From positions 1-57,197 of IMG/VR virus record IMGVR_UViG_3300025759_000110: a stretch of DNA of 57,197 bases; one strand, given 5' to 3'. Shown piece after piece: positions 1-57,197 of the stretch (positions are counted from its first letter, which is position 1; every line of letters begins with the position of its first letter). The position numbers and the translations under genes were made by a program. Under the pieces are notes generated by a model. The model saw only the letters and a program-made list of their open reading frames with translations, was not told where the DNA came from and did no database searches. Origin of the DNA: a virus.

Positions 1-155
1 AAACAATTCAACAGTTCTGGCCCCTGTCCCTGCCGATGTATCATTGGCAGAACTACTTGAAACCTTTAAAACAGAGGCCGCAGATAAGTATGAGTATAAA
101 CCGCCTTGTTGCCATATAGTTTCTGTTACATTTGCAACTGCCGCATTGTTACCAA
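1..155. repeat. Left copy of the 155-bp end redundancy
   Basis: Bases 1-155 repeat at 57043-57197 with one difference (C at 28, A at 57070). The difference is synonymous, both codons giving Gly in the gene that crosses the joint. The repeat lies inside a coding sequence and the frame is preserved. It therefore marks circularity of the assembled sequence or sequence variation rather than a special element. Confidence 0.9.
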
Positions 156-258
156 ACTTGTAAACTGCCTCGTGATAAGCAACCTGCCCACGAGCAACTT
201 GAAGCTCAAACGGCTCGCTAGTACCGACTCTGGATATAGAACTTACTTCACGAGCCAT
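1..258 (-). CDS. Virion structural protein, N-terminal part (continues across the circle joint)
   Basis: The ATG at 258 opens a frame that runs without a stop to base 1. It continues in the same frame at 57042 on the other side of the circular joint, giving a protein of about 266 residues (86 codons here, 180 beyond). The N-terminus reads MAREVSSISRVGTSEPFELQ. No catalytic motif is visible. Its place among small capsid and tail genes, and its Ser/Thr/Gly/Ala-rich beta-type composition, suggest a virion protein such as a head decoration or fibre-base subunit. The function is not recognised. The frame continuity is seen directly; the role is inferred. Confidence 0.8.
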   Translation of the reverse strand, partial: MAREVSSISRVGTSEPFELQVARGQVAYHEAVYKFGNNAAVANVTETIWQQGGLYSYLSAASVLKVSSSSANDTSAGTGARTVELF

Positions 259-268
259 AATTTACCCC

Positions 269-544
269 CTAACTATAGAAAATAGTCATAGCCGTGACGT
301 TTGTCGCAACAGAAACATACAGATCATTGGTAAACAAAACACCCTCGTCCGGAATGTTCACAGAGTGTGAATCCGATGCTAAAAAGTCGATGTCGAGAAC
401 AGTTGCGCCCCCGTTACCGTCTGTCAAAGTCAAACGACCCGCGCCAGCGCCTGTCAAAACCTGCACCTGACGAAGACGGTTGCGACCAATACTAGCCGCT
501 CCTGTCCCAGTCAGACGTTTTGTTTTTACGTCTGAATTAGCCAT
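269..544 (-). CDS. Small virion-type protein
   Basis: A 91-residue protein with no motif I recognise. It is Gly/Thr/Asp-rich (a stretch resembling LTDGNGGATVLDIDF), as in small beta-structured head or fibre subunits. It follows the 70-residue basic gene with overlapping stop and start at 544 and is followed 10 bases later by the joint-spanning structural gene. That spacing indicates one late operon. A structural role is inferred from context and composition only. Confidence 0.75.
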   Translation of the reverse strand: MANSDVKTKRLTGTGAASIGRNRLRQVQVLTGAGAGRLTLTDGNGGATVLDIDFLASDSHSVNIPDEGVLFTNDLYVSVATNVTAMTIFYS

Positions 545-756
545 TATTTGCTCTCCGCTTTCTTCGTTGTTTTCTTAGCAACTTTTTTGGGAGCAGCTTT
601 TTTTACAGGTTTTTCCACCCACGCCTCGTTGACGTCTGGCGTCGAAGGATCATCAGCCTTCAAAGTGCCGTCGTCATTACGTGCGCGAACTTTTTCGACC
701 TTAATGCCGCGAGCTGCTAGTTCTTCATCAGAAGGTGGACGAAACCGATTACTCAT
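544..756 (-). CDS. Small protein with a lysine/alanine-rich basic tail
   Basis: A 70-residue protein. The N-terminal half contains RFRPPSDEELAARGIKV, which looks like a short folded or linear motif. The last ~24 residues are a Lys/Ala/Pro tail (KPVKKAAPKKVAKKTTKK) like histone H1 C-terminal tails. Such tails bind nucleic acid nonspecifically, so a DNA-binding or packaged virion protein is possible. The family is not recognised. It overlaps the next gene at its stop codon. Confidence 0.75.
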   Translation of the reverse strand: MSNRFRPPSDEELAARGIKVEKVRARNDDGTLKADDPSTPDVNEAWVEKPVKKAAPKKVAKKTTKKAESK

Positions 757-767
757 GTTTCACCCCC

Positions 768-1010
768 TTACGCTGAAGCGGTAGCGCCAGTATCTACACG
801 AATCCAGTTGGAACCGTCAGAAAACACTAAGTTGCCAGTGCCGTTACCGGTTGTTTCAGAAGCTTTTAACGCGTCAGAAGCATAAAGAACGGTGCCCGCA
901 CCCGCTGAAGCAGCGGCAGGAAGTGTAGCAACAGTGTATGATGGAACTTTGATGTCGCCGACAAAACCATTTGTGGATGTCACTGGACCATTAAAGGTAG
1001 TTGATGCCAT
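768..1010 (-). CDS. Small virion protein, probable beta-structured
   Basis: An 80-residue protein beginning MASTTFNGPVTSTNGFVGDI. Thr/Gly/Ala-rich sequence ending in a W-I-R-V-D-T strand resembles short surface or fibre-tip proteins that start many phage fibre operons. It is the first gene after the terminator downstream of the major capsid gene, so a promoter must lie within about 1011-1126. Function is inferred from composition and position. Confidence 0.75.
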   Translation of the reverse strand: MASTTFNGPVTSTNGFVGDIKVPSYTVATLPAAASAGAGTVLYASDALKASETTGNGTGNLVFSDGSNWIRVDTGATASA

Positions 1011-1126
1011 GGTATATTACCCCTTGCACAAGGTTTCGCCTCGTAGTCTGTGCAACGTCAGGAGGGCAGATACCTGTCTACGAAGCTAATATGTTACGCC
1101 CTGCCAAAACTATAGCCCAGCTTTAA
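1011..1126 (-). promoter_or_regulatory. Leader and probable promoter region of the small structural genes
   Basis: This noncoding interval separates the capsid terminator from the next gene. It contains two nested inverted repeats that could fold in the minus-strand RNA: TTGCACA with TGTGCAA, and TCGTAG with CTACGA. I could not assign a convincing -35/-10 pair. A promoter is inferred from the upstream terminator. Confidence 0.35.
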
Positions 1127-1157
1127 ACAAAAAGAAAGGGGCCACATAAGTGGCCCC
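1127..1157 (-). terminator. Rho-independent terminator after the major capsid gene
   Basis: On the minus strand a perfect 8-bp stem (GGGGCCAC/GTGGCCCC, 1138-1157) with a 4-base loop is followed by a T-rich run (TTTCTTTTTG). It lies about 60 bases after the capsid stop codon and probably ends the terL-to-capsid late transcript. Confidence 0.85.
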
Positions 1158-1215
1158 TAGTTTGTATTCAGGGAGGTGGTTTATGAAAAAAAAACCAATT
1201 CCCTTATAACACAAA

Positions 1216-2124
1216 TTACGCTGCGCCGGGAGTCCCGAATACACAACGCCAGTCAGAAACGCCGAAGCTGTAACGCTCACGCGCTTTAAAGCGCATGTTA
1301 CCGGTGTCAAAATCACCTTCCATTGCCGTTTTAATTGGCGAACGGTTGAAATATTTGAAGCCGTTTGGAGCGTCAGTCTTAATGAAGAATGCGTCTGTGT
1401 CTGTTAGGAAGTGGTTAACCACTGCACCTTCAGGCAACATACCCATTGCTTTCATCGCGTTCAGATCGTTGTCCGCTGTACCAGAGCGCAGGTTCGAGTT
1501 GATAACTCGCTCTGCGATGAACTGAAGCTCTTTCGGGATGATTAGCTTCATACCGCGAACCGCAATCTTTAGACCACGTTCGTCTGTCAAACCTGCGATA
1601 TCAATCAACATCTGCTCAAGCGAAGTTTCGTTCAAGTCAGCCGCTGTTGTTAGCAGGTTGCGCTGGTTACCCGATAGAGATGGGTGTGCGCTTGAGCAAA
1701 GTGCTGCACCGTCGCCGACTGGGCTGCTTGTGCTGAACGCGTTGTTCAGGATAGACGCAGCTTTAATCTGCTTGGTCTGCGCCATAGAGCGAGCCAATGC
1801 TTTGGTGTAGCGTGATGCAAGACGATCATAAAGGTTATCTTCGATAGCCTCCTCAGTGATCGAAAACGCCAACGCGATGGTTTCGTGTGTGTAACGAGCT
1901 GTGTAGGTTTCCTGCGCCTCGTCAAAACTGATGGCTCCGCCTTCAGATTTTGTCGGTGCTGTAGAAAAGCCCCCAAGCATAACTTCTTCTTCGAATGCAC
2001 GGTCAGATGACTCTTCTTCGAAAACTTCAGAATGCTCATTCTCGTAACGGTTATATTCAAGGCCGAACAAGGCATTAAGGCCGGGTTCCAGCTCTTTCGC
2101 TAATTGTGCGCGAGAGATAGCCAT
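1216..2124 (-). CDS. Major capsid protein
   Basis: A 302-residue protein with the size, position (after scaffold and a small head protein) and sequence style of HK97-fold capsid proteins of marine podoviruses. Features include the E-rich segment after residue 24, a TYTARYTHETIALAFSITEE-type P-domain strand region and a C-terminal F-G-V-S-D-W-R strand. The N-terminus (residues 8-23) carries LAKELEPGLNALFGLE, and a nearly identical peptide appears in the AlpA-type membrane protein at 19437-19913. The arm following it is acidic (HSEVFEEESSDRAFEEE) and may contact the scaffold. The fold assignment rests on context and general resemblance. Confidence 0.85.
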   Translation of the reverse strand: MAISRAQLAKELEPGLNALFGLEYNRYENEHSEVFEEESSDRAFEEEVMLGGFSTAPTKSEGGAISFDEAQETYTARYTHETIALAFSITEEAIEDNLYDRLASRYTKALARSMAQTKQIKAASILNNAFSTSSPVGDGAALCSSAHPSLSGNQRNLLTTAADLNETSLEQMLIDIAGLTDERGLKIAVRGMKLIIPKELQFIAERVINSNLRSGTADNDLNAMKAMGMLPEGAVVNHFLTDTDAFFIKTDAPNGFKYFNRSPIKTAMEGDFDTGNMRFKARERYSFGVSDWRCVFGTPGAA

Positions 2125-2138
2125 TGATTAAGCCCTCC

Positions 2139-2789
2139 TTACAAGCCTGTGGAATCCGCGGTGGTTTGAGAATCAAACCGGCGAGTTCCAGCGTTAAAGT
2201 GTGCGTTCAGACGAACGATAAGCGGAATACCAGCGGCTGTATAGTCGCTGTTTGCTTCGTCATCCATGATGCCAACGATACGAAGAGGCAATGTTGCCGT
2301 CACCGCAATTGACGAAACACTCAATGCAGAGTTTGACGAACCCGTATTGGTAGAACCAGTACGAGCTGACGTACCTAGAGACGCGTTAGCGAATACACCT
2401 GCCAAAGCAGTTGCGCGGTCAGTCAGAGAAGCGTCAGACGCTACTTTAAAGAGTTGGTTAGGGTTGTCAGCTACAAACGCCTTGACAGGGTAGTTTGTGT
2501 CTACGCTGACTGAACCTGAACCGGGCCAGTAGTTTAGCCATACAGGTTTTTTCTGTACGGAATCATGATACTCCACACCCATCAGGACACCAAGCGCCTG
2601 CGTAGTACCACCGTTTGTGGCACCAGCATAGTCGATAACGCCGCTCGCAGTTGGAACAACGATACCGTACTGGTAAATCGCATTGGTGTTGTTAGAAGCG
2701 ATCTCATACTGGGTTACACCAGTTGAGTTTGCACCGCTGCCAACAAGCCCGATAGGACGAAGACCGTAGGCTGTCGATTGGTTAGCCAT
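2139..2789 (-). CDS. Capsid-associated structural protein
   Basis: A 216-residue Gly/Ser/Thr/Asn-rich protein lying directly upstream of the major capsid gene in transcription order. Its start, ATGGCTAACCAATCG, follows an AGGAG-type ribosome site. It has no enzyme motif. The low-charge beta-type sequence and the segment LGVLMGVEYHDSVQKKPVWL resemble capsid decoration or secondary capsid proteins of uncultured marine phages. It could be a cement protein; I cannot tell which surface it occupies. Confidence 0.75.
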   Translation of the reverse strand: MANQSTAYGLRPIGLVGSGANSTGVTQYEIASNNTNAIYQYGIVVPTASGVIDYAGATNGGTTQALGVLMGVEYHDSVQKKPVWLNYWPGSGSVSVDTNYPVKAFVADNPNQLFKVASDASLTDRATALAGVFANASLGTSARTGSTNTGSSNSALSVSSIAVTATLPLRIVGIMDDEANSDYTAAGIPLIVRLNAHFNAGTRRFDSQTTADSTGL

Positions 2790-2815
2790 TGTTTCTTTCT
2801 CCTATTGGGGTAGCC

Positions 2816-3283
2816 CTATCTTTTGGGGCCACCGAAGGTTACACGAGATTGACGGTCAGGCTTGCTGATCGTCATGGTTGAATGTGCATTCTCGCGCATC
2901 ATGTCAGAATCAACAGCTTGCATTTGGTCCTGATTGCGTTGTGCAAAATATTCAGAACGCTCTGCTACAGTTTCCTCTGGAATACGAGCGAGAAGCAGTC
3001 CGCCTACTCCAAACACACCTTGGTATTTACCTGAATCGACAACTGGCGCTTCAAAATCAGGATACTCGTCCTTACGAACCAGTTCCCAACCTTCGCGCAT
3101 TTTCGCACTAATGTTCTTCGTGTCATCAAAACCACGCGTTTCCGCGCGAATCCAACGATGCTTGAAGCCATCAGGGGCAGGCGGTGCATCTAACATTGAC
3201 GGGGGAGCCCAAGGCTTACGAACGGCCTGTTTCTCCCGGGTTTGGTTAGCGCGAGAAGTTCGATTTATACTTTGTTCAGTCAT
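2816..3283 (-). CDS. Conserved head-module protein of unknown function
   Basis: A 155-residue basic protein between scaffold and capsid genes. The N-terminus is Arg/Lys-rich and disordered. The centre contains WIRAETRGFDDTKNISAKMR and GWELVRKDEYPDFEAPVV, a pattern I associate with small head genes beside capsid genes in marine phages. The end is basic (RQSRVTFGGPKR). It might bind DNA or the inner capsid face. The role is inferred from synteny. Confidence 0.7.
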   Translation of the reverse strand: MTEQSINRTSRANQTREKQAVRKPWAPPSMLDAPPAPDGFKHRWIRAETRGFDDTKNISAKMREGWELVRKDEYPDFEAPVVDSGKYQGVFGVGGLLLARIPEETVAERSEYFAQRNQDQMQAVDSDMMRENAHSTMTISKPDRQSRVTFGGPKR

Positions 3284-3287
3284 GCTC

Positions 3288-4154
3288 TTACTCCTTCACG
3301 TATTTCGCATATTCTTCTAGCGGCACACCCAATTTCTTCGCAATAGCGACTTGGCTCGGGGTGAGTCGAACCTTTTTCCCACTGCGCCCAGTATTTGAAG
3401 TTCTCGAAGCACCAACAACCGTCTGAGCGGCACGTTTATTGGCACTTTTCCCACCATTTCCGAACTTGTCGGATATACGGCGGTCGAGTTCAGTATAGTA
3501 GTCATCGCTCTGTGGGTCAAATCCTTCGTCTTCGACGAGCTTTTTGTGTATCCCAAAAGCGGCATAGGTCATGGCTTCGTCTTGACCAAACCATGAGTTT
3601 TTCAACGCCCACTGTTCCGCCTTTGGATCAGGCCGACGCGGTTGTTGTGCAGGCATTGGTTGTTGCGCGGGCTGTCGCGCCGCAGCTTGCTGTTGCTGCG
3701 CATAACGCTCTTGCTGTACTTTAGCTTGCTGCGCACGGTCTGCTTGAATAGCCAAATTTGTCAGCTTACGCTGCGCTTCTACCGTTTTCTTAGAATCTCC
3801 AACCTCAATAGCACGAGCCAACTCGTTTTCAGCTTGCTGGATTTCAGTATTAACGCGGTTGGTGTACTCATTAACATAGTTTGTATCCATGCTGCTCATG
3901 CGCTGCTTGAGCGTTTGAGCCTCAGTCTGTACAGCTTGCGCGTATTTAAGGGCTTCCTGCTCACGGCGTTCAGCTTCGCGCATTTTTTTTGTCAAACGGT
4001 CAATACGCTTTTGCGTAGCATTTTCCGCCCGACGGAAATTCTCATCGGAGCCACCATCGTCTTCAGCTTCAGCGCCTTGCGCCTCTACCTCAACTTCGGT
4101 TTCCTCTCCTTCAAAATCAAGTTCTACCTGATCTTCGTCTCTTACTTCGTTCAT
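3288..4154 (-). CDS. Scaffolding protein
   Basis: A 288-residue, strongly charged helical protein. It has an acidic disordered N-terminus (residues 1-40, many Glu/Asp), a long coiled coil (about 42-150), a Gln/Ala/Pro linker (about 150-175) and a C-terminal helical domain with a basic end (about 245-288). This is the usual architecture of podovirus scaffolds, and it lies just before the capsid genes. Scaffold directs procapsid assembly and leaves or is degraded before DNA packaging; the C-terminus commonly binds capsid protein. The assignment rests on architecture and position. Confidence 0.85.
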   Translation of the reverse strand: MNEVRDEDQVELDFEGEETEVEVEAQGAEAEDDGGSDENFRRAENATQKRIDRLTKKMREAERREQEALKYAQAVQTEAQTLKQRMSSMDTNYVNEYTNRVNTEIQQAENELARAIEVGDSKKTVEAQRKLTNLAIQADRAQQAKVQQERYAQQQQAAARQPAQQPMPAQQPRRPDPKAEQWALKNSWFGQDEAMTYAAFGIHKKLVEDEGFDPQSDDYYTELDRRISDKFGNGGKSANKRAAQTVVGASRTSNTGRSGKKVRLTPSQVAIAKKLGVPLEEYAKYVKE

Positions 4155-4163
4155 GATGCACCT

Positions 4164-4649
4164 TTATAAATGATGGATGTCTTCTGGGTCCAGAATTTGA
4201 GCCAATATCTCGTCATCGTTGAGAATACGGACTTCTCCGCCATCGATCTGAAAGCGCGAACCAGCATAGCGAGCAAACATTACCCACTGCTTTTCTTCAC
4301 ACCACGGACCGGACGGAAACTTTTCGGTGTCTTTGTATGCCAAAGGACCGACTTTTAGGACATATCCTACCTGCGTGGAAATGTTGCTTTTCTCCTGCAC
4401 TTCGCTTGGAATGTAAATTCCGCCCGCAGTTTTAGCTTTTCCTTGGTAGGGGAGGATCAAGATACGCCAACCAGTCGGGTTGGGCATACGATCCAGAAGA
4501 CTTGCGCCAATCGCATCAGGATTAAGACGAGGTTTTTCGACGTAAGCGTCGGCGATACTGAGCTTTTCTGGCTCGTTATCGGTGGTTTTTGCCATTGCAG
4601 CTACGCCTTCGGCGGCAGCCTTTAAGTCAATTTTTGCTGACTCAGTCAT
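4164..4649 (-). CDS. GroES-like co-chaperonin
   Basis: A 161-residue protein whose C-terminal ~105 residues show the Cpn10 fold pattern: a first strand (GWRILILPYQGKAKTAGGIY), the IPSE mobile-loop exit, VGYVLKVGPLAY, the core W-V-M-F-A-R-Y-A-G and the acidic C-terminal DDEILAQI. A 55-residue helical N-terminal extension is not part of ordinary GroES. Phage co-chaperonins such as T4 gp31 replace host GroES for capsid protein folding. No GroEL is encoded here, so it should cap host GroEL. The position upstream of scaffold and capsid fits that role. Confidence 0.85.
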   Translation of the reverse strand: MTESAKIDLKAAAEGVAAMAKTTDNEPEKLSIADAYVEKPRLNPDAIGASLLDRMPNPTGWRILILPYQGKAKTAGGIYIPSEVQEKSNISTQVGYVLKVGPLAYKDTEKFPSGPWCEEKQWVMFARYAGSRFQIDGGEVRILNDDEILAQILDPEDIHHL

Positions 4650-4839
4650 CAGATAGCTCCTGTTTATCTAGCAGGCCCTTGAGTTCCTGTTCCACGTGAT
4701 TTAGGCATTCAAGGTTGCCCATAAGCTCACGATAATGCTCCATAGACTTTACGTTTCCATTAATCATAAAGTCCTGACAGCCTTGGCGGCGTTCACGGAT
4801 AATCCGAAACACCGCCTCGGCTATATATATTTCATTCAT
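4642..4839 (-). CDS. Small helical protein of unknown function
   Basis: A 65-residue helical protein (EAVFRIIRERRQGCQDFMI; C-terminal coiled-coil-like segment). It overlaps the start of the co-chaperonin gene by 8 bases, so the two are probably translated together. A palindrome and AT-rich promoter-like sequence lie just upstream, making it the likely first gene of a transcript into the capsid genes. The family is not recognised. Confidence 0.65.
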   Translation of the reverse strand: MNEIYIAEAVFRIIRERRQGCQDFMINGNVKSMEHYRELMGNLECLNHVEQELKGLLDKQELSDD

Positions 4840-4880
4840 CCAGCCCTCGCATATTATCGAACATTATTCGATAACATCCT
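4840..4880 (-). promoter_or_regulatory. Promoter region with a perfect palindromic operator
   Basis: A perfect inverted repeat, TTATCGAA-5-TTCGATAA, occupies 4854-4874. On the minus strand a GATAAT -10-like box sits at its left edge, followed by ATGCGA, a variant of the TGCGA element seen at other promoters here. A dimeric repressor or activator site over a promoter for the co-chaperonin/scaffold/capsid genes is the simplest reading. No good -35 is visible. Confidence 0.5.
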
Positions 4881-4896
4881 AGCATCTCTTATATGC

Positions 4897-5535
4897 TTAC
4901 ATCAACCACTTATAAATTTTTTTGGTTTTGTCCAAGCGATCATCAAGGCCGTGAGTGCCGCCGTTCACACGACGTGTGATTTCAGTAATGACGTCGTCGT
5001 TTACCCCTTTGTCTGCGATCTTAAACAAGCCGTTACGCTGAAAAAACCAAAAGGCGCTTTCAAAAGCATATTCTGTAGCCACCAAATCAGGGTCTTTCAT
5101 AACGTCTGGTAAGCGCATTTCCGCCGCAAACTTACGGTAATTTGTCCGACCGGTGCATTGTAAAAATCCACGGCCTCGCCAGCGCCAGCCATCGCCATCT
5201 TCGGTATTACCAAGAGCGCCACCTTTTGATCTGTTTTTATCCATATAAACGTAATTGGCGATCTTCTCTGGATTACGTGCGTAATCTGCGGCATTTTCTT
5301 TGCCTTCGCCAAAGTAACGACGGAACACACGGTTTAAAGCGTCTTCCGAATAGTTAAGGTTTTCTTCGGTTAGTTTGAAAAAACCGCTTTCGTGAGCAGA
5401 CTGTCCAAGTAAGTGCGCTGCGCGTTCCGGCGACAATTCGTACTGTTTTGCAATAGCTTTCGCCGTGTTTGGGCCAAAAGCACCGTCCGGTGTCGCCCCA
5501 CAACGAGCTTGCAAAGCTTTCATTGCTGCGCTCAT
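4897..5535 (-). CDS. Endolysin, GH19 chitinase/lysozyme-type
   Basis: A 212-residue cell-wall hydrolase. The first ~45 residues form a short peptidoglycan-binding-like segment (RCGATPDGAFGPNTAKAIA). The rest matches GH19 muramidases: SAHESGFF with the catalytic Glu, an ENLNYS segment, WRGRGFLQCTGRTNY and a terminal helix. There is no signal peptide, so release needs a holin. It overlaps the spanin-like gene by 4 bases (ATGA), placing it in the lysis cluster. Family assignment is strong; the exact bond cleaved is inferred. Confidence 0.9.
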   Translation of the reverse strand: MSAAMKALQARCGATPDGAFGPNTAKAIAKQYELSPERAAHLLGQSAHESGFFKLTEENLNYSEDALNRVFRRYFGEGKENAADYARNPEKIANYVYMDKNRSKGGALGNTEDGDGWRWRGRGFLQCTGRTNYRKFAAEMRLPDVMKDPDLVATEYAFESAFWFFQRNGLFKIADKGVNDDVITEITRRVNGGTHGLDDRLDKTKKIYKWLM

Positions 5536-5897
5536 TTCATATCTCCCTTCATATCAAGCATTCCCTCGTGGTCACGATTGATGTATTTGAGTTCGTTTTC
5601 TAGTAGCGCGACGCGTTGTTGAAGTGTAGTAATTGCTTTTATCGTAGAAGCAAGCTGTTCATGGTCTTCCCAAATTTCTTCGGTTTCATTCCACAGATAC
5701 TCAATCTCCATAAACGCGTCTTTGACGTCACGCTTCAAATTGACGTTATCTTCAATAGCCATCTTAGACCCAAGTTGGCTAACAGTTTCTTCTAAACTTG
5801 CAACAGTTGCGGCCTGTTGTGATACCCACCAGACACCGCCAGCAAGTTGCACAGCCATCGCCGCCACAAGAGCTATAGGTACTTTAAGGTTATCCAT
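5532..5897 (-). CDS. Membrane-anchored coiled-coil protein, spanin candidate
   Basis: A 121-residue protein with one N-terminal membrane helix (about residues 6-24, VPIALVAAMAVQLAGGVWWV) followed by a long heptad-rich coiled coil (about 30-110). This is the topology of an inner-membrane spanin (Rz-like), which fuses inner and outer membranes at the end of lysis. It lies between the holin and endolysin genes and overlaps both by a few bases. I see no lipoprotein partner with a clear lipobox. It could instead be another lysis accessory protein. Confidence 0.7.
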   Translation of the reverse strand: MDNLKVPIALVAAMAVQLAGGVWWVSQQAATVASLEETVSQLGSKMAIEDNVNLKRDVKDAFMEIEYLWNETEEIWEDHEQLASTIKAITTLQQRVALLENELKYINRDHEGMLDMKGDMK

Positions 5898-6286
5898 TAT
5901 TTTTTACCGCCAAAGAATTTGGTAGCTGACCTTACGGCAAAGCTACTAGCTACGATTACACCCAACGTATATTGATACCACTCCGGCATCTGCTCCAAAG
6001 CTGCAAAGCCTTCTGCTACCGTGGTGCGGCCCCAATCTCCTGTAAAACAGAGAATTAACGGGATCGAAAAGAGTAGAACGAGGTATTCGTCTTTCCACGA
6101 GTTCATGGTGCCCTGCGCCATGATCTTTTCCCACTCCGCCTCAGACGTAGCGGCAGACTTCATTATGGTCGCTTTCGCTTCCGCCTCCACGAGCTTTAGG
6201 TTAGCCGCCGCTGCTTGTGCGTCTGCTTTACCCTTGAGCCAGCCCCCCGCCAGCTCAGTTAGAGGTCCGATTAGAGCCTGTAGCAT
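5897..6286 (-). CDS. Holin, three-helix GTA type
   Basis: A 129-residue protein starting at the ATG at 6286, chosen because GGAGG stands 6 bases upstream (an upstream in-frame ATG at 6313 lacks a good site). An amphipathic N-terminal helix and Ala-rich helix precede two clear membrane segments (EYLVLLFSIPLILCFTGDW and YTLGVIVASSFAVRSATKFF). The layout and WKDEYLVLL motif match the holin family found in alphaproteobacterial gene transfer agents and podoviruses. It would permeabilise the inner membrane to release the endolysin encoded next. Confidence 0.8.
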   Translation of the reverse strand: MLQALIGPLTELAGGWLKGKADAQAAAANLKLVEAEAKATIMKSAATSEAEWEKIMAQGTMNSWKDEYLVLLFSIPLILCFTGDWGRTTVAEGFAALEQMPEWYQYTLGVIVASSFAVRSATKFFGGKK

Positions 6287-6587
6287 TCTTAGCCTCCATT
6301 GCGTTAAATCCAAAATATGCTGCGGTTACACCCGAAACAGACACCACATAAACCGCCGCAATGTCCGCAATCAAAGTCGCTGCGTCATTCAAGCCCATCA
6401 AAGAGGAAAATAAAATTACGAGGGGATATAAAACCATGCCCGATAGGGCAAACCAAGTCATGTTTCGTTGCGCATCACGCTTTGCGTCCGCGTCTTCCAT
6501 TCTACGACGACGGTCTTCCAGCATGATCTCCCGTTCATCTGGATCGATTTTACCGTTGCCGTTTAAGTCATAGTCTTCCTTAGTCAT
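6255..6587 (-). CDS. Two-helix membrane protein with an EF-hand loop, possible second holin
   Basis: A 110-residue protein. Residues 7-18 (DLNGNGKIDPDE) are a canonical 12-residue EF-hand calcium loop, with acidic or Asn ligands at 1, 3, 5, 9 and 12 and Gly at 6. A charged helix (about 19-42) and two membrane helices follow (about 43-66 and 70-95). Size and topology are those of class II holins, and it sits beside the GTA-type holin with a 32-base overlap. An antiholin or calcium-responsive holin is an inference. Confidence 0.75.
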   Translation of the reverse strand: MTKEDYDLNGNGKIDPDEREIMLEDRRRRMEDADAKRDAQRNMTWFALSGMVLYPLVILFSSLMGLNDAATLIADIAAVYVVSVSGVTAAYFGFNAMEAKNATGSNRTSN

Positions 6588-6750
6588 CCAAGTACCTTTC
6601 GGCTATACGCTTATGCGTGGTCAGTATAATGATTTTTCCGTTTTTGTCATATACAACATATTGACCCAGCTTATTCGAGCGTAACTTGGAGGCAGAAAAG
6701 CCCGGAGTTTTGGTGTTTTCTGAGGACTTTTGCTTCTGCTTTTTGGTCAT
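6580..6750 (-). CDS. Small basic protein in the lysis cluster
   Basis: A 56-residue protein beginning MTKKQKQKSSENTKTPGF, with a folded-looking C-terminal half (GQYVVYDKNGKIIILTTHKR). It overlaps the following holin-like gene by 8 bases and shares 80 bases in another frame with the gene at 6671-6835. Function is not recognised. Confidence 0.65.
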   Translation of the reverse strand: MTKKQKQKSSENTKTPGFSASKLRSNKLGQYVVYDKNGKIIILTTHKRIAERYLDD

Positions 6751-6835
6751 AACATGCGTCTTCAGTAGGAAATGTACCTAATTGATAATACTCCATGTTG
6801 CCGTTTAAAAGATGTATCCAGACCAAAACCCACAT
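6671..6835 (-). CDS. Small hydrophobic-leader protein with two cysteines, overlapping the next gene
   Basis: A 54-residue frame starting MWVLVWIHLLNGNMEYYQLG and containing two Cys (ACYDQ and GLFCLQV). The start codon overlaps the preceding gene's stop as TAATG, a strong sign of translational coupling. The hydrophobic N-terminus could be an export signal, with a disulfide in the periplasm. The last 80 bases overlap the 56-residue gene in another frame, as lysis genes often do. Confidence 0.6.
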   Translation of the reverse strand: MWVLVWIHLLNGNMEYYQLGTFPTEDACYDQKAEAKVLRKHQNSGLFCLQVTLE

Positions 6836-7308
6836 TACCAACGACCTTGATTTTTACCAATCACCCAAATGACGAAACTCATAATGACGATGCCTATCGC
6901 TGCGGCTAAAATACCCACGATCCACTCAATAATTTTGCGTTTCAACTCTTCTTTACGATAAAGCTCTTCTTTGCGCTGCTTACGCATTTTAGCCTCAATA
7001 GACAGCACTTCTTCCCAAGCAGACGGCCCATAGTGCCAGCTAATATAGCTTTTTATCTCCTTGCGCATATTTTCCATTTTCTTTTTCTGCGCAAATATCT
7101 CTAAAGCAGTCTCCTCATCCGAACCTTTAAAGGAATACCACGGAGGATTCTTACTTTTCTCTTCTGCGTAGTTAAAATCGGAAAACGCCTTACCCCATTG
7201 GGAAAGCTGACCTGTCATGTCTTGGAGGTCGCGGCCCACAGATATGCCATGCTTAATCGCGTTAAACGCGCTCGTGGCAATTCCTGCCGCTGTAATGGGA
7301 TCAATCAT
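6835..7308 (-). CDS. Virion or membrane protein with a single C-terminal membrane helix
   Basis: A 157-residue protein. The N-terminus (PITAAGIATSAFNAIKHGIS) is small-residue-rich, the middle is a charged coiled coil (about 85-128) and residues 130-152 form a membrane helix (IVGILAAAIGIVIMSFVIWV) with a short basic end. It lies between small late genes and the lysis cluster. It could be an ejected membrane-interacting virion protein or a lysis accessory protein. The family is not recognised. Confidence 0.7.
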   Translation of the reverse strand: MIDPITAAGIATSAFNAIKHGISVGRDLQDMTGQLSQWGKAFSDFNYAEEKSKNPPWYSFKGSDEETALEIFAQKKKMENMRKEIKSYISWHYGPSAWEEVLSIEAKMRKQRKEELYRKEELKRKIIEWIVGILAAAIGIVIMSFVIWVIGKNQGRW

Positions 7309-7358
7309 AAAAAGCTACTCCCGTAAGACAGGAATAACTTATCACAAAATTACATAAC

Positions 7359-7562
7359 TTAGAACACGCCTTGAAACCGCTGCGGTCGGGCAATCGGGCT
7401 AAAACCCTTCACCACGCCACCTCGCGCCATACGCGTTGCCTTGTCTTCGCCAGCTTTAGACAGAGCAATCGCCACCGCTTGGTTCTGCGGATAGCCCTCA
7501 TCCTTTAGCTTAGAGATGTTGCTGCTTATCGTTTTCTGGCTTTTACCCTTTTTCAAAGGCAT
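7359..7562 (-). CDS. Small conserved phage protein
   Basis: A 67-residue protein starting at the ATG at 7562. It contains [20 protein letters not shown], a helix-turn pattern common in short late-operon phage proteins, followed by a basic Gly-rich tail. The preceding gene stops one base before its start. The function is unknown; an N-terminal Lys-rich stretch suggests nucleic acid contact. Confidence 0.7.
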
Positions 7563-7563
7563 C

Positions 7564-7731
7564 TTAGCAACCCATGTGCATGGTGCCTTTAATTGCAGCA
7601 CCCGTACCACGCGTTTTTACCTTGCGCATCTTGTCGCCAGCCATCGGAGCAGGCTTTTGCTTGCCAACCATCTCTGGCTTTGGAGCATCCTTCGGCGCAG
7701 AGCCGTTCACTTTTACTTTACGATTTTTCAT
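7564..7731 (-). CDS. Small basic protein after the portal gene
   Basis: A 55-residue Lys/Met/Pro-rich protein whose ATG overlaps the portal stop (ATGA). It ends [16 protein letters not shown]; the motif R-G-T-G-A-A-x-K-G recurs in short proteins beside portal genes in related phages as I recall them. It is probably a virion or assembly factor. Coupled start and motif support it as real; function is unknown. Confidence 0.65.
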
Positions 7732-10190
7732 TGTGGAGTTCCTCTGTTGTTACGTTGTTTAAGCAGCTCGCGCTCCATAGCCGACTGAATACGAGCTTGC
7801 GTCTGACGCTCCTGAGAAGACAACCGCTGTTGGAACTGATTCGCCCGCATCTGCTGGTTCTGTGCATCCAACTGCAACTTCGCCTGATCGATCTGATCGT
7901 CCGCCTGCGCCTCTTGTGCGCGTTGCTGCAATTCCGCTTCCTTGAGCTGTACCAAAGGATCGGGGGCCCCGGCTCCTGACAACTCGGCAGACATCTGCTT
8001 GACCTGCTGCAAGCCCTCCGCAACAAACTGAGCCGTAAGCTGCTCCAATTGTAACATTTGTTCGTCCGCAGCCATCGGACCGCCTTGTTGCTGCATCATC
8101 TGCATCATTTGCTGTTGAGCCTGCTCCTTCGCAGCAATCTGCACATGCTCCATAACGTGTTTCTGCAAATTAATCGCCAAAGGCGGCATCTGAGAAACCA
8201 TCGGTGTCGAACCAAATACCAAGTGTGCCGTAATGTGCGCCTGATGGTTCTGACCCTCAAACGCCGTCAACGGCAACTGATCCAACGCATTGATGTTTTC
8301 CTGCGCCGGATCAAGAGGCTCCGGTATCTCCGCAGGCGTCGCCTTCATCAAACGATCAATATCGCTAACACCCAAAGCCTCATACATGTCACGGAATACC
8401 TCGTGCATGTTGTGTATCTCAGGGGCTTGGGCCGCGAGCTGTAATTTGGTCTGCGCGAGCATAATACGCTGCGACTGACTAAATACATTCGGATTGCTAA
8501 CCGGTATTACATCCACACGATCATCAAAATCCTGCGCCATAATCGTCTGATCGCCACCCGCAATCGAATACGGATACTCCTGCGGCAAACTCTCCGACAT
8601 CACACGAGCTAGTATCTTAAACTCCTGACGCATCGCATAGTGCAATCTCTTATGCACTGCGCTCATGACCCGCGAGCCTTGTTCCATCATCGCAATGGTC
8701 GTGCCAACAGGTGCCTGTTGATTGCCGTCACCAACCTTCAAATCAGTGATCGTCGCAAATCTCTGCCCAGCCTGAACCACAAAACCCAACAAATTAAACA
8801 GTGTCTGGTCCGGACCCTTAAATGGCAGCGGCATTAGGCTGTCACGAATAGCCCCTCCGGGTGCGTCCACGTCTCTGAACTCACCGGGCTGCAACGGATC
8901 ATCGTCATCCCTGATCCGTAGTCCACGGGCCTTGAAACCCGCTGGGAGATTGGACAACGTACCAGCATCGATCAACTGTCGCAGTGCCGCCGTGGCAGTT
9001 CGTGACAAACCGCCAATGGTATGGATAAGACCCAAGCCGTAAAAGCCAAAACCGGGCAAGAATTTAAAGTGCGTAAAGTACGCAATCTTCTTCTTTAACT
9101 CGTCCTCTTCGCGGTAATTCCGACGAATAGACAAAATCTGACCATTATCCAGCGACATTGTGACAATGTAAGGGACCCGAATACCTGTTGGTTCGCCCTC
9201 ATCGTCAAGCTCTTCATACCCCTCAAGGTCCAAATCAACGTGGCACTCAAGGATTGTACAGTCATAATCAATCTGAGAAGGCTCAATACCGTCAATCCGG
9301 TCAATAGCATCCTCAACTTCATTCAATTCCCGCTGCGCAGGAATAACTTCAACGTCCAAATAAACGCCCGCCAACTGACGCTTGCGCAAATCATTCAACG
9401 GCATACGCACAACTTGCGTAATATTAGGACATGTTTCGAGGTCCGCGGTTTCATATGGAACAACCAAGTTCTCCGCAGGGACAAACTTGGATACCGCACG
9501 ACCTAGCGTCTCGTCATAATAAGTCTTCTTAAACGTCGAACCAGCAAGCGGCAGATAGAACAACATTTGGTCCATATCTGGCGTGTATTCCTCCATCACA
9601 TTCGTGATGTAGTAGTTCATAAACGTTCTTACGCGCTGCGACTGAGCAACCTTGGCGCTCGTCTCGTCGCCCATAACAACAGTACGGACAGGACCCGCAG
9701 GAGGTAACAATTCATTAAACGCCTGCGCCTGAAACTGCGTCGCAGCTTCCGCCAATAACGGATGAGTCACACCAGAGGCTCCACGGAATGGCTGCGTCCG
9801 CTCCTCATAGTTAAAGCCCAAAAGCTCCAAACCATCCTTATACGCGTCTTCCCAATCCTGACGGCTTGCCTTGTTAGCGTCGTACTCGTCCAACAACTCA
9901 CCAGCAATCCTTGCCAGCTCACGGTCCGGCATCTCTTCCGCCAAGTTAGCATAAAAATCGTCATTCACGCCGCGCTGATCCTGCGGCTCAAAGTCAATCT
10001 CTACCCCACCGTCCTCAGTCGGGTTAATTCCAATCTCACCGACGTTCTCAGCCTGAATCATCGCCATAACGTCATTCTGTGCCTGCGGCAGCTCAATCTC
10101 CAGCTCCGCCCGCAACTCATCTTCGTTGAGCTGAGTAGGAACCGCAGTCTCCATCAAACTGCTCTGGTATCCATTACGTGGTTCAGCCAT
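7728..10190 (-). CDS. Portal protein
   Basis: An 820-residue protein starting at the ATG at 10190, chosen because AAAGGCGG lies just upstream. It follows terL directly and has the size and features of large podovirus portals: an acidic N-terminus, a conserved core (TQPFRGASGVTHPLLAEAA, DQMLFYLPLAGSTFKKTYYD), a long helical barrel and a Gln-rich C-terminal coiled coil (about 690-820). It would form the dodecameric ring at one vertex through which DNA is packaged and ejected. Identification rests on context and core sequence. Confidence 0.9.
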   Translation of the reverse strand: MAEPRNGYQSSLMETAVPTQLNEDELRAELEIELPQAQNDVMAMIQAENVGEIGINPTEDGGVEIDFEPQDQRGVNDDFYANLAEEMPDRELARIAGELLDEYDANKASRQDWEDAYKDGLELLGFNYEERTQPFRGASGVTHPLLAEAATQFQAQAFNELLPPAGPVRTVVMGDETSAKVAQSQRVRTFMNYYITNVMEEYTPDMDQMLFYLPLAGSTFKKTYYDETLGRAVSKFVPAENLVVPYETADLETCPNITQVVRMPLNDLRKRQLAGVYLDVEVIPAQRELNEVEDAIDRIDGIEPSQIDYDCTILECHVDLDLEGYEELDDEGEPTGIRVPYIVTMSLDNGQILSIRRNYREEDELKKKIAYFTHFKFLPGFGFYGLGLIHTIGGLSRTATAALRQLIDAGTLSNLPAGFKARGLRIRDDDDPLQPGEFRDVDAPGGAIRDSLMPLPFKGPDQTLFNLLGFVVQAGQRFATITDLKVGDGNQQAPVGTTIAMMEQGSRVMSAVHKRLHYAMRQEFKILARVMSESLPQEYPYSIAGGDQTIMAQDFDDRVDVIPVSNPNVFSQSQRIMLAQTKLQLAAQAPEIHNMHEVFRDMYEALGVSDIDRLMKATPAEIPEPLDPAQENINALDQLPLTAFEGQNHQAHITAHLVFGSTPMVSQMPPLAINLQKHVMEHVQIAAKEQAQQQMMQMMQQQGGPMAADEQMLQLEQLTAQFVAEGLQQVKQMSAELSGAGAPDPLVQLKEAELQQRAQEAQADDQIDQAKLQLDAQNQQMRANQFQQRLSSQERQTQARIQSAMERELLKQRNNRGTPQ

Positions 10191-10207
10191 CCGCCGCCTT
10201 TCCAAAA

Positions 10208-11671
10208 CTAATAATACATCCGCACTCTAGCAGAGTTTTGCTCATCTTCCCAGTCATCTGTTGGTAACTGCACAAAATTTCCTTGCCTATATCGCATAAG
10301 TGCCTGCGTCATGCTGTCAACCAAGTCGTCATGCTCACCATTCGGAAATGCAGCAACCTCCTCAACCAACTCATCCGCCCAAGTCTCGTCGGGGACCCAA
10401 ACCATCCCCGCCTCAAACAAGGGCGACACACTGTGAACCCGCGTCACCTTGTCATTACCTCGACTCGGCGTGAAATTCACAACCGGTATACCCATGTTCC
10501 GCAATTCATGCGTCAAAGGCATACCACTCGCCTTCGCTTCAATTATCACAGTATCCGGTTCCCAAAAATTGTAAAGGTCCAAGGCGCACTGCTTCAATTC
10601 CGGGAAATCCCATCTTCCCTTCTTACTGTCCAAAAGTATCAAGTTAGGACCCGAACCACCTTCATTCGGATAGAATACCCCCCACGTTGTGATAGCCGAG
10701 TAGTCGCTCGTCTCCCGCTTGCTAAACGCCGTATCGTAACTCTGGATAACATACTCCAACTGAGGGACCGTATCCCGCTCCCAAGTCCGCCACCACTCAC
10801 GCTTAATGATCGCGTTCTCCTCACCAGTAGGATTTTGCTGATACTGCGCGTTCCACTTACTCGGAGGAATAGATGCGCGGACCGCGGTCAAATCCTCAAG
10901 GCTCCAAAACTCAGGCCAACACGGAGTCCCATCATCAAAAATTGCCGGTAACTCAACAACCTCCCACTGATCCGCCAACGGGTCCTTTGCCATCGCCCTC
11001 AATAACTGCCCCGTCATGTCCTTCTCAGACCACCTAGTCTGAACCAAAACAATGCTCCCACCCGGCTGCAAACGCTGACGAGGTCCACCCGTGTACCAAT
11101 CCCAAGCATCATCAAAACCACTATTGCTCATAGCAGTCTGCTCCGAATGTGGGTCGTCAATAATCACCAAGTCACCACCACGACCAGCCAAGTTACTCCC
11201 AACACCAACAGCGTAATACATACCACCCTTGTTCGTGTCCCATCGACCACTCGCCTTACTGTCCGCAGCCAGCTTAACCTCCGGGAATATCTCACGATAC
11301 TCGTCGCTCTCAATCAAATTCTTCGTCTTACGACCAAAATTTACCGCCAGCTCAGTCGTGTGCGTCGCCTGAATGATCTTCTTGTTCGGCATACGGCCCA
11401 TGAACCACGCAGGAAACAAATAACTCGCAAACTCACTCTTCGTGTGCCGCGGTGCCATGTTAATAATAAGTCGTTTTAGGTCGCCTTTTGCGACTCTATC
11501 CAACTTTTCAGCAATGATCCGATGATGACGGCCCGCGATGAAGTCAGGCCAAACTGTTTTCACGAAAGTTAAAAAATCATCTTGGCACTTCTCGTTCTTC
11601 TCAAGCTGCGCCAACCGCAGCTCAAGCTTCAATTTCTTCTCTTCTAAAGCAGGATTACTAGCTATATTCAT
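10208..11671 (-). CDS. terL: Terminase large subunit
   Basis: A 487-residue packaging motor. The ATPase half shows a variant Walker A (APRHTKSE), Walker B with catalytic acids (LVIIDDPHSE) and the coupling motif (VQTRW). The RNase H-fold nuclease half shows YDTAFSKRETSDYS, VIIEAKASG and HDDLVDS, which supply the metal-binding acids. It cuts concatemers and pumps DNA through the portal encoded next. The small subunit lies 5 kb away at 16898-17536. A promoter and an exact parS word lie in its leader. Confidence 0.95.
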   Translation of the reverse strand: MNIASNPALEEKKLKLELRLAQLEKNEKCQDDFLTFVKTVWPDFIAGRHHRIIAEKLDRVAKGDLKRLIINMAPRHTKSEFASYLFPAWFMGRMPNKKIIQATHTTELAVNFGRKTKNLIESDEYREIFPEVKLAADSKASGRWDTNKGGMYYAVGVGSNLAGRGGDLVIIDDPHSEQTAMSNSGFDDAWDWYTGGPRQRLQPGGSIVLVQTRWSEKDMTGQLLRAMAKDPLADQWEVVELPAIFDDGTPCWPEFWSLEDLTAVRASIPPSKWNAQYQQNPTGEENAIIKREWWRTWERDTVPQLEYVIQSYDTAFSKRETSDYSAITTWGVFYPNEGGSGPNLILLDSKKGRWDFPELKQCALDLYNFWEPDTVIIEAKASGMPLTHELRNMGIPVVNFTPSRGNDKVTRVHSVSPLFEAGMVWVPDETWADELVEEVAAFPNGEHDDLVDSMTQALMRYRQGNFVQLPTDDWEDEQNSARVRMYY

Positions 11672-11746
11672 AGGGGTCCCTAGCTAACTTTTCATACGCA
11701 GTTTTTCACGAATGTTTCACGTGAAACATAGCACGTAATGTATGCG
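11672..11746 (-). promoter_or_regulatory. Leader of the large terminase gene
   Basis: About 70 bases of untranslated leader between the promoter and terL. It contains the parS word (11713-11728) and an AGGGA ribosome site 5 bases before the ATG. The palindrome could also fold as an RNA hairpin. Confidence 0.6.
11713..11728. promoter_or_regulatory. Exact parS centromere word
   Basis: The 16 bases TGTTTCACGTGAAACA are a perfect palindrome and match the bacterial chromosomal parS consensus exactly. ParB-CTP clamps load at such sites and slide outward. It lies 12-27 bases after the predicted terL transcription start. I find no recognisable ParA or ParB gene in the phage, so a host ParB is the likely ligand. 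Confidence 0.8.
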
Positions 11747-11775
11747 ATTTTAACCGCAAATATACAACAGTTAAA
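11747..11775 (-). promoter_or_regulatory. Promoter for terL and the late genes
   Basis: On the minus strand a TTTAAC -35 (11770-11775), a 17-base spacer and a TAAAAT -10 (11747-11752) are followed at once by CGCA. The CGCA downstream of the -10 recurs at the promoters at 12.7, 13.3 and 16.6 kb. The predicted start is near 11740. Confidence 0.55.
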
Positions 11776-12167
11776 CCTCGTTCAAAAAATCACGTAATTA
11801 TTTGCGAGAAACATGGCCCTAGCCACCGTGACACGACCGCGGGGGCGGGTGCCGTGCGGCGCGGATTTTGGCGCGTTTTCTGCGCTTTTTGACCCGATAT
11901 GCGGGGGACCCTGAACGTAAATAATGACCCGGCGTTTGCGGTGCTGGGAACATCCGCCGCGGGGATTGATGACCGATCCGCTGCCCGATCCGTTGGCCCT
12001 CGGCCCGCTGCCCTCGGCCATTGCCCGCGGTTAATTTTCACGGGCTGGGCTGCCCGATCCGCTGCCCGATAACTGCCGCCAACTGGCCCACGATCCGCGG
12101 CGCGGTAGGTTTCGCCCACGGTGCAAGGGGCGCGGCCCGCCTTATTTAACTGTCAAACACTGGGCAT
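11776..12167. repeat. Noncoding GC-rich region with GATCCG repeats
   Basis: This interval is strikingly G+C-rich from about 11830 to 12150. A 17-base word, CCGATCCGCTGCCCGAT, occurs at 11973-11989 and 12054-12070, and shorter GATCCG copies occur at 11987 and 12092. Frames through it encode only repetitive Arg/Ala/Asp-rich sequence. I see no credible gene. Its position just before terL would suit a packaging recognition site or a structured regulatory element. Confidence 0.5.
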
Positions 12168-12193
12168 AAAAAAGGCCCGCACAATGGCGGGCC
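12168..12193 (-). terminator. Terminator of the 12.2-12.7 kb cassette
   Basis: A minus-strand 7-bp GGCCCGC/GCGGGCC stem with a 6-base loop is followed by six T residues, 24 bases after the stop codon. The hairpin is identical in sequence to the terminator at 13320-13345, which suggests duplication of cassette parts. Confidence 0.9.
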
Positions 12194-12216
12194 GTGTCGT
12201 CGTTTGGGGTTCTGGT

Positions 12217-12663
12217 TTATTCTAGCGTTATTTTGAATTTGGCCTCATATTGCATAAATTCGCGCACTGCGTCGTTGATGTCGTCTTCGCTTGGGATATC
12301 GTCAACGCGGTCTTTCATGTCTTCAATGTCGCCTTGCATGTCTTCAAGGCGTTCATCCATCAAACGATTAACCATGCCCTCCAGTTCGGGCCGAATGATT
12401 GACAACAATGCGGCGGCGGCGGCGTCGCGTTGTTCGCAAACGGCGTTGTAATTTGCTTCCCGCGCTTCCGCTCTGGTTTCCATTTCCGCGGCGCGGTCTT
12501 TCCATTTTTGAACGTCCGCGCTTGTTTCGTTGATTGTCTTTTCTAGTGTCCAACCATAATCACGCAAGTTTTTAATATCGTGCGCGGCCATGCGAACATC
12601 CTTTTCCGTAGCGTTGTCAGATAGATTTATAAGTTGATCGGGGTTTGTGTGTAGTTCGATCAT
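12217..12663 (-). CDS. Coiled-coil protein, cassette gene 4
   Basis: A 148-residue acidic helical protein with a coiled coil from about residue 35 to 130 (repeated Met/Leu heptads, EDMQGDIEDMKDRVDDI). It starts at an ATG preceded by ACGGAGA. It has its own promoter, leader hairpin and terminator. The G+C-rich codon choice (GCG, CCGC) is unlike most of the genome. No family is recognised; it could be a host-interaction or virion protein. Confidence 0.75.
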   Translation of the reverse strand: MIELHTNPDQLINLSDNATEKDVRMAAHDIKNLRDYGWTLEKTINETSADVQKWKDRAAEMETRAEAREANYNAVCEQRDAAAAALLSIIRPELEGMVNRLMDERLEDMQGDIEDMKDRVDDIPSEDDINDAVREFMQYEAKFKITLE

Positions 12664-12690
12664 GTCGATTTTCTCCGTAGTTAAAGATTA

Positions 12691-12706
12691 AGGGCTTGCC
12701 CGCCCT
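12691..12706 (-). other. Leader hairpin with GGGCAA loop (cassette 4)
   Basis: The minus-strand RNA can form AGGGC/GCCCT around a GGGCAA loop, about 10 bases after the predicted transcription start. The counterpart at 13259-13274 keeps the loop but changes the stem with compensation, supporting a conserved RNA structure. Confidence 0.55.
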
Positions 12707-12712
12707 GCTGCG

Positions 12713-12742
12713 ATAATATGCGATAACTTTATAAAAAGTAAA
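12713..12742 (-). promoter_or_regulatory. Promoter of cassette 4 with TCGCA elements
   Basis: TTTACT (12737-12742), an 18-base spacer and TATTAT (12713-12718). TCGCA copies lie directly before the -10 and directly after it, 10 bases apart. Bases 12716-12743 are identical to 13285-13312, the promoter of the neighbouring cassette. Confidence 0.7.
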
Positions 12743-12750
12743 GTAGGAAC

Positions 12751-12775
12751 AAAAAAGGCGGCCAATGCGGCCGCC
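12751..12775 (-). terminator. Terminator of the 12.8-13.2 kb cassette
   Basis: A minus-strand GGCGGCC/GGCCGCC 7-bp stem with a 5-base loop and six T residues follows the stop codon by 26 bases. Confidence 0.88.
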
Positions 12776-12800
12776 CTCGGTTGTCGTTTGGTGGTCTGGA

Positions 12801-13229
12801 TCAATCGAACCGCGCGACCTTAAAACGCCCTGTTTTTGTCTCGACTACCGCGGCAACGCCGTAATCGTAAACATAACAGAAAAACTTGCCCTCAAAACCG
12901 AACCGCGCAAGCGGTTCCATGTCTGGGTCGTCGTCGTTGGTGGCCTGATAAACGCCGCTATCTGTCACGTGTCCAGACCATGCATATTTAAAACCGCCAA
13001 ACCCGTAGGCCTCATCCATTGCCTCGCAAACGTTCTCTAACGTCTGGGGGATTTCGGTGTTGTTGGTTTCGATACATGCCGCGCAAAAGAAATCGGGAAT
13101 AATCCCGCACGCCTCAATAATATCGGCGGGCACTGCCGCGCCAATGTCAGGGTTGCGGGTGGGATTTAAAACGCGATCAAGCAAAATGTCGCTTGGGCGG
13201 AAATGTGTTTGAATAATATTGGTTGCCAT
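12801..13229 (-). CDS. Unknown protein, cassette gene 3
   Basis: A 142-residue acidic protein with no family I recognise. It contains three Cys, two of them in FFCAACIETN, and a well-ordered C-terminal half (FGFEGKFFCYVYDYGVAAVV). The start is preceded by CGGAGGG. It stands alone between its own promoter/leader and terminator. This moron-like arrangement suggests a host-directed accessory function. Confidence 0.75.
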   Translation of the reverse strand: MATNIIQTHFRPSDILLDRVLNPTRNPDIGAAVPADIIEACGIIPDFFCAACIETNNTEIPQTLENVCEAMDEAYGFGGFKYAWSGHVTDSGVYQATNDDDPDMEPLARFGFEGKFFCYVYDYGVAAVVETKTGRFKVARFD

Positions 13230-13258
13230 TGTGTGGCCCTCCGTAGGTTAAAGTTAAC

Positions 13259-13274
13259 GAGGCTTGCCCGCCTC
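13259..13274 (-). other. Leader hairpin with GGGCAA loop (cassette 3)
   Basis: The minus-strand RNA forms GAGGC/GCCTC around GGGCAA. Compared with 12691-12706 the second stem base pair changes from G-C to A-U while the loop is unchanged, a compensated substitution. Confidence 0.55.
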
Positions 13275-13281
13275 ATCTGCG

Positions 13282-13311
13282 ACTATATGCGATAACTTTA
13301 TAAAAAGTAAA
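13282..13311 (-). promoter_or_regulatory. Promoter of cassette 3 with TCGCA elements
   Basis: TTTACT (13306-13311), 18 bases, TATAGT (13282-13287). TCGCA stands immediately upstream and CGCA immediately downstream of the -10. It shares 28 identical bases with the promoter of cassette 4. Confidence 0.7.
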
Positions 13312-13319
13312 GCCCCAAC

Positions 13320-13345
13320 AAAAAAGGCCCGCACAATGGCGGGCC
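13320..13345 (-). terminator. Terminator of the DUF932 cassette
   Basis: A minus-strand GGCCCGC/GCGGGCC stem with CATTGT loop and six T residues, 24 bases after the stop codon. Its hairpin is the same as that at 12168-12193. Confidence 0.9.
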
Positions 13346-13368
13346 AGTCTATAAGGCGGGGCGGGTGT

Positions 13369-14562
13369 TTATGCTGTGACCTTGTCCAACAATGCGCCCG
13401 CCTTGCGTTCAACTTCTATCCGCGCGTCCTGATGCGGAACATCGCGGGCAATCGCTGTTATCGCTTGCGCTGCATCCCAAACGGTTTCAACGGGGCGGCC
13501 TTCCTCTTGCAAGTGGCGGGCATTTGCTGCCTTAGCCATGCGACCAGATAGGCCCGCGCGTTTGGTCAAGAAATCCAAACGTTCGTCATCATCCGCCGCA
13601 ATCTTGGCCGCCTTCGCTGCCTCGACCCCTTCGACAAAAGTTGCGGTCGAACCATGTGCGAAACTTTCAAGGGCGGGGCGGGCCTCATATGCAAAGCGAT
13701 CTGGCGCAAATTTTGTGTGACGAATTTTAATTTCTTGGAAATTTTCAACGCCCCATAAATTGCGGTTCATGCAAACGCCACGCAAATACATCGCCGCAAT
13801 GCCCGCGGTTTTGCTGCCTGTTTCGCTGTTCCATGCATAGAACCCGCGGAACATTAAATCAGGTTCGCCGTTCGCAAGCTTGCCGACTTCGATAGGGTTG
13901 CGATCATCCACCAAGAAAACAAAAACATCACGATCCGACGCAAACAAGGTTGTTGTTTCCATGCTCACGGGGATTTCTGGATCATAAACGGCCAAGCCAT
14001 TGCGCGACCCAGTCATCATGCCCGGCACTTTCCAACGGCCGCCGCTTTCCTCAACTAGATTTTTGATCGGTTCCAAAATTTCCCAATCGTAAATCCGCCC
14101 ATAATCTGGACCAGTAGCGGCCCGCAATTCGCCGCCGCCAATATTCTGCGACCCGTATACCTTAATCAATTCTTTGCCGCGGTTGTGACGCAATCCCCAC
14201 TGGATGCAATCCGCCGCAATAGGTGCGGGCAAGTCTTTAAGGTATCCCGCGGGTGCCCCTGCCAGTTGTGAGATTTGACCAAACGACCAATTGGTGGGCG
14301 TATGTAAATGCTCACGGCGGTTGTCATCAGTGTATTCAATAAAGATATTCCCGCGACTGGGGTTGTCGTGATCGACGTCGCCAACAATTTTCATTCGATG
14401 CGTATCGACCACGGTCGATTGCATTTGGCGGGCATCCTGTTTTTTGAACGTCAACATGTCATCCAGTGACAAAAATTTCTGATCGTCTGGACGTGAAAAC
14501 CACTGTGAAGAAACTGCGCTGTTCCCGATTCCATGCGCAAAAGCGTTAGTTGTGTAAGTCAT
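13369..14562 (-). CDS. DUF932-type protein, cassette gene 2
   Basis: A 397-residue protein starting at the ATG at 14562 because GGAG lies 8 bases upstream. It matches the phage/plasmid-like DUF932 family: NWSFGQISQLAGAPAGYLKDLP at the N-terminus, LRAATGPDYGRIYDWEIL, a central dimer-like region (DPEIPVSMETTTLFASDRDV, DDRNPIE) and MYLRGVCMNRNLWGVE, followed by a helical tail. The family is found on plasmids and phages, often near anti-defence genes; its biochemical role is unknown. Family recognition is strong, function is not. Confidence 0.85.
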   Translation of the reverse strand: MTYTTNAFAHGIGNSAVSSQWFSRPDDQKFLSLDDMLTFKKQDARQMQSTVVDTHRMKIVGDVDHDNPSRGNIFIEYTDDNRREHLHTPTNWSFGQISQLAGAPAGYLKDLPAPIAADCIQWGLRHNRGKELIKVYGSQNIGGGELRAATGPDYGRIYDWEILEPIKNLVEESGGRWKVPGMMTGSRNGLAVYDPEIPVSMETTTLFASDRDVFVFLVDDRNPIEVGKLANGEPDLMFRGFYAWNSETGSKTAGIAAMYLRGVCMNRNLWGVENFQEIKIRHTKFAPDRFAYEARPALESFAHGSTATFVEGVEAAKAAKIAADDDERLDFLTKRAGLSGRMAKAANARHLQEEGRPVETVWDAAQAITAIARDVPHQDARIEVERKAGALLDKVTA

Positions 14563-14593
14563 GTCATTAACTCCGTAGTAAGACAAAATAAAA

Positions 14594-14616
14594 CGGGGCA
14601 GGATTACCCCGCCCCG
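14594..14616 (-). other. Hairpin before the DUF932 gene (leader hairpin or terminator)
   Basis: A minus-strand CGGGGC/GCCCCG stem with an 11-base loop is followed by TTTTATTTTG. It lies 50 bases after the stop of the upstream gene and 32 bases before the DUF932 start. In position it corresponds to the leader hairpins of the neighbouring cassettes, but the T-run lets it act as a terminator too. It may be both. Confidence 0.6.
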
Positions 14617-14665
14617 ATGTTATCGCATAAACTCGCATATAATAGCAAGCTAATTTTTACAAAAG
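14617..14665 (-). promoter_or_regulatory. Probable promoter of the DUF932 cassette
   Basis: The minus strand carries TATTAT followed by ATGCGA, then a second TGCGA 10 bases on, the same paired element found at other promoters but in the opposite orientation. A TAACTT -35-like hexamer stands 18 bases before the -10. The -35 match is weak. Confidence 0.4.
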
Positions 14666-15361
14666 TTATTCCGCGCCAATGTCGCCCGCAACATGGTGGC
14701 GGATGATCGACCGCGGCGGCAATGATTTTGCAAACCGCAAAAGCTTTTCGCCGTCGGTTTCCTCTTGTTCCCCGTTCGCGGTTTCGTTCCACCAAATACG
14801 ACAGTTGCCCGCATCCGCATAGCATCCGCCGCGGGTTTCTAAATCGGCGGCCTTTTTCTTGCTAGGACCATGCGCAGTAAAGCCAATAATATAATTACGA
14901 TCTCGACGCGCACATAATGGATCGCCGTTACCACACTGGGCGCAAGATATATCGCGATATTCTGCGGGGCATCTTACAATGGTTTTCCCGTGGGGTGCTG
15001 CTGTTTTGCGACCGTGCCAAAATGTTTCGGGCACGACAACCACCGTCGGAACATATTCGGCCGCAATGTTGGCGTTTTCTAAATATTCCGTCGAATAGTT
15101 TACAACCGTCTTGCCCTCCCAGTGATTTCGAAACCACTGGTTCCAGTGAAAATGCGTGTAGGTAAACGAGACGCCCTTGGGGGGTACAGCATCCAACAAC
15201 GCGTCAAAATATTTCCAATCTATTTCGGCCGCGCCTTTACCACTGCAATTCATTTTGCAATCGCTTGGGCAAGTTGCGTATTTCTCGCCACTGCCCGCCC
15301 GATAAGTTACCGCGATGCCCGCGGTTTTTTTGGCCCGACTAATTTCTACAGTCTTTAACAT
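14666..15361 (-). CDS. Cysteine-rich protein, apparently permuted member of a phage family; cassette gene 1
   Basis: A 231-residue protein starting at the ATG at 15361, with GGAGGG 6 bases upstream. Motifs in order are CPSDCKMNC, SFTYTHFHW, CPAEYRDISCAQC, LC, IIGFTAHG, GGCYADAGNCRIWW and LRFAKSLPPRS then RHHVAGDIG. I recognise these as the blocks of a phage Cys-cluster family of unknown function (annotated under a DUF, possibly DUF7227). There the CYA and GD blocks normally sit before TYTH; here they are at the C-terminus. The cysteines suggest metal or Fe-S binding. Motifs are seen; family order is from memory. Confidence 0.7.
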   Translation of the reverse strand: MLKTVEISRAKKTAGIAVTYRAGSGEKYATCPSDCKMNCSGKGAAEIDWKYFDALLDAVPPKGVSFTYTHFHWNQWFRNHWEGKTVVNYSTEYLENANIAAEYVPTVVVVPETFWHGRKTAAPHGKTIVRCPAEYRDISCAQCGNGDPLCARRDRNYIIGFTAHGPSKKKAADLETRGGCYADAGNCRIWWNETANGEQEETDGEKLLRFAKSLPPRSIIRHHVAGDIGAE

Positions 15362-15395
15362 GGTTTGCCCTCCGTAGGTATAAGACATGTCGCAT

Positions 15396-15425
15396 ATTAT
15401 AGAACAAAGAAAAGCCCGCGGTCAA
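15396..15425 (-). promoter_or_regulatory. Promoter of cassette gene 1, overlapping a terminator
   Basis: TTGACC (15420-15425), 18 bases, TATAAT (15396-15401) on the minus strand, followed by ATGCGAC. The -35 is formed by the loop of the upstream terminator hairpin, so terminator and promoter share sequence. Confidence 0.65.
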
Positions 15426-15432
15426 GCGGGCT
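15404..15432 (-). terminator. Terminator of the small-terminase operon
   Basis: A minus-strand AGCCCGC/GCGGGCT 7-bp stem with a 6-base loop is followed by TTTTCTTT. It lies 10 bases after the last small gene of the operon. Confidence 0.8.
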
Positions 15433-15442
15433 AATTTTTTAT

Positions 15443-15577
15443 TTATTTACGACGTCTGCGGATGCGCTGTTTCGGTCGTTTCATCGGTCGGGCGCGGCGT
15501 TGTTTCTGTTCAAACTCCTGCACTTTGTCGGGGCCGTGTTTTAGATATGCCCACAATTTTGCAAACAATACCATCAT
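15443..15577 (-). CDS. Small arginine-rich protein
   Basis: A 44-residue frame starting at the ATG at 15577, which overlaps the stop of the upstream gene (ATGA). The first 15 residues are hydrophobic (MMVLFAKLWAYLKHG) and the C-terminus is nearly all Arg/Lys/Pro/Gln (RPMKRPKQRIRRRRK). A terminator follows directly. A small membrane or nucleic-acid-binding peptide is possible. Confidence 0.6.
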   Translation of the reverse strand: MMVLFAKLWAYLKHGPDKVQEFEQKQRRARPMKRPKQRIRRRRK

Positions 15578-15789
15578 TCCCCCCAGTCTTTTTGGTCGCC
15601 ATTGTTTCGCGCTCTAATATACCCCGCTTTATATGCGTTGACTTCCGCCAAGGTCATATCCGCCTTTCCTACGCGGTCGGTCGTATACGTCGCGCCTTTG
15701 TAATAGTGGGGATCAAAATCCCGACCATACCAATAGTCTGCTCCGCCTCGGTCGAACGGTCCGCCGTGTCTATCGTCGTAGGTTCTCAT
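15574..15789 (-). CDS. Small Tyr/Asp/Gly-rich protein
   Basis: A 71-residue protein. The N-terminus (RHGGPFDRGGADYWYGRDF) is Gly/Asp/Tyr-rich and low-complexity, and the end has a short helix (TLAEVNAYKAGYIRARN). It overlaps its neighbours by 4 bases on both sides, so it is translated within the operon. Function is not recognised. Confidence 0.7.
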   Translation of the reverse strand: MRTYDDRHGGPFDRGGADYWYGRDFDPHYYKGATYTTDRVGKADMTLAEVNAYKAGYIRARNNGDQKDWGE

Positions 15790-16010
15790 GCGCCCGCCCT
15801 CTCAAATTTTGGCAAAACTTCTTTTCTAAATTTGTCTGCCAAATCGATATAAAACGAACCAAATTCCTGATCCATTACTTCTGCCAAAGGTGGGATTGCA
15901 TCGTTGGTCTTTCCTCCGTTCTGGTCAACATATTCCTGCGACCATACATGAATGTGATGTAGGATAAAATTCTCCAACTGTTCTTGGTTCAACGGTAACT
16001 GCTTATGCAT
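15786..16010 (-). CDS. Small helical protein of unknown function
   Basis: A 74-residue helical protein (LENFILHHIHVWSQEYVDQN; ADKFRKEVLPKFERAG). It overlaps the upstream gene by 8 bases and the downstream one by 4. No motif identifies its role. Confidence 0.7.
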   Translation of the reverse strand: MHKQLPLNQEQLENFILHHIHVWSQEYVDQNGGKTNDAIPPLAEVMDQEFGSFYIDLADKFRKEVLPKFERAGA

Positions 16011-16197
16011 CTTTCATCTCCTTCAGCACTGCCTTCACCACCACTCGGTACGCGTTCACATCTGCAAGATCATCAAACTCGCAACCCCCAGTCACAGAGT
16101 TCACATCGTCAACAGTGTACGCAGCGCACCAATAATCCAAATCCGCAAGGTGATTGCTCAAGATCGCAATCGCCTCCTGTCTCAGTTGATCACGCAT
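16003..16197 (-). CDS. Small protein of unknown function
   Basis: A 64-residue protein starting at the ATG at 16197, chosen because it overlaps the preceding stop by 8 bases like other genes in this operon; a longer frame would lie inside the preceding gene. It is acidic, with CAAYTVDDVNSVTGGCEFDD in the middle. No family is recognised. Confidence 0.65.
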   Translation of the reverse strand: MRDQLRQEAIAILSNHLADLDYWCAAYTVDDVNSVTGGCEFDDLADVNAYRVVVKAVLKEMKDA

Positions 16198-16525
16198 TTT
16201 GTTTCTCCACCAAAATTTCCATGACTTCGTAACTATCGTCTTCTGACAGGGCATAAGTTTTGCGGTGGCCTTCGCCCTCACAGGCAAGTTTGTACGCGTG
16301 GTCTTCGTCATAGGCTTCGACTTCGTAAACCGCTGAAGACGTGTAATGACGGATCACCTCAAACTTTTTCTTTTGCGGTTCGGGTGCGTCCGCTGACATT
16401 TTTTCCAAGTGGTCTAACAACGGTCCCAACACTGTTGAGTCGGCGACCTGAAGAATGTGCTTCAAAGCTCTCGCTTCGTCCGCGTCCACAAAGAAACAAA
16501 GTTTATCCATCTGTAAATTGTCCAT
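16190..16525 (-). CDS. Unknown protein
   Basis: A 111-residue protein. The N-terminal half is helical (EARALKHILQVADSTVLGPL). The C-terminal half (FEVIRHYTSSAVYEVEAYDE) is a beta-alpha unit often seen in small proteins of the DpnD/PcfM-like type. A TCGCA-type promoter lies upstream within the end of the nuclease gene. The resemblance is weak. Confidence 0.7.
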   Translation of the reverse strand: MDNLQMDKLCFFVDADEARALKHILQVADSTVLGPLLDHLEKMSADAPEPQKKKFEVIRHYTSSAVYEVEAYDEDHAYKLACEGEGHRKTYALSEDDSYEVMEILVEKQNA

Positions 16526-16551
16526 CTCATTTCCTCCGTAATTTAAAGAGA

Positions 16552-16947
16552 CTATGCGATGTTATGCGATCCTATGGGACTAATCAAGTCAAAAATTACA
16601 TTCCAGTCTGGATCACCCTCACACTCGAATAAAGGCTCAACGTCTAAACCCTCCAGCTTCAAATCCATTGCTGCGTTTGCAGGATACAAAAATACTTTTT
16701 GCGGCATCTTTTTGGTTTTCTTTTTCAGGACCAAAACCCACGCACTGGCATGAGCATGGTTAGAAAGCCACGCGACTTGGTGCGGACGCAGATCGACTGC
16801 ACGACCACCTGTCGCTTTCAATTCTACAAAGTGAAAGTCGCCTTCTTCGTCACACAACAAAACATCAGGAACCCCGGGCATCGCCCACGTTTCAAGCCTA
16901 GTTGGGATGATCTTCCTCGTAGTCTTCTCCAGCCCCGTCTTCATCAT
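16552..16947 (-). CDS. VRR-NUC-like PD-(D/E)XK nuclease
   Basis: A probable nuclease. The core reads RLETWAMPGVPDVLLCDEEG then FHFVELKATGG and LRPHQVAWL, the G-V-P-D...E-x-K...Q pattern of VRR-NUC/Holliday-resolvase-like endonucleases. The start is uncertain: the ATG at 16947 gives 131 residues beginning just before the family core, while 17031 gives 159 but overlaps terS by 134 bases. Such enzymes process branched or replicated DNA. Its position next to terS suggests trimming of concatemers before packaging, which is inference. Confidence 0.75.
   Translation of the reverse strand: MMKTGLEKTTRKIIPTRLETWAMPGVPDVLLCDEEGDFHFVELKATGGRAVDLRPHQVAWLSNHAHASAWVLVLKKKTKKMPQKVFLYPANAAMDLKLEGLDVEPLFECEGDPDWNVIFDLISPIGSHNIA
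16559..16587 (-). promoter_or_regulatory. Internal promoter with paired TCGCA elements
   Basis: On the minus strand TTGATT (16582-16587), 17 bases, TAACAT (16559-16564). TCGCA lies directly before the -10 and CGCA directly after it. It sits in the last codons of the nuclease gene and would serve the small genes below. Confidence 0.5.
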
Positions 16948-17536
16948 TCGCCAGAAGTCTGACTCTCGCTTTGTCGCGGTTGCTGGAATTTGTCTGTCCT
17001 TCGGGAGTAACGTCGATAGTGATCGGGGCATAGCTCTGCTTTATTTCCTCAAGCGCCTTTAGCACGTCATCTTTGCTCATGCTGTCGATACTGCCGTGGC
17101 GGATTTCTGACTTACTTACATAGATGTCGCCCTGCGCTTGCCCCCGTCGATACTCAGCTTGGACGGCTGCTGAGTATGCGCCGTTTTGCAATGCCATATC
17201 ACGGATGGTTTGCAAATCTCTTAAATGGCGTTGGTACGTCACGCCAAACTTTTCATCCAGCTCTGCTCTGTACGCTTGGATTGCGTTCACAACATGCGGA
17301 CTAATGTGTGGGTTGGTTAGCTCATACGCCCGAGTGTGAGCAGATGAGGCAGGATAACCAGCGTTGATTGCTGCTTCCCGCATTGTAATCTGTCCGTCCT
17401 TAGAAACCAATTCTTTTACAAACAGTTCCTGCTTTCGGGTCAGTGGTTGTGCCTTCGTTGCTCTGGGTCGCCCTGCTTTTCTTTTCTGTACAACAGGTGT
17501 GGATTTGGCGACATCCCCTTGTTTTCTTCGAGCCAC
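16898..17536 (-). CDS. terS: Terminase small subunit
   Basis: A 212-residue protein. Residues 1-30 are basic and disordered. Residues 31-75 form the DNA-binding helix-turn-helix typical of small terminases (LTRKQELFVKELVS, MREAAINAGYPASSAHTRAY). A central oligomerisation helix pair (about 85-135) and an acidic C-terminal tail follow. It recognises phage DNA and loads the large subunit. Unusually, terL is 5 kb away, beyond the cassette island. The AT-rich iteron region lies immediately upstream. Confidence 0.85.
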   Translation of the reverse strand: MARRKQGDVAKSTPVVQKRKAGRPRATKAQPLTRKQELFVKELVSKDGQITMREAAINAGYPASSAHTRAYELTNPHISPHVVNAIQAYRAELDEKFGVTYQRHLRDLQTIRDMALQNGAYSAAVQAEYRRGQAQGDIYVSKSEIRHGSIDSMSKDDVLKALEEIKQSYAPITIDVTPEGQTNSSNRDKARVRLLANDEDGAGEDYEEDHPN

Positions 17537-17880
17537 TTTATTCTCCAGTTAATAAGCGGTAGTTTCCTTAAATTAACCCTTCTTTATATATATAGCCAGA
17601 AATATTTTTTTTATTTTTTTTTCGTCAGACCCCCCTTAACGCACTTCTGCCCTTTCTTGGTTACATAAATTTTGGTTACGTTACACTTTTGTTTTTCTAT
17701 TTATGAAACTTGTAAGTCTATATATATAAAAGACTTTTTGCTGAAAGTTACACGGTTACACCGGTTACGGGCATTTTCACTTTAAAATATTTTTTCTATT
17801 TTCAGCTCTATATATAAAGGGAGACGTTTAATTTGTTCCCCGAGCCGCGGTCCGTGGGTCGTGATCCGCGATACATCCAC
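17537..17880. promoter_or_regulatory. AT-rich intergenic region with GTTAC iterons, candidate origin or operator
   Basis: No gene is visible. GTTAC occurs six times in about 110 bases in the same orientation (17660, 17675, 17680, 17747, 17755, 17764), in two clusters of three flanking AT-rich DNA. TATATATA tracts occur near 17585, 17718 and 17808. Iterons beside an AT-rich unwinding region are typical of replication origins; tandem operator sites for the terS promoter are the alternative. Confidence 0.5.
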
Positions 17881-18018
17881 CTAGAACGGCGGCTCTTGCC
17901 CATCGTACTGTGGGGTCCACGGCACGTGGTCCGCGGGCTTTGAGGGGGGGATGGGGTTTTGTGGTTTACGGACCCCGATCTTGTCGAGGTCCGCTTCTAT
18001 GTGTGGAGGGAGGGTCAA
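17881..18018 (-). CDS. Small proline-rich protein, TTG start
   Basis: A 45-residue frame (LPPHIEADLDKIGVRKPQNP; end WTPQYDGQEPPF). Its only plausible start is TTG at 18018, overlapping the upstream stop. The organised sequence and aromatic acidic end look like a short linear-motif protein. The non-ATG start makes it tentative. Confidence 0.4.
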   Translation of the reverse strand: MTLPPHIEADLDKIGVRKPQNPIPPSKPADHVPWTPQYDGQEPPF

Positions 18019-18386
18019 TTCATTTTCTTTCTTTTACGACGTTGTATTCCGCCGTCGTCATCGAAGAAACCATCATCAATCTTATTTAGCATATCGCGGG
18101 CTACGTCTCTAAGTTCGTCTCCTGTTTCTGCCATTTCGATGTTTTCTTGCCAAATAGCTTTGGTTTGTAATTCTTTGAGCAGATCGCCCATTGAAGCATG
18201 AATTTGCTCGACCATGGAATGTTGGAACTCGTATGAGTTACTTTCGAACTCTGGGTCGAAGTCGAACCTGACAGTTAGGAAAGGTTCTCCGTCTTCCATG
18301 TTTATTGACGTGTGGATTTTCATTGTTTCCCGAAAAGGTTTTGTGATGTTTGTTGCTTCGGGGAATAGGGTGGTTTGTTCAGTCAT
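18015..18386 (-). CDS. Unknown acidic protein
   Basis: A 123-residue protein starting at the ATG at 18386, with GGAG 8 bases upstream. It has a beta segment (MKIHTSINMEDGEPFLTVRF), a long helix (about 60-100) and an acidic then Lys/Arg-rich end (DDDGGIQRRKRKKMN). No family is recognised. It is part of the small-gene control operon. Confidence 0.7.
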   Translation of the reverse strand: MTEQTTLFPEATNITKPFRETMKIHTSINMEDGEPFLTVRFDFDPEFESNSYEFQHSMVEQIHASMGDLLKELQTKAIWQENIEMAETGDELRDVARDMLNKIDDGFFDDDGGIQRRKRKKMN

Positions 18387-18444
18387 TTTATTACTCCATT
18401 GTTTAGACATTTATTATACGGATCGTCTCACCTTCACCAAGAGT

Positions 18445-18696
18445 TTATTCTTCGTCGTCATCGTCTATGTCCCATAGCTCGGCCTGTTCTGGTTCGAGGG
18501 CCGGTTTTTCTGTGACGGCAAGGATGTACGTTGTATTGAAGAGGACGGCGACATCGTCTTCGAGTTGGATTCGTAGTCCGTGCATTTGGTCCCATTCCCA
18601 GTGTACGACGTTATTGTAGAGTACGGTTGGGTTTGGTGATTGTGCTGACGGAGCGAAGGTGACGGTTATGTCGAGCAGTTTATCTTCAGTCATCAC
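18445..18696 (-). CDS. Small acidic-tailed protein
   Basis: An 83-residue protein of mostly beta character (LLDITVTFAPSAQ, VAVLFNTTYILAVTE) ending in an acidic run (DIDDDDEE) like DNA-mimic or SSB-like tails. It overlaps the XRE-type gene by 11 bases. Function is unknown. Confidence 0.7.
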   Translation of the reverse strand: MMTEDKLLDITVTFAPSAQSPNPTVLYNNVVHWEWDQMHGLRIQLEDDVAVLFNTTYILAVTEKPALEPEQAELWDIDDDDEE

Positions 18697-19093
18697 TCAA
18701 CCTCCAACTGTCTATGTCAACCAGACCCTTTGTTGCATCACGAATAGATTTAGCGTGTAAGACGTTTGGTATGGTTTCCCCTTTCATGTAACGGCTGATT
18801 GTGGGCTGCGATATTTTAGTCAATTCGCTCATTTTTCTTTGAGTAATCTTATGCGCTTTCATGTATGCATCTAAAGTCCATTTAGCGTTTATGTCTTCAG
18901 GCAGTGCAAATGGGTTTTTAAAGGTCGCTGGGGTTTTCTTAACGATATACTCCTGCTTTCTCGGCACACTTATTTTTCCTGTCTTTGGTTTTGCTGTCAG
19001 CATTTGTTGTTGCAACGATATCATTTGACGTTGCGCTTCCATCACATTCTTCTGACATTCGATCACATACCTTAAATCATTTTCTGTCGTCAT
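18686..19093 (-). CDS. XRE-type DNA-binding protein with N-terminal helix
   Basis: A 135-residue protein. Residues 1-40 form a helix with Gln/Met heptads, probably for oligomerisation. Residues 70-115 are a Cro/CI-type helix-turn-helix (DAYMKAHKITQRKMSELTKI, SQPTISRYMKGE). It probably binds operators of the phage control region; whether it is a repressor is not shown. It overlaps its neighbours by a few bases. Confidence 0.8.
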   Translation of the reverse strand: MTTENDLRYVIECQKNVMEAQRQMISLQQQMLTAKPKTGKISVPRKQEYIVKKTPATFKNPFALPEDINAKWTLDAYMKAHKITQRKMSELTKISQPTISRYMKGETIPNVLHAKSIRDATKGLVDIDSWRLSDD

Positions 19094-19440
19094 TTGTTTT
19101 CCTCATATTGTTCCGCGAGGCTTTCGCCTATGTTTTTTGCGGTTTCTTCATCGACGAAGGTTGCTCTGGTCATTGGCTTGGTGCGGAAGAACCCTTTGTA
19201 CTGCGGGTTGTAGTGCATGAATAGCCGAGCGTAGAGCGCGATGAAGTCGTTAGAAATTTTGTAGTCGTCTCCGGTGGTGACGATCATTGTCTCCCACCGG
19301 ATGCGATTTACGATTAGCCAAGCTGACAAGCGTGTATGTCCACGTTCGATAGCTTGGAAGGTGAAGCGTTCGAAGAGTTTGTAGAACTCTGGATTTTGTT
19401 TATGCCACGCCCACCATCTTTCTTTCAGGTCTTGCTTCAT
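19090..19440 (-). CDS. Conserved small phage protein of unknown function
   Basis: A 116-residue protein (FYKLFERFTFQAIERGHTRLS, AWLIVNRIRWET, FMHYNPQYKGFFRT). The pattern recurs in phages and prophages without an assigned role. It lies between two DNA-binding proteins with 4-base overlaps and may belong to the same control unit. Confidence 0.7.
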   Translation of the reverse strand: MKQDLKERWWAWHKQNPEFYKLFERFTFQAIERGHTRLSAWLIVNRIRWETMIVTTGDDYKISNDFIALYARLFMHYNPQYKGFFRTKPMTRATFVDEETAKNIGESLAEQYEENK

Positions 19441-19913
19441 GTGAATAGCATGACAGCTATACCAGCTAACAAGGCTCCTACTATGGCTTGAGCTATATAG
19501 CGTTTTGTTTTGGAAGGCTCCTCGACAGGCTCGAAATCATAAAGGTCGTTAGCACCTTCGTTATAACGTGCGGCATCATCTGGCTGCAAAGCTTCTTTGC
19601 CAAACAAGGCATTGAGCCCCGGTTCGAGTTCCGTGGCGAGTTCTTTTGCGGTAACGGGCGCTTGTTTTAGCTTCTTGGTGCTTTCCTTCAAATCCTTGAC
19701 GGGCTGCTTGAGCCATTCGGGGTCGTTGCCTTTGAGGAGCCAACCCATGACTTCGCCACGTTCCCAACGGTTAACCTTGTTTGGTCCCTGCTTGTTGGTC
19801 GATTTGACTTTCTTGGGTTTTGGAAAGGTGCCGTTCTTTACGCGACGGTAAACTGTCGGTTTAGATATTTTAGCTATTTTGCATACTTCGTTGATGTCGA
19901 TTAAATCTTTCAT
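19437..19913 (-). CDS. AlpA-type DNA-binding membrane protein with a capsid-protein peptide
   Basis: A 158-residue protein starting at the ATG at 19913 (GGAG 8 bases upstream). Order: an AlpA/MerR-like helix-turn-helix (about 1-58; LIDINEVCKIAKISKPTVYR, NGTFPKPKKV, WERGEVMGWL); a charged linker; a peptide LATELEPGLNALFGKE at 19593-19640, nearly identical to residues 8-23 of the major capsid protein; an acidic stretch; and a C-terminal membrane helix (about 142-158, IVGALLAGIAVMLF). It should be tail-anchored with its DNA-binding domain in the cytoplasm. A regulator that senses capsid protein is an inference. Confidence 0.8.
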   Translation of the reverse strand: MKDLIDINEVCKIAKISKPTVYRRVKNGTFPKPKKVKSTNKQGPNKVNRWERGEVMGWLLKGNDPEWLKQPVKDLKESTKKLKQAPVTAKELATELEPGLNALFGKEALQPDDAARYNEGANDLYDFEPVEEPSKTKRYIAQAIVGALLAGIAVMLFT

Positions 19914-19942
19914 GTGTATCTCCATAGTTGTAACACTATGAG

Positions 19943-19972
19943 ATCATATGCGAGGCTATGCGATGTTGTCAA
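19943..19972 (-). promoter_or_regulatory. Promoter of the AlpA-type regulator operon
   Basis: TTGACA (19967-19972), 18 bases, TATGAT (19943-19948). Two TCGCA words 10 bases apart fill the spacer, one directly touching the -10. The consensus -35 makes this one of the strongest promoters here. Confidence 0.7.
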
Positions 19973-20256
19973 TGGATTTCGTCATTGCCCGGATGGGAGA
20001 CGACTGTCGTATCGATACTGAATGCAGCGTTAGTGATGCAAGATGAGAGCATACCCATTGCGGTTGGTGTATCGGGAGATATGGCAATGAGGTGCGTTAT
20101 GATTGTTGTGAGTGCCCCGCCGAGGGCGGGAGCTGTCTGCAATCCCATAGCTTCAAACTCTTGCAGCAGTTCTGTGGTGCAGTCTACTGCGCAGACGAAA
20201 TCTTCTTTAGCTTGTTCAGCCTGTAAGGATGCGCTGCCACGCTTTTTCGAGTTCAT
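19969..20256 (-). CDS. Unknown small protein
   Basis: A 95-residue Ala/Thr-rich protein (LQAEQAKEDFVCAVDCTTEL, GGALTTIITHLIAISPDTPT). The centre is hydrophobic enough for a buried helix or a marginal membrane segment. It overlaps the upstream gene by 41 bases. No family is recognised. Confidence 0.6.
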   Translation of the reverse strand: MNSKKRGSASLQAEQAKEDFVCAVDCTTELLQEFEAMGLQTAPALGGALTTIITHLIAISPDTPTAMGMLSSCITNAAFSIDTTVVSHPGNDEIH

Positions 20257-20392
20257 ATACTTTCAACTTTTTTACCTCTGGTTCCAAGGTAGCATCTTTT
20301 TCTACAGCCGTCATTTGTTCATTAACGGCGGCGTTTACTTGACGCACTGCCCAGCCCCAGTCAATTTCGTTCACTCGCTTTTCGGCTTCCAT
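20216..20392 (-). CDS. Small helical protein
   Basis: A 58-residue protein starting at the ATG at 20392, with GGAGGT 7 bases upstream. It is helical and charged (EPEVKKLKVYELEKAWQRIL). It overlaps both neighbours. Function is unknown. Confidence 0.65.
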   Translation of the reverse strand: MEAEKRVNEIDWGWAVRQVNAAVNEQMTAVEKDATLEPEVKKLKVYELEKAWQRILTG

Positions 20393-20586
20393 GTATCTAC
20401 CTCCGCATACCATTTGCCGTTACGGCTTTCACAAACTTGTACGTTAATCCACTCGTCTGTCTGACCCGTGAGCCACGAGGCGAGGTCTTCTCTTTTAATA
20501 CTGAGATTACATTTTATCCAGTCGGGAGCGTTGTCGCGTGGTTTTTTAGCCATGAGGCCATCGACGAAGACTTTTTGATTTTCCAT
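20371..20586 (-). CDS. Small conserved phage protein
   Basis: A 71-residue protein with CNLSIKREDLASWL, then DEWINVQVCESRNGKWYAEV and an end in DTWKPK. This pattern resembles short early proteins seen in several marine phages. AAAGGAG precedes the ATG, and the transcript leader has competing hairpins. The role is unknown. Confidence 0.7.
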   Translation of the reverse strand: MENQKVFVDGLMAKKPRDNAPDWIKCNLSIKREDLASWLTGQTDEWINVQVCESRNGKWYAEVDTWKPKSE

Positions 20587-20609
20587 GATTTACTCCTTTG
20601 GAAAGAAAT

Positions 20610-20681
20610 GCCCCCAGCCGGGGGCAACCGAACTGGGGGCGATGTCTCTACTACGGAGCGTGGCTTCAAGACCCGAGCCAC
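20610..20681 (-). other. Structured leader with mutually exclusive hairpins
   Basis: In the minus RNA a GTGGCT/AGCCAC hairpin (20660-20681) is followed by GCCCCCAG (20633-20640), then GCCCCC-GGCT-GGGGGC (20610-20625). Both CCCCC segments can pair with the same GGGGG segment. The last hairpin is followed by ATTTCTTTCC. This could be an attenuator for the downstream small genes. Confidence 0.45.
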
Positions 20682-20699
20682 GAGAGAGACTTTACCCCA

Positions 20700-20730
20700 C
20701 ATATATGCGATAATCAACACTTATTCGCAT
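20700..20730 (-). promoter_or_regulatory. Promoter-like element with inverted TCGCA/TGCGA words
   Basis: TATATG (20700-20705) preceded directly by TCGCA on the minus strand, with an inverted TGCGA copy at 20725-20729 where a -35 should be. The lack of a good -35 suggests need for an activator. The site overlaps the end of the zinc-ribbon gene. Confidence 0.4.
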
Positions 20731-20912
20731 AGATCGGGTGGAATTTCTGCATTTTCCGCAGAATCTTGGATCACGAGCTTACATGTATTGCACTGCCGTG
20801 TAATCCTTTCTTTATTCATTTCAATGACTTGCAAGTATTGGTCGCATTTCGGGCAATGATTTTTCATCAGACGCTTGTGGACTTCACCCGCGTCGCTGTT
20901 CCAATCGCTCAT
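20721..20912 (-). CDS. Zinc-ribbon protein
   Basis: A 63-residue protein with two CxxC knuckles (NHCPKCDQYL and RQCNTCKLVI), 18 residues apart, a zinc ribbon. Such small ribbons bind nucleic acid or RNA polymerase. It overlaps the ribbon-helix-helix gene by 29 bases. Confidence 0.75.
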   Translation of the reverse strand: MSDWNSDAGEVHKRLMKNHCPKCDQYLQVIEMNKERITRQCNTCKLVIQDSAENAEIPPDLCE

Positions 20913-21063
20913 CGGTTACTGCCATGTTGTTGTTAGCTTTGTACTCATCGAAGACAAGGCGAAGCTGCCCACCGATGGTACGCCCTTCAGCTTTAGATAG
21001 TTCTTTGATCTCTTCATACACTTCTCGCGGTACGAGGATACTTTTCCAACGTGTTGTGTCCAT
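20884..21063 (-). CDS. Ribbon-helix-helix DNA-binding protein
   Basis: A 59-residue protein. RWKSILVPREVYEEIKELSK followed by EGRTIGGQLRLVFDEY has the strand-helix-helix pattern of MetJ/Arc-type regulators, with basic/polar residues on the strand for major-groove contact. It is preceded by GGAG and a TATAAT promoter and is the first gene of the control transcript. Likely a dimeric repressor. Confidence 0.75.
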   Translation of the reverse strand: MDTTRWKSILVPREVYEEIKELSKAEGRTIGGQLRLVFDEYKANNNMAVTDERLEQRRG

Positions 21064-21098
21064 AAACTCTTTCTCCAGTTGCCCGGCATGTCTACGAT

Positions 21099-21126
21099 AT
21101 TATAAGATGATATACAAGATTGCAAG
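21099..21126 (-). promoter_or_regulatory. Promoter of the ribbon-helix-helix gene
   Basis: A consensus TATAAT (21099-21104) on the minus strand with CTTGCA/TTGCAA about 16 bases upstream. The transcript would start near 21092, 29 bases before the gene. Confidence 0.55.
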
Positions 21127-21265
21127 AAAAACGGGTGTTTCAATGAGCTATGTACTCTTCGGACAGATGTCTGATCCAAACATTGCCGCGGTCCGCGAAT
21201 ACTTTGATCGTATTGTTGAGGGTGCGATTGGTCGTGCGATTCGGGACAAGTTAGCGCCACCCTAG
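21107..21265 (+). CDS. Short plus-strand gene resembling the end of a repressor DNA-binding domain
   Basis: A 52-residue frame, one of the few on the plus strand. MIYKIARKTGVSMSYVLFGQ resembles the last helix and exit of Cro/CI-type helix-turn-helix domains (K-I-A-x-x-x-G-V-S-x-x-Y-L-L-F-G). The rest is an amphipathic helix (NIAAVREYFDRIVEGAIGRA). The usual first helices are missing, so it may be a decayed repressor or a minimal dominant-negative form. A plus-strand terminator follows. Start codon and expression are uncertain. Confidence 0.4.
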   Translation: MIYKIARKTGVSMSYVLFGQMSDPNIAAVREYFDRIVEGAIGRAIRDKLAPP

Positions 21266-21342
21266 CGCCACCCGTAAGTCATTGGAAATAAAATCGGAAT
21301 AGTTCTTAGCCGATATAAATGAGGGCAAGTTAGCGCCACCCT
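21248..21342. repeat. Direct repeats of a 16-base word
   Basis: AAGTTAGCGCCACCCT occurs at 21248-21263 and 21327-21342, with a third partial copy (TAGCGCCACCC) at 21263-21273. They lie at the 3' end of the plus-strand frame and in its terminator loop. Confidence 0.7.
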
Positions 21343-21347
21343 CATTT
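21318..21347 (+). terminator. Plus-strand terminator
   Basis: AATGAGGG and CCCTCATT form an 8-bp stem, running into TTTT on the plus strand. It follows the short plus-strand gene by about 55 bases and faces the polymerase gene. Confidence 0.6.
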
Positions 21348-21351
21348 TCCC

Positions 21352-21377
21352 AAAGAAAAGCCCCGCCGAAGCGGGGC
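21352..21377 (-). terminator. Terminator after the DNA polymerase gene
   Basis: A minus-strand GCCCCGC/GCGGGGC stem capped by a stable TTCG tetraloop, followed by TTTTCTTT, 50 bases after the polymerase stop. Confidence 0.85.
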
Positions 21378-21427
21378 CAGTTGTTGAGGTCAGGCCACAG
21401 GCGTAGCCGACGAGCAGTATGGAGTTG

Positions 21428-23308
21428 CTATTTCGCTTCGCCCCATGAGGGACCGATTTCCACGTCACACTTTGACGGTACTTCAAGCGGAACAGCGTTA
21501 ACCATAATTTGCGCTATTTCGTTTGCTTCGTCAACATTTTTAACCGACATAGCAATTTCGTCGTGGATTTGGATCATGGGTAAACGCCCAGTCTTGTAGA
21601 TATCCACCATTGCTTTCTTGGTCATGTCGGCTGCGGATGCTTGGATCAAGCGGTTTAGAGCCTTGTAAGTGTAGGCCCGCTTTAATCGCGTGGTCGCGCC
21701 GTAGGTATCGATAGCTTCTTTGTAAGGCAAGGCTTTGTTCATCTCAAACGTGTCCGGCTCCCACAGGTCAAAGCGGCACTTACGCCCAAGGATAGAGCGC
21801 AGCGATCCGCCAGACGATTTGTCGTTTAGCCTGTTGGTTACGCCGTTCATCAGACCTTTCACAAACGGAACGCGTGTGTGGTACTGCTTAACAATCGCTT
21901 TGGCTTCTTCGACGCTGATGTCTAGCTGGTCGGACAGCTTGTTTACGCCCATGCCGTACATCATGCCAAGGTTAATTGTCTTGGCCTGCTTACGCGGGAT
22001 GTTCGCCATCTCTGCAACCATGGTATGGAAATCCGTACTCGGGTCGTTGTTGTATGCTTCTACAAACTCTGCCGCGCCCTCCAATGGTAGGTTGCGCATT
22101 TTGCCATAGACGTGTGCGTAGTGGGTCAGGATGCGTGGTTCCTGTTGCGAGAAGTCAATGGCTGCCCACTGGTCGCCCTCTTCTGGCAGGAACAAACTGC
22201 GGATCAAGGGACCAAGCTCTGGGTCGCGGGCCGGGATTTGTTGCAGGTTGGGGTTGGACATTGAGAACCGCCCACTGACCGTGCCGCCATCATCTGACCT
22301 GATTTGGTTGATGTGTGCGTGGATGCGCCCGTCACTGTGGCAATGCTTCATGATGCTGTTGATGAACGTGCCTGACGTTTTATTCAGGTTCCGCGCTTCG
22401 ACAACCAGCTTTGCGAGCGGGTGTTCGTTCTCTTGTAAGAACGCTTTAGTGAATGACGGTGCGCCTTTCTCTGTCTTTGGATAGACTATGCCGACACTGT
22501 CGAATGCTTTGGCAAGCGATTGCGCTGCCCAGATTTCTACGTCACTACCTGCAATGTGTTTGATCTGCGCGTGTGCTTCTTTCTCGCGCTTGAGCAGACC
22601 GTCACGGACGCGCTCTACTTTGTCCAAGTCTACGCGAACGCCACGCATGGTCATGTCTACCAGACAAGGCAGTAGGTCCAGTTCGAGGTTTGCGATAGGC
22701 CACAGCTCTTCCTTGCCAAGCTGCACAGAAAAGTACGACCAAAGCTCAAGGGTTAACTCTGCATCAGCCTGTGCGTAAGGGCCGACATACATGGCGGGCA
22801 TCTTCCACATCTCGGCCTTTGGGTCGATTCCAAACTCACGCGCGGCTTCGACAAGGGCTTTCTCTGATTTGGTTTTGTTTAGGTGGTCATAACAAAGCGC
22901 ATTCAGGCTGTAGCTGAAACGGTTTTCGTCCAGCAACGAGGCGACGACCATTGTATCGATGATGCGTCCGTTAACCTCAAACCCTTCTGCTTTGATCCAG
23001 CCCAAGTCATACTGGGCGTTGTGCATGATCTTGTCTGCGGGACACTCGAATACTTTCTTCAGCCACCGCCGCACAATCTTTTCGTCTAGGTTACCACCGC
23101 CGAGGTGTTTGACAGGCAGGTAGCCTGCCCAGTCATCCACGGCGATAGCATAGCCCACGATGTATCCATCTTTGGTGGGCCAGCCCGGTCCGTTCTGCTT
23201 TAGGTTTGGGTCCTTGGTTTCTACGTCAATTGCAATGCGCTTGGCTGACGTTATATCAGGTAGTTCTAATGGAGGCACCCATTCACTTTTTGGAGCGAAC
23301 ATTGCCAT
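21428..23308 (-). CDS. polA: DNA polymerase I-like, family A
   Basis: A 626-residue replicative polymerase starting at the ATG at 23308 (AGGA 6 bases upstream). The proofreading exonuclease has RIAIDVET, HNAQYDLGW and YAQADAELT. The polymerase shows motif A (DFSQQEPRIL), motif B (RKQAKTINLGMMYGM) and motif C (MIQIHDEIAMSV). The residue equivalent to E. coli Phe762 is Leu (codon 21968-21970). No 5' nuclease domain is present. It ends the replication operon begun by primase. Identification is secure. Confidence 0.96.
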   Translation of the reverse strand: MAMFAPKSEWVPPLELPDITSAKRIAIDVETKDPNLKQNGPGWPTKDGYIVGYAIAVDDWAGYLPVKHLGGGNLDEKIVRRWLKKVFECPADKIMHNAQYDLGWIKAEGFEVNGRIIDTMVVASLLDENRFSYSLNALCYDHLNKTKSEKALVEAAREFGIDPKAEMWKMPAMYVGPYAQADAELTLELWSYFSVQLGKEELWPIANLELDLLPCLVDMTMRGVRVDLDKVERVRDGLLKREKEAHAQIKHIAGSDVEIWAAQSLAKAFDSVGIVYPKTEKGAPSFTKAFLQENEHPLAKLVVEARNLNKTSGTFINSIMKHCHSDGRIHAHINQIRSDDGGTVSGRFSMSNPNLQQIPARDPELGPLIRSLFLPEEGDQWAAIDFSQQEPRILTHYAHVYGKMRNLPLEGAAEFVEAYNNDPSTDFHTMVAEMANIPRKQAKTINLGMMYGMGVNKLSDQLDISVEEAKAIVKQYHTRVPFVKGLMNGVTNRLNDKSSGGSLRSILGRKCRFDLWEPDTFEMNKALPYKEAIDTYGATTRLKRAYTYKALNRLIQASAADMTKKAMVDIYKTGRLPMIQIHDEIAMSVKNVDEANEIAQIMVNAVPLEVPSKCDVEIGPSWGEAK

Positions 23309-23645
23309 TTGTAGTCCTCGTGCCATTCCGAGCATCCTCTATGATTTGTTCGGTACTACGGTTTTGTAATGCTACAAATTCTGCTCCGAGTGCCGTGTAT
23401 CCTGCCTTATCAACCCATGAGTCTTCATGGTTGATTGTTTCTAGCAGACGACTTGTCTTTACCCAATCCATCATTAGGGCCACGTGGGCCGGGGTTAGGT
23501 AGCCGGGGTCGTTGAGTGCCCCGCGTAGGATGATGTTCCAGCCTTCTGCTATGCGACCATGGTTGTCGTATGCGTCACCATAGTCTTTTGCGCGGTCGCC
23601 GCTGATGAGATTACCTGCGGCGTCCAACAGTTCTTGTCTATTCAT
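23283..23645 (-). CDS. Conserved phage protein (DUF6378-like)
   Basis: A 120-residue helical protein with SGDRAKDYGDAYDNHGRIAE and WVKTSRLLETINHEDSWVDK, the R-x-x-x-Y-G ... W...D-K-x-G-Y pattern of a widespread phage domain of unknown function, sometimes likened to nucleotide pyrophosphohydrolases. The helical bundle and acids would suit a nucleotide-handling role next to the polymerase, but this is inference. Confidence 0.75.
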   Translation of the reverse strand: MNRQELLDAAGNLISGDRAKDYGDAYDNHGRIAEGWNIILRGALNDPGYLTPAHVALMMDWVKTSRLLETINHEDSWVDKAGYTALGAEFVALQNRSTEQIIEDARNGTRTTNGNVRSKK

Positions 23646-23809
23646 TAGTGTACCTTCCCTTCATATCCAGTCAGAACGAACTTCTGAAGCTCATGGTCCC
23701 ACGTAAAGTGAACAGCGGGGATGTCTTCATCCTTTGTGTTTGGATGTACCTGTTGTTTGATTTCGTCCTGCGTCATTAATTTGTATTCATCGTAGGTGAT
23801 CTTCTTCAT
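23645..23809 (-). CDS. Small protein of the replication operon
   Basis: A 54-residue protein (MKKITYDEYKLMTQDEIKQQ; end ELQKFVLTGYEGKVH). Its stop overlaps the next start by one base (TAATG). No family is recognised. Coupled spacing on both sides supports it as real. Confidence 0.6.
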   Translation of the reverse strand: MKKITYDEYKLMTQDEIKQQVHPNTKDEDIPAVHFTWDHELQKFVLTGYEGKVH

Positions 23810-23966
23810 CTTCGTCATCCTTTGGGTAATAAACTTCTACGTGGCTTCGGCAATTAGGACAGTGGAAATAGGTCACCATTGCATATTTATCTGCTCCGGG
23901 TTCCCACTCCTCTAAGTCACTATCGCTGTTCCAGATCAACGGAGTTTGGCAGTGCCAACAATTCAT
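23787..23966 (-). CDS. Small zinc-binding protein
   Basis: A 59-residue protein with CWHC near the N-terminus and HCPNC at residues 35-39, a zinc-ribbon arrangement, ending in an acidic stretch (PKDDEDEED). Its start overlaps the helicase stop by 4 bases. It may be a helicase or replication accessory protein. Confidence 0.65.
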   Translation of the reverse strand: MNCWHCQTPLIWNSDSDLEEWEPGADKYAMVTYFHCPNCRSHVEVYYPKDDEDEEDHLR

Positions 23967-25480
23967 AGGTCATAGCTCCTTGAGACATCTTCAGCATCGA
24001 CGATAAACAGGTTTTGCTTGGTCCGTGTGACGCCGACATAAAACACACGGTGCATATCATCTGGGTTAATCCGCATTTCTTCGTCTGCGGCTGGACTGAG
24101 GTCCGTGAACAACACAACGTTGTCCGCTTCACCGCCCTTTGACCCGTGGATCGTGGACGCCGTGATGCGAGGGATGCCATTGAACTTTTCGCCACGGCGC
24201 AACAAGGCTGTTATGTAGGCCCGATCTGTTTCAGGTAGCTTGTCCATGGCTTCGGACCAGATCATTGAGTTATCGATTAGCAAACCGTAGTTGGCGCGTA
24301 ACTCGTCCAGTTTTATTAGATCGTCATCATCCAGATTAGGCAGCTTTTTGAAGCCTCGTTTGACGCGATCACCTACCGACATGAAGCTGTAAATCTTACG
24401 AGCGGTCGCACCGGAAACTTCGTTTCCTTTACGCAACTGCTCCCAACCATTTACGGCATCAGAAATTTTTTCACTGATGCTACGATGTCCGCGGTACGTG
24501 AACAGATAACCGTTTGATTTCAAGTCGTTAGCTACTGGCGTTAGCTGGTATCCTGCCTGCGACAAAATAAGCCAAGACCCTTGCGTCATGTCCAAAGAGT
24601 TAATAGTGTTGATCCGCGTCACGTTGCCCGGTTCCTCACGGGGTTCGTATTTTTTCGGAAACCTTCGGGCAATGCGACGCACGACACCCTCTGCAATTTT
24701 ATGTACACGGCTTGGCACCCTGTAAGATTGGGACAGGATTTCTGATCCGCCGGGTAGATTGATGAACTGGTCCACGTCTGCGCCAGCCCAACGGTAGATG
24801 GCTTGGTCATCGTCGCCTGCGGCATACATGCGGTTGGAGTTGGTATCCAGTATGTGAGCAATGTCCCACTGCAAGGGGCTTAAATCCTGCGCTTCGTCAA
24901 GAAAGCAAAGGTCAAACTCAGGACAGAATTTGCCAGACTGATCGACAAAGGCTTGTAGCATGTCGGTGAAGTCGTAGAGGTTGAGCTTGTTCTTGTAATC
25001 CCGCAGGCAGGTATCGACGTAGTTAACTGTGTTCCAGTCTGGTTCGATATTGCTACGATTGTATTGGTCCCGCAGCGACACCTTTCGGAGCCGCGCGAGG
25101 TTAATAAGCCCAAGGATTGGATCGTTAGATGATACCATTGTTGGGATGTCATCGTCAAAGTTTCCAGCCTTTGCGCCACCAAGCGATACACCGATGGCCT
25201 GACCCAGCTCTTTGTAGTTTTGCTCCTGCATAACCTGCTCTGGACGAATGTCCGTCATGGTCAGCGCCAGCGAATGCAGGGTGCGGAAGTAAATCAGGTC
25301 TTTCTTTGGGTCCAGACCAAACCTTGCTGCGGCGCGTTCCTTGGCTTCGTTAGCGGCTTTGCGAGTAAAGGCTAGGAAAGCAATCCTATGAGGATGCGTC
25401 CCCTTCTCCAGTGCATCGTCTACCATGTTTAGCAGGGTTGTAGTTTTGCCCGTGCCCGGCGGTCCAAAGATTCGAAACAT
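23963..25480 (-). CDS. UvrD/Rep-like superfamily 1 helicase
   Basis: A 505-residue helicase. Motifs in order: Ia/Walker A (FGPPGTGKTTTL) at the very N-terminus, Walker B (CFLDEAQDLSPLQWD), motif III (AAGDDDQAIYRWAG), motif IV (SQSYRVPSRV), motif V (ASTIHGSKGGEADNVVLF) and VI (VFYVGVTRTKQNL). AGGAGG lies 9 bases before the ATG. It unwinds DNA 3' to 5' in this family. Its first 95 bases overlap the sigma/alpha-CTD gene in another frame. Confidence 0.93.
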   Translation of the reverse strand: MFRIFGPPGTGKTTTLLNMVDDALEKGTHPHRIAFLAFTRKAANEAKERAAARFGLDPKKDLIYFRTLHSLALTMTDIRPEQVMQEQNYKELGQAIGVSLGGAKAGNFDDDIPTMVSSNDPILGLINLARLRKVSLRDQYNRSNIEPDWNTVNYVDTCLRDYKNKLNLYDFTDMLQAFVDQSGKFCPEFDLCFLDEAQDLSPLQWDIAHILDTNSNRMYAAGDDDQAIYRWAGADVDQFINLPGGSEILSQSYRVPSRVHKIAEGVVRRIARRFPKKYEPREEPGNVTRINTINSLDMTQGSWLILSQAGYQLTPVANDLKSNGYLFTYRGHRSISEKISDAVNGWEQLRKGNEVSGATARKIYSFMSVGDRVKRGFKKLPNLDDDDLIKLDELRANYGLLIDNSMIWSEAMDKLPETDRAYITALLRRGEKFNGIPRITASTIHGSKGGEADNVVLFTDLSPAADEEMRINPDDMHRVFYVGVTRTKQNLFIVDAEDVSRSYDL

Positions 25481-25889
25481 GTGGGTCTACCTCCTCAATT
25501 GCTGCAATCAGCTCTTTCAAGCTGCGCCGACCAAAATTTGGTTCTTTCATTACTTCTTCAGGCGAAACGGTGTCGATGAACAAAAGCAAGTTCAAATCTG
25601 CGACACCCATATTCAACAAGGCGTTTCTAACGCGTATCGAAATATCCAGTGCGCCAACCGGCATCTTGCCGTTTGTCTTCCTACTGGCTTCCGCCCAGCG
25701 TCTGTGCTTCATCAGGTTTTGTGCTTTGAAAACAATCTGACGAACACGCTCTCGGGAAATGTTATACTTTGCCCCGATGCTATCCAGCGTTCGCTTTTCA
25801 ACAACGCGCATACGGTAGATAGCCCAATTCCGCTCTCGGTACGGTTCCGTAAAGTCATAGCGGTTTGTTCGAAATACATTCTCCGTCAA
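25386..25889 (-). CDS. Sigma region 4 / RNA polymerase alpha-CTD chimera, transcription regulator
   Basis: A 167-residue protein. Residues about 20-65 match sigma70 region 4.2 (RTLDSIGAKYNISRERVRQI). Residues about 80-128 match the RNA polymerase alpha C-terminal domain (LDISIRVRNALL ... PNFGRRSLKELI). The E. coli alpha residues that contact DNA or sigma, R265, N268, G296, S299 and E302, are kept (R86, N89, G120, S123, E126), and K298 is Arg. There is no sigma region 2. It should dock on host polymerase and redirect it to phage promoters. The domains are clear; the mechanism is inferred. Confidence 0.85.
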   Translation of the reverse strand: MTENVFRTNRYDFTEPYRERNWAIYRMRVVEKRTLDSIGAKYNISRERVRQIVFKAQNLMKHRRWAEASRKTNGKMPVGALDISIRVRNALLNMGVADLNLLLFIDTVSPEEVMKEPNFGRRSLKELIAAIEEVDPHVSNLWTAGHGQNYNPAKHGRRCTGEGDASS

Positions 25890-27421
25890 AACGGTGCCTC
25901 CCCTTGGTTCCCAAACTGTGGTGGGTCGATTTCAATATCTACGCTGTCAAATGCAGGTATTTTCCACACACGTACTGCGCGGCCTTTGATCTTCAGAACA
26001 ACGCTTTCACCGTTGATGTCACGCAAACGCTGGGCAATCTTGTGGGATTTGTATTCAAAGAACTTGTTCTTACGCAGGAACGCTTCGAAGTCTTTCAGGC
26101 GGAAGTATGTAATCTCTTCCTCTTCGTCGGTCCAAGGGCGGCGGAGCAAGATTTCTTCTTTGTCTTGCGCTTGCTGTAAGTGACGGCAGAACTCTTCGAG
26201 GTAATCATAGAACTGACCACTGATGCTGGCATCCTGCGCCACTTCTATAATCGCGCTCTCGTTATCGCGCATTTCAGAAAGCAGTGTGCTGATGCGGCTT
26301 TCCCATTGCTGGTTGGCAACGGACCGCGGCATGAAGTTAAGTTGCTCCATGCAGATATACTGGAACCGCTTCTGGTTCATCATCGCTTCTGTGTCTAACT
26401 CCAGAGGCTCCCCGTTGACGTCCATAAACCACACTGGGGGAGTAGAGTTATACTTTCGCAGGTTCGCGATTGTAGCCCCTGCTACAGCGGCTCCTATGCC
26501 ATTCTTTCTGGTGCGGCATAGCTCCTTGTTGCAGTAGGCGTTGATTGGAGCGTCGTTGCATTTGTAAGCATAGTCTTTGCGCTGGACCTGCTTGGCAACT
26601 ATGTTGACCTCCGGCAGTGGAAGCGGCGGAGATAGGTACTCCATATTGTATTTAAGGATTTCGGATTCCCAACTATCTGGATAGGCTTTTCGTAAATAAA
26701 CCCCGATGTTGAATAACCCATTATTGCGGCCTCCTTCGCTGATTCCCATCTTACAAAGTATCTGTAGACAGGGCGGGCCATCCTTCAGTAGTTCAGTCTC
26801 GCCGCTACCTACTACTTGCAGCTTAACAACTTCTTCAGGGGTTTGGACAAATTTATCGTACAATCCGAAAAATTCTTCTATTGACGCGCTGGTTCCGTCA
26901 TCCAGAAACGCGTAACGCAAACCCTCTTCGTGGTTATAATATGGCAGGTTCAGAAAGTTACCGACATCACCACGGTCCAAGTGTAACTTTACCTGCTTTG
27001 GGAATATCTCGCTCTCCCCATAGCCAAGGGCCGCGGACATATGTTGCAGAGCCTTCTGCATGTCCCGGGCTTCTATCCAATCCTTGGTGAAGAGGAAGCA
27101 GTGTGCCCCGCCAGACTTTGAGCGGCACACGACGAGCGGCAAATTCAGCCGACGTATTTTTTCTATTAGAAGTTTGTGGTCGAGCGGATACTGATCGATG
27201 TCGATGCAGCCCCACTTGCACATGTTATCTTCGTTAATTGGAATGATGCCTAGACCATTCCCCTTGCCCGACAGGTGGTTTTCCCACAGCTTCGCGGTCC
27301 GCGGTTCCCGTAGTACGCCCGCTTTACCTTTGGCTTTGCCGTTGGTTCCTGTTTTTTCTATTTTGAAGTAGCCGTAGGCTTCTTTCAGTCCATCAAATAT
27401 GGACGCAAATTTCTCTAGCAT
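25886..27421 (-). CDS. Archaeo-eukaryotic-type primase
   Basis: A 511-residue protein starting at the ATG at 27421 (GGGGG upstream). The N-terminal domain has the AEP catalytic motifs: CIDIDQYP (Asp74 and Asp76), SKSGGAHCFLF (S-G-G-A-H, 103-107) and FPKQ. The middle resembles a PriCT-like helical unit, followed by a Cys cluster (KCNDAPINAYCNKELC) that probably binds zinc or iron-sulfur. A C-terminal winged-helix-like part follows. It would make primers for the polymerase. It overlaps the sigma/alpha gene by 4 bases. Confidence 0.82.
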   Translation of the reverse strand: MLEKFASIFDGLKEAYGYFKIEKTGTNGKAKGKAGVLREPRTAKLWENHLSGKGNGLGIIPINEDNMCKWGCIDIDQYPLDHKLLIEKIRRLNLPLVVCRSKSGGAHCFLFTKDWIEARDMQKALQHMSAALGYGESEIFPKQVKLHLDRGDVGNFLNLPYYNHEEGLRYAFLDDGTSASIEEFFGLYDKFVQTPEEVVKLQVVGSGETELLKDGPPCLQILCKMGISEGGRNNGLFNIGVYLRKAYPDSWESEILKYNMEYLSPPLPLPEVNIVAKQVQRKDYAYKCNDAPINAYCNKELCRTRKNGIGAAVAGATIANLRKYNSTPPVWFMDVNGEPLELDTEAMMNQKRFQYICMEQLNFMPRSVANQQWESRISTLLSEMRDNESAIIEVAQDASISGQFYDYLEEFCRHLQQAQDKEEILLRRPWTDEEEEITYFRLKDFEAFLRKNKFFEYKSHKIAQRLRDINGESVVLKIKGRAVRVWKIPAFDSVDIEIDPPQFGNQGEAPF

Positions 27422-27436
27422 TGGTGCCCCCATACG

Positions 27437-27474
27437 AAAAAAAAGTGGGGTATACACAAGCGTATATACCCCAC
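27437..27474 (-). terminator. Strong terminator after the SSB-like gene
   Basis: A perfect 10-bp stem (GTGGGGTATA/TATACCCCAC, 445-474 of this kilobase) with a 10-base loop is followed by eight T residues on the minus strand. It limits transcription from the strong 28.9-kb promoter into the primase operon. Confidence 0.92.
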
Positions 27475-27481
27475 GTGACAG

Positions 27482-28255
27482 TTAGAACGGTGTTGAACCG
27501 CCTTCATCGTCCTTCGTATGTTTCACTTCAACATCGCCAGCCAAGATGCTCTCTGCAAATTCCTTTGCACGTGTGTACATACCCGCGTCTTGGATTGGAC
27601 CATCAAGGCTCATCTCCCAGCCATGCCAAGAACCTTTGGAGTTTTCTTCACCAATGGTCTTGAGGTGGTAAATGTGTGAGAAGCGGGGCGGCGTGAACGG
27701 CCCGTTCTTACCTTGCATCTGACGAGACATCATCATGCTATTCCACTTACGCGACTTTTTAAGCTGCGTAGATTTCATTGCAATCAGGGCTGTCTCCGCA
27801 GAACCATCCTCCTTCAATACAATCACGAAGTGTTGGTGTGTCTCTTCGATGTAGTCTCCGTCACCGCCAACAACGTAGTCTTTGTTGTCGTCTGACGAAC
27901 GCTCCGTCTTTGGACGCTCCTCATTAGGTTCGTAAATTGCCACGGGCGCACCGCTACCACTGCCACGTGGTGCCCACTGGATAAAACGTCGCTGGTAAGC
28001 ACACGGGATTACGCGGATACCCACCTTACCTTTGACGCATTCACCAGTCACGGTGTTGTAAATGTCGCCCTTACGAGCCTCTTCGTTCTCATCCAATACA
28101 GGGTCATTACCTGACAGAACTTTAAGGAAGGGAAGAGCCATGTCCTCCTGCCCTAAGTTCTCCATGCCACGGCCTGCGTCGGCTTCAAACATTGATGGAT
28201 CAAAGGCCGCTACTGCGGTCTGTTCTTTTTTAGCTACTGCTTTTGCTTCGGTCAT
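27482..28255 (-). CDS. Single-stranded DNA-binding protein-like
   Basis: A 257-residue protein. The core is beta-rich (GKVGIRVIPCAYQRRFIQWA, HFVIVLKEDGSAETALIAMK) with basic and aromatic residues as in OB-fold proteins. The C-terminus is acidic and ends in Phe (KDDEGGSTPF), like T7 gp2.5 and bacterial SSB tails that recruit replication partners. High expression is expected from the promoter and terminator around it. OB-fold assignment is inferred. Confidence 0.72.
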   Translation of the reverse strand: MTEAKAVAKKEQTAVAAFDPSMFEADAGRGMENLGQEDMALPFLKVLSGNDPVLDENEEARKGDIYNTVTGECVKGKVGIRVIPCAYQRRFIQWAPRGSGSGAPVAIYEPNEERPKTERSSDDNKDYVVGGDGDYIEETHQHFVIVLKEDGSAETALIAMKSTQLKKSRKWNSMMMSRQMQGKNGPFTPPRFSHIYHLKTIGEENSKGSWHGWEMSLDGPIQDAGMYTRAKEFAESILAGDVEVKHTKDDEGGSTPF

Positions 28256-28839
28256 TATTTTCTACCTTTCTTGATAACTGCGCGTTGACCAACCCATGCT
28301 CCGAAAAGCTCCATGGGAAATGCATCCCCTTCTTCCACACGTTCCTTTACGAAAGCGCGTAGCGTCTGCGGGTGTATTTCTGTCTTTTGCTCTGGAACAT
28401 ACCCTTGTTTCTGCGCGAACGCAGCGAAGGCGCTTGCTTGATCGTCCTCTCCACGTCCAAACTGGCACAAGACAGTATTCTTGATAATGTCGTCATACCC
28501 GTTGTCACGCAGCCATTCGTAGGCTTTTGGACGATTGTCTACGAGGATTGATGCCCCGTAGGTTTGTTTAACTTCGACTTGTGATCCGTCGTCGAGGCTA
28601 AACGAAGAGATGCCAATCTCTGCAAGCATGGCTGGCATATCTTCATCCGTGAGCTTCAGAAGAGCCTTCTTCTCAGCCTTGAGGTCATCCTCTAAGCTTT
28701 TGATGCGGTCCTCTTTGTCTCGGATTTGGCGGGCCAAAGCGGCTATTGAGGTAAGCCCCTCTTGGTCTACTTTTTCGACCGATGTCGCAAGCGTATCTTC
28801 AAAGTCTTGCTCCATCATCTTCATGATGTCGTCACTCAT
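28255..28839 (-). CDS. Coiled-coil replication-operon protein
   Basis: A 194-residue acidic protein. Residues 30-65 form a coiled coil (IRDKEDRIKSLEDDLKAEKK). The following beta-alpha region (FSLDDGSQVEVKQTYGASIL, KAYEWLRDNGYDDIIKNTVL) resembles proteins found beside SSB genes in related marine phages. Its stop overlaps the SSB-like start. It may help recombination or nuclease control; no catalytic residues are evident. Confidence 0.7.
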   Translation of the reverse strand: MSDDIMKMMEQDFEDTLATSVEKVDQEGLTSIAALARQIRDKEDRIKSLEDDLKAEKKALLKLTDEDMPAMLAEIGISSFSLDDGSQVEVKQTYGASILVDNRPKAYEWLRDNGYDDIIKNTVLCQFGRGEDDQASAFAAFAQKQGYVPEQKTEIHPQTLRAFVKERVEEGDAFPMELFGAWVGQRAVIKKGRK

Positions 28840-28878
28840 CGTTTTTCTCCTATCGTGGTTAAAGGCACCGTTCGGGCC

Positions 28879-28919
28879 TTGACAAAAACAGATAATATCT
28901 TATACTCGGCTCTTGTCAA
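28879..28919. promoter_or_regulatory. Interleaved divergent promoters
   Basis: Plus strand: TTGACA (28879-28884), 16 bases, TATACT (28901-28906). Minus strand: TTGACA (28914-28919), 16 bases, TATTAT (28892-28897). Each -10 lies in the other promoter's spacer, so RNA polymerase cannot occupy both. The plus promoter serves the SNF2-like helicase; the minus promoter serves the coiled-coil and SSB-like genes. Near-consensus boxes suggest early host-type transcription. Confidence 0.85.
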
Positions 28920-28942
28920 GCAGTAAATTACGGAGAATAAAA

Positions 28943-30391
28943 ATGGGAGGTTTTGAGTTTAAAACCCAGCCTTATCAGCACCAAAGAAATGCACTGAATG
29001 ATTCGTGGGCCGCGGAGTATTATGCGCTTCTGATGGAGATGGGTACAGGCAAATCCAAAGTAGCCGTAGACAACATGGCTATACTATATGAGCGCGGAGA
29101 TATAACCGCTGCATTAGTTATTGCACCAAAAGGCGTGTACGACAACTGGGTAAAAGGAGAAATTCCTACCCACCTACCGGACCGCATTAAGCGCAACGTC
29201 ATGCGCTGGACCCCAAAGAAGACACAACGGTACGAGCAAGAGCTGCGGGACTTTATCTTGAGCAAAGAACCAGAGCTGAAGGTGTTTGTGATGAACGTCG
29301 AGGCGTTCTCTTCGCCCCGTGGCGTGGAAGCAGCGCAGGCTTTTCTGTACCAGAACAAGAAAAACATGGTGATTGTGGACGAAAGCACGACCATCAAGAA
29401 CCGCAAGGCGCAGCGCACAAAGAATATTGTAAAGCTGCGTGAGCTGTCGAAGTATCGTCGCATCCTGACAGGATCACCCATTACAAAGTCGCCAATGGAC
29501 TTGTTTAGCCAGTGTGATTTTTTGGAAGAGAAGTGCCTTGGCTTTAACAGCTACTTTGCTTTCCAAGCCCGGTACGCGAACGTACAAAAGCGCACCATGG
29601 GACACCGCAGTTTCCAACAGATTGTAGGCTACCGTCGGTTAGACGAGCTATCTGACAAGCTGGACCGCTTCAGCAACCGTGTTTTGAAAGAAGACTGTCT
29701 GGACCTGCCAGACAAGGTGTATATACGCCGTGAAGTTCCGTTGACCACGGAGCAGGAGCGTCTGTACGTGCAGATGAAAAAGCTTGCTCTGGCAAAGATG
29801 GAAAGCGGCGAGTTAGCCACGACCGCCAGCGTTTTGACGCAGATCATGCGCTTGCAACAAATCTGTTGTGGTCATTTGGCACCAGATGACGAGGAAATTA
29901 AGCCCATCAAGAATAATCGCTTGGACGACCTGCTTAGTCTGGTTGAGGAAGTGCAAGGCAAGGCGATTATATGGGCTACTTACTCGTATGACATTGAGCT
30001 AATCCGCAAAGAAATTGCCAAGATGTACGGCGAGGACAGTGTGGCGACGTATTATGGGGCGACGCCGCAAGATGAGCGACAAGAGATAGTTCAAAATTTT
30101 CAAAATAAGAACCATCCCTTGCGCTTCTTCATTGGTCAGCCGAAGACGGGCGGATATGGGATTACACTTACTGAGGCCAACACAGTCATATACTACAGCA
30201 ATAGTTATGATTTGGAAATACGTTTGCAGTCCGAAGACCGCGCTCACCGCATTGGTCAGACCAACAAAGTTACCTACATCGATCTGGTGTCCCCAGACAC
30301 CGTAGACGAGAAGGTTCTAGCTGCGCTGCGTCAAAAGATTGATATCGCAGGTCAGGTTTTAGGCGAAGACGCTAAAGATTGGCTTCGTTAA
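28943..30391 (+). CDS. SNF2-like superfamily 2 DNA helicase/translocase
   Basis: A 482-residue protein starting at the ATG at 28943 (GGAG 8 bases upstream). Motifs: Walker A (MGTGKSKVAV), motif Ia (VIAPKGVYDNWV), motif II (VIVDESTTIKN), motif III (LTGSP), motif V (GGYGITLTEA) and motif VI (RLQSEDRAHRIGQTN), the SNF2 pattern. It probably translocates on double-stranded DNA to remodel replication or remove proteins. It is the only large plus-strand gene and has its own strong promoter. Its end converges with a small minus-strand gene. Confidence 0.92.
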   Translation: MGGFEFKTQPYQHQRNALNDSWAAEYYALLMEMGTGKSKVAVDNMAILYERGDITAALVIAPKGVYDNWVKGEIPTHLPDRIKRNVMRWTPKKTQRYEQELRDFILSKEPELKVFVMNVEAFSSPRGVEAAQAFLYQNKKNMVIVDESTTIKNRKAQRTKNIVKLRELSKYRRILTGSPITKSPMDLFSQCDFLEEKCLGFNSYFAFQARYANVQKRTMGHRSFQQIVGYRRLDELSDKLDRFSNRVLKEDCLDLPDKVYIRREVPLTTEQERLYVQMKKLALAKMESGELATTASVLTQIMRLQQICCGHLAPDDEEIKPIKNNRLDDLLSLVEEVQGKAIIWATYSYDIELIRKEIAKMYGEDSVATYYGATPQDERQEIVQNFQNKNHPLRFFIGQPKTGGYGITLTEANTVIYYSNSYDLEIRLQSEDRAHRIGQTNKVTYIDLVSPDTVDEKVLAALRQKIDIAGQVLGEDAKDWLR

Positions 30392-30548
30392 GCGTTATCT
30401 GTGACGGACAGTAAGCATCGGGGTGTACCACAAAGCGTCTTGGGCGCGGTGCATCCTCTGACACATAAGTACAGACTTTGACAAATGTGTTTTCTCCGTC
30501 AATCCAATAGTGGGCATAGCCCACCATTATCAAGACGTAGAGCGTCAC
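30372..30548 (-). CDS. Small hydrophobic-leader protein with two cysteines
   Basis: A 58-residue frame starting at GTG 30548, which overlaps the preceding stop (GTGA). It begins MTLYVLIMVGYAHYWIDGEN and has Cys at residues 26 and 47. Its last 20 bases overlap the 3' end of the helicase gene on the other strand. The style matches the gene at 6671-6835: possibly exported with a disulfide. Function is unknown. Confidence 0.55.
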   Translation of the reverse strand: MTLYVLIMVGYAHYWIDGENTFVKVCTYVSEDAPRPRRFVVHPDAYCPSQITLNEANL

Positions 30549-33061
30549 CCCGGCATCTCGTAAGCGGCGTATTGTTTGTAAAACTCTATGCCGCGGGCTT
30601 CTTCCTCTTCAGGCGGGCGCTGCATGATGTTGGGAATAAACGGACGTTCTTGCTTTTCTTGCTTTGGCTCCTGCATTCCAGAGAAGACGCCGCCAATGCC
30701 TGACATCAAATATTCGCTTTGTACAGGTTGCGGTGGAACATATGATTCGGTGCCAAACCCTTCTGGACGCAATCTTGGCTTCGGAGACGGCTCCTGACCT
30801 TCTTCGCGAATGTAGAAATCGTTCATGCTGGGCAGAATTTCGGCGGTATCTACGCCGTGGATCATAGCAACATAATTACGTGTTTCCTCAAAAGGAGGCA
30901 CACCGTTATATTTACGCACATTACCGGGGCCAGCATTATAAGCAGCAAGGGCCAAGGGCACTGATTGGAACGTATCGAGCTGTTGACGCAGGTAACGTGC
31001 GCCGCCACGGGCGTTTTCGATTGGAACGTTCGGGTCTACACCCAGCTCCGCTGCCGTTTGGGGCATAAGCTGCGTTAGACCGATTGCGCCAGCTTCACTG
31101 ACAGGTCCTTGGCGACCGCGGTTTTCGGTATACATGAGGCGTAGGAAAAGCTCGGGATCAACGCCTTCTTCCATAGCAATATCTACAGGATCAAAGCCGT
31201 AGTCTTCCATGACCTTGGTACGCATGTCGGTCAAGTCTTGTGGCGTAATGACGCCTACTGCTCCACCTTCAGCAAAGAAATCGTCCATGTCAGACGGTAA
31301 GCCTTGCGCCTCGTTTATCCGTGCCTGCTCCGAGGTCCGATAAGCTTCAATCTCGGCTTCTGTTCTACCCATGTCACGCATTTTCAGGATTTCGTCTTCC
31401 ATGGTGCGGTACATGTTTCTGATCCGCATGGCGTCGATTTCTTGTGTAAGATCGGACGGTGTTTCGCGGACCATGTTTAAGTTGCCGGGGTTATCAATCA
31501 TCTCGTTTCGGTAATTTAATAATGATTCCCTAGCAGAGACGGGGTCCTCGAAATCTTCAAAATATGCTCTCGCATTTGGAAATCTATCAATGCCGTTTGC
31601 ATCTTTCGCAAGGTGCATCCCACGACGTTGTACTTCCTGTGCTAATCGTACAGAATTTTCTCCATCGTCTACAAGCCGTTGATTGCCCATGATGCTTTCG
31701 TACTGAGGTTCAATAAGAGTTTCCAAAGCGTCATCCGGTATGTTCTTAACCGCTTCTGAAAACTCTTCGGGGTCCAACCCAATGATCGCATCAAATACTT
31801 CGTCGATAATTTCATATTCTGCGGTTTGTATGGCTTTATTAGCCTCATCCACAGCGGCTTTTTCATCGGGTAACATTCCACTGCTACGAGGGTTGTCTAA
31901 AACCTCGTTTACAACTGCATAACCTTCATCTATTTGACGACGAAGCTCTTTGATGTTCGCCACCGCCATATCAAGCGGGTTAATACGTGCTTTTGCCGCC
32001 GCTTTCGTTGCTTTGCCCACGGCTTCTGATGCTTCCATGACAATGTCTGGAGCAATGGCTGCAACGCCTGCCGTAGCTGCGGCACCCTTCAAGAAGGCAC
32101 GACGGCTTGGATCACCAAGTGTATCTTCAGCGACATCCTTGGTTGCACCCGTCGGTGTCAGAATGTCCATCAAAACGGCTTTTGCAGGCTGCTTGGCTGC
32201 TGCACCCATGCCAATCATGCCCACTGGCGCAAGGGTTTCTAAGGCCGCTTCAATACCTGCTTCTCTGCGTTGTTCTGGCGTAAGGCTTTCGTCAAACGCA
32301 CGACCACTGGCTGCCATACCGCGCATGATGCCTTGTGCCGGGTCTAGCGCAGAGGCCAAGTTTATAAACTGACGCCCTTTTTCCTGTAACTCAGGCGGAA
32401 TGTAGTAGCCTATACCACGACTTGTGTCTTCTACCGCTGCGGCGCGAGCTAAATCTTCTTCTGTTGGAACAGGTGGAGGAACAATACCGCCCTCATCAAA
32501 GCCCATGGCAGACGATCCAAATCCTGACATACCTGCCAAACTTACTTCTGGGTTAGACCCAAAGTTTTCACGACCCGCAGTGTAGAATTGACCGGGCGAG
32601 GACATAACAGCTTGTGCCGTCGCGCCAGCATTACCACGCCGTACAGCGCGGGCTTCAGCTTCTTTGATAAACGCATCCACGTCGCCTTGGCTAAAACCGG
32701 GGTCTTCTGGAGCAACTGGGGCTGATCCGCCTTCAAAGACAGGCGCAGTCCCTACCCACTCGCCGGGAGATGGGGCATATCCTGAATATTGATCGTAGGG
32801 CGTCGTGCGGTCAGTCTGGTTCCAAGCAGCAATGGCGTCGTTGTACGCATTAGCTTTCTCGCGCCACGCTTCCAAATCAGCGTTATATTGGTTTACCAAA
32901 GCGTTATGGGCGTCCACCTTTGCTTGATATTCGCCCGCTTGCGTTTGATACTGTCCCAACGCCTCGTTGTAGAGATTAATCCGGTTATCATAATCTTCCA
33001 TGATATTCCGGTCGTATTTGTAATACCGGGCTTCGGGTGATGCGTACTGTAAAATAGACAT
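30545..33061 (-). CDS. Internal virion protein with lytic transglycosylase domain
   Basis: An 838-residue ejection protein. The N-terminus is a Tyr/Asn/Gln-rich coiled coil (about 10-80). A small-residue region includes SRRAFLKGAAATAGVAAIAP (residues 319-338), a near-perfect twin-arginine motif. A helical middle leads to a C-terminal SLT domain (about 615-735: LMYTENRGRQGPVSEAGAIG with the catalytic Glu, LTQLMPQTA, ALAAYNAGPGNVRKYNG). It would open the peptidoglycan during DNA entry, as T7 gp16 does. A Pro-rich tail follows. Confidence 0.88.
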   Translation of the reverse strand: MSILQYASPEARYYKYDRNIMEDYDNRINLYNEALGQYQTQAGEYQAKVDAHNALVNQYNADLEAWREKANAYNDAIAAWNQTDRTTPYDQYSGYAPSPGEWVGTAPVFEGGSAPVAPEDPGFSQGDVDAFIKEAEARAVRRGNAGATAQAVMSSPGQFYTAGRENFGSNPEVSLAGMSGFGSSAMGFDEGGIVPPPVPTEEDLARAAAVEDTSRGIGYYIPPELQEKGRQFINLASALDPAQGIMRGMAASGRAFDESLTPEQRREAGIEAALETLAPVGMIGMGAAAKQPAKAVLMDILTPTGATKDVAEDTLGDPSRRAFLKGAAATAGVAAIAPDIVMEASEAVGKATKAAAKARINPLDMAVANIKELRRQIDEGYAVVNEVLDNPRSSGMLPDEKAAVDEANKAIQTAEYEIIDEVFDAIIGLDPEEFSEAVKNIPDDALETLIEPQYESIMGNQRLVDDGENSVRLAQEVQRRGMHLAKDANGIDRFPNARAYFEDFEDPVSARESLLNYRNEMIDNPGNLNMVRETPSDLTQEIDAMRIRNMYRTMEDEILKMRDMGRTEAEIEAYRTSEQARINEAQGLPSDMDDFFAEGGAVGVITPQDLTDMRTKVMEDYGFDPVDIAMEEGVDPELFLRLMYTENRGRQGPVSEAGAIGLTQLMPQTAAELGVDPNVPIENARGGARYLRQQLDTFQSVPLALAAYNAGPGNVRKYNGVPPFEETRNYVAMIHGVDTAEILPSMNDFYIREEGQEPSPKPRLRPEGFGTESYVPPQPVQSEYLMSGIGGVFSGMQEPKQEKQERPFIPNIMQRPPEEEEARGIEFYKQYAAYEMPG

Positions 33062-36000
33062 TTAACCCCTCATTAAGCTGCCGATACCAAGGAGTTCTCT
33101 GTCCTCCGGAAATAAAGCCGCGAACCGAGCCCTATCCACTGGCCCTGAAGACTGTATGGGTGGCCTTTGTGGGGCCGCAGAAGCCTGTTGGACGGGACTG
33201 GTTGCAGCTCCACCGCCCTGAGTGGGAAGTCGGGCTGGTGGAAGTAGTGACCCTTGCTGGGAACTATCGGGTAAAGCAGGAACCGTGGGCGCTGGTTCGG
33301 GAACCGGTAGCCTTTCGGGAGGCGCACCGCTACCGGGCACCTCTTGCTCCATTACGTTTTGTACGGCAGGCACTGTGCGGCGAATTGAACTCATAATGCC
33401 GTTATCGATTAATCCTTGGATTAGAGCCTGACCAATACGTTGCTGTTCCGCTTCATCTGCACCACGGCGCAAGACCGTTGCAAGAAGCTGCGGGTCTTCA
33501 ACGATTGTAGTGATGACATCCATTCGCAGCGAAGCAGGTAGCTCTGACAGGTACTGGTTTACGACGTTTTGCGCAAACTGCGAACCTGCTTGGCGAGCAA
33601 TCAAGCTTTGTGTACTGCCGCTCATCATACGTTGACCCAATGCACCAAGCTCAGAACCTGAGATACGTGTTGCCAACATAAATAGTGGGCCGACCTGTTG
33701 CGCAAACTCTTCAATTTCGCCCGGTTTGGCGCGAGAGGAGAAGGCTTGGATTTGTGCCATGCGGCCTAGCAAACGACGTGTACGGGCAATGTCGCCCTCA
33801 CTCATAATACCGCGTTCGACCATCCAGTCTGCCAAAACAACATCGTTTGGCGAGTTCGGATGAGGTTCAAACATGGTGCGATAAGCGGACTCAATGTCGA
33901 AGATTGGGCCGTTTTCACCAGCGCGGTTAAAGACGCTGTCCATAATGGAGCGACGGAACCCGTTAATCAGCTCTTGTTTGCTGAAAGTCTGACCTGCAAG
34001 GGGACCGCTTGTGACAGAGAAACCTTCGTCTCCCATATTGTCTACATAAGCCCAGAGGTCGTTTAGATCAGCAAATGGACGCTCGTTTGTTAGCGAGATA
34101 GCACGAGAAACCTGCGTTGCAGGGTTCATTGTCTTGTCTGGCAGTAATTCATACAAACTTAGGATGCCACGACGACGGGTGGCGTCCATCTGACCCGCTT
34201 CTTCTGTTGTTCTTGTCAGAAGCTGACGGGCGGTGCCTATGTTTTCCAAGTCCATCTTGAGTGCAGGCATTGCATCCAATAGACGGGCATTGTCTGGACG
34301 GGCCATCCAACGGCGCAGAGCATCAACATTTAGAGTTTTGCTTTCTGGATCAAGGGCCGCTTGCCGTGCAGAACGGAGCAGCATCTCTGAAGCACCACGA
34401 ATGTCCGCATTTGCGGTAATCATTTCCGTTAGGTTTTCACGAAGCCCCGGAATAGCGTCGATTGCTGCCGAATTGTCATCAAACCAAGAATTAAACGCTT
34501 GGCGGTCAATCATGCGCGTTTGAGGGTCAATAACGCCTGCGCCTGTTGCAGCTTCAAGCAGTGCCTGTCCCGCTGGGCGGTCCCCTTCGCTAAGTAAGGT
34601 AGTTAAAGCAGTACCAAACTGCGCTTGACCAATCATATCTAGCTGTTGCGCTCGCAGATAACCTGCGTCACCAGAGAACATACGGTTTGCAAGCACCCCT
34701 ACAGGAACCGCGGGTGCCCCTGTTTTGCGTGTGCCAAGAACATCACCTGCATACATGCGTGTAAATACGTCGTTGTACGCTCGGCTGTAAGCACGGGCAT
34801 TGTCGTATGCCGCGTTTGCACCTTCTGGGAAAGAGTCGAGGTCCGCGAGCAATGCTTCGGCAAACTCGTATGCAATCCGCGCTTTATCCTGACGACCCGC
34901 CGCTGATAGTTCACGACCCGCTTGTAGAGCAGTATTCCGCATTGCGAAGATTTCAGATGCGTTCAAACCGCCCGTAGGAGCGGGTGTTCCGTCCATCGCG
35001 GGCTGTTGTGTCTGTGCAATAAGCAGTTCTGCCTGACGATCTAGTGCGTTCGCGTAATCGCGACTACGTGGCGTAGACAAACGACCGCGGTTTGAGCTTG
35101 CTTCCTGACGCAGACGACGCACAATTTCTTCTGTGCTACTGTCAAACTGGTCAGTCTTTAAACTTTCCATTAAAGTATTGAAGCGGTCGCCAAAAGTGGT
35201 GCCGTCAATCTTCAAGAAGGCGGCATCAAAGCGAGTTTGCTCTGGTAGAACGGCTCCTCCGCCATCACCATTGCCACCAAAGCCCGGAAGACCCAGCTCT
35301 TGCCCCTTACGGCGTACAAAGTCGTCAATGTCACGCAGCTCTGGAACACGTAAGATAGGATTACGCGCTTCTGGCATACTTTCATCGGGCATCAAATTCA
35401 TCCACTCACGGATGAAGTTTGGTGTATCTGAAGCATTGCCGTTTAGGTCGATAAACTCGTCAATTTCTATATTTTGTGGAATTTGTTTCCACAACGAACG
35501 CTCTTGTGTACGCATCGCACGTTGTTGCGCACTTAGAACTTCGATCAGACGTTCTGCGCTTTCAAGGTTATCGGCGTCTGCGCCCACTGTTCGCATGTTT
35601 TCTTGCAAACGGTTGGTTGCAGCTTGAATTTGACCTGTAAGTTCAGCGTCCCAAAGAGCTGTTTGTACATTCGCCAGCTCACCAAGCGCCTGACGGTCGC
35701 CGTTGGCATACATAAACAGAATGCCGCGACGCAGCGCATCAACAGCTTTTTGCTGGTTAGATTGACCAGTCCCTGTTCCGCCTTGTGTGCCGCGCTCCAT
35801 CTGCAAACGCAGCAATGTGGGGCTGCCTGTAAGCTCTGCGGCACTAAGCTGGATAGGATTACCCGTTTCATCAACTAAGAACTGAGCAAAATCGTCAGAA
35901 GTAAGCAAATCAATGACCGCTTGTGGGTCTTCACCGTTCGCTTCCAACTGCGTCAGCAAGTAATCGGCAGCATCCGCCATCTGAGCGTCGGTTAACGCGC

Positions 36001-37054
36001 CCTGTGCGTTTGCAGCATTATTTGAGCGATACCGTCTAATTAAGTTAACAATACCGTCTTTTGCCAAGCGGATAGCTTGTGGCACACGTTGGAAAGCAGC
36101 ATCGCCAACCAAACCGCCGCCAACACCGCCTACTAACTCTGCACCAAAGCGCACATAAGGGTCGCCCGGAGAGACCTCTTCGGCACCATAAGCTGCGCCA
36201 CCTGTTCCAACGACGGATGTTAGTTCCGCACCAACAAGACCTGTTTGCGCCAGCGCCCCTTGTTGCCCTCTCGCAACACCTCCAACACGCTCAAGGCTGC
36301 TTTCAATACCGCGGACAAGACGCGTGGACCGCGGTGCGACCACATCGGCTGCCAGATTGTCCAATACGGCCCGTGCGCCAAGGTTTACTTTGTTTCCGAT
36401 AAGAAACGGCATCGGCAAGAACGCCAAAGCGCCCATGGTCGATTTACCAGACTCAAACGCTGCGGCGGTGCCCGGAACAAACGTCGGTTCTGGACCAACA
36501 AGCGCCTCTTGTGCAGTGCGGGTTGCCCAATCACCAAAGATTGCGCCTCCAACACCAGTTATAATAGGAACACCAATGCGAACTGCGGCAGTCCATGGTG
36601 TGACAGGAGGAACGCCTGCAACGGCAAGGTTACCTGCTTTCATACCTGCATAAAAACCGGTAGCGGCACCTCCGGCAGGAGCTACTTCACGCGCAAAACC
36701 TTCCCAGAAACCGCCGCCTTCTTGGATCGGACGCCCTTCGGCGTCACGGGCAAATAAAGAGATGATTTGAGCGTCTGTCAGACCGCGGCCCTGTTCAATG
36801 CCTAGATCACGTAAAACACCCGCGTCTCCAGTACGCAAAGCGTCATAATTTAGGTAATTACCACCACGATCTTGAATGCGAGCATCGCGTGAAAGTGTGT
36901 TGGTAAGCATACGGGCAAACCCCGGTACGGGGTCGCCCTCTGTTCTTAGAACATCTACTACCTCTTGGAACTCGTCCCGACCAAAAGTTGCTCGGGGTAT
37001 AAAGAGTTCGTCAGTAGCGGGGACTGTGTTGTCTGGAGTGTTTTCATCAGCCAT
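33062..37054 (-). CDS. Very large internal virion (ejection) protein
   Basis: A 1330-residue protein. Residues about 125-215 are Gly/Ala/hydrophobic and could insert in membrane (PAGGAATGFYAGMKAGNLAV, VRIGVPIITGVGGAIFGDW). The rest is long, charged and helical, and the last ~90 residues are Pro/Ala/Gln-rich and disordered. Size, composition and place beside the transglycosylase protein fit an ejection protein such as T7 gp15/gp16 counterparts. No enzyme motif is recognised. Confidence 0.78.
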   Translation of the reverse strand: MADENTPDNTVPATDELFIPRATFGRDEFQEVVDVLRTEGDPVPGFARMLTNTLSRDARIQDRGGNYLNYDALRTGDAGVLRDLGIEQGRGLTDAQIISLFARDAEGRPIQEGGGFWEGFAREVAPAGGAATGFYAGMKAGNLAVAGVPPVTPWTAAVRIGVPIITGVGGAIFGDWATRTAQEALVGPEPTFVPGTAAAFESGKSTMGALAFLPMPFLIGNKVNLGARAVLDNLAADVVAPRSTRLVRGIESSLERVGGVARGQQGALAQTGLVGAELTSVVGTGGAAYGAEEVSPGDPYVRFGAELVGGVGGGLVGDAAFQRVPQAIRLAKDGIVNLIRRYRSNNAANAQGALTDAQMADAADYLLTQLEANGEDPQAVIDLLTSDDFAQFLVDETGNPIQLSAAELTGSPTLLRLQMERGTQGGTGTGQSNQQKAVDALRRGILFMYANGDRQALGELANVQTALWDAELTGQIQAATNRLQENMRTVGADADNLESAERLIEVLSAQQRAMRTQERSLWKQIPQNIEIDEFIDLNGNASDTPNFIREWMNLMPDESMPEARNPILRVPELRDIDDFVRRKGQELGLPGFGGNGDGGGAVLPEQTRFDAAFLKIDGTTFGDRFNTLMESLKTDQFDSSTEEIVRRLRQEASSNRGRLSTPRSRDYANALDRQAELLIAQTQQPAMDGTPAPTGGLNASEIFAMRNTALQAGRELSAAGRQDKARIAYEFAEALLADLDSFPEGANAAYDNARAYSRAYNDVFTRMYAGDVLGTRKTGAPAVPVGVLANRMFSGDAGYLRAQQLDMIGQAQFGTALTTLLSEGDRPAGQALLEAATGAGVIDPQTRMIDRQAFNSWFDDNSAAIDAIPGLRENLTEMITANADIRGASEMLLRSARQAALDPESKTLNVDALRRWMARPDNARLLDAMPALKMDLENIGTARQLLTRTTEEAGQMDATRRRGILSLYELLPDKTMNPATQVSRAISLTNERPFADLNDLWAYVDNMGDEGFSVTSGPLAGQTFSKQELINGFRRSIMDSVFNRAGENGPIFDIESAYRTMFEPHPNSPNDVVLADWMVERGIMSEGDIARTRRLLGRMAQIQAFSSRAKPGEIEEFAQQVGPLFMLATRISGSELGALGQRMMSGSTQSLIARQAGSQFAQNVVNQYLSELPASLRMDVITTIVEDPQLLATVLRRGADEAEQQRIGQALIQGLIDNGIMSSIRRTVPAVQNVMEQEVPGSGAPPERLPVPEPAPTVPALPDSSQQGSLLPPARLPTQGGGAATSPVQQASAAPQRPPIQSSGPVDRARFAALFPEDRELLGIGSLMRG

Positions 37055-37057
37055 CTA

Positions 37058-39985
37058 TTAGTTCCCCTGTCCAGTCGCTCGGTTCATAATTTCCTGCGCT
37101 CTTTCCAAATCTGCGGCATTTGCAGTTGTTGAAAGTGTTAGGATTGGGCCAAGCAGACCTTCCAAGCGTTCGATTTCAAACAATTTCTGGCTAAGAGTGC
37201 TGTTAAGCGCACTGTCGATAGGCGTACCGCTTGCACGAAGTGTAAGAATACGCGCTTTTTCTGTGCGCAGCTCTTCTGCCAAACGAGTAAGTTTGCGAGC
37301 TTCCGTTTCTGGGTTGCGGAAGAAGGCGCGTTCGTCTGGGAACAACTGTGCGGTTGTTTCCAAATCTGCGACCGCAAAACGAGGCGATGCAGATAGAGCC
37401 GAACGACCAAATACTCGAACCATTTCGATGTACTGACGGGCATCCTGAGTATCGCGGAACATTTCGCTGAAATACTGCGGAGCAATCGTACCACCGATAA
37501 GACCGTCGATACCCGCATACACCTTGGACCAGAAACCAGTACCCAAACGTGCTTGACGCAGTGCGTCGCGGACGTTGGCCTTTGTTTCTTGGCTCAGTGG
37601 GTTGCCTTCCGCATCTGTCATGCCGCCAACAAGGTCACTTTCCATTGCATCCAAGGCTTCTTGCGCACCCGCGCTGACGCGAGCGTTGCGGTTAACTTCG
37701 TAAGCAATGGTGTTAGACACCTCAAAGCCGTTTGACGGAATGGCATGTTGAACACCGTTGGTATCTGTAAAGGTCCGACCGCCGTCATAACTTGTGTAGA
37801 CGCCGCTTTCGTAGCCTTCACCCGCTGGAACATAAAAGCCACGAGGCGTGATATCTTCTGTACCAAGACGGAACATTGTGGCTGTACCCGGCGTTGCAGA
37901 GTTAAGACGGTTAACATCCGCCACAACCGCCTGCCCTTCAGGTGTTTTGATGTCCACAACACGTGTAATCGGCTGACCTTGAGCATTTGGCATCGTGACG
38001 CGGAAGTATGACGGCGTGACAGAGACGTCACGATCCAAGATATTCATGGTTTCGCCAGTGCGCTCGTTAATCCGAACGACTGTAACGCTGCCATCCTCAC
38101 CTTGAAGCGTTTCAAAGCGATAATCGGGGTCAATACCAAGGAGAACCTGACGATCTTCAAGCTCCAAGGCTTCAAAACCGTTGCGGTCCATACCAAACTT
38201 GCCAAAGTAATCGCGGTCCGTAAGGACAGGAAGACCCTGCAAGTATTGTTTCTGGGTATCATCTAACGCGTTAAAGGCCGCTTCGTTCATACCAAAGCGG
38301 TTGAAGTAATCGCGGTCACTAATCGGAGCAGTATATGCGGTGTAAGCATCTGCGCCATAATTATTAGCGATTGAATTACGTTCCATTGTGGTCAAGTTCG
38401 GTGAAGAACCTGCGCGATATGTGCGGTTACCGATGGTTACATCCATTGTAAGCGTTACCTGCTCACGATCTGTACCCATGCGTGTTAGCTGATCCGCACT
38501 CATGCTGCTTAGACGCAAGCCACCCGCTCTCAAGACATTGTCATAATAAGCAGTACCGGGAACCGCGGCTGTTTGGCTACCGTCCGCTAGTACAAAGTTT
38601 TCTGCACTTTGCGGCGTTGCACTGACATCACCCATGGCGTTTCCGCCCGCTGCGATAATGTCCATATATGCTTGTGTTCCGGGGATCGCGGTCCGTATGC
38701 TACCGTCTGGCATCTGGAAATTTTCCGCCTTTTGCGGAGTGGTAGAAGTTGACGGAATTGCACGAATAGTTACGTTTTCTTCGCCATATGTGCTGTAAAG
38801 CTCTTCTAGCTGATTACGGGTCAAGGGCCGTGTGCCAAGGCTTCTGGTTACAGGCGTACCATCTACTGTTTCCGTAACGGCAACAGAGTAGATATCACCA
38901 ATATCCTTCTCTCCCGCAGCTAATTCGGCCTGACGCTCGGCAGAATACAGGCTTTGTGAGCCTTGTAGTGCCGCTAAATCAAGCTGACGTTGTTCTGCTT
39001 TTTGAGCTTGCTTGAATTTACCAAACTCGCCAGCCCGCGCCCCGATATTACCAAGAACAGGTGTAAAGGCTGATGCCAAACGCTGCGCTGGGGATTCACC
39101 CGGTTGACCCGGAGACGCAAACGCTAGGCCGCCTTGAGCAATGTCGAACAGCATTTGGGCTTGTGTAAGACTACGTTGCTCTTCGAGGTCCGCAGCGCGG
39201 TCCGTTGGGTCGAAGAGCTGTCCGTACAAAGCGCGTTGCTGCTCAAAGAGTTCTTGTTGACGTGCGTTAGGCAGGGCGACGCCGCCCGGTTGCATATACT
39301 GAACCGCGCCGCCTTGGTTAAAATTTACAGGTGCTGGGCCTCCTTGACCCGGCATCATTTCTTCTTGTGGCATATTAACCGTGGACATGATCCCGCCCGC
39401 CATATCGCCTTGTACTGGCGTATTCATCGCTTCGGGTGCCACGCTGCCGATGCCTTGATCGACCAAGGCTACCTGCATGATTGGCTGAACCAAAGTTAGA
39501 ACCGACTCTGGGGTTTGTGCCGCATCGGCATCCCCAACAATCCCAGCAAGCTCTTGGCGTCTCTCTTGTAGAGGTGCCTGATCGCCTCGGATCGTGTTGA
39601 TGATCTGTTCGTAATCTTCGGTTTCCGCCGCTGCATCCAAATTACCAAAAGAACCAGCGGCTTGCTGGAGCATTGATTCGAGGACCGCGGGGTCTATCCC
39701 TTGTTGCATTGCGCCCGCTGCGGCTGCGTCCATCGGCATGTCCTGTGGAACAGGAAGACCTGCCGCAGAAGGAGATGGGGGCATTCCCATACCGCCGGGA
39801 GGAGCTGGGGGAGGTGGCATTTGTGCGGCAGCCATCATTGGGTCGCCGCCTGCTTGCATGGGAATAACACCCCGACCCATCAGGATGTCCTTCTGGGTTA
39901 CTTTGTTGTCGCCACTCAGGTCAGGAAATCTAGCGGCACCGCCGTTCCTAAACATCTGACGATCCATTACGCCTCTATTCATCAT
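37058..39985 (-). CDS. Large internal virion protein with calcium-loop N-terminus and internal repeats
   Basis: A 975-residue protein. Residues 22-33 (DLSGDNKVTQKD) fit a dockerin/EF-hand calcium loop. A Met/Pro/Ala/Gly-rich stretch follows (about 45-110). In the middle are two pairs of repeats: one pair built on PQxAENF...DGS...PGT and one on DRDYFxxFGM...FxAL. The C-terminal part is helical. It is probably ejected or part of the inner tail. Structural role is from position and composition. Confidence 0.75.
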   Translation of the reverse strand: MMNRGVMDRQMFRNGGAARFPDLSGDNKVTQKDILMGRGVIPMQAGGDPMMAAAQMPPPPAPPGGMGMPPSPSAAGLPVPQDMPMDAAAAGAMQQGIDPAVLESMLQQAAGSFGNLDAAAETEDYEQIINTIRGDQAPLQERRQELAGIVGDADAAQTPESVLTLVQPIMQVALVDQGIGSVAPEAMNTPVQGDMAGGIMSTVNMPQEEMMPGQGGPAPVNFNQGGAVQYMQPGGVALPNARQQELFEQQRALYGQLFDPTDRAADLEEQRSLTQAQMLFDIAQGGLAFASPGQPGESPAQRLASAFTPVLGNIGARAGEFGKFKQAQKAEQRQLDLAALQGSQSLYSAERQAELAAGEKDIGDIYSVAVTETVDGTPVTRSLGTRPLTRNQLEELYSTYGEENVTIRAIPSTSTTPQKAENFQMPDGSIRTAIPGTQAYMDIIAAGGNAMGDVSATPQSAENFVLADGSQTAAVPGTAYYDNVLRAGGLRLSSMSADQLTRMGTDREQVTLTMDVTIGNRTYRAGSSPNLTTMERNSIANNYGADAYTAYTAPISDRDYFNRFGMNEAAFNALDDTQKQYLQGLPVLTDRDYFGKFGMDRNGFEALELEDRQVLLGIDPDYRFETLQGEDGSVTVVRINERTGETMNILDRDVSVTPSYFRVTMPNAQGQPITRVVDIKTPEGQAVVADVNRLNSATPGTATMFRLGTEDITPRGFYVPAGEGYESGVYTSYDGGRTFTDTNGVQHAIPSNGFEVSNTIAYEVNRNARVSAGAQEALDAMESDLVGGMTDAEGNPLSQETKANVRDALRQARLGTGFWSKVYAGIDGLIGGTIAPQYFSEMFRDTQDARQYIEMVRVFGRSALSASPRFAVADLETTAQLFPDERAFFRNPETEARKLTRLAEELRTEKARILTLRASGTPIDSALNSTLSQKLFEIERLEGLLGPILTLSTTANAADLERAQEIMNRATGQGN

Positions 39986-41874
39986 CCAAATAACCCCGCT
40001 TTCTGTGCGCCGCCGTAAGCCGACAGACCTGCTATGCCAAGACCCAAGATTTGCTGGGCAGGCGATGCTGTTGGTGCAGTGGTGCCAGTAATACTTTGTT
40101 GAGACGATGGAGCGCCTTTATAAATATCTGACAAGAAACCCACACGTTGATATGGTTCGTAAAGTTGCTGCAACTGTGTCTGGCGTTGTGCTTCCAGAGT
40201 TGCTTGCTGTTGAGCTTGTTGCTGTTTGCCCAGATCGAACAAGAACCCTTGCTCGCGCTGACCCATTTGCTGCCCAAGTTCGCCAAGCGACGCTTGACGT
40301 AGACCAAGCGTACCAAGCGCCTCGCCTTGTGCCAGACCAAGCTGACCGTATTGTGCGCCAAGACCGCCAATACCTTGGCCCAAACGACCAAGAGCTTCCT
40401 GACCCGCCAGACCAAGTTGGCCCGCGGCTTGTGAGCCTTGTACGCCAAGTCCGGCTTGCGCCTGACCCAACTGACCCGCTTGCAAACCAAGCTGTCCAGC
40501 CAATTGTTCGGCACCGATGCCCATTTGACCAGCCTGACCAGCAATCTGAGCCTGTGTTTGTGCGCCCTGAAGACCTAACTGACCAGATTGACCCGCTAAC
40601 TGACCCGCTAACTGAGCTGCGTTCATGCCTGTAGAGGCAGCCAATTGCTCAATATTCATGCCCGTTTGTGCCAAAGCCTGCGCATTTGCGGCAGCCATCT
40701 GCTCACCAGATAACCCAAGCTGACCCGCAACCTGTGCCGCCTGAATACCCTGCGCACCCGCTGCTTGAGCGGCCTGAATACCAGCCTGTGCGCCTTGTGC
40801 GCCAAGTGCCCCAGTAAGTTGTGCCGCTTGCTGACCACGCGCTTGTTGGGTTTCATAAGCCTGCTGTGCGCGTTGCGCGGCGCTTTCAAAGCCCGCCTGA
40901 CGCATCTGCGCTGCCGTCCGCCCTTGCTGTTCAAGGATGTTACGGCCTAATTCTTGTTCCGCTACGGCTTGACGAGAACCGCCAAATGCGCCCGCACCAA
41001 CCGCTTGCGCTCCAACCTGTTGTTGCTGAATATCACCCGCGCGTTGAATATCCTGAAGGGCTTGCTGCACCGCGGCATCTTCATAAGCACTCATAAACGG
41101 GCTAATTTGACCCGGATCAAAGCGTTCAGTTGTGCCTTCTAAGCCAGCAATACCGGTTAATGCAGCACCTGTACCCAAAGCACCCGCCTGACGCAGAGCT
41201 TCTGCGGCACCCGCTGCACTTCCAAGAGCGCCTTGGCCCATCGCACCGTATGTACGTGCGCCTTCGGTAGCCGTTCCAAGCTGACCCGCAAGAGTTTGAC
41301 CAACCCCTGCTCCGCCAAGAGCTGCGCGGTCCGCGACTTGTTGTCCGATGCCCGCGGCAAGACCCATACCGGTCTGCGCTTCAGTAACTTGTCCGGGTAT
41401 TTGATCGTATGCGCGAAGCTGATCTGCCATAGACTGAGCGGCAATGTCCCGTGCGCCTTGGGCCGCGCCTGACATAGCACCTGTCGCGGTTTCTACACCC
41501 TGCGCACCGTAGCCTAAATTAGCTGCAATACCTTCTTGTGCGGCAGTAATCTGGCCCGGGATGTTCTGAATGCCCGTTTCCATGGCTCCGAGGGCCGCGG
41601 TCTGGTAAGGAACCGCCCCTGCCATAACACCGCCAAGAGCGGTTTGGGCATCACCAAGCGTATATCCTGCTTCTTGTAAGTATGGTTGGTATCCACCAAC
41701 CCCTGCCGCTGCGAGTTCGCCCGCAGTGACCTGCAATTGCGACATATCCGCCACGAGTTGTGGCGGAATGGTTATGCCTTGGTCTGCTAATGCCTTCGCG
41801 GATTGTAAGAGGCCAATTTTATAGGCTTCAATATCCGGGGCTTCGCGGACTATCTGTTCGGTAACTTCAGACAT
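39982..41874 (-). CDS. Alanine/glycine/glutamine-rich internal virion protein
   Basis: A 630-residue protein dominated by Ala, Gly, Gln and Leu with irregular repeats of LAGQLGLQGAQ and QAAQ type (about 60-540), which should form long amphipathic helices. Similar low-complexity helical proteins are part of podovirus inner cores. The C-terminus (PAQQILGLGIAGLSAYGGAQ) could touch membrane. It overlaps its neighbours by 1-4 bases. Family is not recognised beyond this. Confidence 0.72.
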   Translation of the reverse strand: MSEVTEQIVREAPDIEAYKIGLLQSAKALADQGITIPPQLVADMSQLQVTAGELAAAGVGGYQPYLQEAGYTLGDAQTALGGVMAGAVPYQTAALGAMETGIQNIPGQITAAQEGIAANLGYGAQGVETATGAMSGAAQGARDIAAQSMADQLRAYDQIPGQVTEAQTGMGLAAGIGQQVADRAALGGAGVGQTLAGQLGTATEGARTYGAMGQGALGSAAGAAEALRQAGALGTGAALTGIAGLEGTTERFDPGQISPFMSAYEDAAVQQALQDIQRAGDIQQQQVGAQAVGAGAFGGSRQAVAEQELGRNILEQQGRTAAQMRQAGFESAAQRAQQAYETQQARGQQAAQLTGALGAQGAQAGIQAAQAAGAQGIQAAQVAGQLGLSGEQMAAANAQALAQTGMNIEQLAASTGMNAAQLAGQLAGQSGQLGLQGAQTQAQIAGQAGQMGIGAEQLAGQLGLQAGQLGQAQAGLGVQGSQAAGQLGLAGQEALGRLGQGIGGLGAQYGQLGLAQGEALGTLGLRQASLGELGQQMGQREQGFLFDLGKQQQAQQQATLEAQRQTQLQQLYEPYQRVGFLSDIYKGAPSSQQSITGTTAPTASPAQQILGLGIAGLSAYGGAQKAGLFG

Positions 41875-43796
41875 TAAGCCATGGCCCTCCCGCGGCTTTC
41901 CAGATTACGCATGACCGAGTACATGTTCTGGATGCCATTGTTTAGGTTTCCGTTCCCCAAGCCGCGTACTGCGTCTGTCGTCATGACAAACTCACCCGGC
42001 ATGAGCATTGCGCGGACACTGTCCTGCCCCGGAATACCCTCATTGGGCATGATGCCGCCATTGCGGCGCGGGAAAATCTCGCCACCTTCCGCAGCATACT
42101 GAACAGGCCGTGCAAACGGTCCGCCCGGTGTACTACCTTGAAGGAAGTATTGGTTAGGATTGTAAGTAAATTGTGTTGGCACGTTGTAAGTATCGTAGTT
42201 TGGCGCTCGGATCGTCAGATCGTTAAGTGCCCCTACTGAATAACTGTCACGAGGCACGTATTCACCAGTGTTTGGATCAAGAACCACACTGCCTAGATCG
42301 CCGACTAGGTACTTGCTTGGATCAGCCGCTACCAAATCTTCACCCGTAATAACGTTGCCATCTGCGTCACGCTCTGCAATCCCTAGCTCTTCGGCTGGAA
42401 TTGGCTCAAATGCGCCTGCGGCAGTCGCTGCGGTCAAGCCCGCGGTTGCCAATGGTGCATATGTGCGCAAGAAGCCCGGTCCAAGAGACGAGGCTGTTAC
42501 ACCTTCCGCGGCTTTTGCAGCAACCTGTGTGGCAAGAGAGGGATCGATGCCTTGTGAAATTTGCTGACCAAAGGTTGTTCTCGCTGTATTTGCTTGCGCA
42601 GCGGCAACTTGATCTGCCGTTGGACCCGCTGGGAAGAACGCATCTTTCATGCCTTGTGTAAAGCTTATGTCGTCGCCCGGAGTAAGTGCGCCTCGAAGAC
42701 TTTCTGTAAAGCTCGGAGGTTCGTAAGTCGGAACAGTAGGCGCTGTTGTTGGATTTACTGTCGCACCTGCTGGAATTTGTCCGCCAGAAGGTATTGTAGC
42801 TGTTTGACCGGTGGTCAATGTTACATCTACTGGACTTCCTGTGTTGTTCAAACGCGCTACTGCGGTATCCGCGTTTCTAAGAGCCTCTGTTGCGGTCGCT
42901 TGTGAAGGCGTTTGTGACGTTACAGCGTCGTCGATTACATCTGGAGGCGCATCTCTAGTTGAAATACGAACATTATCAGCGACCGCAGCTTCAGTTGGAA
43001 CATATTCGCTAAAGAAGGTCTGTTTGCCAGCGTTAGCTGCTTGAGCTGCTTCGCCGCCAAAGACATTGGAAAGCGACGTTTGTGCGCCAGAAACAGTCTG
43101 ACCAAAACGACCAATCGGGTCAGCCAGACCAGACTGTACGTTTTCTAAGAATTTACCGGGTCCTGTGAAGCCTTGGAATACCGCGCCAGTTGCACCCGCA
43201 ACCAATGCTGACTTCAAAGCGTCCTTAATAGAACCGCCTTGGATAAGTGTACCAATGCCTGAACCAAGAGCTGCACCGTAAATAGGTCCGAGAGGCGTGA
43301 ACGACAAAGCGATAGGAAGGATAACGGGGGCAACCTTCTTGACCACTTTAACGACCGACTTAACGATTTTCTTTACGGCATTACCAACTTTCTTAAAAAT
43401 CTTTTTTATAAACTTAAAAAATTCGGGAGCGCCTGTTTCAGGGTTAATGCTGTTTGCATCCGAGCCAACAACGTAACGTTCAGGGTCCTCGACGCCCGCT
43501 TCACGTAGTTTTTGAAAAATTGCTTCTTTAAACTCAGGATCGTCTTTAAAGAAGTCGGCAGGAATAACAAGCTCACCAGTTTGAACGTGAGCAATAGTAT
43601 CGTCACCCTCGCGGCCCATTGCCGCCATTTTCTTTGTCAAAGCAGGGAACTGGGCAATGCCCTCATCGCCGTATTCTTCTACGCCGTCATCATCGTCACC
43701 GTATGCCGCTTCGAGTTCGTCATCATCCATGACGAAGTTGCCAATACCACCGTCGGGAACGGTTAACTCTTCAATTTGTTCTGCTTCTAATGCCAT
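41874..43796 (-). CDS. Virion protein with a cationic amphipathic helix
   Basis: A 640-residue protein. An acidic N-terminus leads to DTIAHVQTGELVIPADFF, then to residues 126-155, a run of Phe/Ile/Val alternating with Lys (FFKFIKKIFKKVGNAVKKIV ...), then a hydrophobic small-residue stretch. The C-terminus (GEIFPRRNGGIMPNEGIPGQ, LMPGEFVMTTDAVRGLGNGN) is typical of tape-measure or ejection proteins. The cationic helix looks membrane-active, like antimicrobial peptides. A membrane-penetrating ejection role is inferred. Confidence 0.75.
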   Translation of the reverse strand: MALEAEQIEELTVPDGGIGNFVMDDDELEAAYGDDDDGVEEYGDEGIAQFPALTKKMAAMGREGDDTIAHVQTGELVIPADFFKDDPEFKEAIFQKLREAGVEDPERYVVGSDANSINPETGAPEFFKFIKKIFKKVGNAVKKIVKSVVKVVKKVAPVILPIALSFTPLGPIYGAALGSGIGTLIQGGSIKDALKSALVAGATGAVFQGFTGPGKFLENVQSGLADPIGRFGQTVSGAQTSLSNVFGGEAAQAANAGKQTFFSEYVPTEAAVADNVRISTRDAPPDVIDDAVTSQTPSQATATEALRNADTAVARLNNTGSPVDVTLTTGQTATIPSGGQIPAGATVNPTTAPTVPTYEPPSFTESLRGALTPGDDISFTQGMKDAFFPAGPTADQVAAAQANTARTTFGQQISQGIDPSLATQVAAKAAEGVTASSLGPGFLRTYAPLATAGLTAATAAGAFEPIPAEELGIAERDADGNVITGEDLVAADPSKYLVGDLGSVVLDPNTGEYVPRDSYSVGALNDLTIRAPNYDTYNVPTQFTYNPNQYFLQGSTPGGPFARPVQYAAEGGEIFPRRNGGIMPNEGIPGQDSVRAMLMPGEFVMTTDAVRGLGNGNLNNGIQNMYSVMRNLESRGRAMA

Positions 43797-44029
43797 TATC
43801 CCGCTCCACCAGTGATACCTTGCGGCATGGTTACGTTAATAATTGTACTTCGCTTTTCTCCTCCAGTCCATGAAGAACCGCACTGTGGGCAATTCCCGTC
43901 TGGGTAAGATGCTATTTCTTCAGGTGTATCCACCTCATTACTACATGTAACACAATGCACCACATCTCGGCTAGTAGAAGGATGCCATTTACTGCCATCA
44001 GGCATAGTAATTACTGTATTTTCACTCAT
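43796..44029 (-). CDS. Zinc-ribbon small virion-operon protein
   Basis: A 77-residue protein with CVTC and CPQC 22 residues apart, a zinc ribbon, and flanking beta-rich sequence (ITMPDGSKWHPSTS; IINVTMPQGITGG). Zinc ribbons in late operons may stabilise small tail proteins. Its stop and start overlap neighbours. Function is not known. Confidence 0.72.
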   Translation of the reverse strand: MSENTVITMPDGSKWHPSTSRDVVHCVTCSNEVDTPEEIASYPDGNCPQCGSSWTGGEKRSTIINVTMPQGITGGAG

Positions 44030-44322
44030 GATGTTGTTACCGTGACGTCTCCCACGGCCCCCGTTGCTTGCTGACCACGAACATGAGGCGTGTCAGCAAG
44101 CGTGATTTTTACGAATCCATCTTGCTGAAATAGAGCGCCAGTCTCTAATCCGCTATCGTCAGTCTGTAGGTTGGTTAATACCAGTTGCGTGTGTCTCCCC
44201 TCACCCGGGTTCTGCATATTCTCCAAATATGTAGAGAAAGAACGCACTAACTCTGCAAAATATTGTTGAGTATATTCACCGGGAGGTATCGGGAAGAACG
44301 GACGAACTAGGTTTCTTGACAT
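44026..44322 (-). CDS. Small tail-module protein
   Basis: A 98-residue protein (FFPIPPGEYTQQYFAELVRS helix, then a beta region GALFQQDGFVKITLADTP). It ends in QATGAVGDVTVTTS, the same short beta motif repeated in the LamG protein and near the end of the 101-residue neck protein. A role as a linker or tail-tube accessory is inferred. Confidence 0.68.
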   Translation of the reverse strand: MSRNLVRPFFPIPPGEYTQQYFAELVRSFSTYLENMQNPGEGRHTQLVLTNLQTDDSGLETGALFQQDGFVKITLADTPHVRGQQATGAVGDVTVTTS

Positions 44323-46439
44323 TAACGTCTCCCATCTGGACGAACATCAAGACGTGGCGAGCCAAGCCGCCAAGCAATACCCGTATCGGTCGTTTCAATA
44401 CGGAATGCAAACGATCTGCCACGCAAACGTAAGTGAACTTGATCGGTAAACTGTTCAACAGGCACAGAAGCCGTCTTTTCTATAGTCGAAGCCGTGCTAT
44501 TGGCATATGCATCACCCGGGAAATTACGCATTTTGACCGTCATACTGGCCCCCGGCGTCTCATTCGTACTGTCTCTGAACGTCAAATCAGGCACAATCCT
44601 GCGCACAAACGCAAAGTTATCACCCTCGCCAATATCTAACTGACTGCTCTCAATATAGGACGTAATTGCCGACGCTGGATTGGTCGAACCGTCGTCCAAA
44701 CCAAACTCCTGATAGTAAAGCGCGTGGTCCGTGGACGCCGCAACGGGATACGCGTCCACCCCGCGGTCCAACCAACATGTACGGGAAAGCGTACCGTAGT
44801 ACCAAATCTGTTGCTGGTAGTTGTAAACCACATAACGGTCATTTTCAGTGCTATTCGCTGACGGATAGAACCACCAAACTTCAGAATATGCCGTGTTTGT
44901 CGCAGCCGTAACCTTGTCAATCTGACCTTCGTTAAAGTCACTAAACACATAGTCGCGGACCGTGCATGGCAAACGCTGTACCGTACCGCCATAGACGTAG
45001 AACTCTTCCGCGCCCATCCAAAACACGTTGTCTTCCACAGAAACCGCGGCAAGTGGCCCCGCAATCGTAATGTTTTCCGACACCAAGTTAATGCCGAAGG
45101 TGAAGGGTGGTCCCAAATACTGCATTGCGTGTAGCGAAACGTCGGTAAACACAAGGATTTGCTGGCGCGTTTCAATCGCGTTAACAATCTCGGACCCCGA
45201 ACCTAACCGAAGGTCACCAGCGGTGTTTGTCGCTTGTGCAGCCCAAACCAACGGGTTCTCTTGGTCAGAGAACCGGATTAACAAAGGGTCTTGTGTGCCA
45301 ATGTCGTTTTCAGGATCGCAACCAAAAGCAATAATGTGTCTGTCGCGGTCTGAAACCAAAACCTTTTTGGCAATTGTCGGCGTTGTACTGTCCGCACCCG
45401 CCAAATCTTTTAGCTCAACAGCGCGTGTGGTCAAACCGTTGGTTTTATCCCAGTAGTAAATGCCGCCGTCGCGCACATTAATAAGCAGGTCTTCACCAAA
45501 GTTATCGTGCGACCAAATACGCAATGTCGAACCTTGTACAGCCAAAGACGCGCCCGAACCCCACGTGCCACGTGCCCAAGTGCCTGCGCCCCAGCCCGTA
45601 CCTGTAACCGTGGTGTCCAAACCAGACTGGATTTGATACGTGCCAACAACAGAAGCTCCGCCATTACCCGTGTCAGAAGCCGTCGCAAAGACGTAAGTTG
45701 GCGTATAGCCCGTTGTTGTTGTTATTGAGTTCAGTGTTGCCACTTCACGCGCTTCGACCAAGTAGGTGTCATTGTCTACAACGTGACTAATCTGGTATTC
45801 TTGGTTCAAGATGTCGGCGGTTATAGCGTCGCCAAGCGTTGTAGCTCCGCTAAACGTTACAAAGTCATTATCCTCTGCACCGTGGGCCGTGTCTGATATA
45901 GCGATGGTCGCGCACTTTACGGCGTCACCACTTGTGTGCGCTGCGGCGTCCGTGCCATTAAAACCACGCTCCAAGCCTACCAAATCACTACCGCTAATTG
46001 CAGCGTAGCGAATAACTTCGTCGTTAATCTTAATAACGCCTGTTTCAGGAAACCCGGTAGAACTTGTCAGTGTGAGCATTGTGTCGGCAATACTGACGTT
46101 TCCGTTCAAAGTATTAGCTGCCGCGGCGAACGTTACGTCGCCCGCAGAAGTCGTTGCACGAATGGGCGTAATATCGGAATACCCGCCACCTTCGTTAATG
46201 TAATACTTCAGGTGCGTACCAACGCCCAGATACCGCGAACCGTCGAGCGCGACCCACGGGTGTAAAGCGCGGCATGTACCTAAGTGAAAGGTGGCGGAAG
46301 TTTTCTCCCAGCCACCTATTTTTTCAGGGAAGCCAAAACGAAACCGTACCTTGTCACAGTCAAACCAACCACCCTCGTTACTATACGAGGTGGTTTCTCG
46401 GTTAACACCGGGGCGGAATTGCAACTTGGTAAACGGCAT
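44322..46439 (-). CDS. Tail nozzle/needle-hub protein (P22 gp10 / T7 gp12-like)
   Basis: A 705-residue mostly beta protein. It opens with PGVNRETTSYSNEGGWFDCD and KVRFRFGFPEKIGGWE, a signature of podovirus tail nozzle proteins, and has WHP-like blades, an inserted Ig/fibronectin-like part (about 90-220) and the core EEFYVYGGTVQRLPCTVRDY. It forms the distal tail tube to which fibres bind. It lies with gp4-like and gp11-like neck genes nearby. Family assignment is good. Confidence 0.85.
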   Translation of the reverse strand: MPFTKLQFRPGVNRETTSYSNEGGWFDCDKVRFRFGFPEKIGGWEKTSATFHLGTCRALHPWVALDGSRYLGVGTHLKYYINEGGGYSDITPIRATTSAGDVTFAAAANTLNGNVSIADTMLTLTSSTGFPETGVIKINDEVIRYAAISGSDLVGLERGFNGTDAAAHTSGDAVKCATIAISDTAHGAEDNDFVTFSGATTLGDAITADILNQEYQISHVVDNDTYLVEAREVATLNSITTTTGYTPTYVFATASDTGNGGASVVGTYQIQSGLDTTVTGTGWGAGTWARGTWGSGASLAVQGSTLRIWSHDNFGEDLLINVRDGGIYYWDKTNGLTTRAVELKDLAGADSTTPTIAKKVLVSDRDRHIIAFGCDPENDIGTQDPLLIRFSDQENPLVWAAQATNTAGDLRLGSGSEIVNAIETRQQILVFTDVSLHAMQYLGPPFTFGINLVSENITIAGPLAAVSVEDNVFWMGAEEFYVYGGTVQRLPCTVRDYVFSDFNEGQIDKVTAATNTAYSEVWWFYPSANSTENDRYVVYNYQQQIWYYGTLSRTCWLDRGVDAYPVAASTDHALYYQEFGLDDGSTNPASAITSYIESSQLDIGEGDNFAFVRRIVPDLTFRDSTNETPGASMTVKMRNFPGDAYANSTASTIEKTASVPVEQFTDQVHLRLRGRSFAFRIETTDTGIAWRLGSPRLDVRPDGRR

Positions 46440-46451
46440 TCATCACTCCAC

Positions 46452-46688
46452 CTAGTTAACGACTTCTGCTTCCTCTACCTCTTCTTGAGGGTTTTCGAGG
46501 GCATCCGCCAATAGTTCAACGAACTTCTGACGCCCAATAGACAGTTGGTCCAAGTTAAACTGAGCGTTGCCCAGCTTGCGGTCCAAATCCTGAACGTGGT
46601 TCAGGTATGCCTTTTGAGTGTCGTTCATGTCTTCGACAAAGTATTCTGTGTCGTTGACTGTGATGGGTGTCTTTTCATTTTTTCCCAT
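46452..46688 (-). CDS. Small coiled-coil protein
   Basis: A 78-residue protein (ITVNDTEYFVEDMNDTQKAY, then a helix QDLDRKLGNAQFNLDQL). AGGAG precedes the ATG. The pattern matches a short phage domain of unknown function (DUF6447-like). It sits between nozzle and fibre genes and may be a fibre assembly factor. Confidence 0.68.
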   Translation of the reverse strand: MGKNEKTPITVNDTEYFVEDMNDTQKAYLNHVQDLDRKLGNAQFNLDQLSIGRQKFVELLADALENPQEEVEEAEVVN

Positions 46689-46710
46689 GCTAGTCTCCTA
46701 TGTTAAAGTT

Positions 46711-46932
46711 TTACGAGTTAGCTGCAATAGCAGCGTTAACCGCAGTCATATCTTCCGTTGTCCAGAAGTCTTTAGCAACCATCAACTGTAGATGCTCTAC
46801 GTTGCGTGACACAGTGTCAGCCCATTCAGCATCGTCCATGCCCTCTGGTTGCCCAGCGTTTAATAGATCAACAGAGTGACCCATTGCTGTGTAGTGTTGT
46901 GCGATTTCTTCCGCAGTTGGTGTATCAGTCAT
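46711..46932 (-). CDS. Small acidic protein after the tail fibre
   Basis: A 73-residue protein starting at the ATG at 46932 (AAAGGAG 6 bases upstream). It is helical and acidic (AEEIAQHYTAMGHSVDLLNA; VEHLQLMVAKDFWTTEDMTA). Short proteins with this ending often follow tail fibre genes, where fibre chaperones are expected. Role inferred from position. Confidence 0.68.
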   Translation of the reverse strand: MTDTPTAEEIAQHYTAMGHSVDLLNAGQPEGMDDAEWADTVSRNVEHLQLMVAKDFWTTEDMTAVNAAIAANS

Positions 46933-46960
46933 GTCTTTCTCCTTTTCTGACTGGTTACGA

Positions 46961-49900
46961 TTATGCACTTTCCAGTGCGGCTAAACGAGCTTCCAACTCA
47001 TCGTTTTTAGCGGATAGCTCTTGAATTGCTTTAATCATGTGCCAAGTAAGTTCGTCTTCTTGAACAGTGTGAATACCTCTGTCGTCTGTTCCGACTGCAC
47101 TTGGTATAACCTGTGCTAACTCTTGAGCTATACAGCCAACCTGAATTCCAGATTTATTTACAGCTATTTGTGTTTTATCATAATCCTGTAGGTCAGGGTC
47201 TGTTATTTCATCAGCCGTTCTATACTCAAAGTTTCTAACCCTGATCTGATTTATTTCGGATAGACCAACAGTGCTGTCCGTGATGTTTTTCTTTATGCGC
47301 TCATCAGAAGTAGTATTCCAAGACGATGTATTGCCTGTGTTATAAACACCTCCACTGCCCACTACTCTAAAAGAGCTATTAGCTGCAAAAGTGCCTACTC
47401 CTGCGCCTAAAGCCACTGCTCCAACACGACTTGTATTGTCTGTGTCAGCATCTTGACCAACACAGACGTTACTGTTTCCACTTATACACAAATCTCCTGC
47501 TTGATACCCTAAGAATGTATTGTAATACCCTTCTACAATAGAAGAACCAGCAGCGTACCCCACAGCCGTGTTGTTCATGTTATTTACAGTTGAACCCGGA
47601 GCATTTTGGCTTTGTAATGCGTAGTTACCAATGGCAACATTGCGACTGCCAACGTCCTCTGCCACCAGAGCATTTCTGCCAATAGCAACATTTAACTCAC
47701 CTAAAGTCATTGACTGCATGGCTTGGAAGCCAACGGCAGTGTTGTCGCTGGCGGTGGTGTTGTTAGTGAGGGCGTTAGAACCAACGGCAACATTGTTATT
47801 ACCTGTTGTGTTGTCATAAAGTGCTACATCACCAATGGCAGTATTGTTTGATGCAGTACTATTAGAGTGTAAAGCATAGTCACCAAATGCTGCGTTATAC
47901 TGACCAGTAGTATTAGAATAAAGGGATTGATACCCAACCGCTGTGTTGGCATTGGCGGTGGTGTTGTTTTGCAAAGCATCACCACCAAGGGCTACGTTAT
48001 AGCTGCCCGTAGTATTATCAAACAAAGACAAAGCACCAACAGCCACGTTATCCGCACCTGATGTGACAACATACATTGCGGCATTACCAACGGCTACGTT
48101 TTCTCCACCTGTTACACCTGCACTATTGCCGCCAAGTGCCAAACGACCAACAGCAACTCCAGATGGGCCTGTTGTTACTCCGTAACCAGCCCTATAGCCA
48201 ACATAAGTTGCTTCTACGTTAGTAGCATTATATCCAGCTTGATAGCCTAAAGCCGTGTTTTCACTTGATGTTCCTATCGTATAAAGTGACTGATACCCAA
48301 CAGCCGTGTTGTAGCTGGCGGTGGTGTTGGAGAATAGTGAACTTTCCCCTACAGCCGTATTATAAGACCCTGTGGAGCCTGTTCTGTAGGCATTTGTACC
48401 GATAGCAACGTTCTGAGTACCAGTAGTATTTCCATGCGCAGCATCTCTACCTACTGCAACGATGTTAGTACCTGAAGTATTACTGTAAGCAGCCTCATAA
48501 CCAACGGCGGTGTTAGTTATTCCATTAGAATTATAAAGAGAACGATAACCTACGGCAGTGCTTAAACCCGCAGTAGTAGCGGAAGCTAAGGCTTGATGCC
48601 CCAATGCTGTATTATATGACGATGTGGTCATAGCAGCAGCAGCATCACGGCCCACTGCTACATTGTAGCCTGCGGTAGTAGTTAATCTCAACGCTGCTAA
48701 ACCAATGGCTACGTTATTTGTGCCTGTAGTATTTGTATAAAGCGCCTGATACCCCACAGCCGTATTGTCGCTGGCGGTGGTGTTACTATATCCCGCCTGA
48801 TAACCCACTGCCGTGTTGTTGCTGGCGGTGGTGTTGGAGAGTAATGCACGGTATCCTAAAGCAGTATTATAACTACCCGTAGTATTAATTCCTAATGAAC
48901 CACTACCAAACGCAGAGTTAAACCCACCTGTCGTATTTGCGGCCATAACCTGATAACCTAGGGCCGCATTGTCCCTACCGCTGGTATTTGCAGCTAAACC
49001 ACTATGTCCGACTACGGTATTTTGTCCTACTCCTGATGCAGACCCACCCATTGTGTTACCGCCAATAGCAATACTTGGCCCAGAAAGTGCAGTTGTTATA
49101 CCTAGTCCCGCTTGATAACCAATTGCAATAGTGCTTGATGCAGTTGTAACATTTTGACCTGCTTGTCTGCCAATAAATGTATTCTGCGCCCCAGTAGTAT
49201 TACTATACCCCGCCCTAAAACCAACAGCGGTGTTATTACCTGCAGTAGTGTTTGAATAAAGACTTTCCATACCCAAAGCTACGTTGTAACTGCCTGTAGA
49301 GTTTGTGTAGAAAGCAAGGCCACCAAGTGCTAAGTTTTGTTCTCCAGTGGTATTACTAAATGCAGCCTGTCGGCCCATAGCCGTGTTGTAGTTTGCGGTG
49401 GTGTTTGCATACAACGACTGATAACCCACTGCCGTGTTGTAGTTGGCGGTGGTGTTAGAACGTAGTGCATCTCGACCCAAGCCTACATTGTATATACCTG
49501 TCGTATTGCTTAATAGAGAACTCACACCAACCGCAGTGTTTTCTCCACCAGTGGTATTTGAGTATAGCGCATTATAGCCATACGCCGTGTTATAATTCCC
49601 AGTCGTACTTGAGAACATAGAAACGTAACCTGCGGAAGTATTGCCGTTGCCTGTAGTATTACTATAACCAGCCTGATACCCAACCGCAGTGTTGTTGCTG
49701 GCGGTGGTGTTGGAGTAGAGGGCACTATCACCTAATGCTGTGTTGTAGTTTCCTGTTGTATTAAGCAGCAACGCCACATATCCGACGCCGGTATTTGAAA
49801 CACCTGTCGTGGTTTGTTGCACTGCATTTGCACCAAAACCTGTGTTTTGAGACCCTGTACTATTGCCATAACCAGTTCTGCGACCAAAATAAGAATTGTT

Positions 49901-51301
49901 TTGCCCTGTACTATTGCCAAAGCCAGCCTGATACCCCACAGCGGTGTTGTTGCTGGCGGTGGTGTTGCTAACTAGCGCATCATGCCCCATCGCAGTGTTG
50001 TATGAACCAGTATTAAAATACAGCGAGTTCATACCTAAGGACGAGTTCGATGTTCCTGTTTGGTTTGTGTACTGTGAGCCGTATCCTACTGCAGTGTTGT
50101 TGGATGCGGTGGTGTTGGAGGTAAGAGCCTGACGGCCTAATGCTGTATTGTATGAGCCTGTGGTGTTTGCGTCTAATGTTGCCGCACCCATTGCAACATT
50201 GTCACCCCCACTTGTATTAAGCGCCATAGAAGATGCACCAACAGCGGTGTTATTTGAGCCTGTGTTTGCTGTTAAAGATGCATCACCTATTGCGACATTA
50301 TAATTGCCGACACTTGCATCATCTAATGCAGCATTACCCAACGCCACATTCTCTATACCAGTAGGATAATTCCCATCCAGCTTGATCGTGCCGCCATCGA
50401 CGCTGACGTTACCAGCTACAGTAAGGCCATCTGATGTAACAGTGCCGTCCACGTTAAGTGATGTATTAAAATCAACTGCGCCCGTAACCGTAAGAGCCGC
50501 TGTATCAATCGTCATTGCGGTAGACGCGTCAATATCAACAGTAGGTGCAACAATTTCAATCTCAGTATCCGCGTCAATGTCCAGTTGCCCATCGGCAGAA
50601 GAGCTGATCTTCAACGCTGTGTCGCGAAACTGAAGCTCATCGGTTGTTGTCATCTGAATAGCATTGCCACCAGATGTATTGCCGTTAGCGAGAACCTCGG
50701 ACAGTTCGTTGTTCGCACCAACCTGTGCGTCAACATAAGCCTTGATCGACTCAGATGTCGCAATGTTCGTCGCCGCAGCCGTCGCCATTGTATCGTCGTC
50801 GATAATCTCAGTGACCGAAACAGAACCCAAACGCAGGCTGTCAAAGTACGCATTGTTAAACACGTTCGCCGCTACCGCGCCAGAACCCGCACCGTCAAAG
50901 TAAATAACCGCAGTCGTTCCCGCAGGAAGCTCGTAGTCGTTACTCGCGTTATACGTCCCTTGGAACAGGATAATGCTGCGCGATCCCGCCAGATCGTTGC
51001 GGATGTAAATAATCTTTTCCGCGTCATTCGGCGTCAACTGCACATAGGCCGTCGCACCTAGATCGCCGCCATCGTTAAAGATAACCATGCGGTTACGACC
51101 ATCGGACGCCGCACCGTCGCTAATCGCCAGTGTATTCGGAGAACCAGAAGTCCCTGCGCTCGGCAGGGTAACCGTGACCTGACCGTCAAGAGCCGTATCA
51201 ACCAAGCTCAAGTTTGTGTTCGTTGTATCGCCCCACGTACCGGACTGTTCACCGGTTGCTATAAGTTCGATACCGTTATTCAGTGTATATGTACTGGGCA
51301 T
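46961..51301 (-). CDS. Tail fibre with YadA-head-like repeats and self-cleaving S74 chaperone domain
   Basis: A 1446-residue fibre. Residues 1-315 form the tail-attachment and shaft domain. Residues 318-1292 hold about 57 copies of a ~17-residue repeat (NTAVGYQALYSNTT plus three residues), a beta-solenoid like YadA heads. The C-terminus (about 1330-1446) is an intramolecular chaperone: WNTTSDERIKKNI with the catalytic Ser1332, then VGCIAQELAQVIP and a final coiled coil. The chaperone trimerises the fibre and cuts itself off before Ser1332. It is the main candidate for host recognition. Confidence 0.92.
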   Translation of the reverse strand: MPSTYTLNNGIELIATGEQSGTWGDTTNTNLSLVDTALDGQVTVTLPSAGTSGSPNTLAISDGAASDGRNRMVIFNDGGDLGATAYVQLTPNDAEKIIYIRNDLAGSRSIILFQGTYNASNDYELPAGTTAVIYFDGAGSGAVAANVFNNAYFDSLRLGSVSVTEIIDDDTMATAAATNIATSESIKAYVDAQVGANNELSEVLANGNTSGGNAIQMTTTDELQFRDTALKISSSADGQLDIDADTEIEIVAPTVDIDASTAMTIDTAALTVTGAVDFNTSLNVDGTVTSDGLTVAGNVSVDGGTIKLDGNYPTGIENVALGNAALDDASVGNYNVAIGDASLTANTGSNNTAVGASSMALNTSGGDNVAMGAATLDANTTGSYNTALGRQALTSNTTASNNTAVGYGSQYTNQTGTSNSSLGMNSLYFNTGSYNTAMGHDALVSNTTASNNTAVGYQAGFGNSTGQNNSYFGRRTGYGNSTGSQNTGFGANAVQQTTTGVSNTGVGYVALLLNTTGNYNTALGDSALYSNTTASNNTAVGYQAGYSNTTGNGNTSAGYVSMFSSTTGNYNTAYGYNALYSNTTGGENTAVGVSSLLSNTTGIYNVGLGRDALRSNTTANYNTAVGYQSLYANTTANYNTAMGRQAAFSNTTGEQNLALGGLAFYTNSTGSYNVALGMESLYSNTTAGNNTAVGFRAGYSNTTGAQNTFIGRQAGQNVTTASSTIAIGYQAGLGITTALSGPSIAIGGNTMGGSASGVGQNTVVGHSGLAANTSGRDNAALGYQVMAANTTGGFNSAFGSGSLGINTTGSYNTALGYRALLSNTTASNNTAVGYQAGYSNTTASDNTAVGYQALYTNTTGTNNVAIGLAALRLTTTAGYNVAVGRDAAAAMTTSSYNTALGHQALASATTAGLSTAVGYRSLYNSNGITNTAVGYEAAYSNTSGTNIVAVGRDAAHGNTTGTQNVAIGTNAYRTGSTGSYNTAVGESSLFSNTTASYNTAVGYQSLYTIGTSSENTALGYQAGYNATNVEATYVGYRAGYGVTTGPSGVAVGRLALGGNSAGVTGGENVAVGNAAMYVVTSGADNVAVGALSLFDNTTGSYNVALGGDALQNNTTANANTAVGYQSLYSNTTGQYNAAFGDYALHSNSTASNNTAIGDVALYDNTTGNNNVAVGSNALTNNTTASDNTAVGFQAMQSMTLGELNVAIGRNALVAEDVGSRNVAIGNYALQSQNAPGSTVNNMNNTAVGYAAGSSIVEGYYNTFLGYQAGDLCISGNSNVCVGQDADTDNTSRVGAVALGAGVGTFAANSSFRVVGSGGVYNTGNTSSWNTTSDERIKKNITDSTVGLSEINQIRVRNFEYRTADEITDPDLQDYDKTQIAVNKSGIQVGCIAQELAQVIPSAVGTDDRGIHTVQEDELTWHMIKAIQELSAKNDELEARLAALESA
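47426..50350. repeat. Tandem 51-bp repeats encoding the fibre solenoid
   Basis: About 57 units of 51 bases, with occasional 48- or 60-base units. Blocks around GCTGGCGGTGGTGTTG are nearly identical at DNA level in at least ten places, so units could be gained or lost by recombination. Confidence 0.85.
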
Positions 51302-51312
51302 TTTCTAAAACC

Positions 51313-52710
51313 TTATGCTGCAATCCGCGTCCATGTCGGGTCTTGAGACGGCGTCTCTTCTGAATACCCGGGAGACTGAACTGGCGTCTCCTCACTATAA
51401 CTCGGATTTTGATTTGGAACAATGCTGCCGTATACCAATACTTGGCCCACGGAAGATGTCATTTCGAGGCCGGTGACAGGAACATCTGAACCCGCGGTGA
51501 CAGTTGCAGTTCCAACCTCACCCGTTCCTTCAACACCGGTTACATTTACGCTGGCTCGAACTTCAACAGTAACCGAGCCAACGCCCGCTGTTGCTTCAAG
51601 ACCAGTTGTGGGCGCTGTCGCCCCAGCGGATACTTCAATAAATCCGCCATATACAAAACCTTGGGCCTGCAAGCCCGAAGGTATTTCAACGATAGCGTCG
51701 GCCTCAACAATAACGCCACCCTCTGTTTCGTTGATGATGTCTGTAGAGCCGTTAGTACCGTCAAAGTGCAGAAGTGCCGTTGTGTCGCCGTCTACTGCGT
51801 AATTAACAGTTGGTTCAGTGAAAGACGTGCCCCCATAACGAGCAACGGAAGACAGACGCAGTTCATCAATGTATCCATTGAAATCACCAAAGCCGTTCTT
51901 TCCAATAGCAAAGACGCCATCATCTGGGCGGTTTCCAGTAGAACTTGATGCCTCTAACACCCCATTGATGTAAAGCCTGTGAACACTCCCTTCTCTTTCA
52001 ACAGAGATCATAGTCCAGACGTTCGCGGAAATTCTGGTACTAGATAAAAAGAGTGTTGTTGACCCTGCAACAGTGCCTTGAACCTGATCTCCAATCAAAT
52101 ACACATTAAGCAGAGAGCTTGTACCTGACTGCCACAAGCCTTTGTAGCCTGTAACACTTGTTGGGCGAATCCACATATCTACTGTGAAATCACCAGAACT
52201 TAGGTCAATGTTATCGTCAGACGTTACAAAATCATCTGTACCATCAAGCAGTAGTGAAGCTGAACCAAATTTGGCTTGGGCTGTTGAAAGCTGCGCAGTG
52301 CCATCCGCCGTAAAGGCAGAACCACCGGTTGGAGTTAGGGCCTCCGCGGAAACGCCAGTAACACTAACGTTTGCGTCACCTTCCATCGTGACGGTTCCGA
52401 CTGCGCCCGTAGCTTCTAGTCCCGTTACACTTACATCTGCATTAGCCTGAACTGCGACTGAACCAACGTTGCCCGTTGCTTCCAGCCCCGTGACAGGGAT
52501 GTTTGCTTCCCCGCTTACGGTTACAGTTCCAACCGCGCCAGTGGCCTCTAATCCGGACGGACTTACATTTGCGTCTGCCGTTACCGTGACCGCGCCCACC
52601 GCGCCTGTAGCTTCTACGCCGTCTACCGATACCTTTAGTATCGGTGTGCCAAAGGAACCGTCACTCCAAGTGGAACGACCCCACCCTTCATATAGAGTTG
52701 ACGATGCCAC
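51313..52710 (-). CDS. LamG-domain virion protein with flanking 22-residue repeats
   Basis: A 465-residue protein. Residues about 25-120 hold four to five repeats of VSVTGLEATGAVGTVTV plus five residues. A concanavalin-like LamG domain follows (about 130-320: KFGSASLLLDGTDDFVTSDD, FTVDMWIRP, YINGVLEASSSTGNR, FNGYIDELRLSSVARY). Three more repeats come after it. The end carries two copies of YSEETPxQxP. LamG domains bind glycans, so a host-surface adhesin is likely. The domain sits inside the repeat array. Confidence 0.85.
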   Translation of the reverse strand: MASSTLYEGWGRSTWSDGSFGTPILKVSVDGVEATGAVGAVTVTADANVSPSGLEATGAVGTVTVSGEANIPVTGLEATGNVGSVAVQANADVSVTGLEATGAVGTVTMEGDANVSVTGVSAEALTPTGGSAFTADGTAQLSTAQAKFGSASLLLDGTDDFVTSDDNIDLSSGDFTVDMWIRPTSVTGYKGLWQSGTSSLLNVYLIGDQVQGTVAGSTTLFLSSTRISANVWTMISVEREGSVHRLYINGVLEASSSTGNRPDDGVFAIGKNGFGDFNGYIDELRLSSVARYGGTSFTEPTVNYAVDGDTTALLHFDGTNGSTDIINETEGGVIVEADAIVEIPSGLQAQGFVYGGFIEVSAGATAPTTGLEATAGVGSVTVEVRASVNVTGVEGTGEVGTATVTAGSDVPVTGLEMTSSVGQVLVYGSIVPNQNPSYSEETPVQSPGYSEETPSQDPTWTRIAA

Positions 52711-52720
52711 GGCCTTATCC

Positions 52721-53149
52721 TTACGCTATCCGGATAATTGCGTTTGACGCGTCTGCCGTTGGAAAGATGATTGTAAAATCACCGGCGGTAGATGTCTTAT
52801 CCGATCCAAAGTCCAAAACAACAACCGCACGGTTGCCATTTGTAGAGTTATAAATCAATGCACCCCGCGCTGTGATCGTCGCCGTTGAAAACGTAAAATC
52901 AGCAAAATCACAAAACGCTGTTGTTCCAGACGTAGTCGGATCAATATTTGTCAACGTGCCGCCGCCCGCAGTATATCCTGTGCCGCTAATCTCGCCGGTA
53001 GTTGTGTATACCGTCGTAGAGGCATCAAGCGTTGCGGTGTTGTCGTACAACGCAATTTTGTAGGCATTTGCGCCTACATTAAAGTCGTGCAAACCTTCCA
53101 AGACTTCTTGCTTAAAAGACGTACACATGTAGTTTCCGGTAAAAGCCAT
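52721..53149 (-). CDS. Small beta-structured virion protein
   Basis: A 142-residue protein beginning MAFTGNYMCTSFKQEVLEGL; the helix and following beta region (FNVGANAYKIALYDNTATLD) match a common short phage structural protein located near fibre genes. AAAGGAG precedes the ATG. It may form part of the collar or fibre base. The exact role is unknown. Confidence 0.75.
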   Translation of the reverse strand: MAFTGNYMCTSFKQEVLEGLHDFNVGANAYKIALYDNTATLDASTTVYTTTGEISGTGYTAGGGTLTNIDPTTSGTTAFCDFADFTFSTATITARGALIYNSTNGNRAVVVLDFGSDKTSTAGDFTIIFPTADASNAIIRIA

Positions 53150-53175
53150 GTATCTTCTCCTTTTCTAAGCCTAAC

Positions 53176-53826
53176 TTACTGTTTCGGCCTAATTACCTTT
53201 CCAGTTCTGTACTCGTCGGTAACCTCTTTAGATTCGCCGAACATCTTCAGTCCAGTGATCGCTTCCGCAAAACGCTTCTCATATTGCGCCATTACGTCCT
53301 GCTCACCCTTCATATAGATATACGCTTCAATCAACGAACCGTATAACAACGCTAACTCTGCATTTTCACTCAACCAAGTGGTGCCAGAACCCGATCCAGC
53401 GGTCAAACTAGCTGGTCTATAGAAATAATGCAGCTCTACAGCGTAACTTGAGTCCGGTGTCGGCCCCAAAACGAAGTTATCAATGTCAAAAACCGCGTAA
53501 TAACGCGGATTCCCCGTCGTGGTGGCGTCTGGATTGAAAGATTGGACGAAATCTACGTCTTTAAAATCCAAAAACACGTGATCGCTGTCCGAATTAACAA
53601 AAGAAAGCGAATATGGAGCCAAAAAGTCGCTCGGACAAGCCAAATACTTGTTAGAAGACGTCATATTGCCACTAACATTCTTCCGAAACAGGCTTAATTG
53701 CACATTTTTAAGAATGCGCTCCTCCGCCTGACGGATAAACAACGGCAAATTGTTCACAAAAGACGTTTCGTCGTTCTCTGTGTAGTCCTGAATGGCCTGT
53801 TTTAGTTCATCGTATGTAAAGCTCAT
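53176..53826 (-). CDS. Tail adaptor protein, gp11-like
   Basis: A 216-residue protein (YDELKQAIQDYTENDETSFV, LPLFIRQAEERILKNVQLS, YLACPSDFLAPYSLSF, VELHYFYRPASL). This is the helical-bundle plus beta-domain layout of T7 gp11/P22-type adaptor proteins linking the portal to the tail nozzle. It overlaps the 101-residue gene by 4 bases. Assignment is from pattern and gene order. Confidence 0.78.
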   Translation of the reverse strand: MSFTYDELKQAIQDYTENDETSFVNNLPLFIRQAEERILKNVQLSLFRKNVSGNMTSSNKYLACPSDFLAPYSLSFVNSDSDHVFLDFKDVDFVQSFNPDATTTGNPRYYAVFDIDNFVLGPTPDSSYAVELHYFYRPASLTAGSGSGTTWLSENAELALLYGSLIEAYIYMKGEQDVMAQYEKRFAEAITGLKMFGESKEVTDEYRTGKVIRPKQ

Positions 53827-54128
53827 GACGTACTCACCGTAACTTGCCCAACTTTACCAAATGCCTGCGGCGGAAGAAGGTTTGGTGCCTCTACAAGAGG
53901 AATACCAACAAATACATCCAGCGGCTCAATACGGTCAGGTCTTGCATTCTCAAGAGCCTGCGGGTCTACAACCTTGCGAAACGGCCCAAGCTGCGGGTGT
54001 TTTGGCTCATACTCGTCGGGACCCACAAGCAAACCATTCCACTCGCGCTTCATCACCTTATATGGATAACGAAACCCAGAGCGGTCAGATATTGCCCACG
54101 AATCTTTTCCCGAAGCAAACTTAGCCAT
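53823..54128 (-). CDS. Small neck-module protein
   Basis: A 101-residue protein with a W-x-I-S-D-R-S-G-F-R-Y-P motif (SWAISDRSGFRYPYKVMKRE) and WNGLLVGPDEYEPKHPQLGP, recurrent in neck operons of podoviruses. It ends in VGQVTVSTS, related to the C-terminus of the 98-residue tail protein. Probably a head-tail joining accessory. Confidence 0.72.
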   Translation of the reverse strand: MAKFASGKDSWAISDRSGFRYPYKVMKREWNGLLVGPDEYEPKHPQLGPFRKVVDPQALENARPDRIEPLDVFVGIPLVEAPNLLPPQAFGKVGQVTVSTS

Positions 54129-54797
54129 CTACCCCGTCCTATAATATTCGTATTTCGGAACAACGTTGAACGACGACCGATCACGGTCTTCCGTTGCAGC
54201 GCGTTCGAACTCTTCTTCGTATACAGCTTTGAGCATTTGCACACGATTAGGTGCCCGCTTCAAAGCAATGTAGTAAGCCAAGCCTGCCGCCAGACAGGGA
54301 TAGAACCGAAACGGCATATCCATCGTGTCTGTGTAAACATCCGCGTCATCCATGCGGGTCAACGCGTCGTAAATCACAACATCGGTGGTGTTTTCAGGCG
54401 TAGGCCATATTTTTAGGTTTGGAGTGAGCTGACGATCCAAGAAAAACTGGTTTGGTCGGCCCTGCGTGGTTTTTGTAGGAATTGTAAGGTATTCGTCCCG
54501 GCTCAAACGCTCTAACGAATAGTCTGTACCGTCACGACGCACAATAACCGACAGAACGTCGATTACGTCTGTACCCAGATCGTATTCGCCGTCACCAATC
54601 GCTAGTGTGACTGTGCGTTGTTTGATTGTCCATTGGTTCAAGCCACGGTTAGCCCAATCTGCAAGCAACAGATTAAGCGAACGCTTTGCCGTCTTTAGGT
54701 CGTAACCAGTACGAACCTCAAGACCACAACGCTCGAACGCTTCTTCGACGTACTCAGCGACGTCTAGCTCAAAATCTGTGCTTCCTGATGTAGCCAT
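54129..54797 (-). CDS. Head-tail adaptor, P22 gp4-like
   Basis: A 222-residue protein (VAEYVEEAFERCGLEVRTGYDLKT at start, LNLLLADWANRGLNQWTI, YDLGTDVIDVLSVIVRRDG, FRFYPCLAAGLAYYIALKRA). The pattern is that of gp4-like head completion proteins that attach to the portal after packaging. It precedes the 101-residue gene by one base. Assignment is good. Confidence 0.82.
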   Translation of the reverse strand: MATSGSTDFELDVAEYVEEAFERCGLEVRTGYDLKTAKRSLNLLLADWANRGLNQWTIKQRTVTLAIGDGEYDLGTDVIDVLSVIVRRDGTDYSLERLSRDEYLTIPTKTTQGRPNQFFLDRQLTPNLKIWPTPENTTDVVIYDALTRMDDADVYTDTMDMPFRFYPCLAAGLAYYIALKRAPNRVQMLKAVYEEEFERAATEDRDRSSFNVVPKYEYYRTG

Positions 54798-54798
54798 C

Positions 54799-54921
54799 TT
54801 ACTTCTTCACCATGCCGCCTTTGCGCATCTTTTTAACCATGCCACCACCGCGCATTTTCTTTACCATACCGCCGCCACGCATCTTTTTGACAGGCGCTTT
54901 CTTACGTGGTTTCATTGCCAT
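54799..54921 (-). CDS. Basic peptide with three KKMRGGGMV repeats
   Basis: A 40-residue protein: MAMKPRKKAP followed by three tandem copies of VKKMRGGGMV with small changes. GGAG lies 7 bases before the ATG and it overlaps the upstream gene by 20 bases. It is extremely Lys/Met/Gly-rich and should bind nucleic acid or a negatively charged capsid surface. No family is known to me beyond similar short phage peptides. Confidence 0.65.
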   Translation of the reverse strand: MAMKPRKKAPVKKMRGGGMVKKMRGGGMVKKMRKGGMVKK

Positions 54922-55495
54922 CTTTCAATCTCCTATATAGGCGTTCCCGCTTTTCATAGATTTCACGGGCGTTATACTGGCTATTATACGTGTCATAATA
55001 GCCTTTTTTATCCAGCTTGTCTGCCGCTTCTTGCAATTTCGACAAACGCTGCACAAAAATCATGGCATATTCAGCATCCACATGAGGCTCGAAGTCAATA
55101 TCCTCTACAAACTCGCTTTCCTCGTCATGCGGGTGAAAACCCATAACCCAGATGTCTTTGTCAATAAACATACCGTCTGCAATGACGTCATTCATCTCGT
55201 CTAGGTAGGTGTGAAATACTTCAGGGTCTTCGTAGAATTTAAAATCGACGATAATGGCTAAATCAAAGTTATCGTCAAACATAGAGACAGTGTTGTACAA
55301 ACACTGCTTGTTGCTTTCATACTTAAACATGACTGCAACACGATCATCAGCCCAAGCCTGTTGCGCATAAGGACACGGCGGCAAATTATTAAAGTGCGGG
55401 CTGGCTTTAGACAAAACTTCTGACGACCAGTCGATCAATTCCCGATGGACTGCTTTTTCTACTTCGAGGGAGGGCGTCAAAAAAGCTAAGTTCAT
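54902..55495 (-). CDS. Conserved phage protein of unknown function
   Basis: A 197-residue protein starting at the ATG at 55495, which overlaps the upstream stop. It has PHFNNLPPCPYAQQAWADDR, DLAIIVDFKFYEDPEVFHTY and a C-terminal coiled coil. The L-x-P-C-P-[FY]-A motif resembles DUF1415-type proteins, whose function is unknown. It stands out as an acidic, enzyme-like protein among basic and structural ones. Confidence 0.7.
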   Translation of the reverse strand: MNLAFLTPSLEVEKAVHRELIDWSSEVLSKASPHFNNLPPCPYAQQAWADDRVAVMFKYESNKQCLYNTVSMFDDNFDLAIIVDFKFYEDPEVFHTYLDEMNDVIADGMFIDKDIWVMGFHPHDEESEFVEDIDFEPHVDAEYAMIFVQRLSKLQEAADKLDKKGYYDTYNSQYNAREIYEKRERLYRRLKDGNETT

Positions 55496-55875
55496 GCCTG
55501 CGTTACCGAACCTTTCGTTCTCTTGCGCCGACCGTTCATCACGGCCCCGCAACCCCTAGCAACCGCAGTACCCGCCTGCGATTTACCACGAAAAGGACGT
55601 TTAGGCTTCGTTTCAGTAACCGCGCCACCCAGCGCCATACCTTTTACTTTTGCCTTTTTAGTATTCGATACAACCTGCTTGCCTTTAGAGCCTTCTCGCT
55701 TCTTTTTACGAGCCGTAGAAGCCCGCTCAGACTGCGTAAGACTTTCAGCTTTGCTGCGAGGTAGGCAGCGGTCAGGGTTCTTTTTATTCTTAGAAGTACC
55801 GCATTTACCTTTGATTTTACCATCAGTTCCAATTCTTACCCAGTCTTGGTCCCGCCATTTCTTCAGCTCACCCAC
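55492..55875 (-). CDS. Basic protein with conserved KWRDQDWVRIGTDGK domain
   Basis: A 127-residue protein starting at GTG 55875 (AAGGGG 8 bases upstream). The N-terminus is a short conserved domain (KWRDQDWVRIGTDGKIKGKC, NPDRCLPRSKAESLTQSERA) that I know from many phages; its role is unclear. The rest is Lys/Arg/Gly-rich and disordered. Two Cys in the domain could bind zinc. DNA binding is plausible. Confidence 0.75.
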   Translation of the reverse strand: MGELKKWRDQDWVRIGTDGKIKGKCGTSKNKKNPDRCLPRSKAESLTQSERASTARKKKREGSKGKQVVSNTKKAKVKGMALGGAVTETKPKRPFRGKSQAGTAVARGCGAVMNGRRKRTKGSVTQA

Positions 55876-56056
55876 TTTTCTTCCCCTTCGCTTTTTTGGC
55901 GTAATTGGGGTCTTTACAATACTTCGACGCAGCCATGTTTGCATAAGCCGAAGGGTAAGTGTCGAATGTGCGCTCCGCCCAAGCCTTGCCTGCGGGACAT
56001 ATTTTGCTGCCCTTACTTTTAGACGAGGACTTCTTGGACTTGCGCGAATAGGCCAT
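55868..56056 (-). CDS. Small conserved basic protein
   Basis: A 62-residue protein starting at the ATG at 56056 (TGATG overlap with the upstream stop). A Lys/Ser-rich leader precedes KICPAGKAWAERTFDTYPSA and YANMAASKYCKDPNY, a short domain common in phages and plankton genomes (DUF5872-like), with two Cys. Function unknown; probably nucleic-acid binding. Confidence 0.72.
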   Translation of the reverse strand: MAYSRKSKKSSSKSKGSKICPAGKAWAERTFDTYPSAYANMAASKYCKDPNYAKKAKGKKSG

Positions 56057-56214
56057 CAGAAAAACCTTTCTGCCAAAGCGGAAGCTATGATTAAAGCGGC
56101 AATTCCCCAAAGACGGATATCCAGCTTGTCTAGCTGCGCATCAATCTTTGCGTAACGACGGTTGCACTCTTCTTCGTGCTTTTCGAGGAGTTTTAATACT
56201 TCTTCTACCTTCAT
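56056..56214 (-). CDS. Small tail-anchored membrane protein
   Basis: A 52-residue protein starting at the ATG at 56214, one base after the preceding stop. A charged coiled coil (VEEVLKLLEKHEEECNRRYA) is followed by a C-terminal membrane helix (LWGIAALIIASALAERFF). The topology recalls small accessory holins or membrane adaptors. No family is recognised. Confidence 0.6.
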   Translation of the reverse strand: MKVEEVLKLLEKHEEECNRRYAKIDAQLDKLDIRLWGIAALIIASALAERFF

Positions 56215-56215
56215 C

Positions 56216-56500
56216 TTACCACGCCTTACAGGACCAGTATCTTGCACTAAATTTGTCTTTAGCCGTGTCGCAATTGTGTCTTGCACGGAAGCTTTTACGG
56301 CGACTTGGTTGATCTTTTTTAATCGACATCTTGCTATCTCCAAAGCGAACAAGTTTGACTTGATCGCCTTTTTTAGCGAGAACTGCACTTTTCTTAGCTT
56401 TTCCGGGAGTGCGTTTGGGTTTATTATATCCGGCAAAGGTTTCACCTCTATAACTTAGTCTTCCAGAAGGCAGTCTCTTAACATCTTTTGTGGAAGCCAT
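56216..56500 (-). CDS. Small conserved basic phage protein
   Basis: A 94-residue protein with SGRLSYRGETFAGYNKPKRT, KSAVLAKKGDQVKLVRFGDS and RKSFRARHNCDTAKDKFSAR. This is a widespread late-operon phage domain (DUF6321-like) of unknown function; Cys near the end may bind zinc. Its start overlaps the preceding gene's stop at 56500. It belongs to the cluster of basic small proteins. Confidence 0.78.
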   Translation of the reverse strand: MASTKDVKRLPSGRLSYRGETFAGYNKPKRTPGKAKKSAVLAKKGDQVKLVRFGDSKMSIKKDQPSRRKSFRARHNCDTAKDKFSARYWSCKAW

Positions 56501-57197
56501 TACAACTCATCCCCATTTTTAATGTAGATGATCTCAAAAGCCGCAGATATGTCAAAGGTAACACTTGCTGAAGACGACACCGCCCGTACTTCTATGTCCG
56601 TTTTTTCAGTAAATTTTACCGGAACAACCAAGGTGTTTTCGATGTGCATCCCCGTGGTAAGAGACTTTACATCTTTACTTTGAAACACCTCTCCATACGG
56701 TCTAGCTACCAATGTCATTTTACACACGGCAGGTGTATTAGATGTCGTACCGTTAGAAACATCGTATTGCATCAGATAAGCCGTATAGCCTGCGGGTACA
56801 GTCCACAACGCCATTAAAGTCTGGTTTGTACCGTCACCGTTAATCGTAGCGTAAATATTTGCAGGAACACCTGCGGTAACAGTGCCCGTTCCTGCATATA
56901 TTATACCAGCGTTAGAACCGCCAGAACCTGCGGATCGCACAATCATCCGATTTATACGAAGATAAGACTGTGTGCTATTTACCGCCGTTTGTCCGTTTAA
57001 GGTAACTACCTCATTGATTTCATTGTAGTCACCATCCAAGCCAAACAATTCAACAGTTCTGGCCCCTGTACCTGCCGATGTATCATTGGCAGAACTACTT
57101 GAAACCTTTAAAACAGAGGCCGCAGATAAGTATGAGTATAAACCGCCTTGTTGCCATATAGTTTCTGTTACATTTGCAACTGCCGCATTGTTACCAA
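56500..57197 (-). CDS. Virion structural protein, C-terminal part (begins across the circle joint)
   Basis: This is the remainder of the 266-residue protein that starts at 258. The 180 residues to 57042 and the repeated 155 bases form one open frame to the window end. The sequence is Gly/Ser/Thr-rich and beta-type (SAGSGGSNAGIIYAGTGTVT, WTVPAGYTAYLMQYDVSNGT, ISAAFEIIYIKNGDEL), resembling beta-sandwich decoration or fibre-base proteins. Function not recognised. Confidence 0.8.
   Translation of the reverse strand, partial: GNNAAVANVTETIWQQGGLYSYLSAASVLKVSSSSANDTSAGTGARTVELFGLDGDYNEINEVVTLNGQTAVNSTQSYLRINRMIVRSAGSGGSNAGIIYAGTGTVTAGVPANIYATINGDGTNQTLMALWTVPAGYTAYLMQYDVSNGTTSNTPAVCKMTLVARPYGEVFQSKDVKSLTTGMHIENTLVVPVKFTEKTDIEVRAVSSSASVTFDISAAFEIIYIKNGDEL
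57043..57197. repeat. Right copy of the 155-bp end redundancy
   Basis: Matches bases 1-155 with one mismatch (A at 57070 against C at 28). It shows that the sequence closes into a circle of about 57,042 bp. Confidence 0.9.

Follow-up and report, generated by a model that had tools for sequence, protein, structure and literature searches.

Judged by sequence, the closest known counterpart of the helix described here is the N-terminus of gp7.3 of phage T7 (PF11653, phrog_1320), an ejected tail-channel protein. In the published account of the T7 structure, gp7.3 is attached to the nozzle through six C-terminal loops, K84 and K85 touch the DNA end, and density surrounding the DNA is attributed to the positively charged N-terminus, which is unresolved; the protein is described as ejected, and it is proposed to leave first (PMC11784390). 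Tape measure proteins of long-tailed phages offer a second point of comparison: their C-terminus lies at the tail tip, as reported for the siphophages T5 (PMC11313276) and TP901-1 (PMC5099701), the hydrophobic regions of the TP901-1 protein, as putative membrane domains, have been examined by deleting them (PMC5099701), and the tape measure protein of phage 80alpha is reported to be mostly positive inside the tail (PMC11661146). Among podovirus-like systems, five ejection proteins have been described for SU10, one of them with transglycosylase activity (PMC9509320), and the HTVC023P-type pelagiphages have been described as Podoviridae (PMC9599517).

Here we examine a 640-residue protein of an uncultured virus in which a cationic amphipathic helix is followed by a long greasy stretch, a combination that looks like the part of the protein that touches the membrane of the host, or else the end of the DNA, at infection. 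A literature search found no description of gp7.3 or of tape measures as carrying an amphipathic helix, nor, among the papers listed, of "cationic amphipathic" ejection proteins, and as far as that search covers, the helix is undescribed in print.

The 640-residue protein and its genomic neighbourhood

The window, by which we mean the whole stretch of DNA analysed, covers one virus record (G000) of 57,197 bases. The genome has profile matches for portal, large terminase, major head protein, DNA polymerase, helicase and primase, and the features that concern us are these:

41874..43796, minus strand: 640-residue helix-bearing protein, putatively a tail or ejection protein by synteny and profiles
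43422..43670, minus strand: conserved N-terminal region, residues 43-125, with invariant alignment columns
43329..43418, minus strand: cationic amphipathic helix, residues 127-156, by moment, conservation and AlphaFold prediction (pLDDT mostly <50)
43227..43325, minus strand: uncharged hydrophobic Gly-rich tract past an AP motif, residues 158-190, by hydropathy
41943..42074, minus strand: C-terminal tape-measure-like motif (GEFV region), residues 575-618, by PHROG profiles
44322..46439, minus strand: nozzle protein (phrog_3287), upstream of the 640-residue gene with two small genes between
53176..53826, minus strand: adaptor-like protein (phage adaptor 7z47_A, 7.6e-4)
39982..41874, minus strand: 630-residue Ala/Gly/Gln-rich neighbour, putative ejection protein by synteny
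37058..39985, minus strand: 975-residue neighbour, putative ejection protein by synteny
33062..37054, minus strand: 1330-residue neighbour, putative ejection protein (counterpart in DSL-LC04 annotated as DNA transfer protein)
30545..33061, minus strand: 838-residue protein with a transglycosylase SLT domain (PF01464, 3.7e-18), putative ejection protein
7728-10205: portal gene

The nozzle assignment is accompanied by matches to PDB nozzles (8zkm_E, 1.1e-7; 8zkk_O, 2.3e-7) and by one to 9nwi_Y (5e-13), deposited under the name "capsid and scaffold protein"; the structure matched by the adaptor-like protein, 7z47_A, we take to be the SU10 adaptor. A PHROGs scan of 29 window proteins gave no major tail protein. 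The nozzle and adaptor match short-tailed phages, and by homology with them the virus is probably podovirus-like. Past the nozzle gene come the two small genes, the 640-residue protein and then the proteins of 630, 975, 1330 and 838 residues, so that the gene lies within a post-nozzle block that includes an SLT-bearing gene, as podovirus ejection genes do. SU10 likewise has a gene run after the nozzle with one transglycosylase gene, a likeness of layout that is suggestive and does not amount to homology. In PDB searches the 630- and 975-residue neighbours had no match and the 1330-residue neighbour no relevant one. The 640-residue product is a putative virion protein by synteny and profiles.

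Several other features of this region were observed. A 1446-residue fibre with many short repeats (46961-51301) has 9-13 stretches matching virion and tail-spike profiles, and the protein at 51313-52710 has a Laminin-G/concanavalin-like domain (PF13385, 4.1e-18) and also matches baseplate-wedge profiles. Directly upstream of the 640-residue gene, a 77-residue protein (43796-44029) has Cys pairs and weak zinc-ribbon matches; a zinc ribbon protein is likewise annotated in the tail block of DSL-LC04. The SLT protein (30545-33061) carries a mid-protein match resembling a TAT signal (residues 318-337, 20.8 bits, below cut-off), probably by chance.

Relatives were collected from IMG/VR, where a single-sequence query yielded 12 relatives among 19 pattern matches and an alignment query 277 among 446, of which 80 were kept. 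The full-length set comprises 63 unique ORFs whose match starts at or before query residue 60 and ends at or after 600; it includes L001, identical to the window protein, and leaves out L010 and L011 (broken frame), L020 (truncated), L072 and L075 (matched no further than 266) and duplicates. In L010 and L011, contigs from one metagenome, the homologue's frame is broken at about 6534, just past the start of the hydrophobic tract. Among loci with room, on contigs that are partly redundant, the nozzle gene lies upstream in 59 of 59 and the 630-residue gene downstream in 63 of 66. Bacterial genome contigs gave 55 pattern matches and no relative. A search of annotated phage records with the window protein gave DSL-LC04 alone, matched at its C-terminus; a diverged member as query adds 023Pt_psg01 and HTVC027P, and the proteins found at E 0.1-0.9 are mostly annotated tape measure. 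The helix segment alone had no match among phage records at E up to 10.

The cationic helix and the tract behind it

Residues 126-166, encoded exactly by 43299-43421 on the minus strand, had been described from the letters as Lys pairs alternating with Phe, Ile and Val before the sequence becomes hydrophobic, and this is what the protein contains: an F, then a 30-residue stretch that includes 11 Lys and lacks acidic residues, the AP motif, and an uncharged run that lasts to Lys191. The hydrophobic moment of the helix is 0.77-0.78, against 0.20-0.21 in shuffles of the same residues (z 5.6-5.7), and among the 15,474 windows of 26 residues in the 56 non-overlapping ORFs of the stretch it ranks first at 0.82 (mean 0.185, s.d. 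0.103), the runner-up having a moment of 0.71 but two acidic residues. DNA of low complexity or skewed base composition was considered as a cause of the helix and ruled out by the GC content of 49.6% and the mixed Lys codons (7 AAG, 4 AAA). The HeliQuest-type D exceeds 1.34 in all 63 relatives and is at most 1.05 in the rest of the window protein. On Wimley-White values and assuming a helical structure, the interfacial energy of the helix is favourable, with a median of -5.3 kcal/mol.

The pattern is kept throughout the family. In 63 of 63 full-length proteins the segment has no Asp or Glu and a median of 10 Lys/Arg, its moment has a z of 3.4 to 6.4 and its best angle is 96-100 degrees. Of the 550 Lys/Arg in the 55 distinct segments, 547 lie on the polar half and 3 on the apolar one, and 634 of 668 Ile/Leu/Val/Phe/Met/Trp fall in the apolar half, leaving 34 in the polar (the halves being defined by each helix's own moment, some of this excess is built in); the hydrophobic residues form an unbroken greasy face.

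Segment length varies from 17 to 43 among the 63 proteins, and it varies in steps. Measured from the KK to the Pro in the 55 segments, the spacing is 26 in 28 of them, 33 in 10, 22 in 8 and 29 in 2, with 7 distorted or short (classes 15 and 4); the 4 segments of spacing 4, and the two of the three in class 15 that are measured from a later dibasic, are artefacts of the anchor rule, since a Lys stands ahead of the first dibasic in them. The main spacings differ by 3, 4, 7 and 11 residues. Simulated deletions of these sizes retain 0.89-1.01 of the moment and keep the helical phase, as against 0.19-0.53 for deletions of 2, 5, 6 or 9 residues and 0.64-0.81 for 1, 8 or 10. The steps thus match what is expected of a helix changing only in near-whole turns, the separate length changes being fewer than the segment counts because relatives are not independent. 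Purifying selection holds the helix, since pN/pS over its codons is 0.00-0.40 (55 pairs listed, from 11 of 12 coding sequences; the window's own helix, without a partner of equal length, is in none of the pairs).

Following the Pro come 28-36 uncharged residues (median 33) in 63 of 63 proteins, and the protein-wide KD19 maximum falls within -13 to +17 residues of that Pro, again in all 63. This maximum is a moderate 1.58 in the window protein and exceeds 1.6 in 49 of the 63, and the tract is interrupted by Pro and Gly. Its interfacial energy in the window, -16.2 kcal/mol on the same Wimley-White values with a helix assumed, is more favourable than that of the cationic helix. Helix and tract together give weak matches to profiles of tape measures and of a "membrane protein" kind (phrog_991, 2.5e-4; phrog_167, 0.003; phrog_1272; phrog_38045).

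Structure prediction places helices at residues 127-134 and 145-165 in the AlphaFold full model and a single long helix at 127-163 in the domain model, with further helices past the cationic part at about 170-185 and 190-211. Over the cationic part pLDDT is mostly below 50 in both models (the 220-residue domain model has a mean of 53), and the models neither prove exposure of the helix nor show its burial. Burial in a soluble fold had been named in the preliminary description as one outcome that would tell against its reading; the prediction of a helix with no confident burying fold around it is in keeping with that reading, as low-confidence and hence weak evidence. Among the matches listed in a PDB structure search the best Z was 6.2, on residues 391-439, with values below 3 around the helix; a BFVD structure search gave nothing at E <=0.001, and a PDB profile search with the family gave only matches at E >0.07, none to a phage protein.

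Comparison with gp7.3, tape measures and pelagiphage proteins

The 640-residue protein and gp7.3 share a cationic amphipathic helix of similar period and charge, followed in T7 gp7.3 too by a Pro and a Gly/Ala-rich run; the moment is 0.78 in the window and 0.75-0.79 in gp7.3 sequences, T7 gp7.3 itself having 0.79. PF11653 scores 12.4 bits on the window protein (E 0.24), missing its cut-off of 25 bits, and matches 13 of the 63 members at E up to 1 (best 3.7e-4), while HHalign of the family alignment A3 with eight gp7.3 sequences gives a probability of 71.7 over 20 columns. A gp7.3 HMM applied to 62 of the 63 segments, located by pattern, averaged 11.9 bits (41 over 10), against -0.3 bits for helix-shuffled controls (0 of 310 over 10) and 6.6 bits for class-preserving shuffles (44 of 310 over 10), and the likeness to gp7.3 thus depends on residue order. 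Twenty aligned columns are too few to decide between homology and convergence; the 640-residue protein perhaps works like gp7.3. There are clear differences: gp7.3 has 99 residues, its helix is N-terminal and not internal, and it is without the 33-residue hydrophobic tract; and its gene lies near the portal gene, whereas the 640-residue gene follows the nozzle with the portal far off at 7728-10205. In being a virion protein on the tail side, anchored there by its C-terminus, gp7.3 is probably again like our protein, for which such an anchor is suggested by the tape-measure-like motif. As observed by eye, the length of the gp7.3 helix before the conserved Pro in T7 relatives shifts by 3-4 residues between L180, L183 and L184 and L088.

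That motif (residues 575-620) matches phrog_934 (5.8e-6) and phrog_37649 (2.2e-4) in the window protein, and among the 63 members it is matched by phrog_37649 in 61, phrog_5448 in 56 and phrog_934 in 46. The siphophage tape measures of these three PHROGs resemble the 640-residue protein in their C-terminal GEFV-type motif and hydrophobic segments, but the latter is short and its genome has an adaptor and nozzle of podovirus type; three long tape measures examined had no helix with a moment of at least 0.5. Since the tape measure C-terminus of siphophages sits at the tail tip, the corresponding C-terminus here probably docks the protein in the tail. LysM occurs in 7 of 63 members (best 4.5e-13), lying in L006 at 287-329, past the hydrophobic tract but ahead of the C-terminal motif, and suggests contact with peptidoglycan in some members. 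An internal repeat, suspected by eye from an N-terminal TGELVIP and the C-terminal PGEFVM, was rejected when HHalign of the two parts gave a probability of 0.4.

Through the C-terminus the family is also related to pelagiphage proteins (HHalign probability 98, E 2.5e-13). DSL-LC04 is syntenic, with a nozzle gene, the homologue of the 640-residue protein (annotated tail tape measure protein) and the 630-, 975- and 1330-residue genes. Both this protein and the HTVC023P-type protein (HTVC027P gp82) have the homologous C-terminus, a position downstream of the nozzle gene and a cationic helix followed by a hydrophobic Gly-rich tract; the HTVC027P version differs in having the helix near its N-terminus, without the long N-terminal domain. 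The pelagiphage set consists of 60 unique complete ORFs reaching the C-terminus, from 76 matched ORFs; of the 9 DSL-LC04-type ORFs 2 were taken. Of the 60 HTVC027P-type proteins, 58 have a 22-residue window with a net charge of at least +5 and a moment of at least 0.5 (L150 and L151 fall below), as against 19 of 226 when the other ORFs of those contigs are taken in any frame. In DSL-LC04 and two relatives the helix is weaker (moment 0.57-0.61), and 023Pt_psg01, a distant relative by its C-terminus, has no window of net +5. Loss of amphipathicity in homologues, which the preliminary description had also named as telling against its reading, is not what the relatives show: the charge pattern and amphipathicity are kept in all 63 close relatives and in 58 of the 60 from pelagiphages, with 023Pt_psg01 as the one distant exception.

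Other phage proteins were surveyed as well. T7 gp6.7, gp14, gp15 and gp16 and SU10 gp20-24 have no such helix at a moment of at least 0.5, and T7 gp13 reaches 0.58 with two acidic residues; T7 gp14-16 and SU10 gp20-24 being reported core or ejection proteins, the helix does not mark ejection proteins in general. In the cyanophage L190, adjoining proteins near the baseplate hub gene (3035-5014 and 5015-7372) have cationic amphipathic helices (moment at least 0.5) that precede hydrophobic stretches, and one of the two proteins has a GEFV motif.

Possible roles at infection

We tentatively favour, at a probability of about 0.48, the reading that residues 127-190 serve an ejected tail protein as its envelope-penetration module. 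From the observations above we infer that the 640-residue protein is present in the virion, is ejected, contacts a membrane and forms a channel. It would reside in a podovirus-like tail, probably docked there by its C-terminus of tape-measure kind, and be ejected at infection; its cationic helix would then rest on an anionic face of a host membrane, most likely the inner membrane, or else on LPS or the outer membrane, with the hydrophobic side down and the Lys side turned to lipid head groups or passing DNA, and would place the uncharged Gly-rich tract beside it so that this inserts and helps to form or prop a DNA-entry channel. The preliminary description had likewise supposed an ejection protein whose helix might breach the membrane or line such a channel; the helix beside its hydrophobic tract is real and conserved and the tail or ejection assignment agrees with gene order and profiles, while the breaching itself goes no further than the probability just given. 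Its "antimicrobial peptide" is a resemblance in the cationic amphipathic helix and not a finding.

What argues for envelope penetration is that the helix is free of acidic residues in 63 of 63 proteins, with z at least 3.4, an unbroken greasy face and phase-keeping lengths, and that every member runs on into an uncharged tract that is the protein's hydrophobicity peak; the HeliQuest-type D, the tape-measure and "membrane protein" profile matches, LysM and the nozzle synteny point the same way, as do the TP901-1 hydrophobic regions regarded as putative membrane domains (PMC5099701). Hydropathy is moderate, however, the tract is broken by Pro and Gly, AlphaFold confidence over the helix is largely below 50, and the helix is absent from T7 gp14/15/16, SU10 gp20-24 and 023Pt_psg01, with 2 of 60 pelagiphage proteins below threshold. 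The likeness to gp7.3 points equally to DNA binding, and by analogy with T7 it suggests that holding the DNA end or nozzle in the tail channel is an equally natural role. On that account, our second choice and one we consider possible but rather unlikely, several copies would sit in the tail channel with their C-termini held by nozzle or adaptor, their cationic helices ringing the DNA end and their greasy faces packed between copies, and would leave first at ejection. It draws on the nozzle anchoring, DNA-end contacts and ejection reported for T7 gp7.3 (PMC11784390), on the shared kind of helix with its Pro and Gly/Ala run, on the HHalign value of 71.7, the order-dependent HMM scores and the PF11653 matches in 13 of 63, and on the mostly positive tape measure inside the 80alpha tail (PMC11661146); yet the PF11653 score of 12.4 bits falls short of the 25-bit cut-off, protein size and gene position differ, and a DNA clamp has no need of a strict Ile/Val/Phe face or a 33-residue uncharged tract. 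Envelope insertion and clamping of the DNA end could be successive stages of one protein.

Two further roles carry less weight. The hydrophobic face might instead make a helical bundle with an 11-residue period, through which the protein is assembled in the head core or tail, with Lys serving only solubility or contact with packaged DNA; the best angle of 96-100 degrees, near 11/3 residues per turn, and the neighbouring helices at residues 170-211 of the full-length model would suit this, but a soluble bundle would not usually lack acidic partners, as 63 of 63 segments do, prediction yields no bundle with confidence, and among the matches listed no fold matches there at Z >=3, and we regard this role as improbable. 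Very improbable is a stand-alone membrane-lytic killing domain of antimicrobial-peptide type: composition and moment resemble those of cationic lytic helices and one of the 63 members touches Pfam Antimicrobial_3 (E 0.045), but the helix lies inside a large conserved protein beside tail-assembly features, and such a domain leaves the conserved adjoining tract and C-terminus unexplained.

Returning to the envelope-penetration reading, we add the speculation, itself unlikely, that helix and Gly-rich tract are a mobile "first-contact" module for opening the envelope, one that always arrives ahead of the DNA end or together with it and is common to otherwise different tail-borne proteins, namely those of the uncultured podovirus family, the pelagiphage family, T7 gp7.3 and the cyanophage baseplate-hub region. 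The helix family occurs in phages related to abundant marine ones, its peptide is open to direct testing, and a large family with a phase-locked helix and tract provides a natural alignment for the question of membrane versus DNA. The finding bears on how short-tailed phages first breach the envelope, a step for which the T7 structure leaves the charged N-terminus of gp7.3 unresolved.
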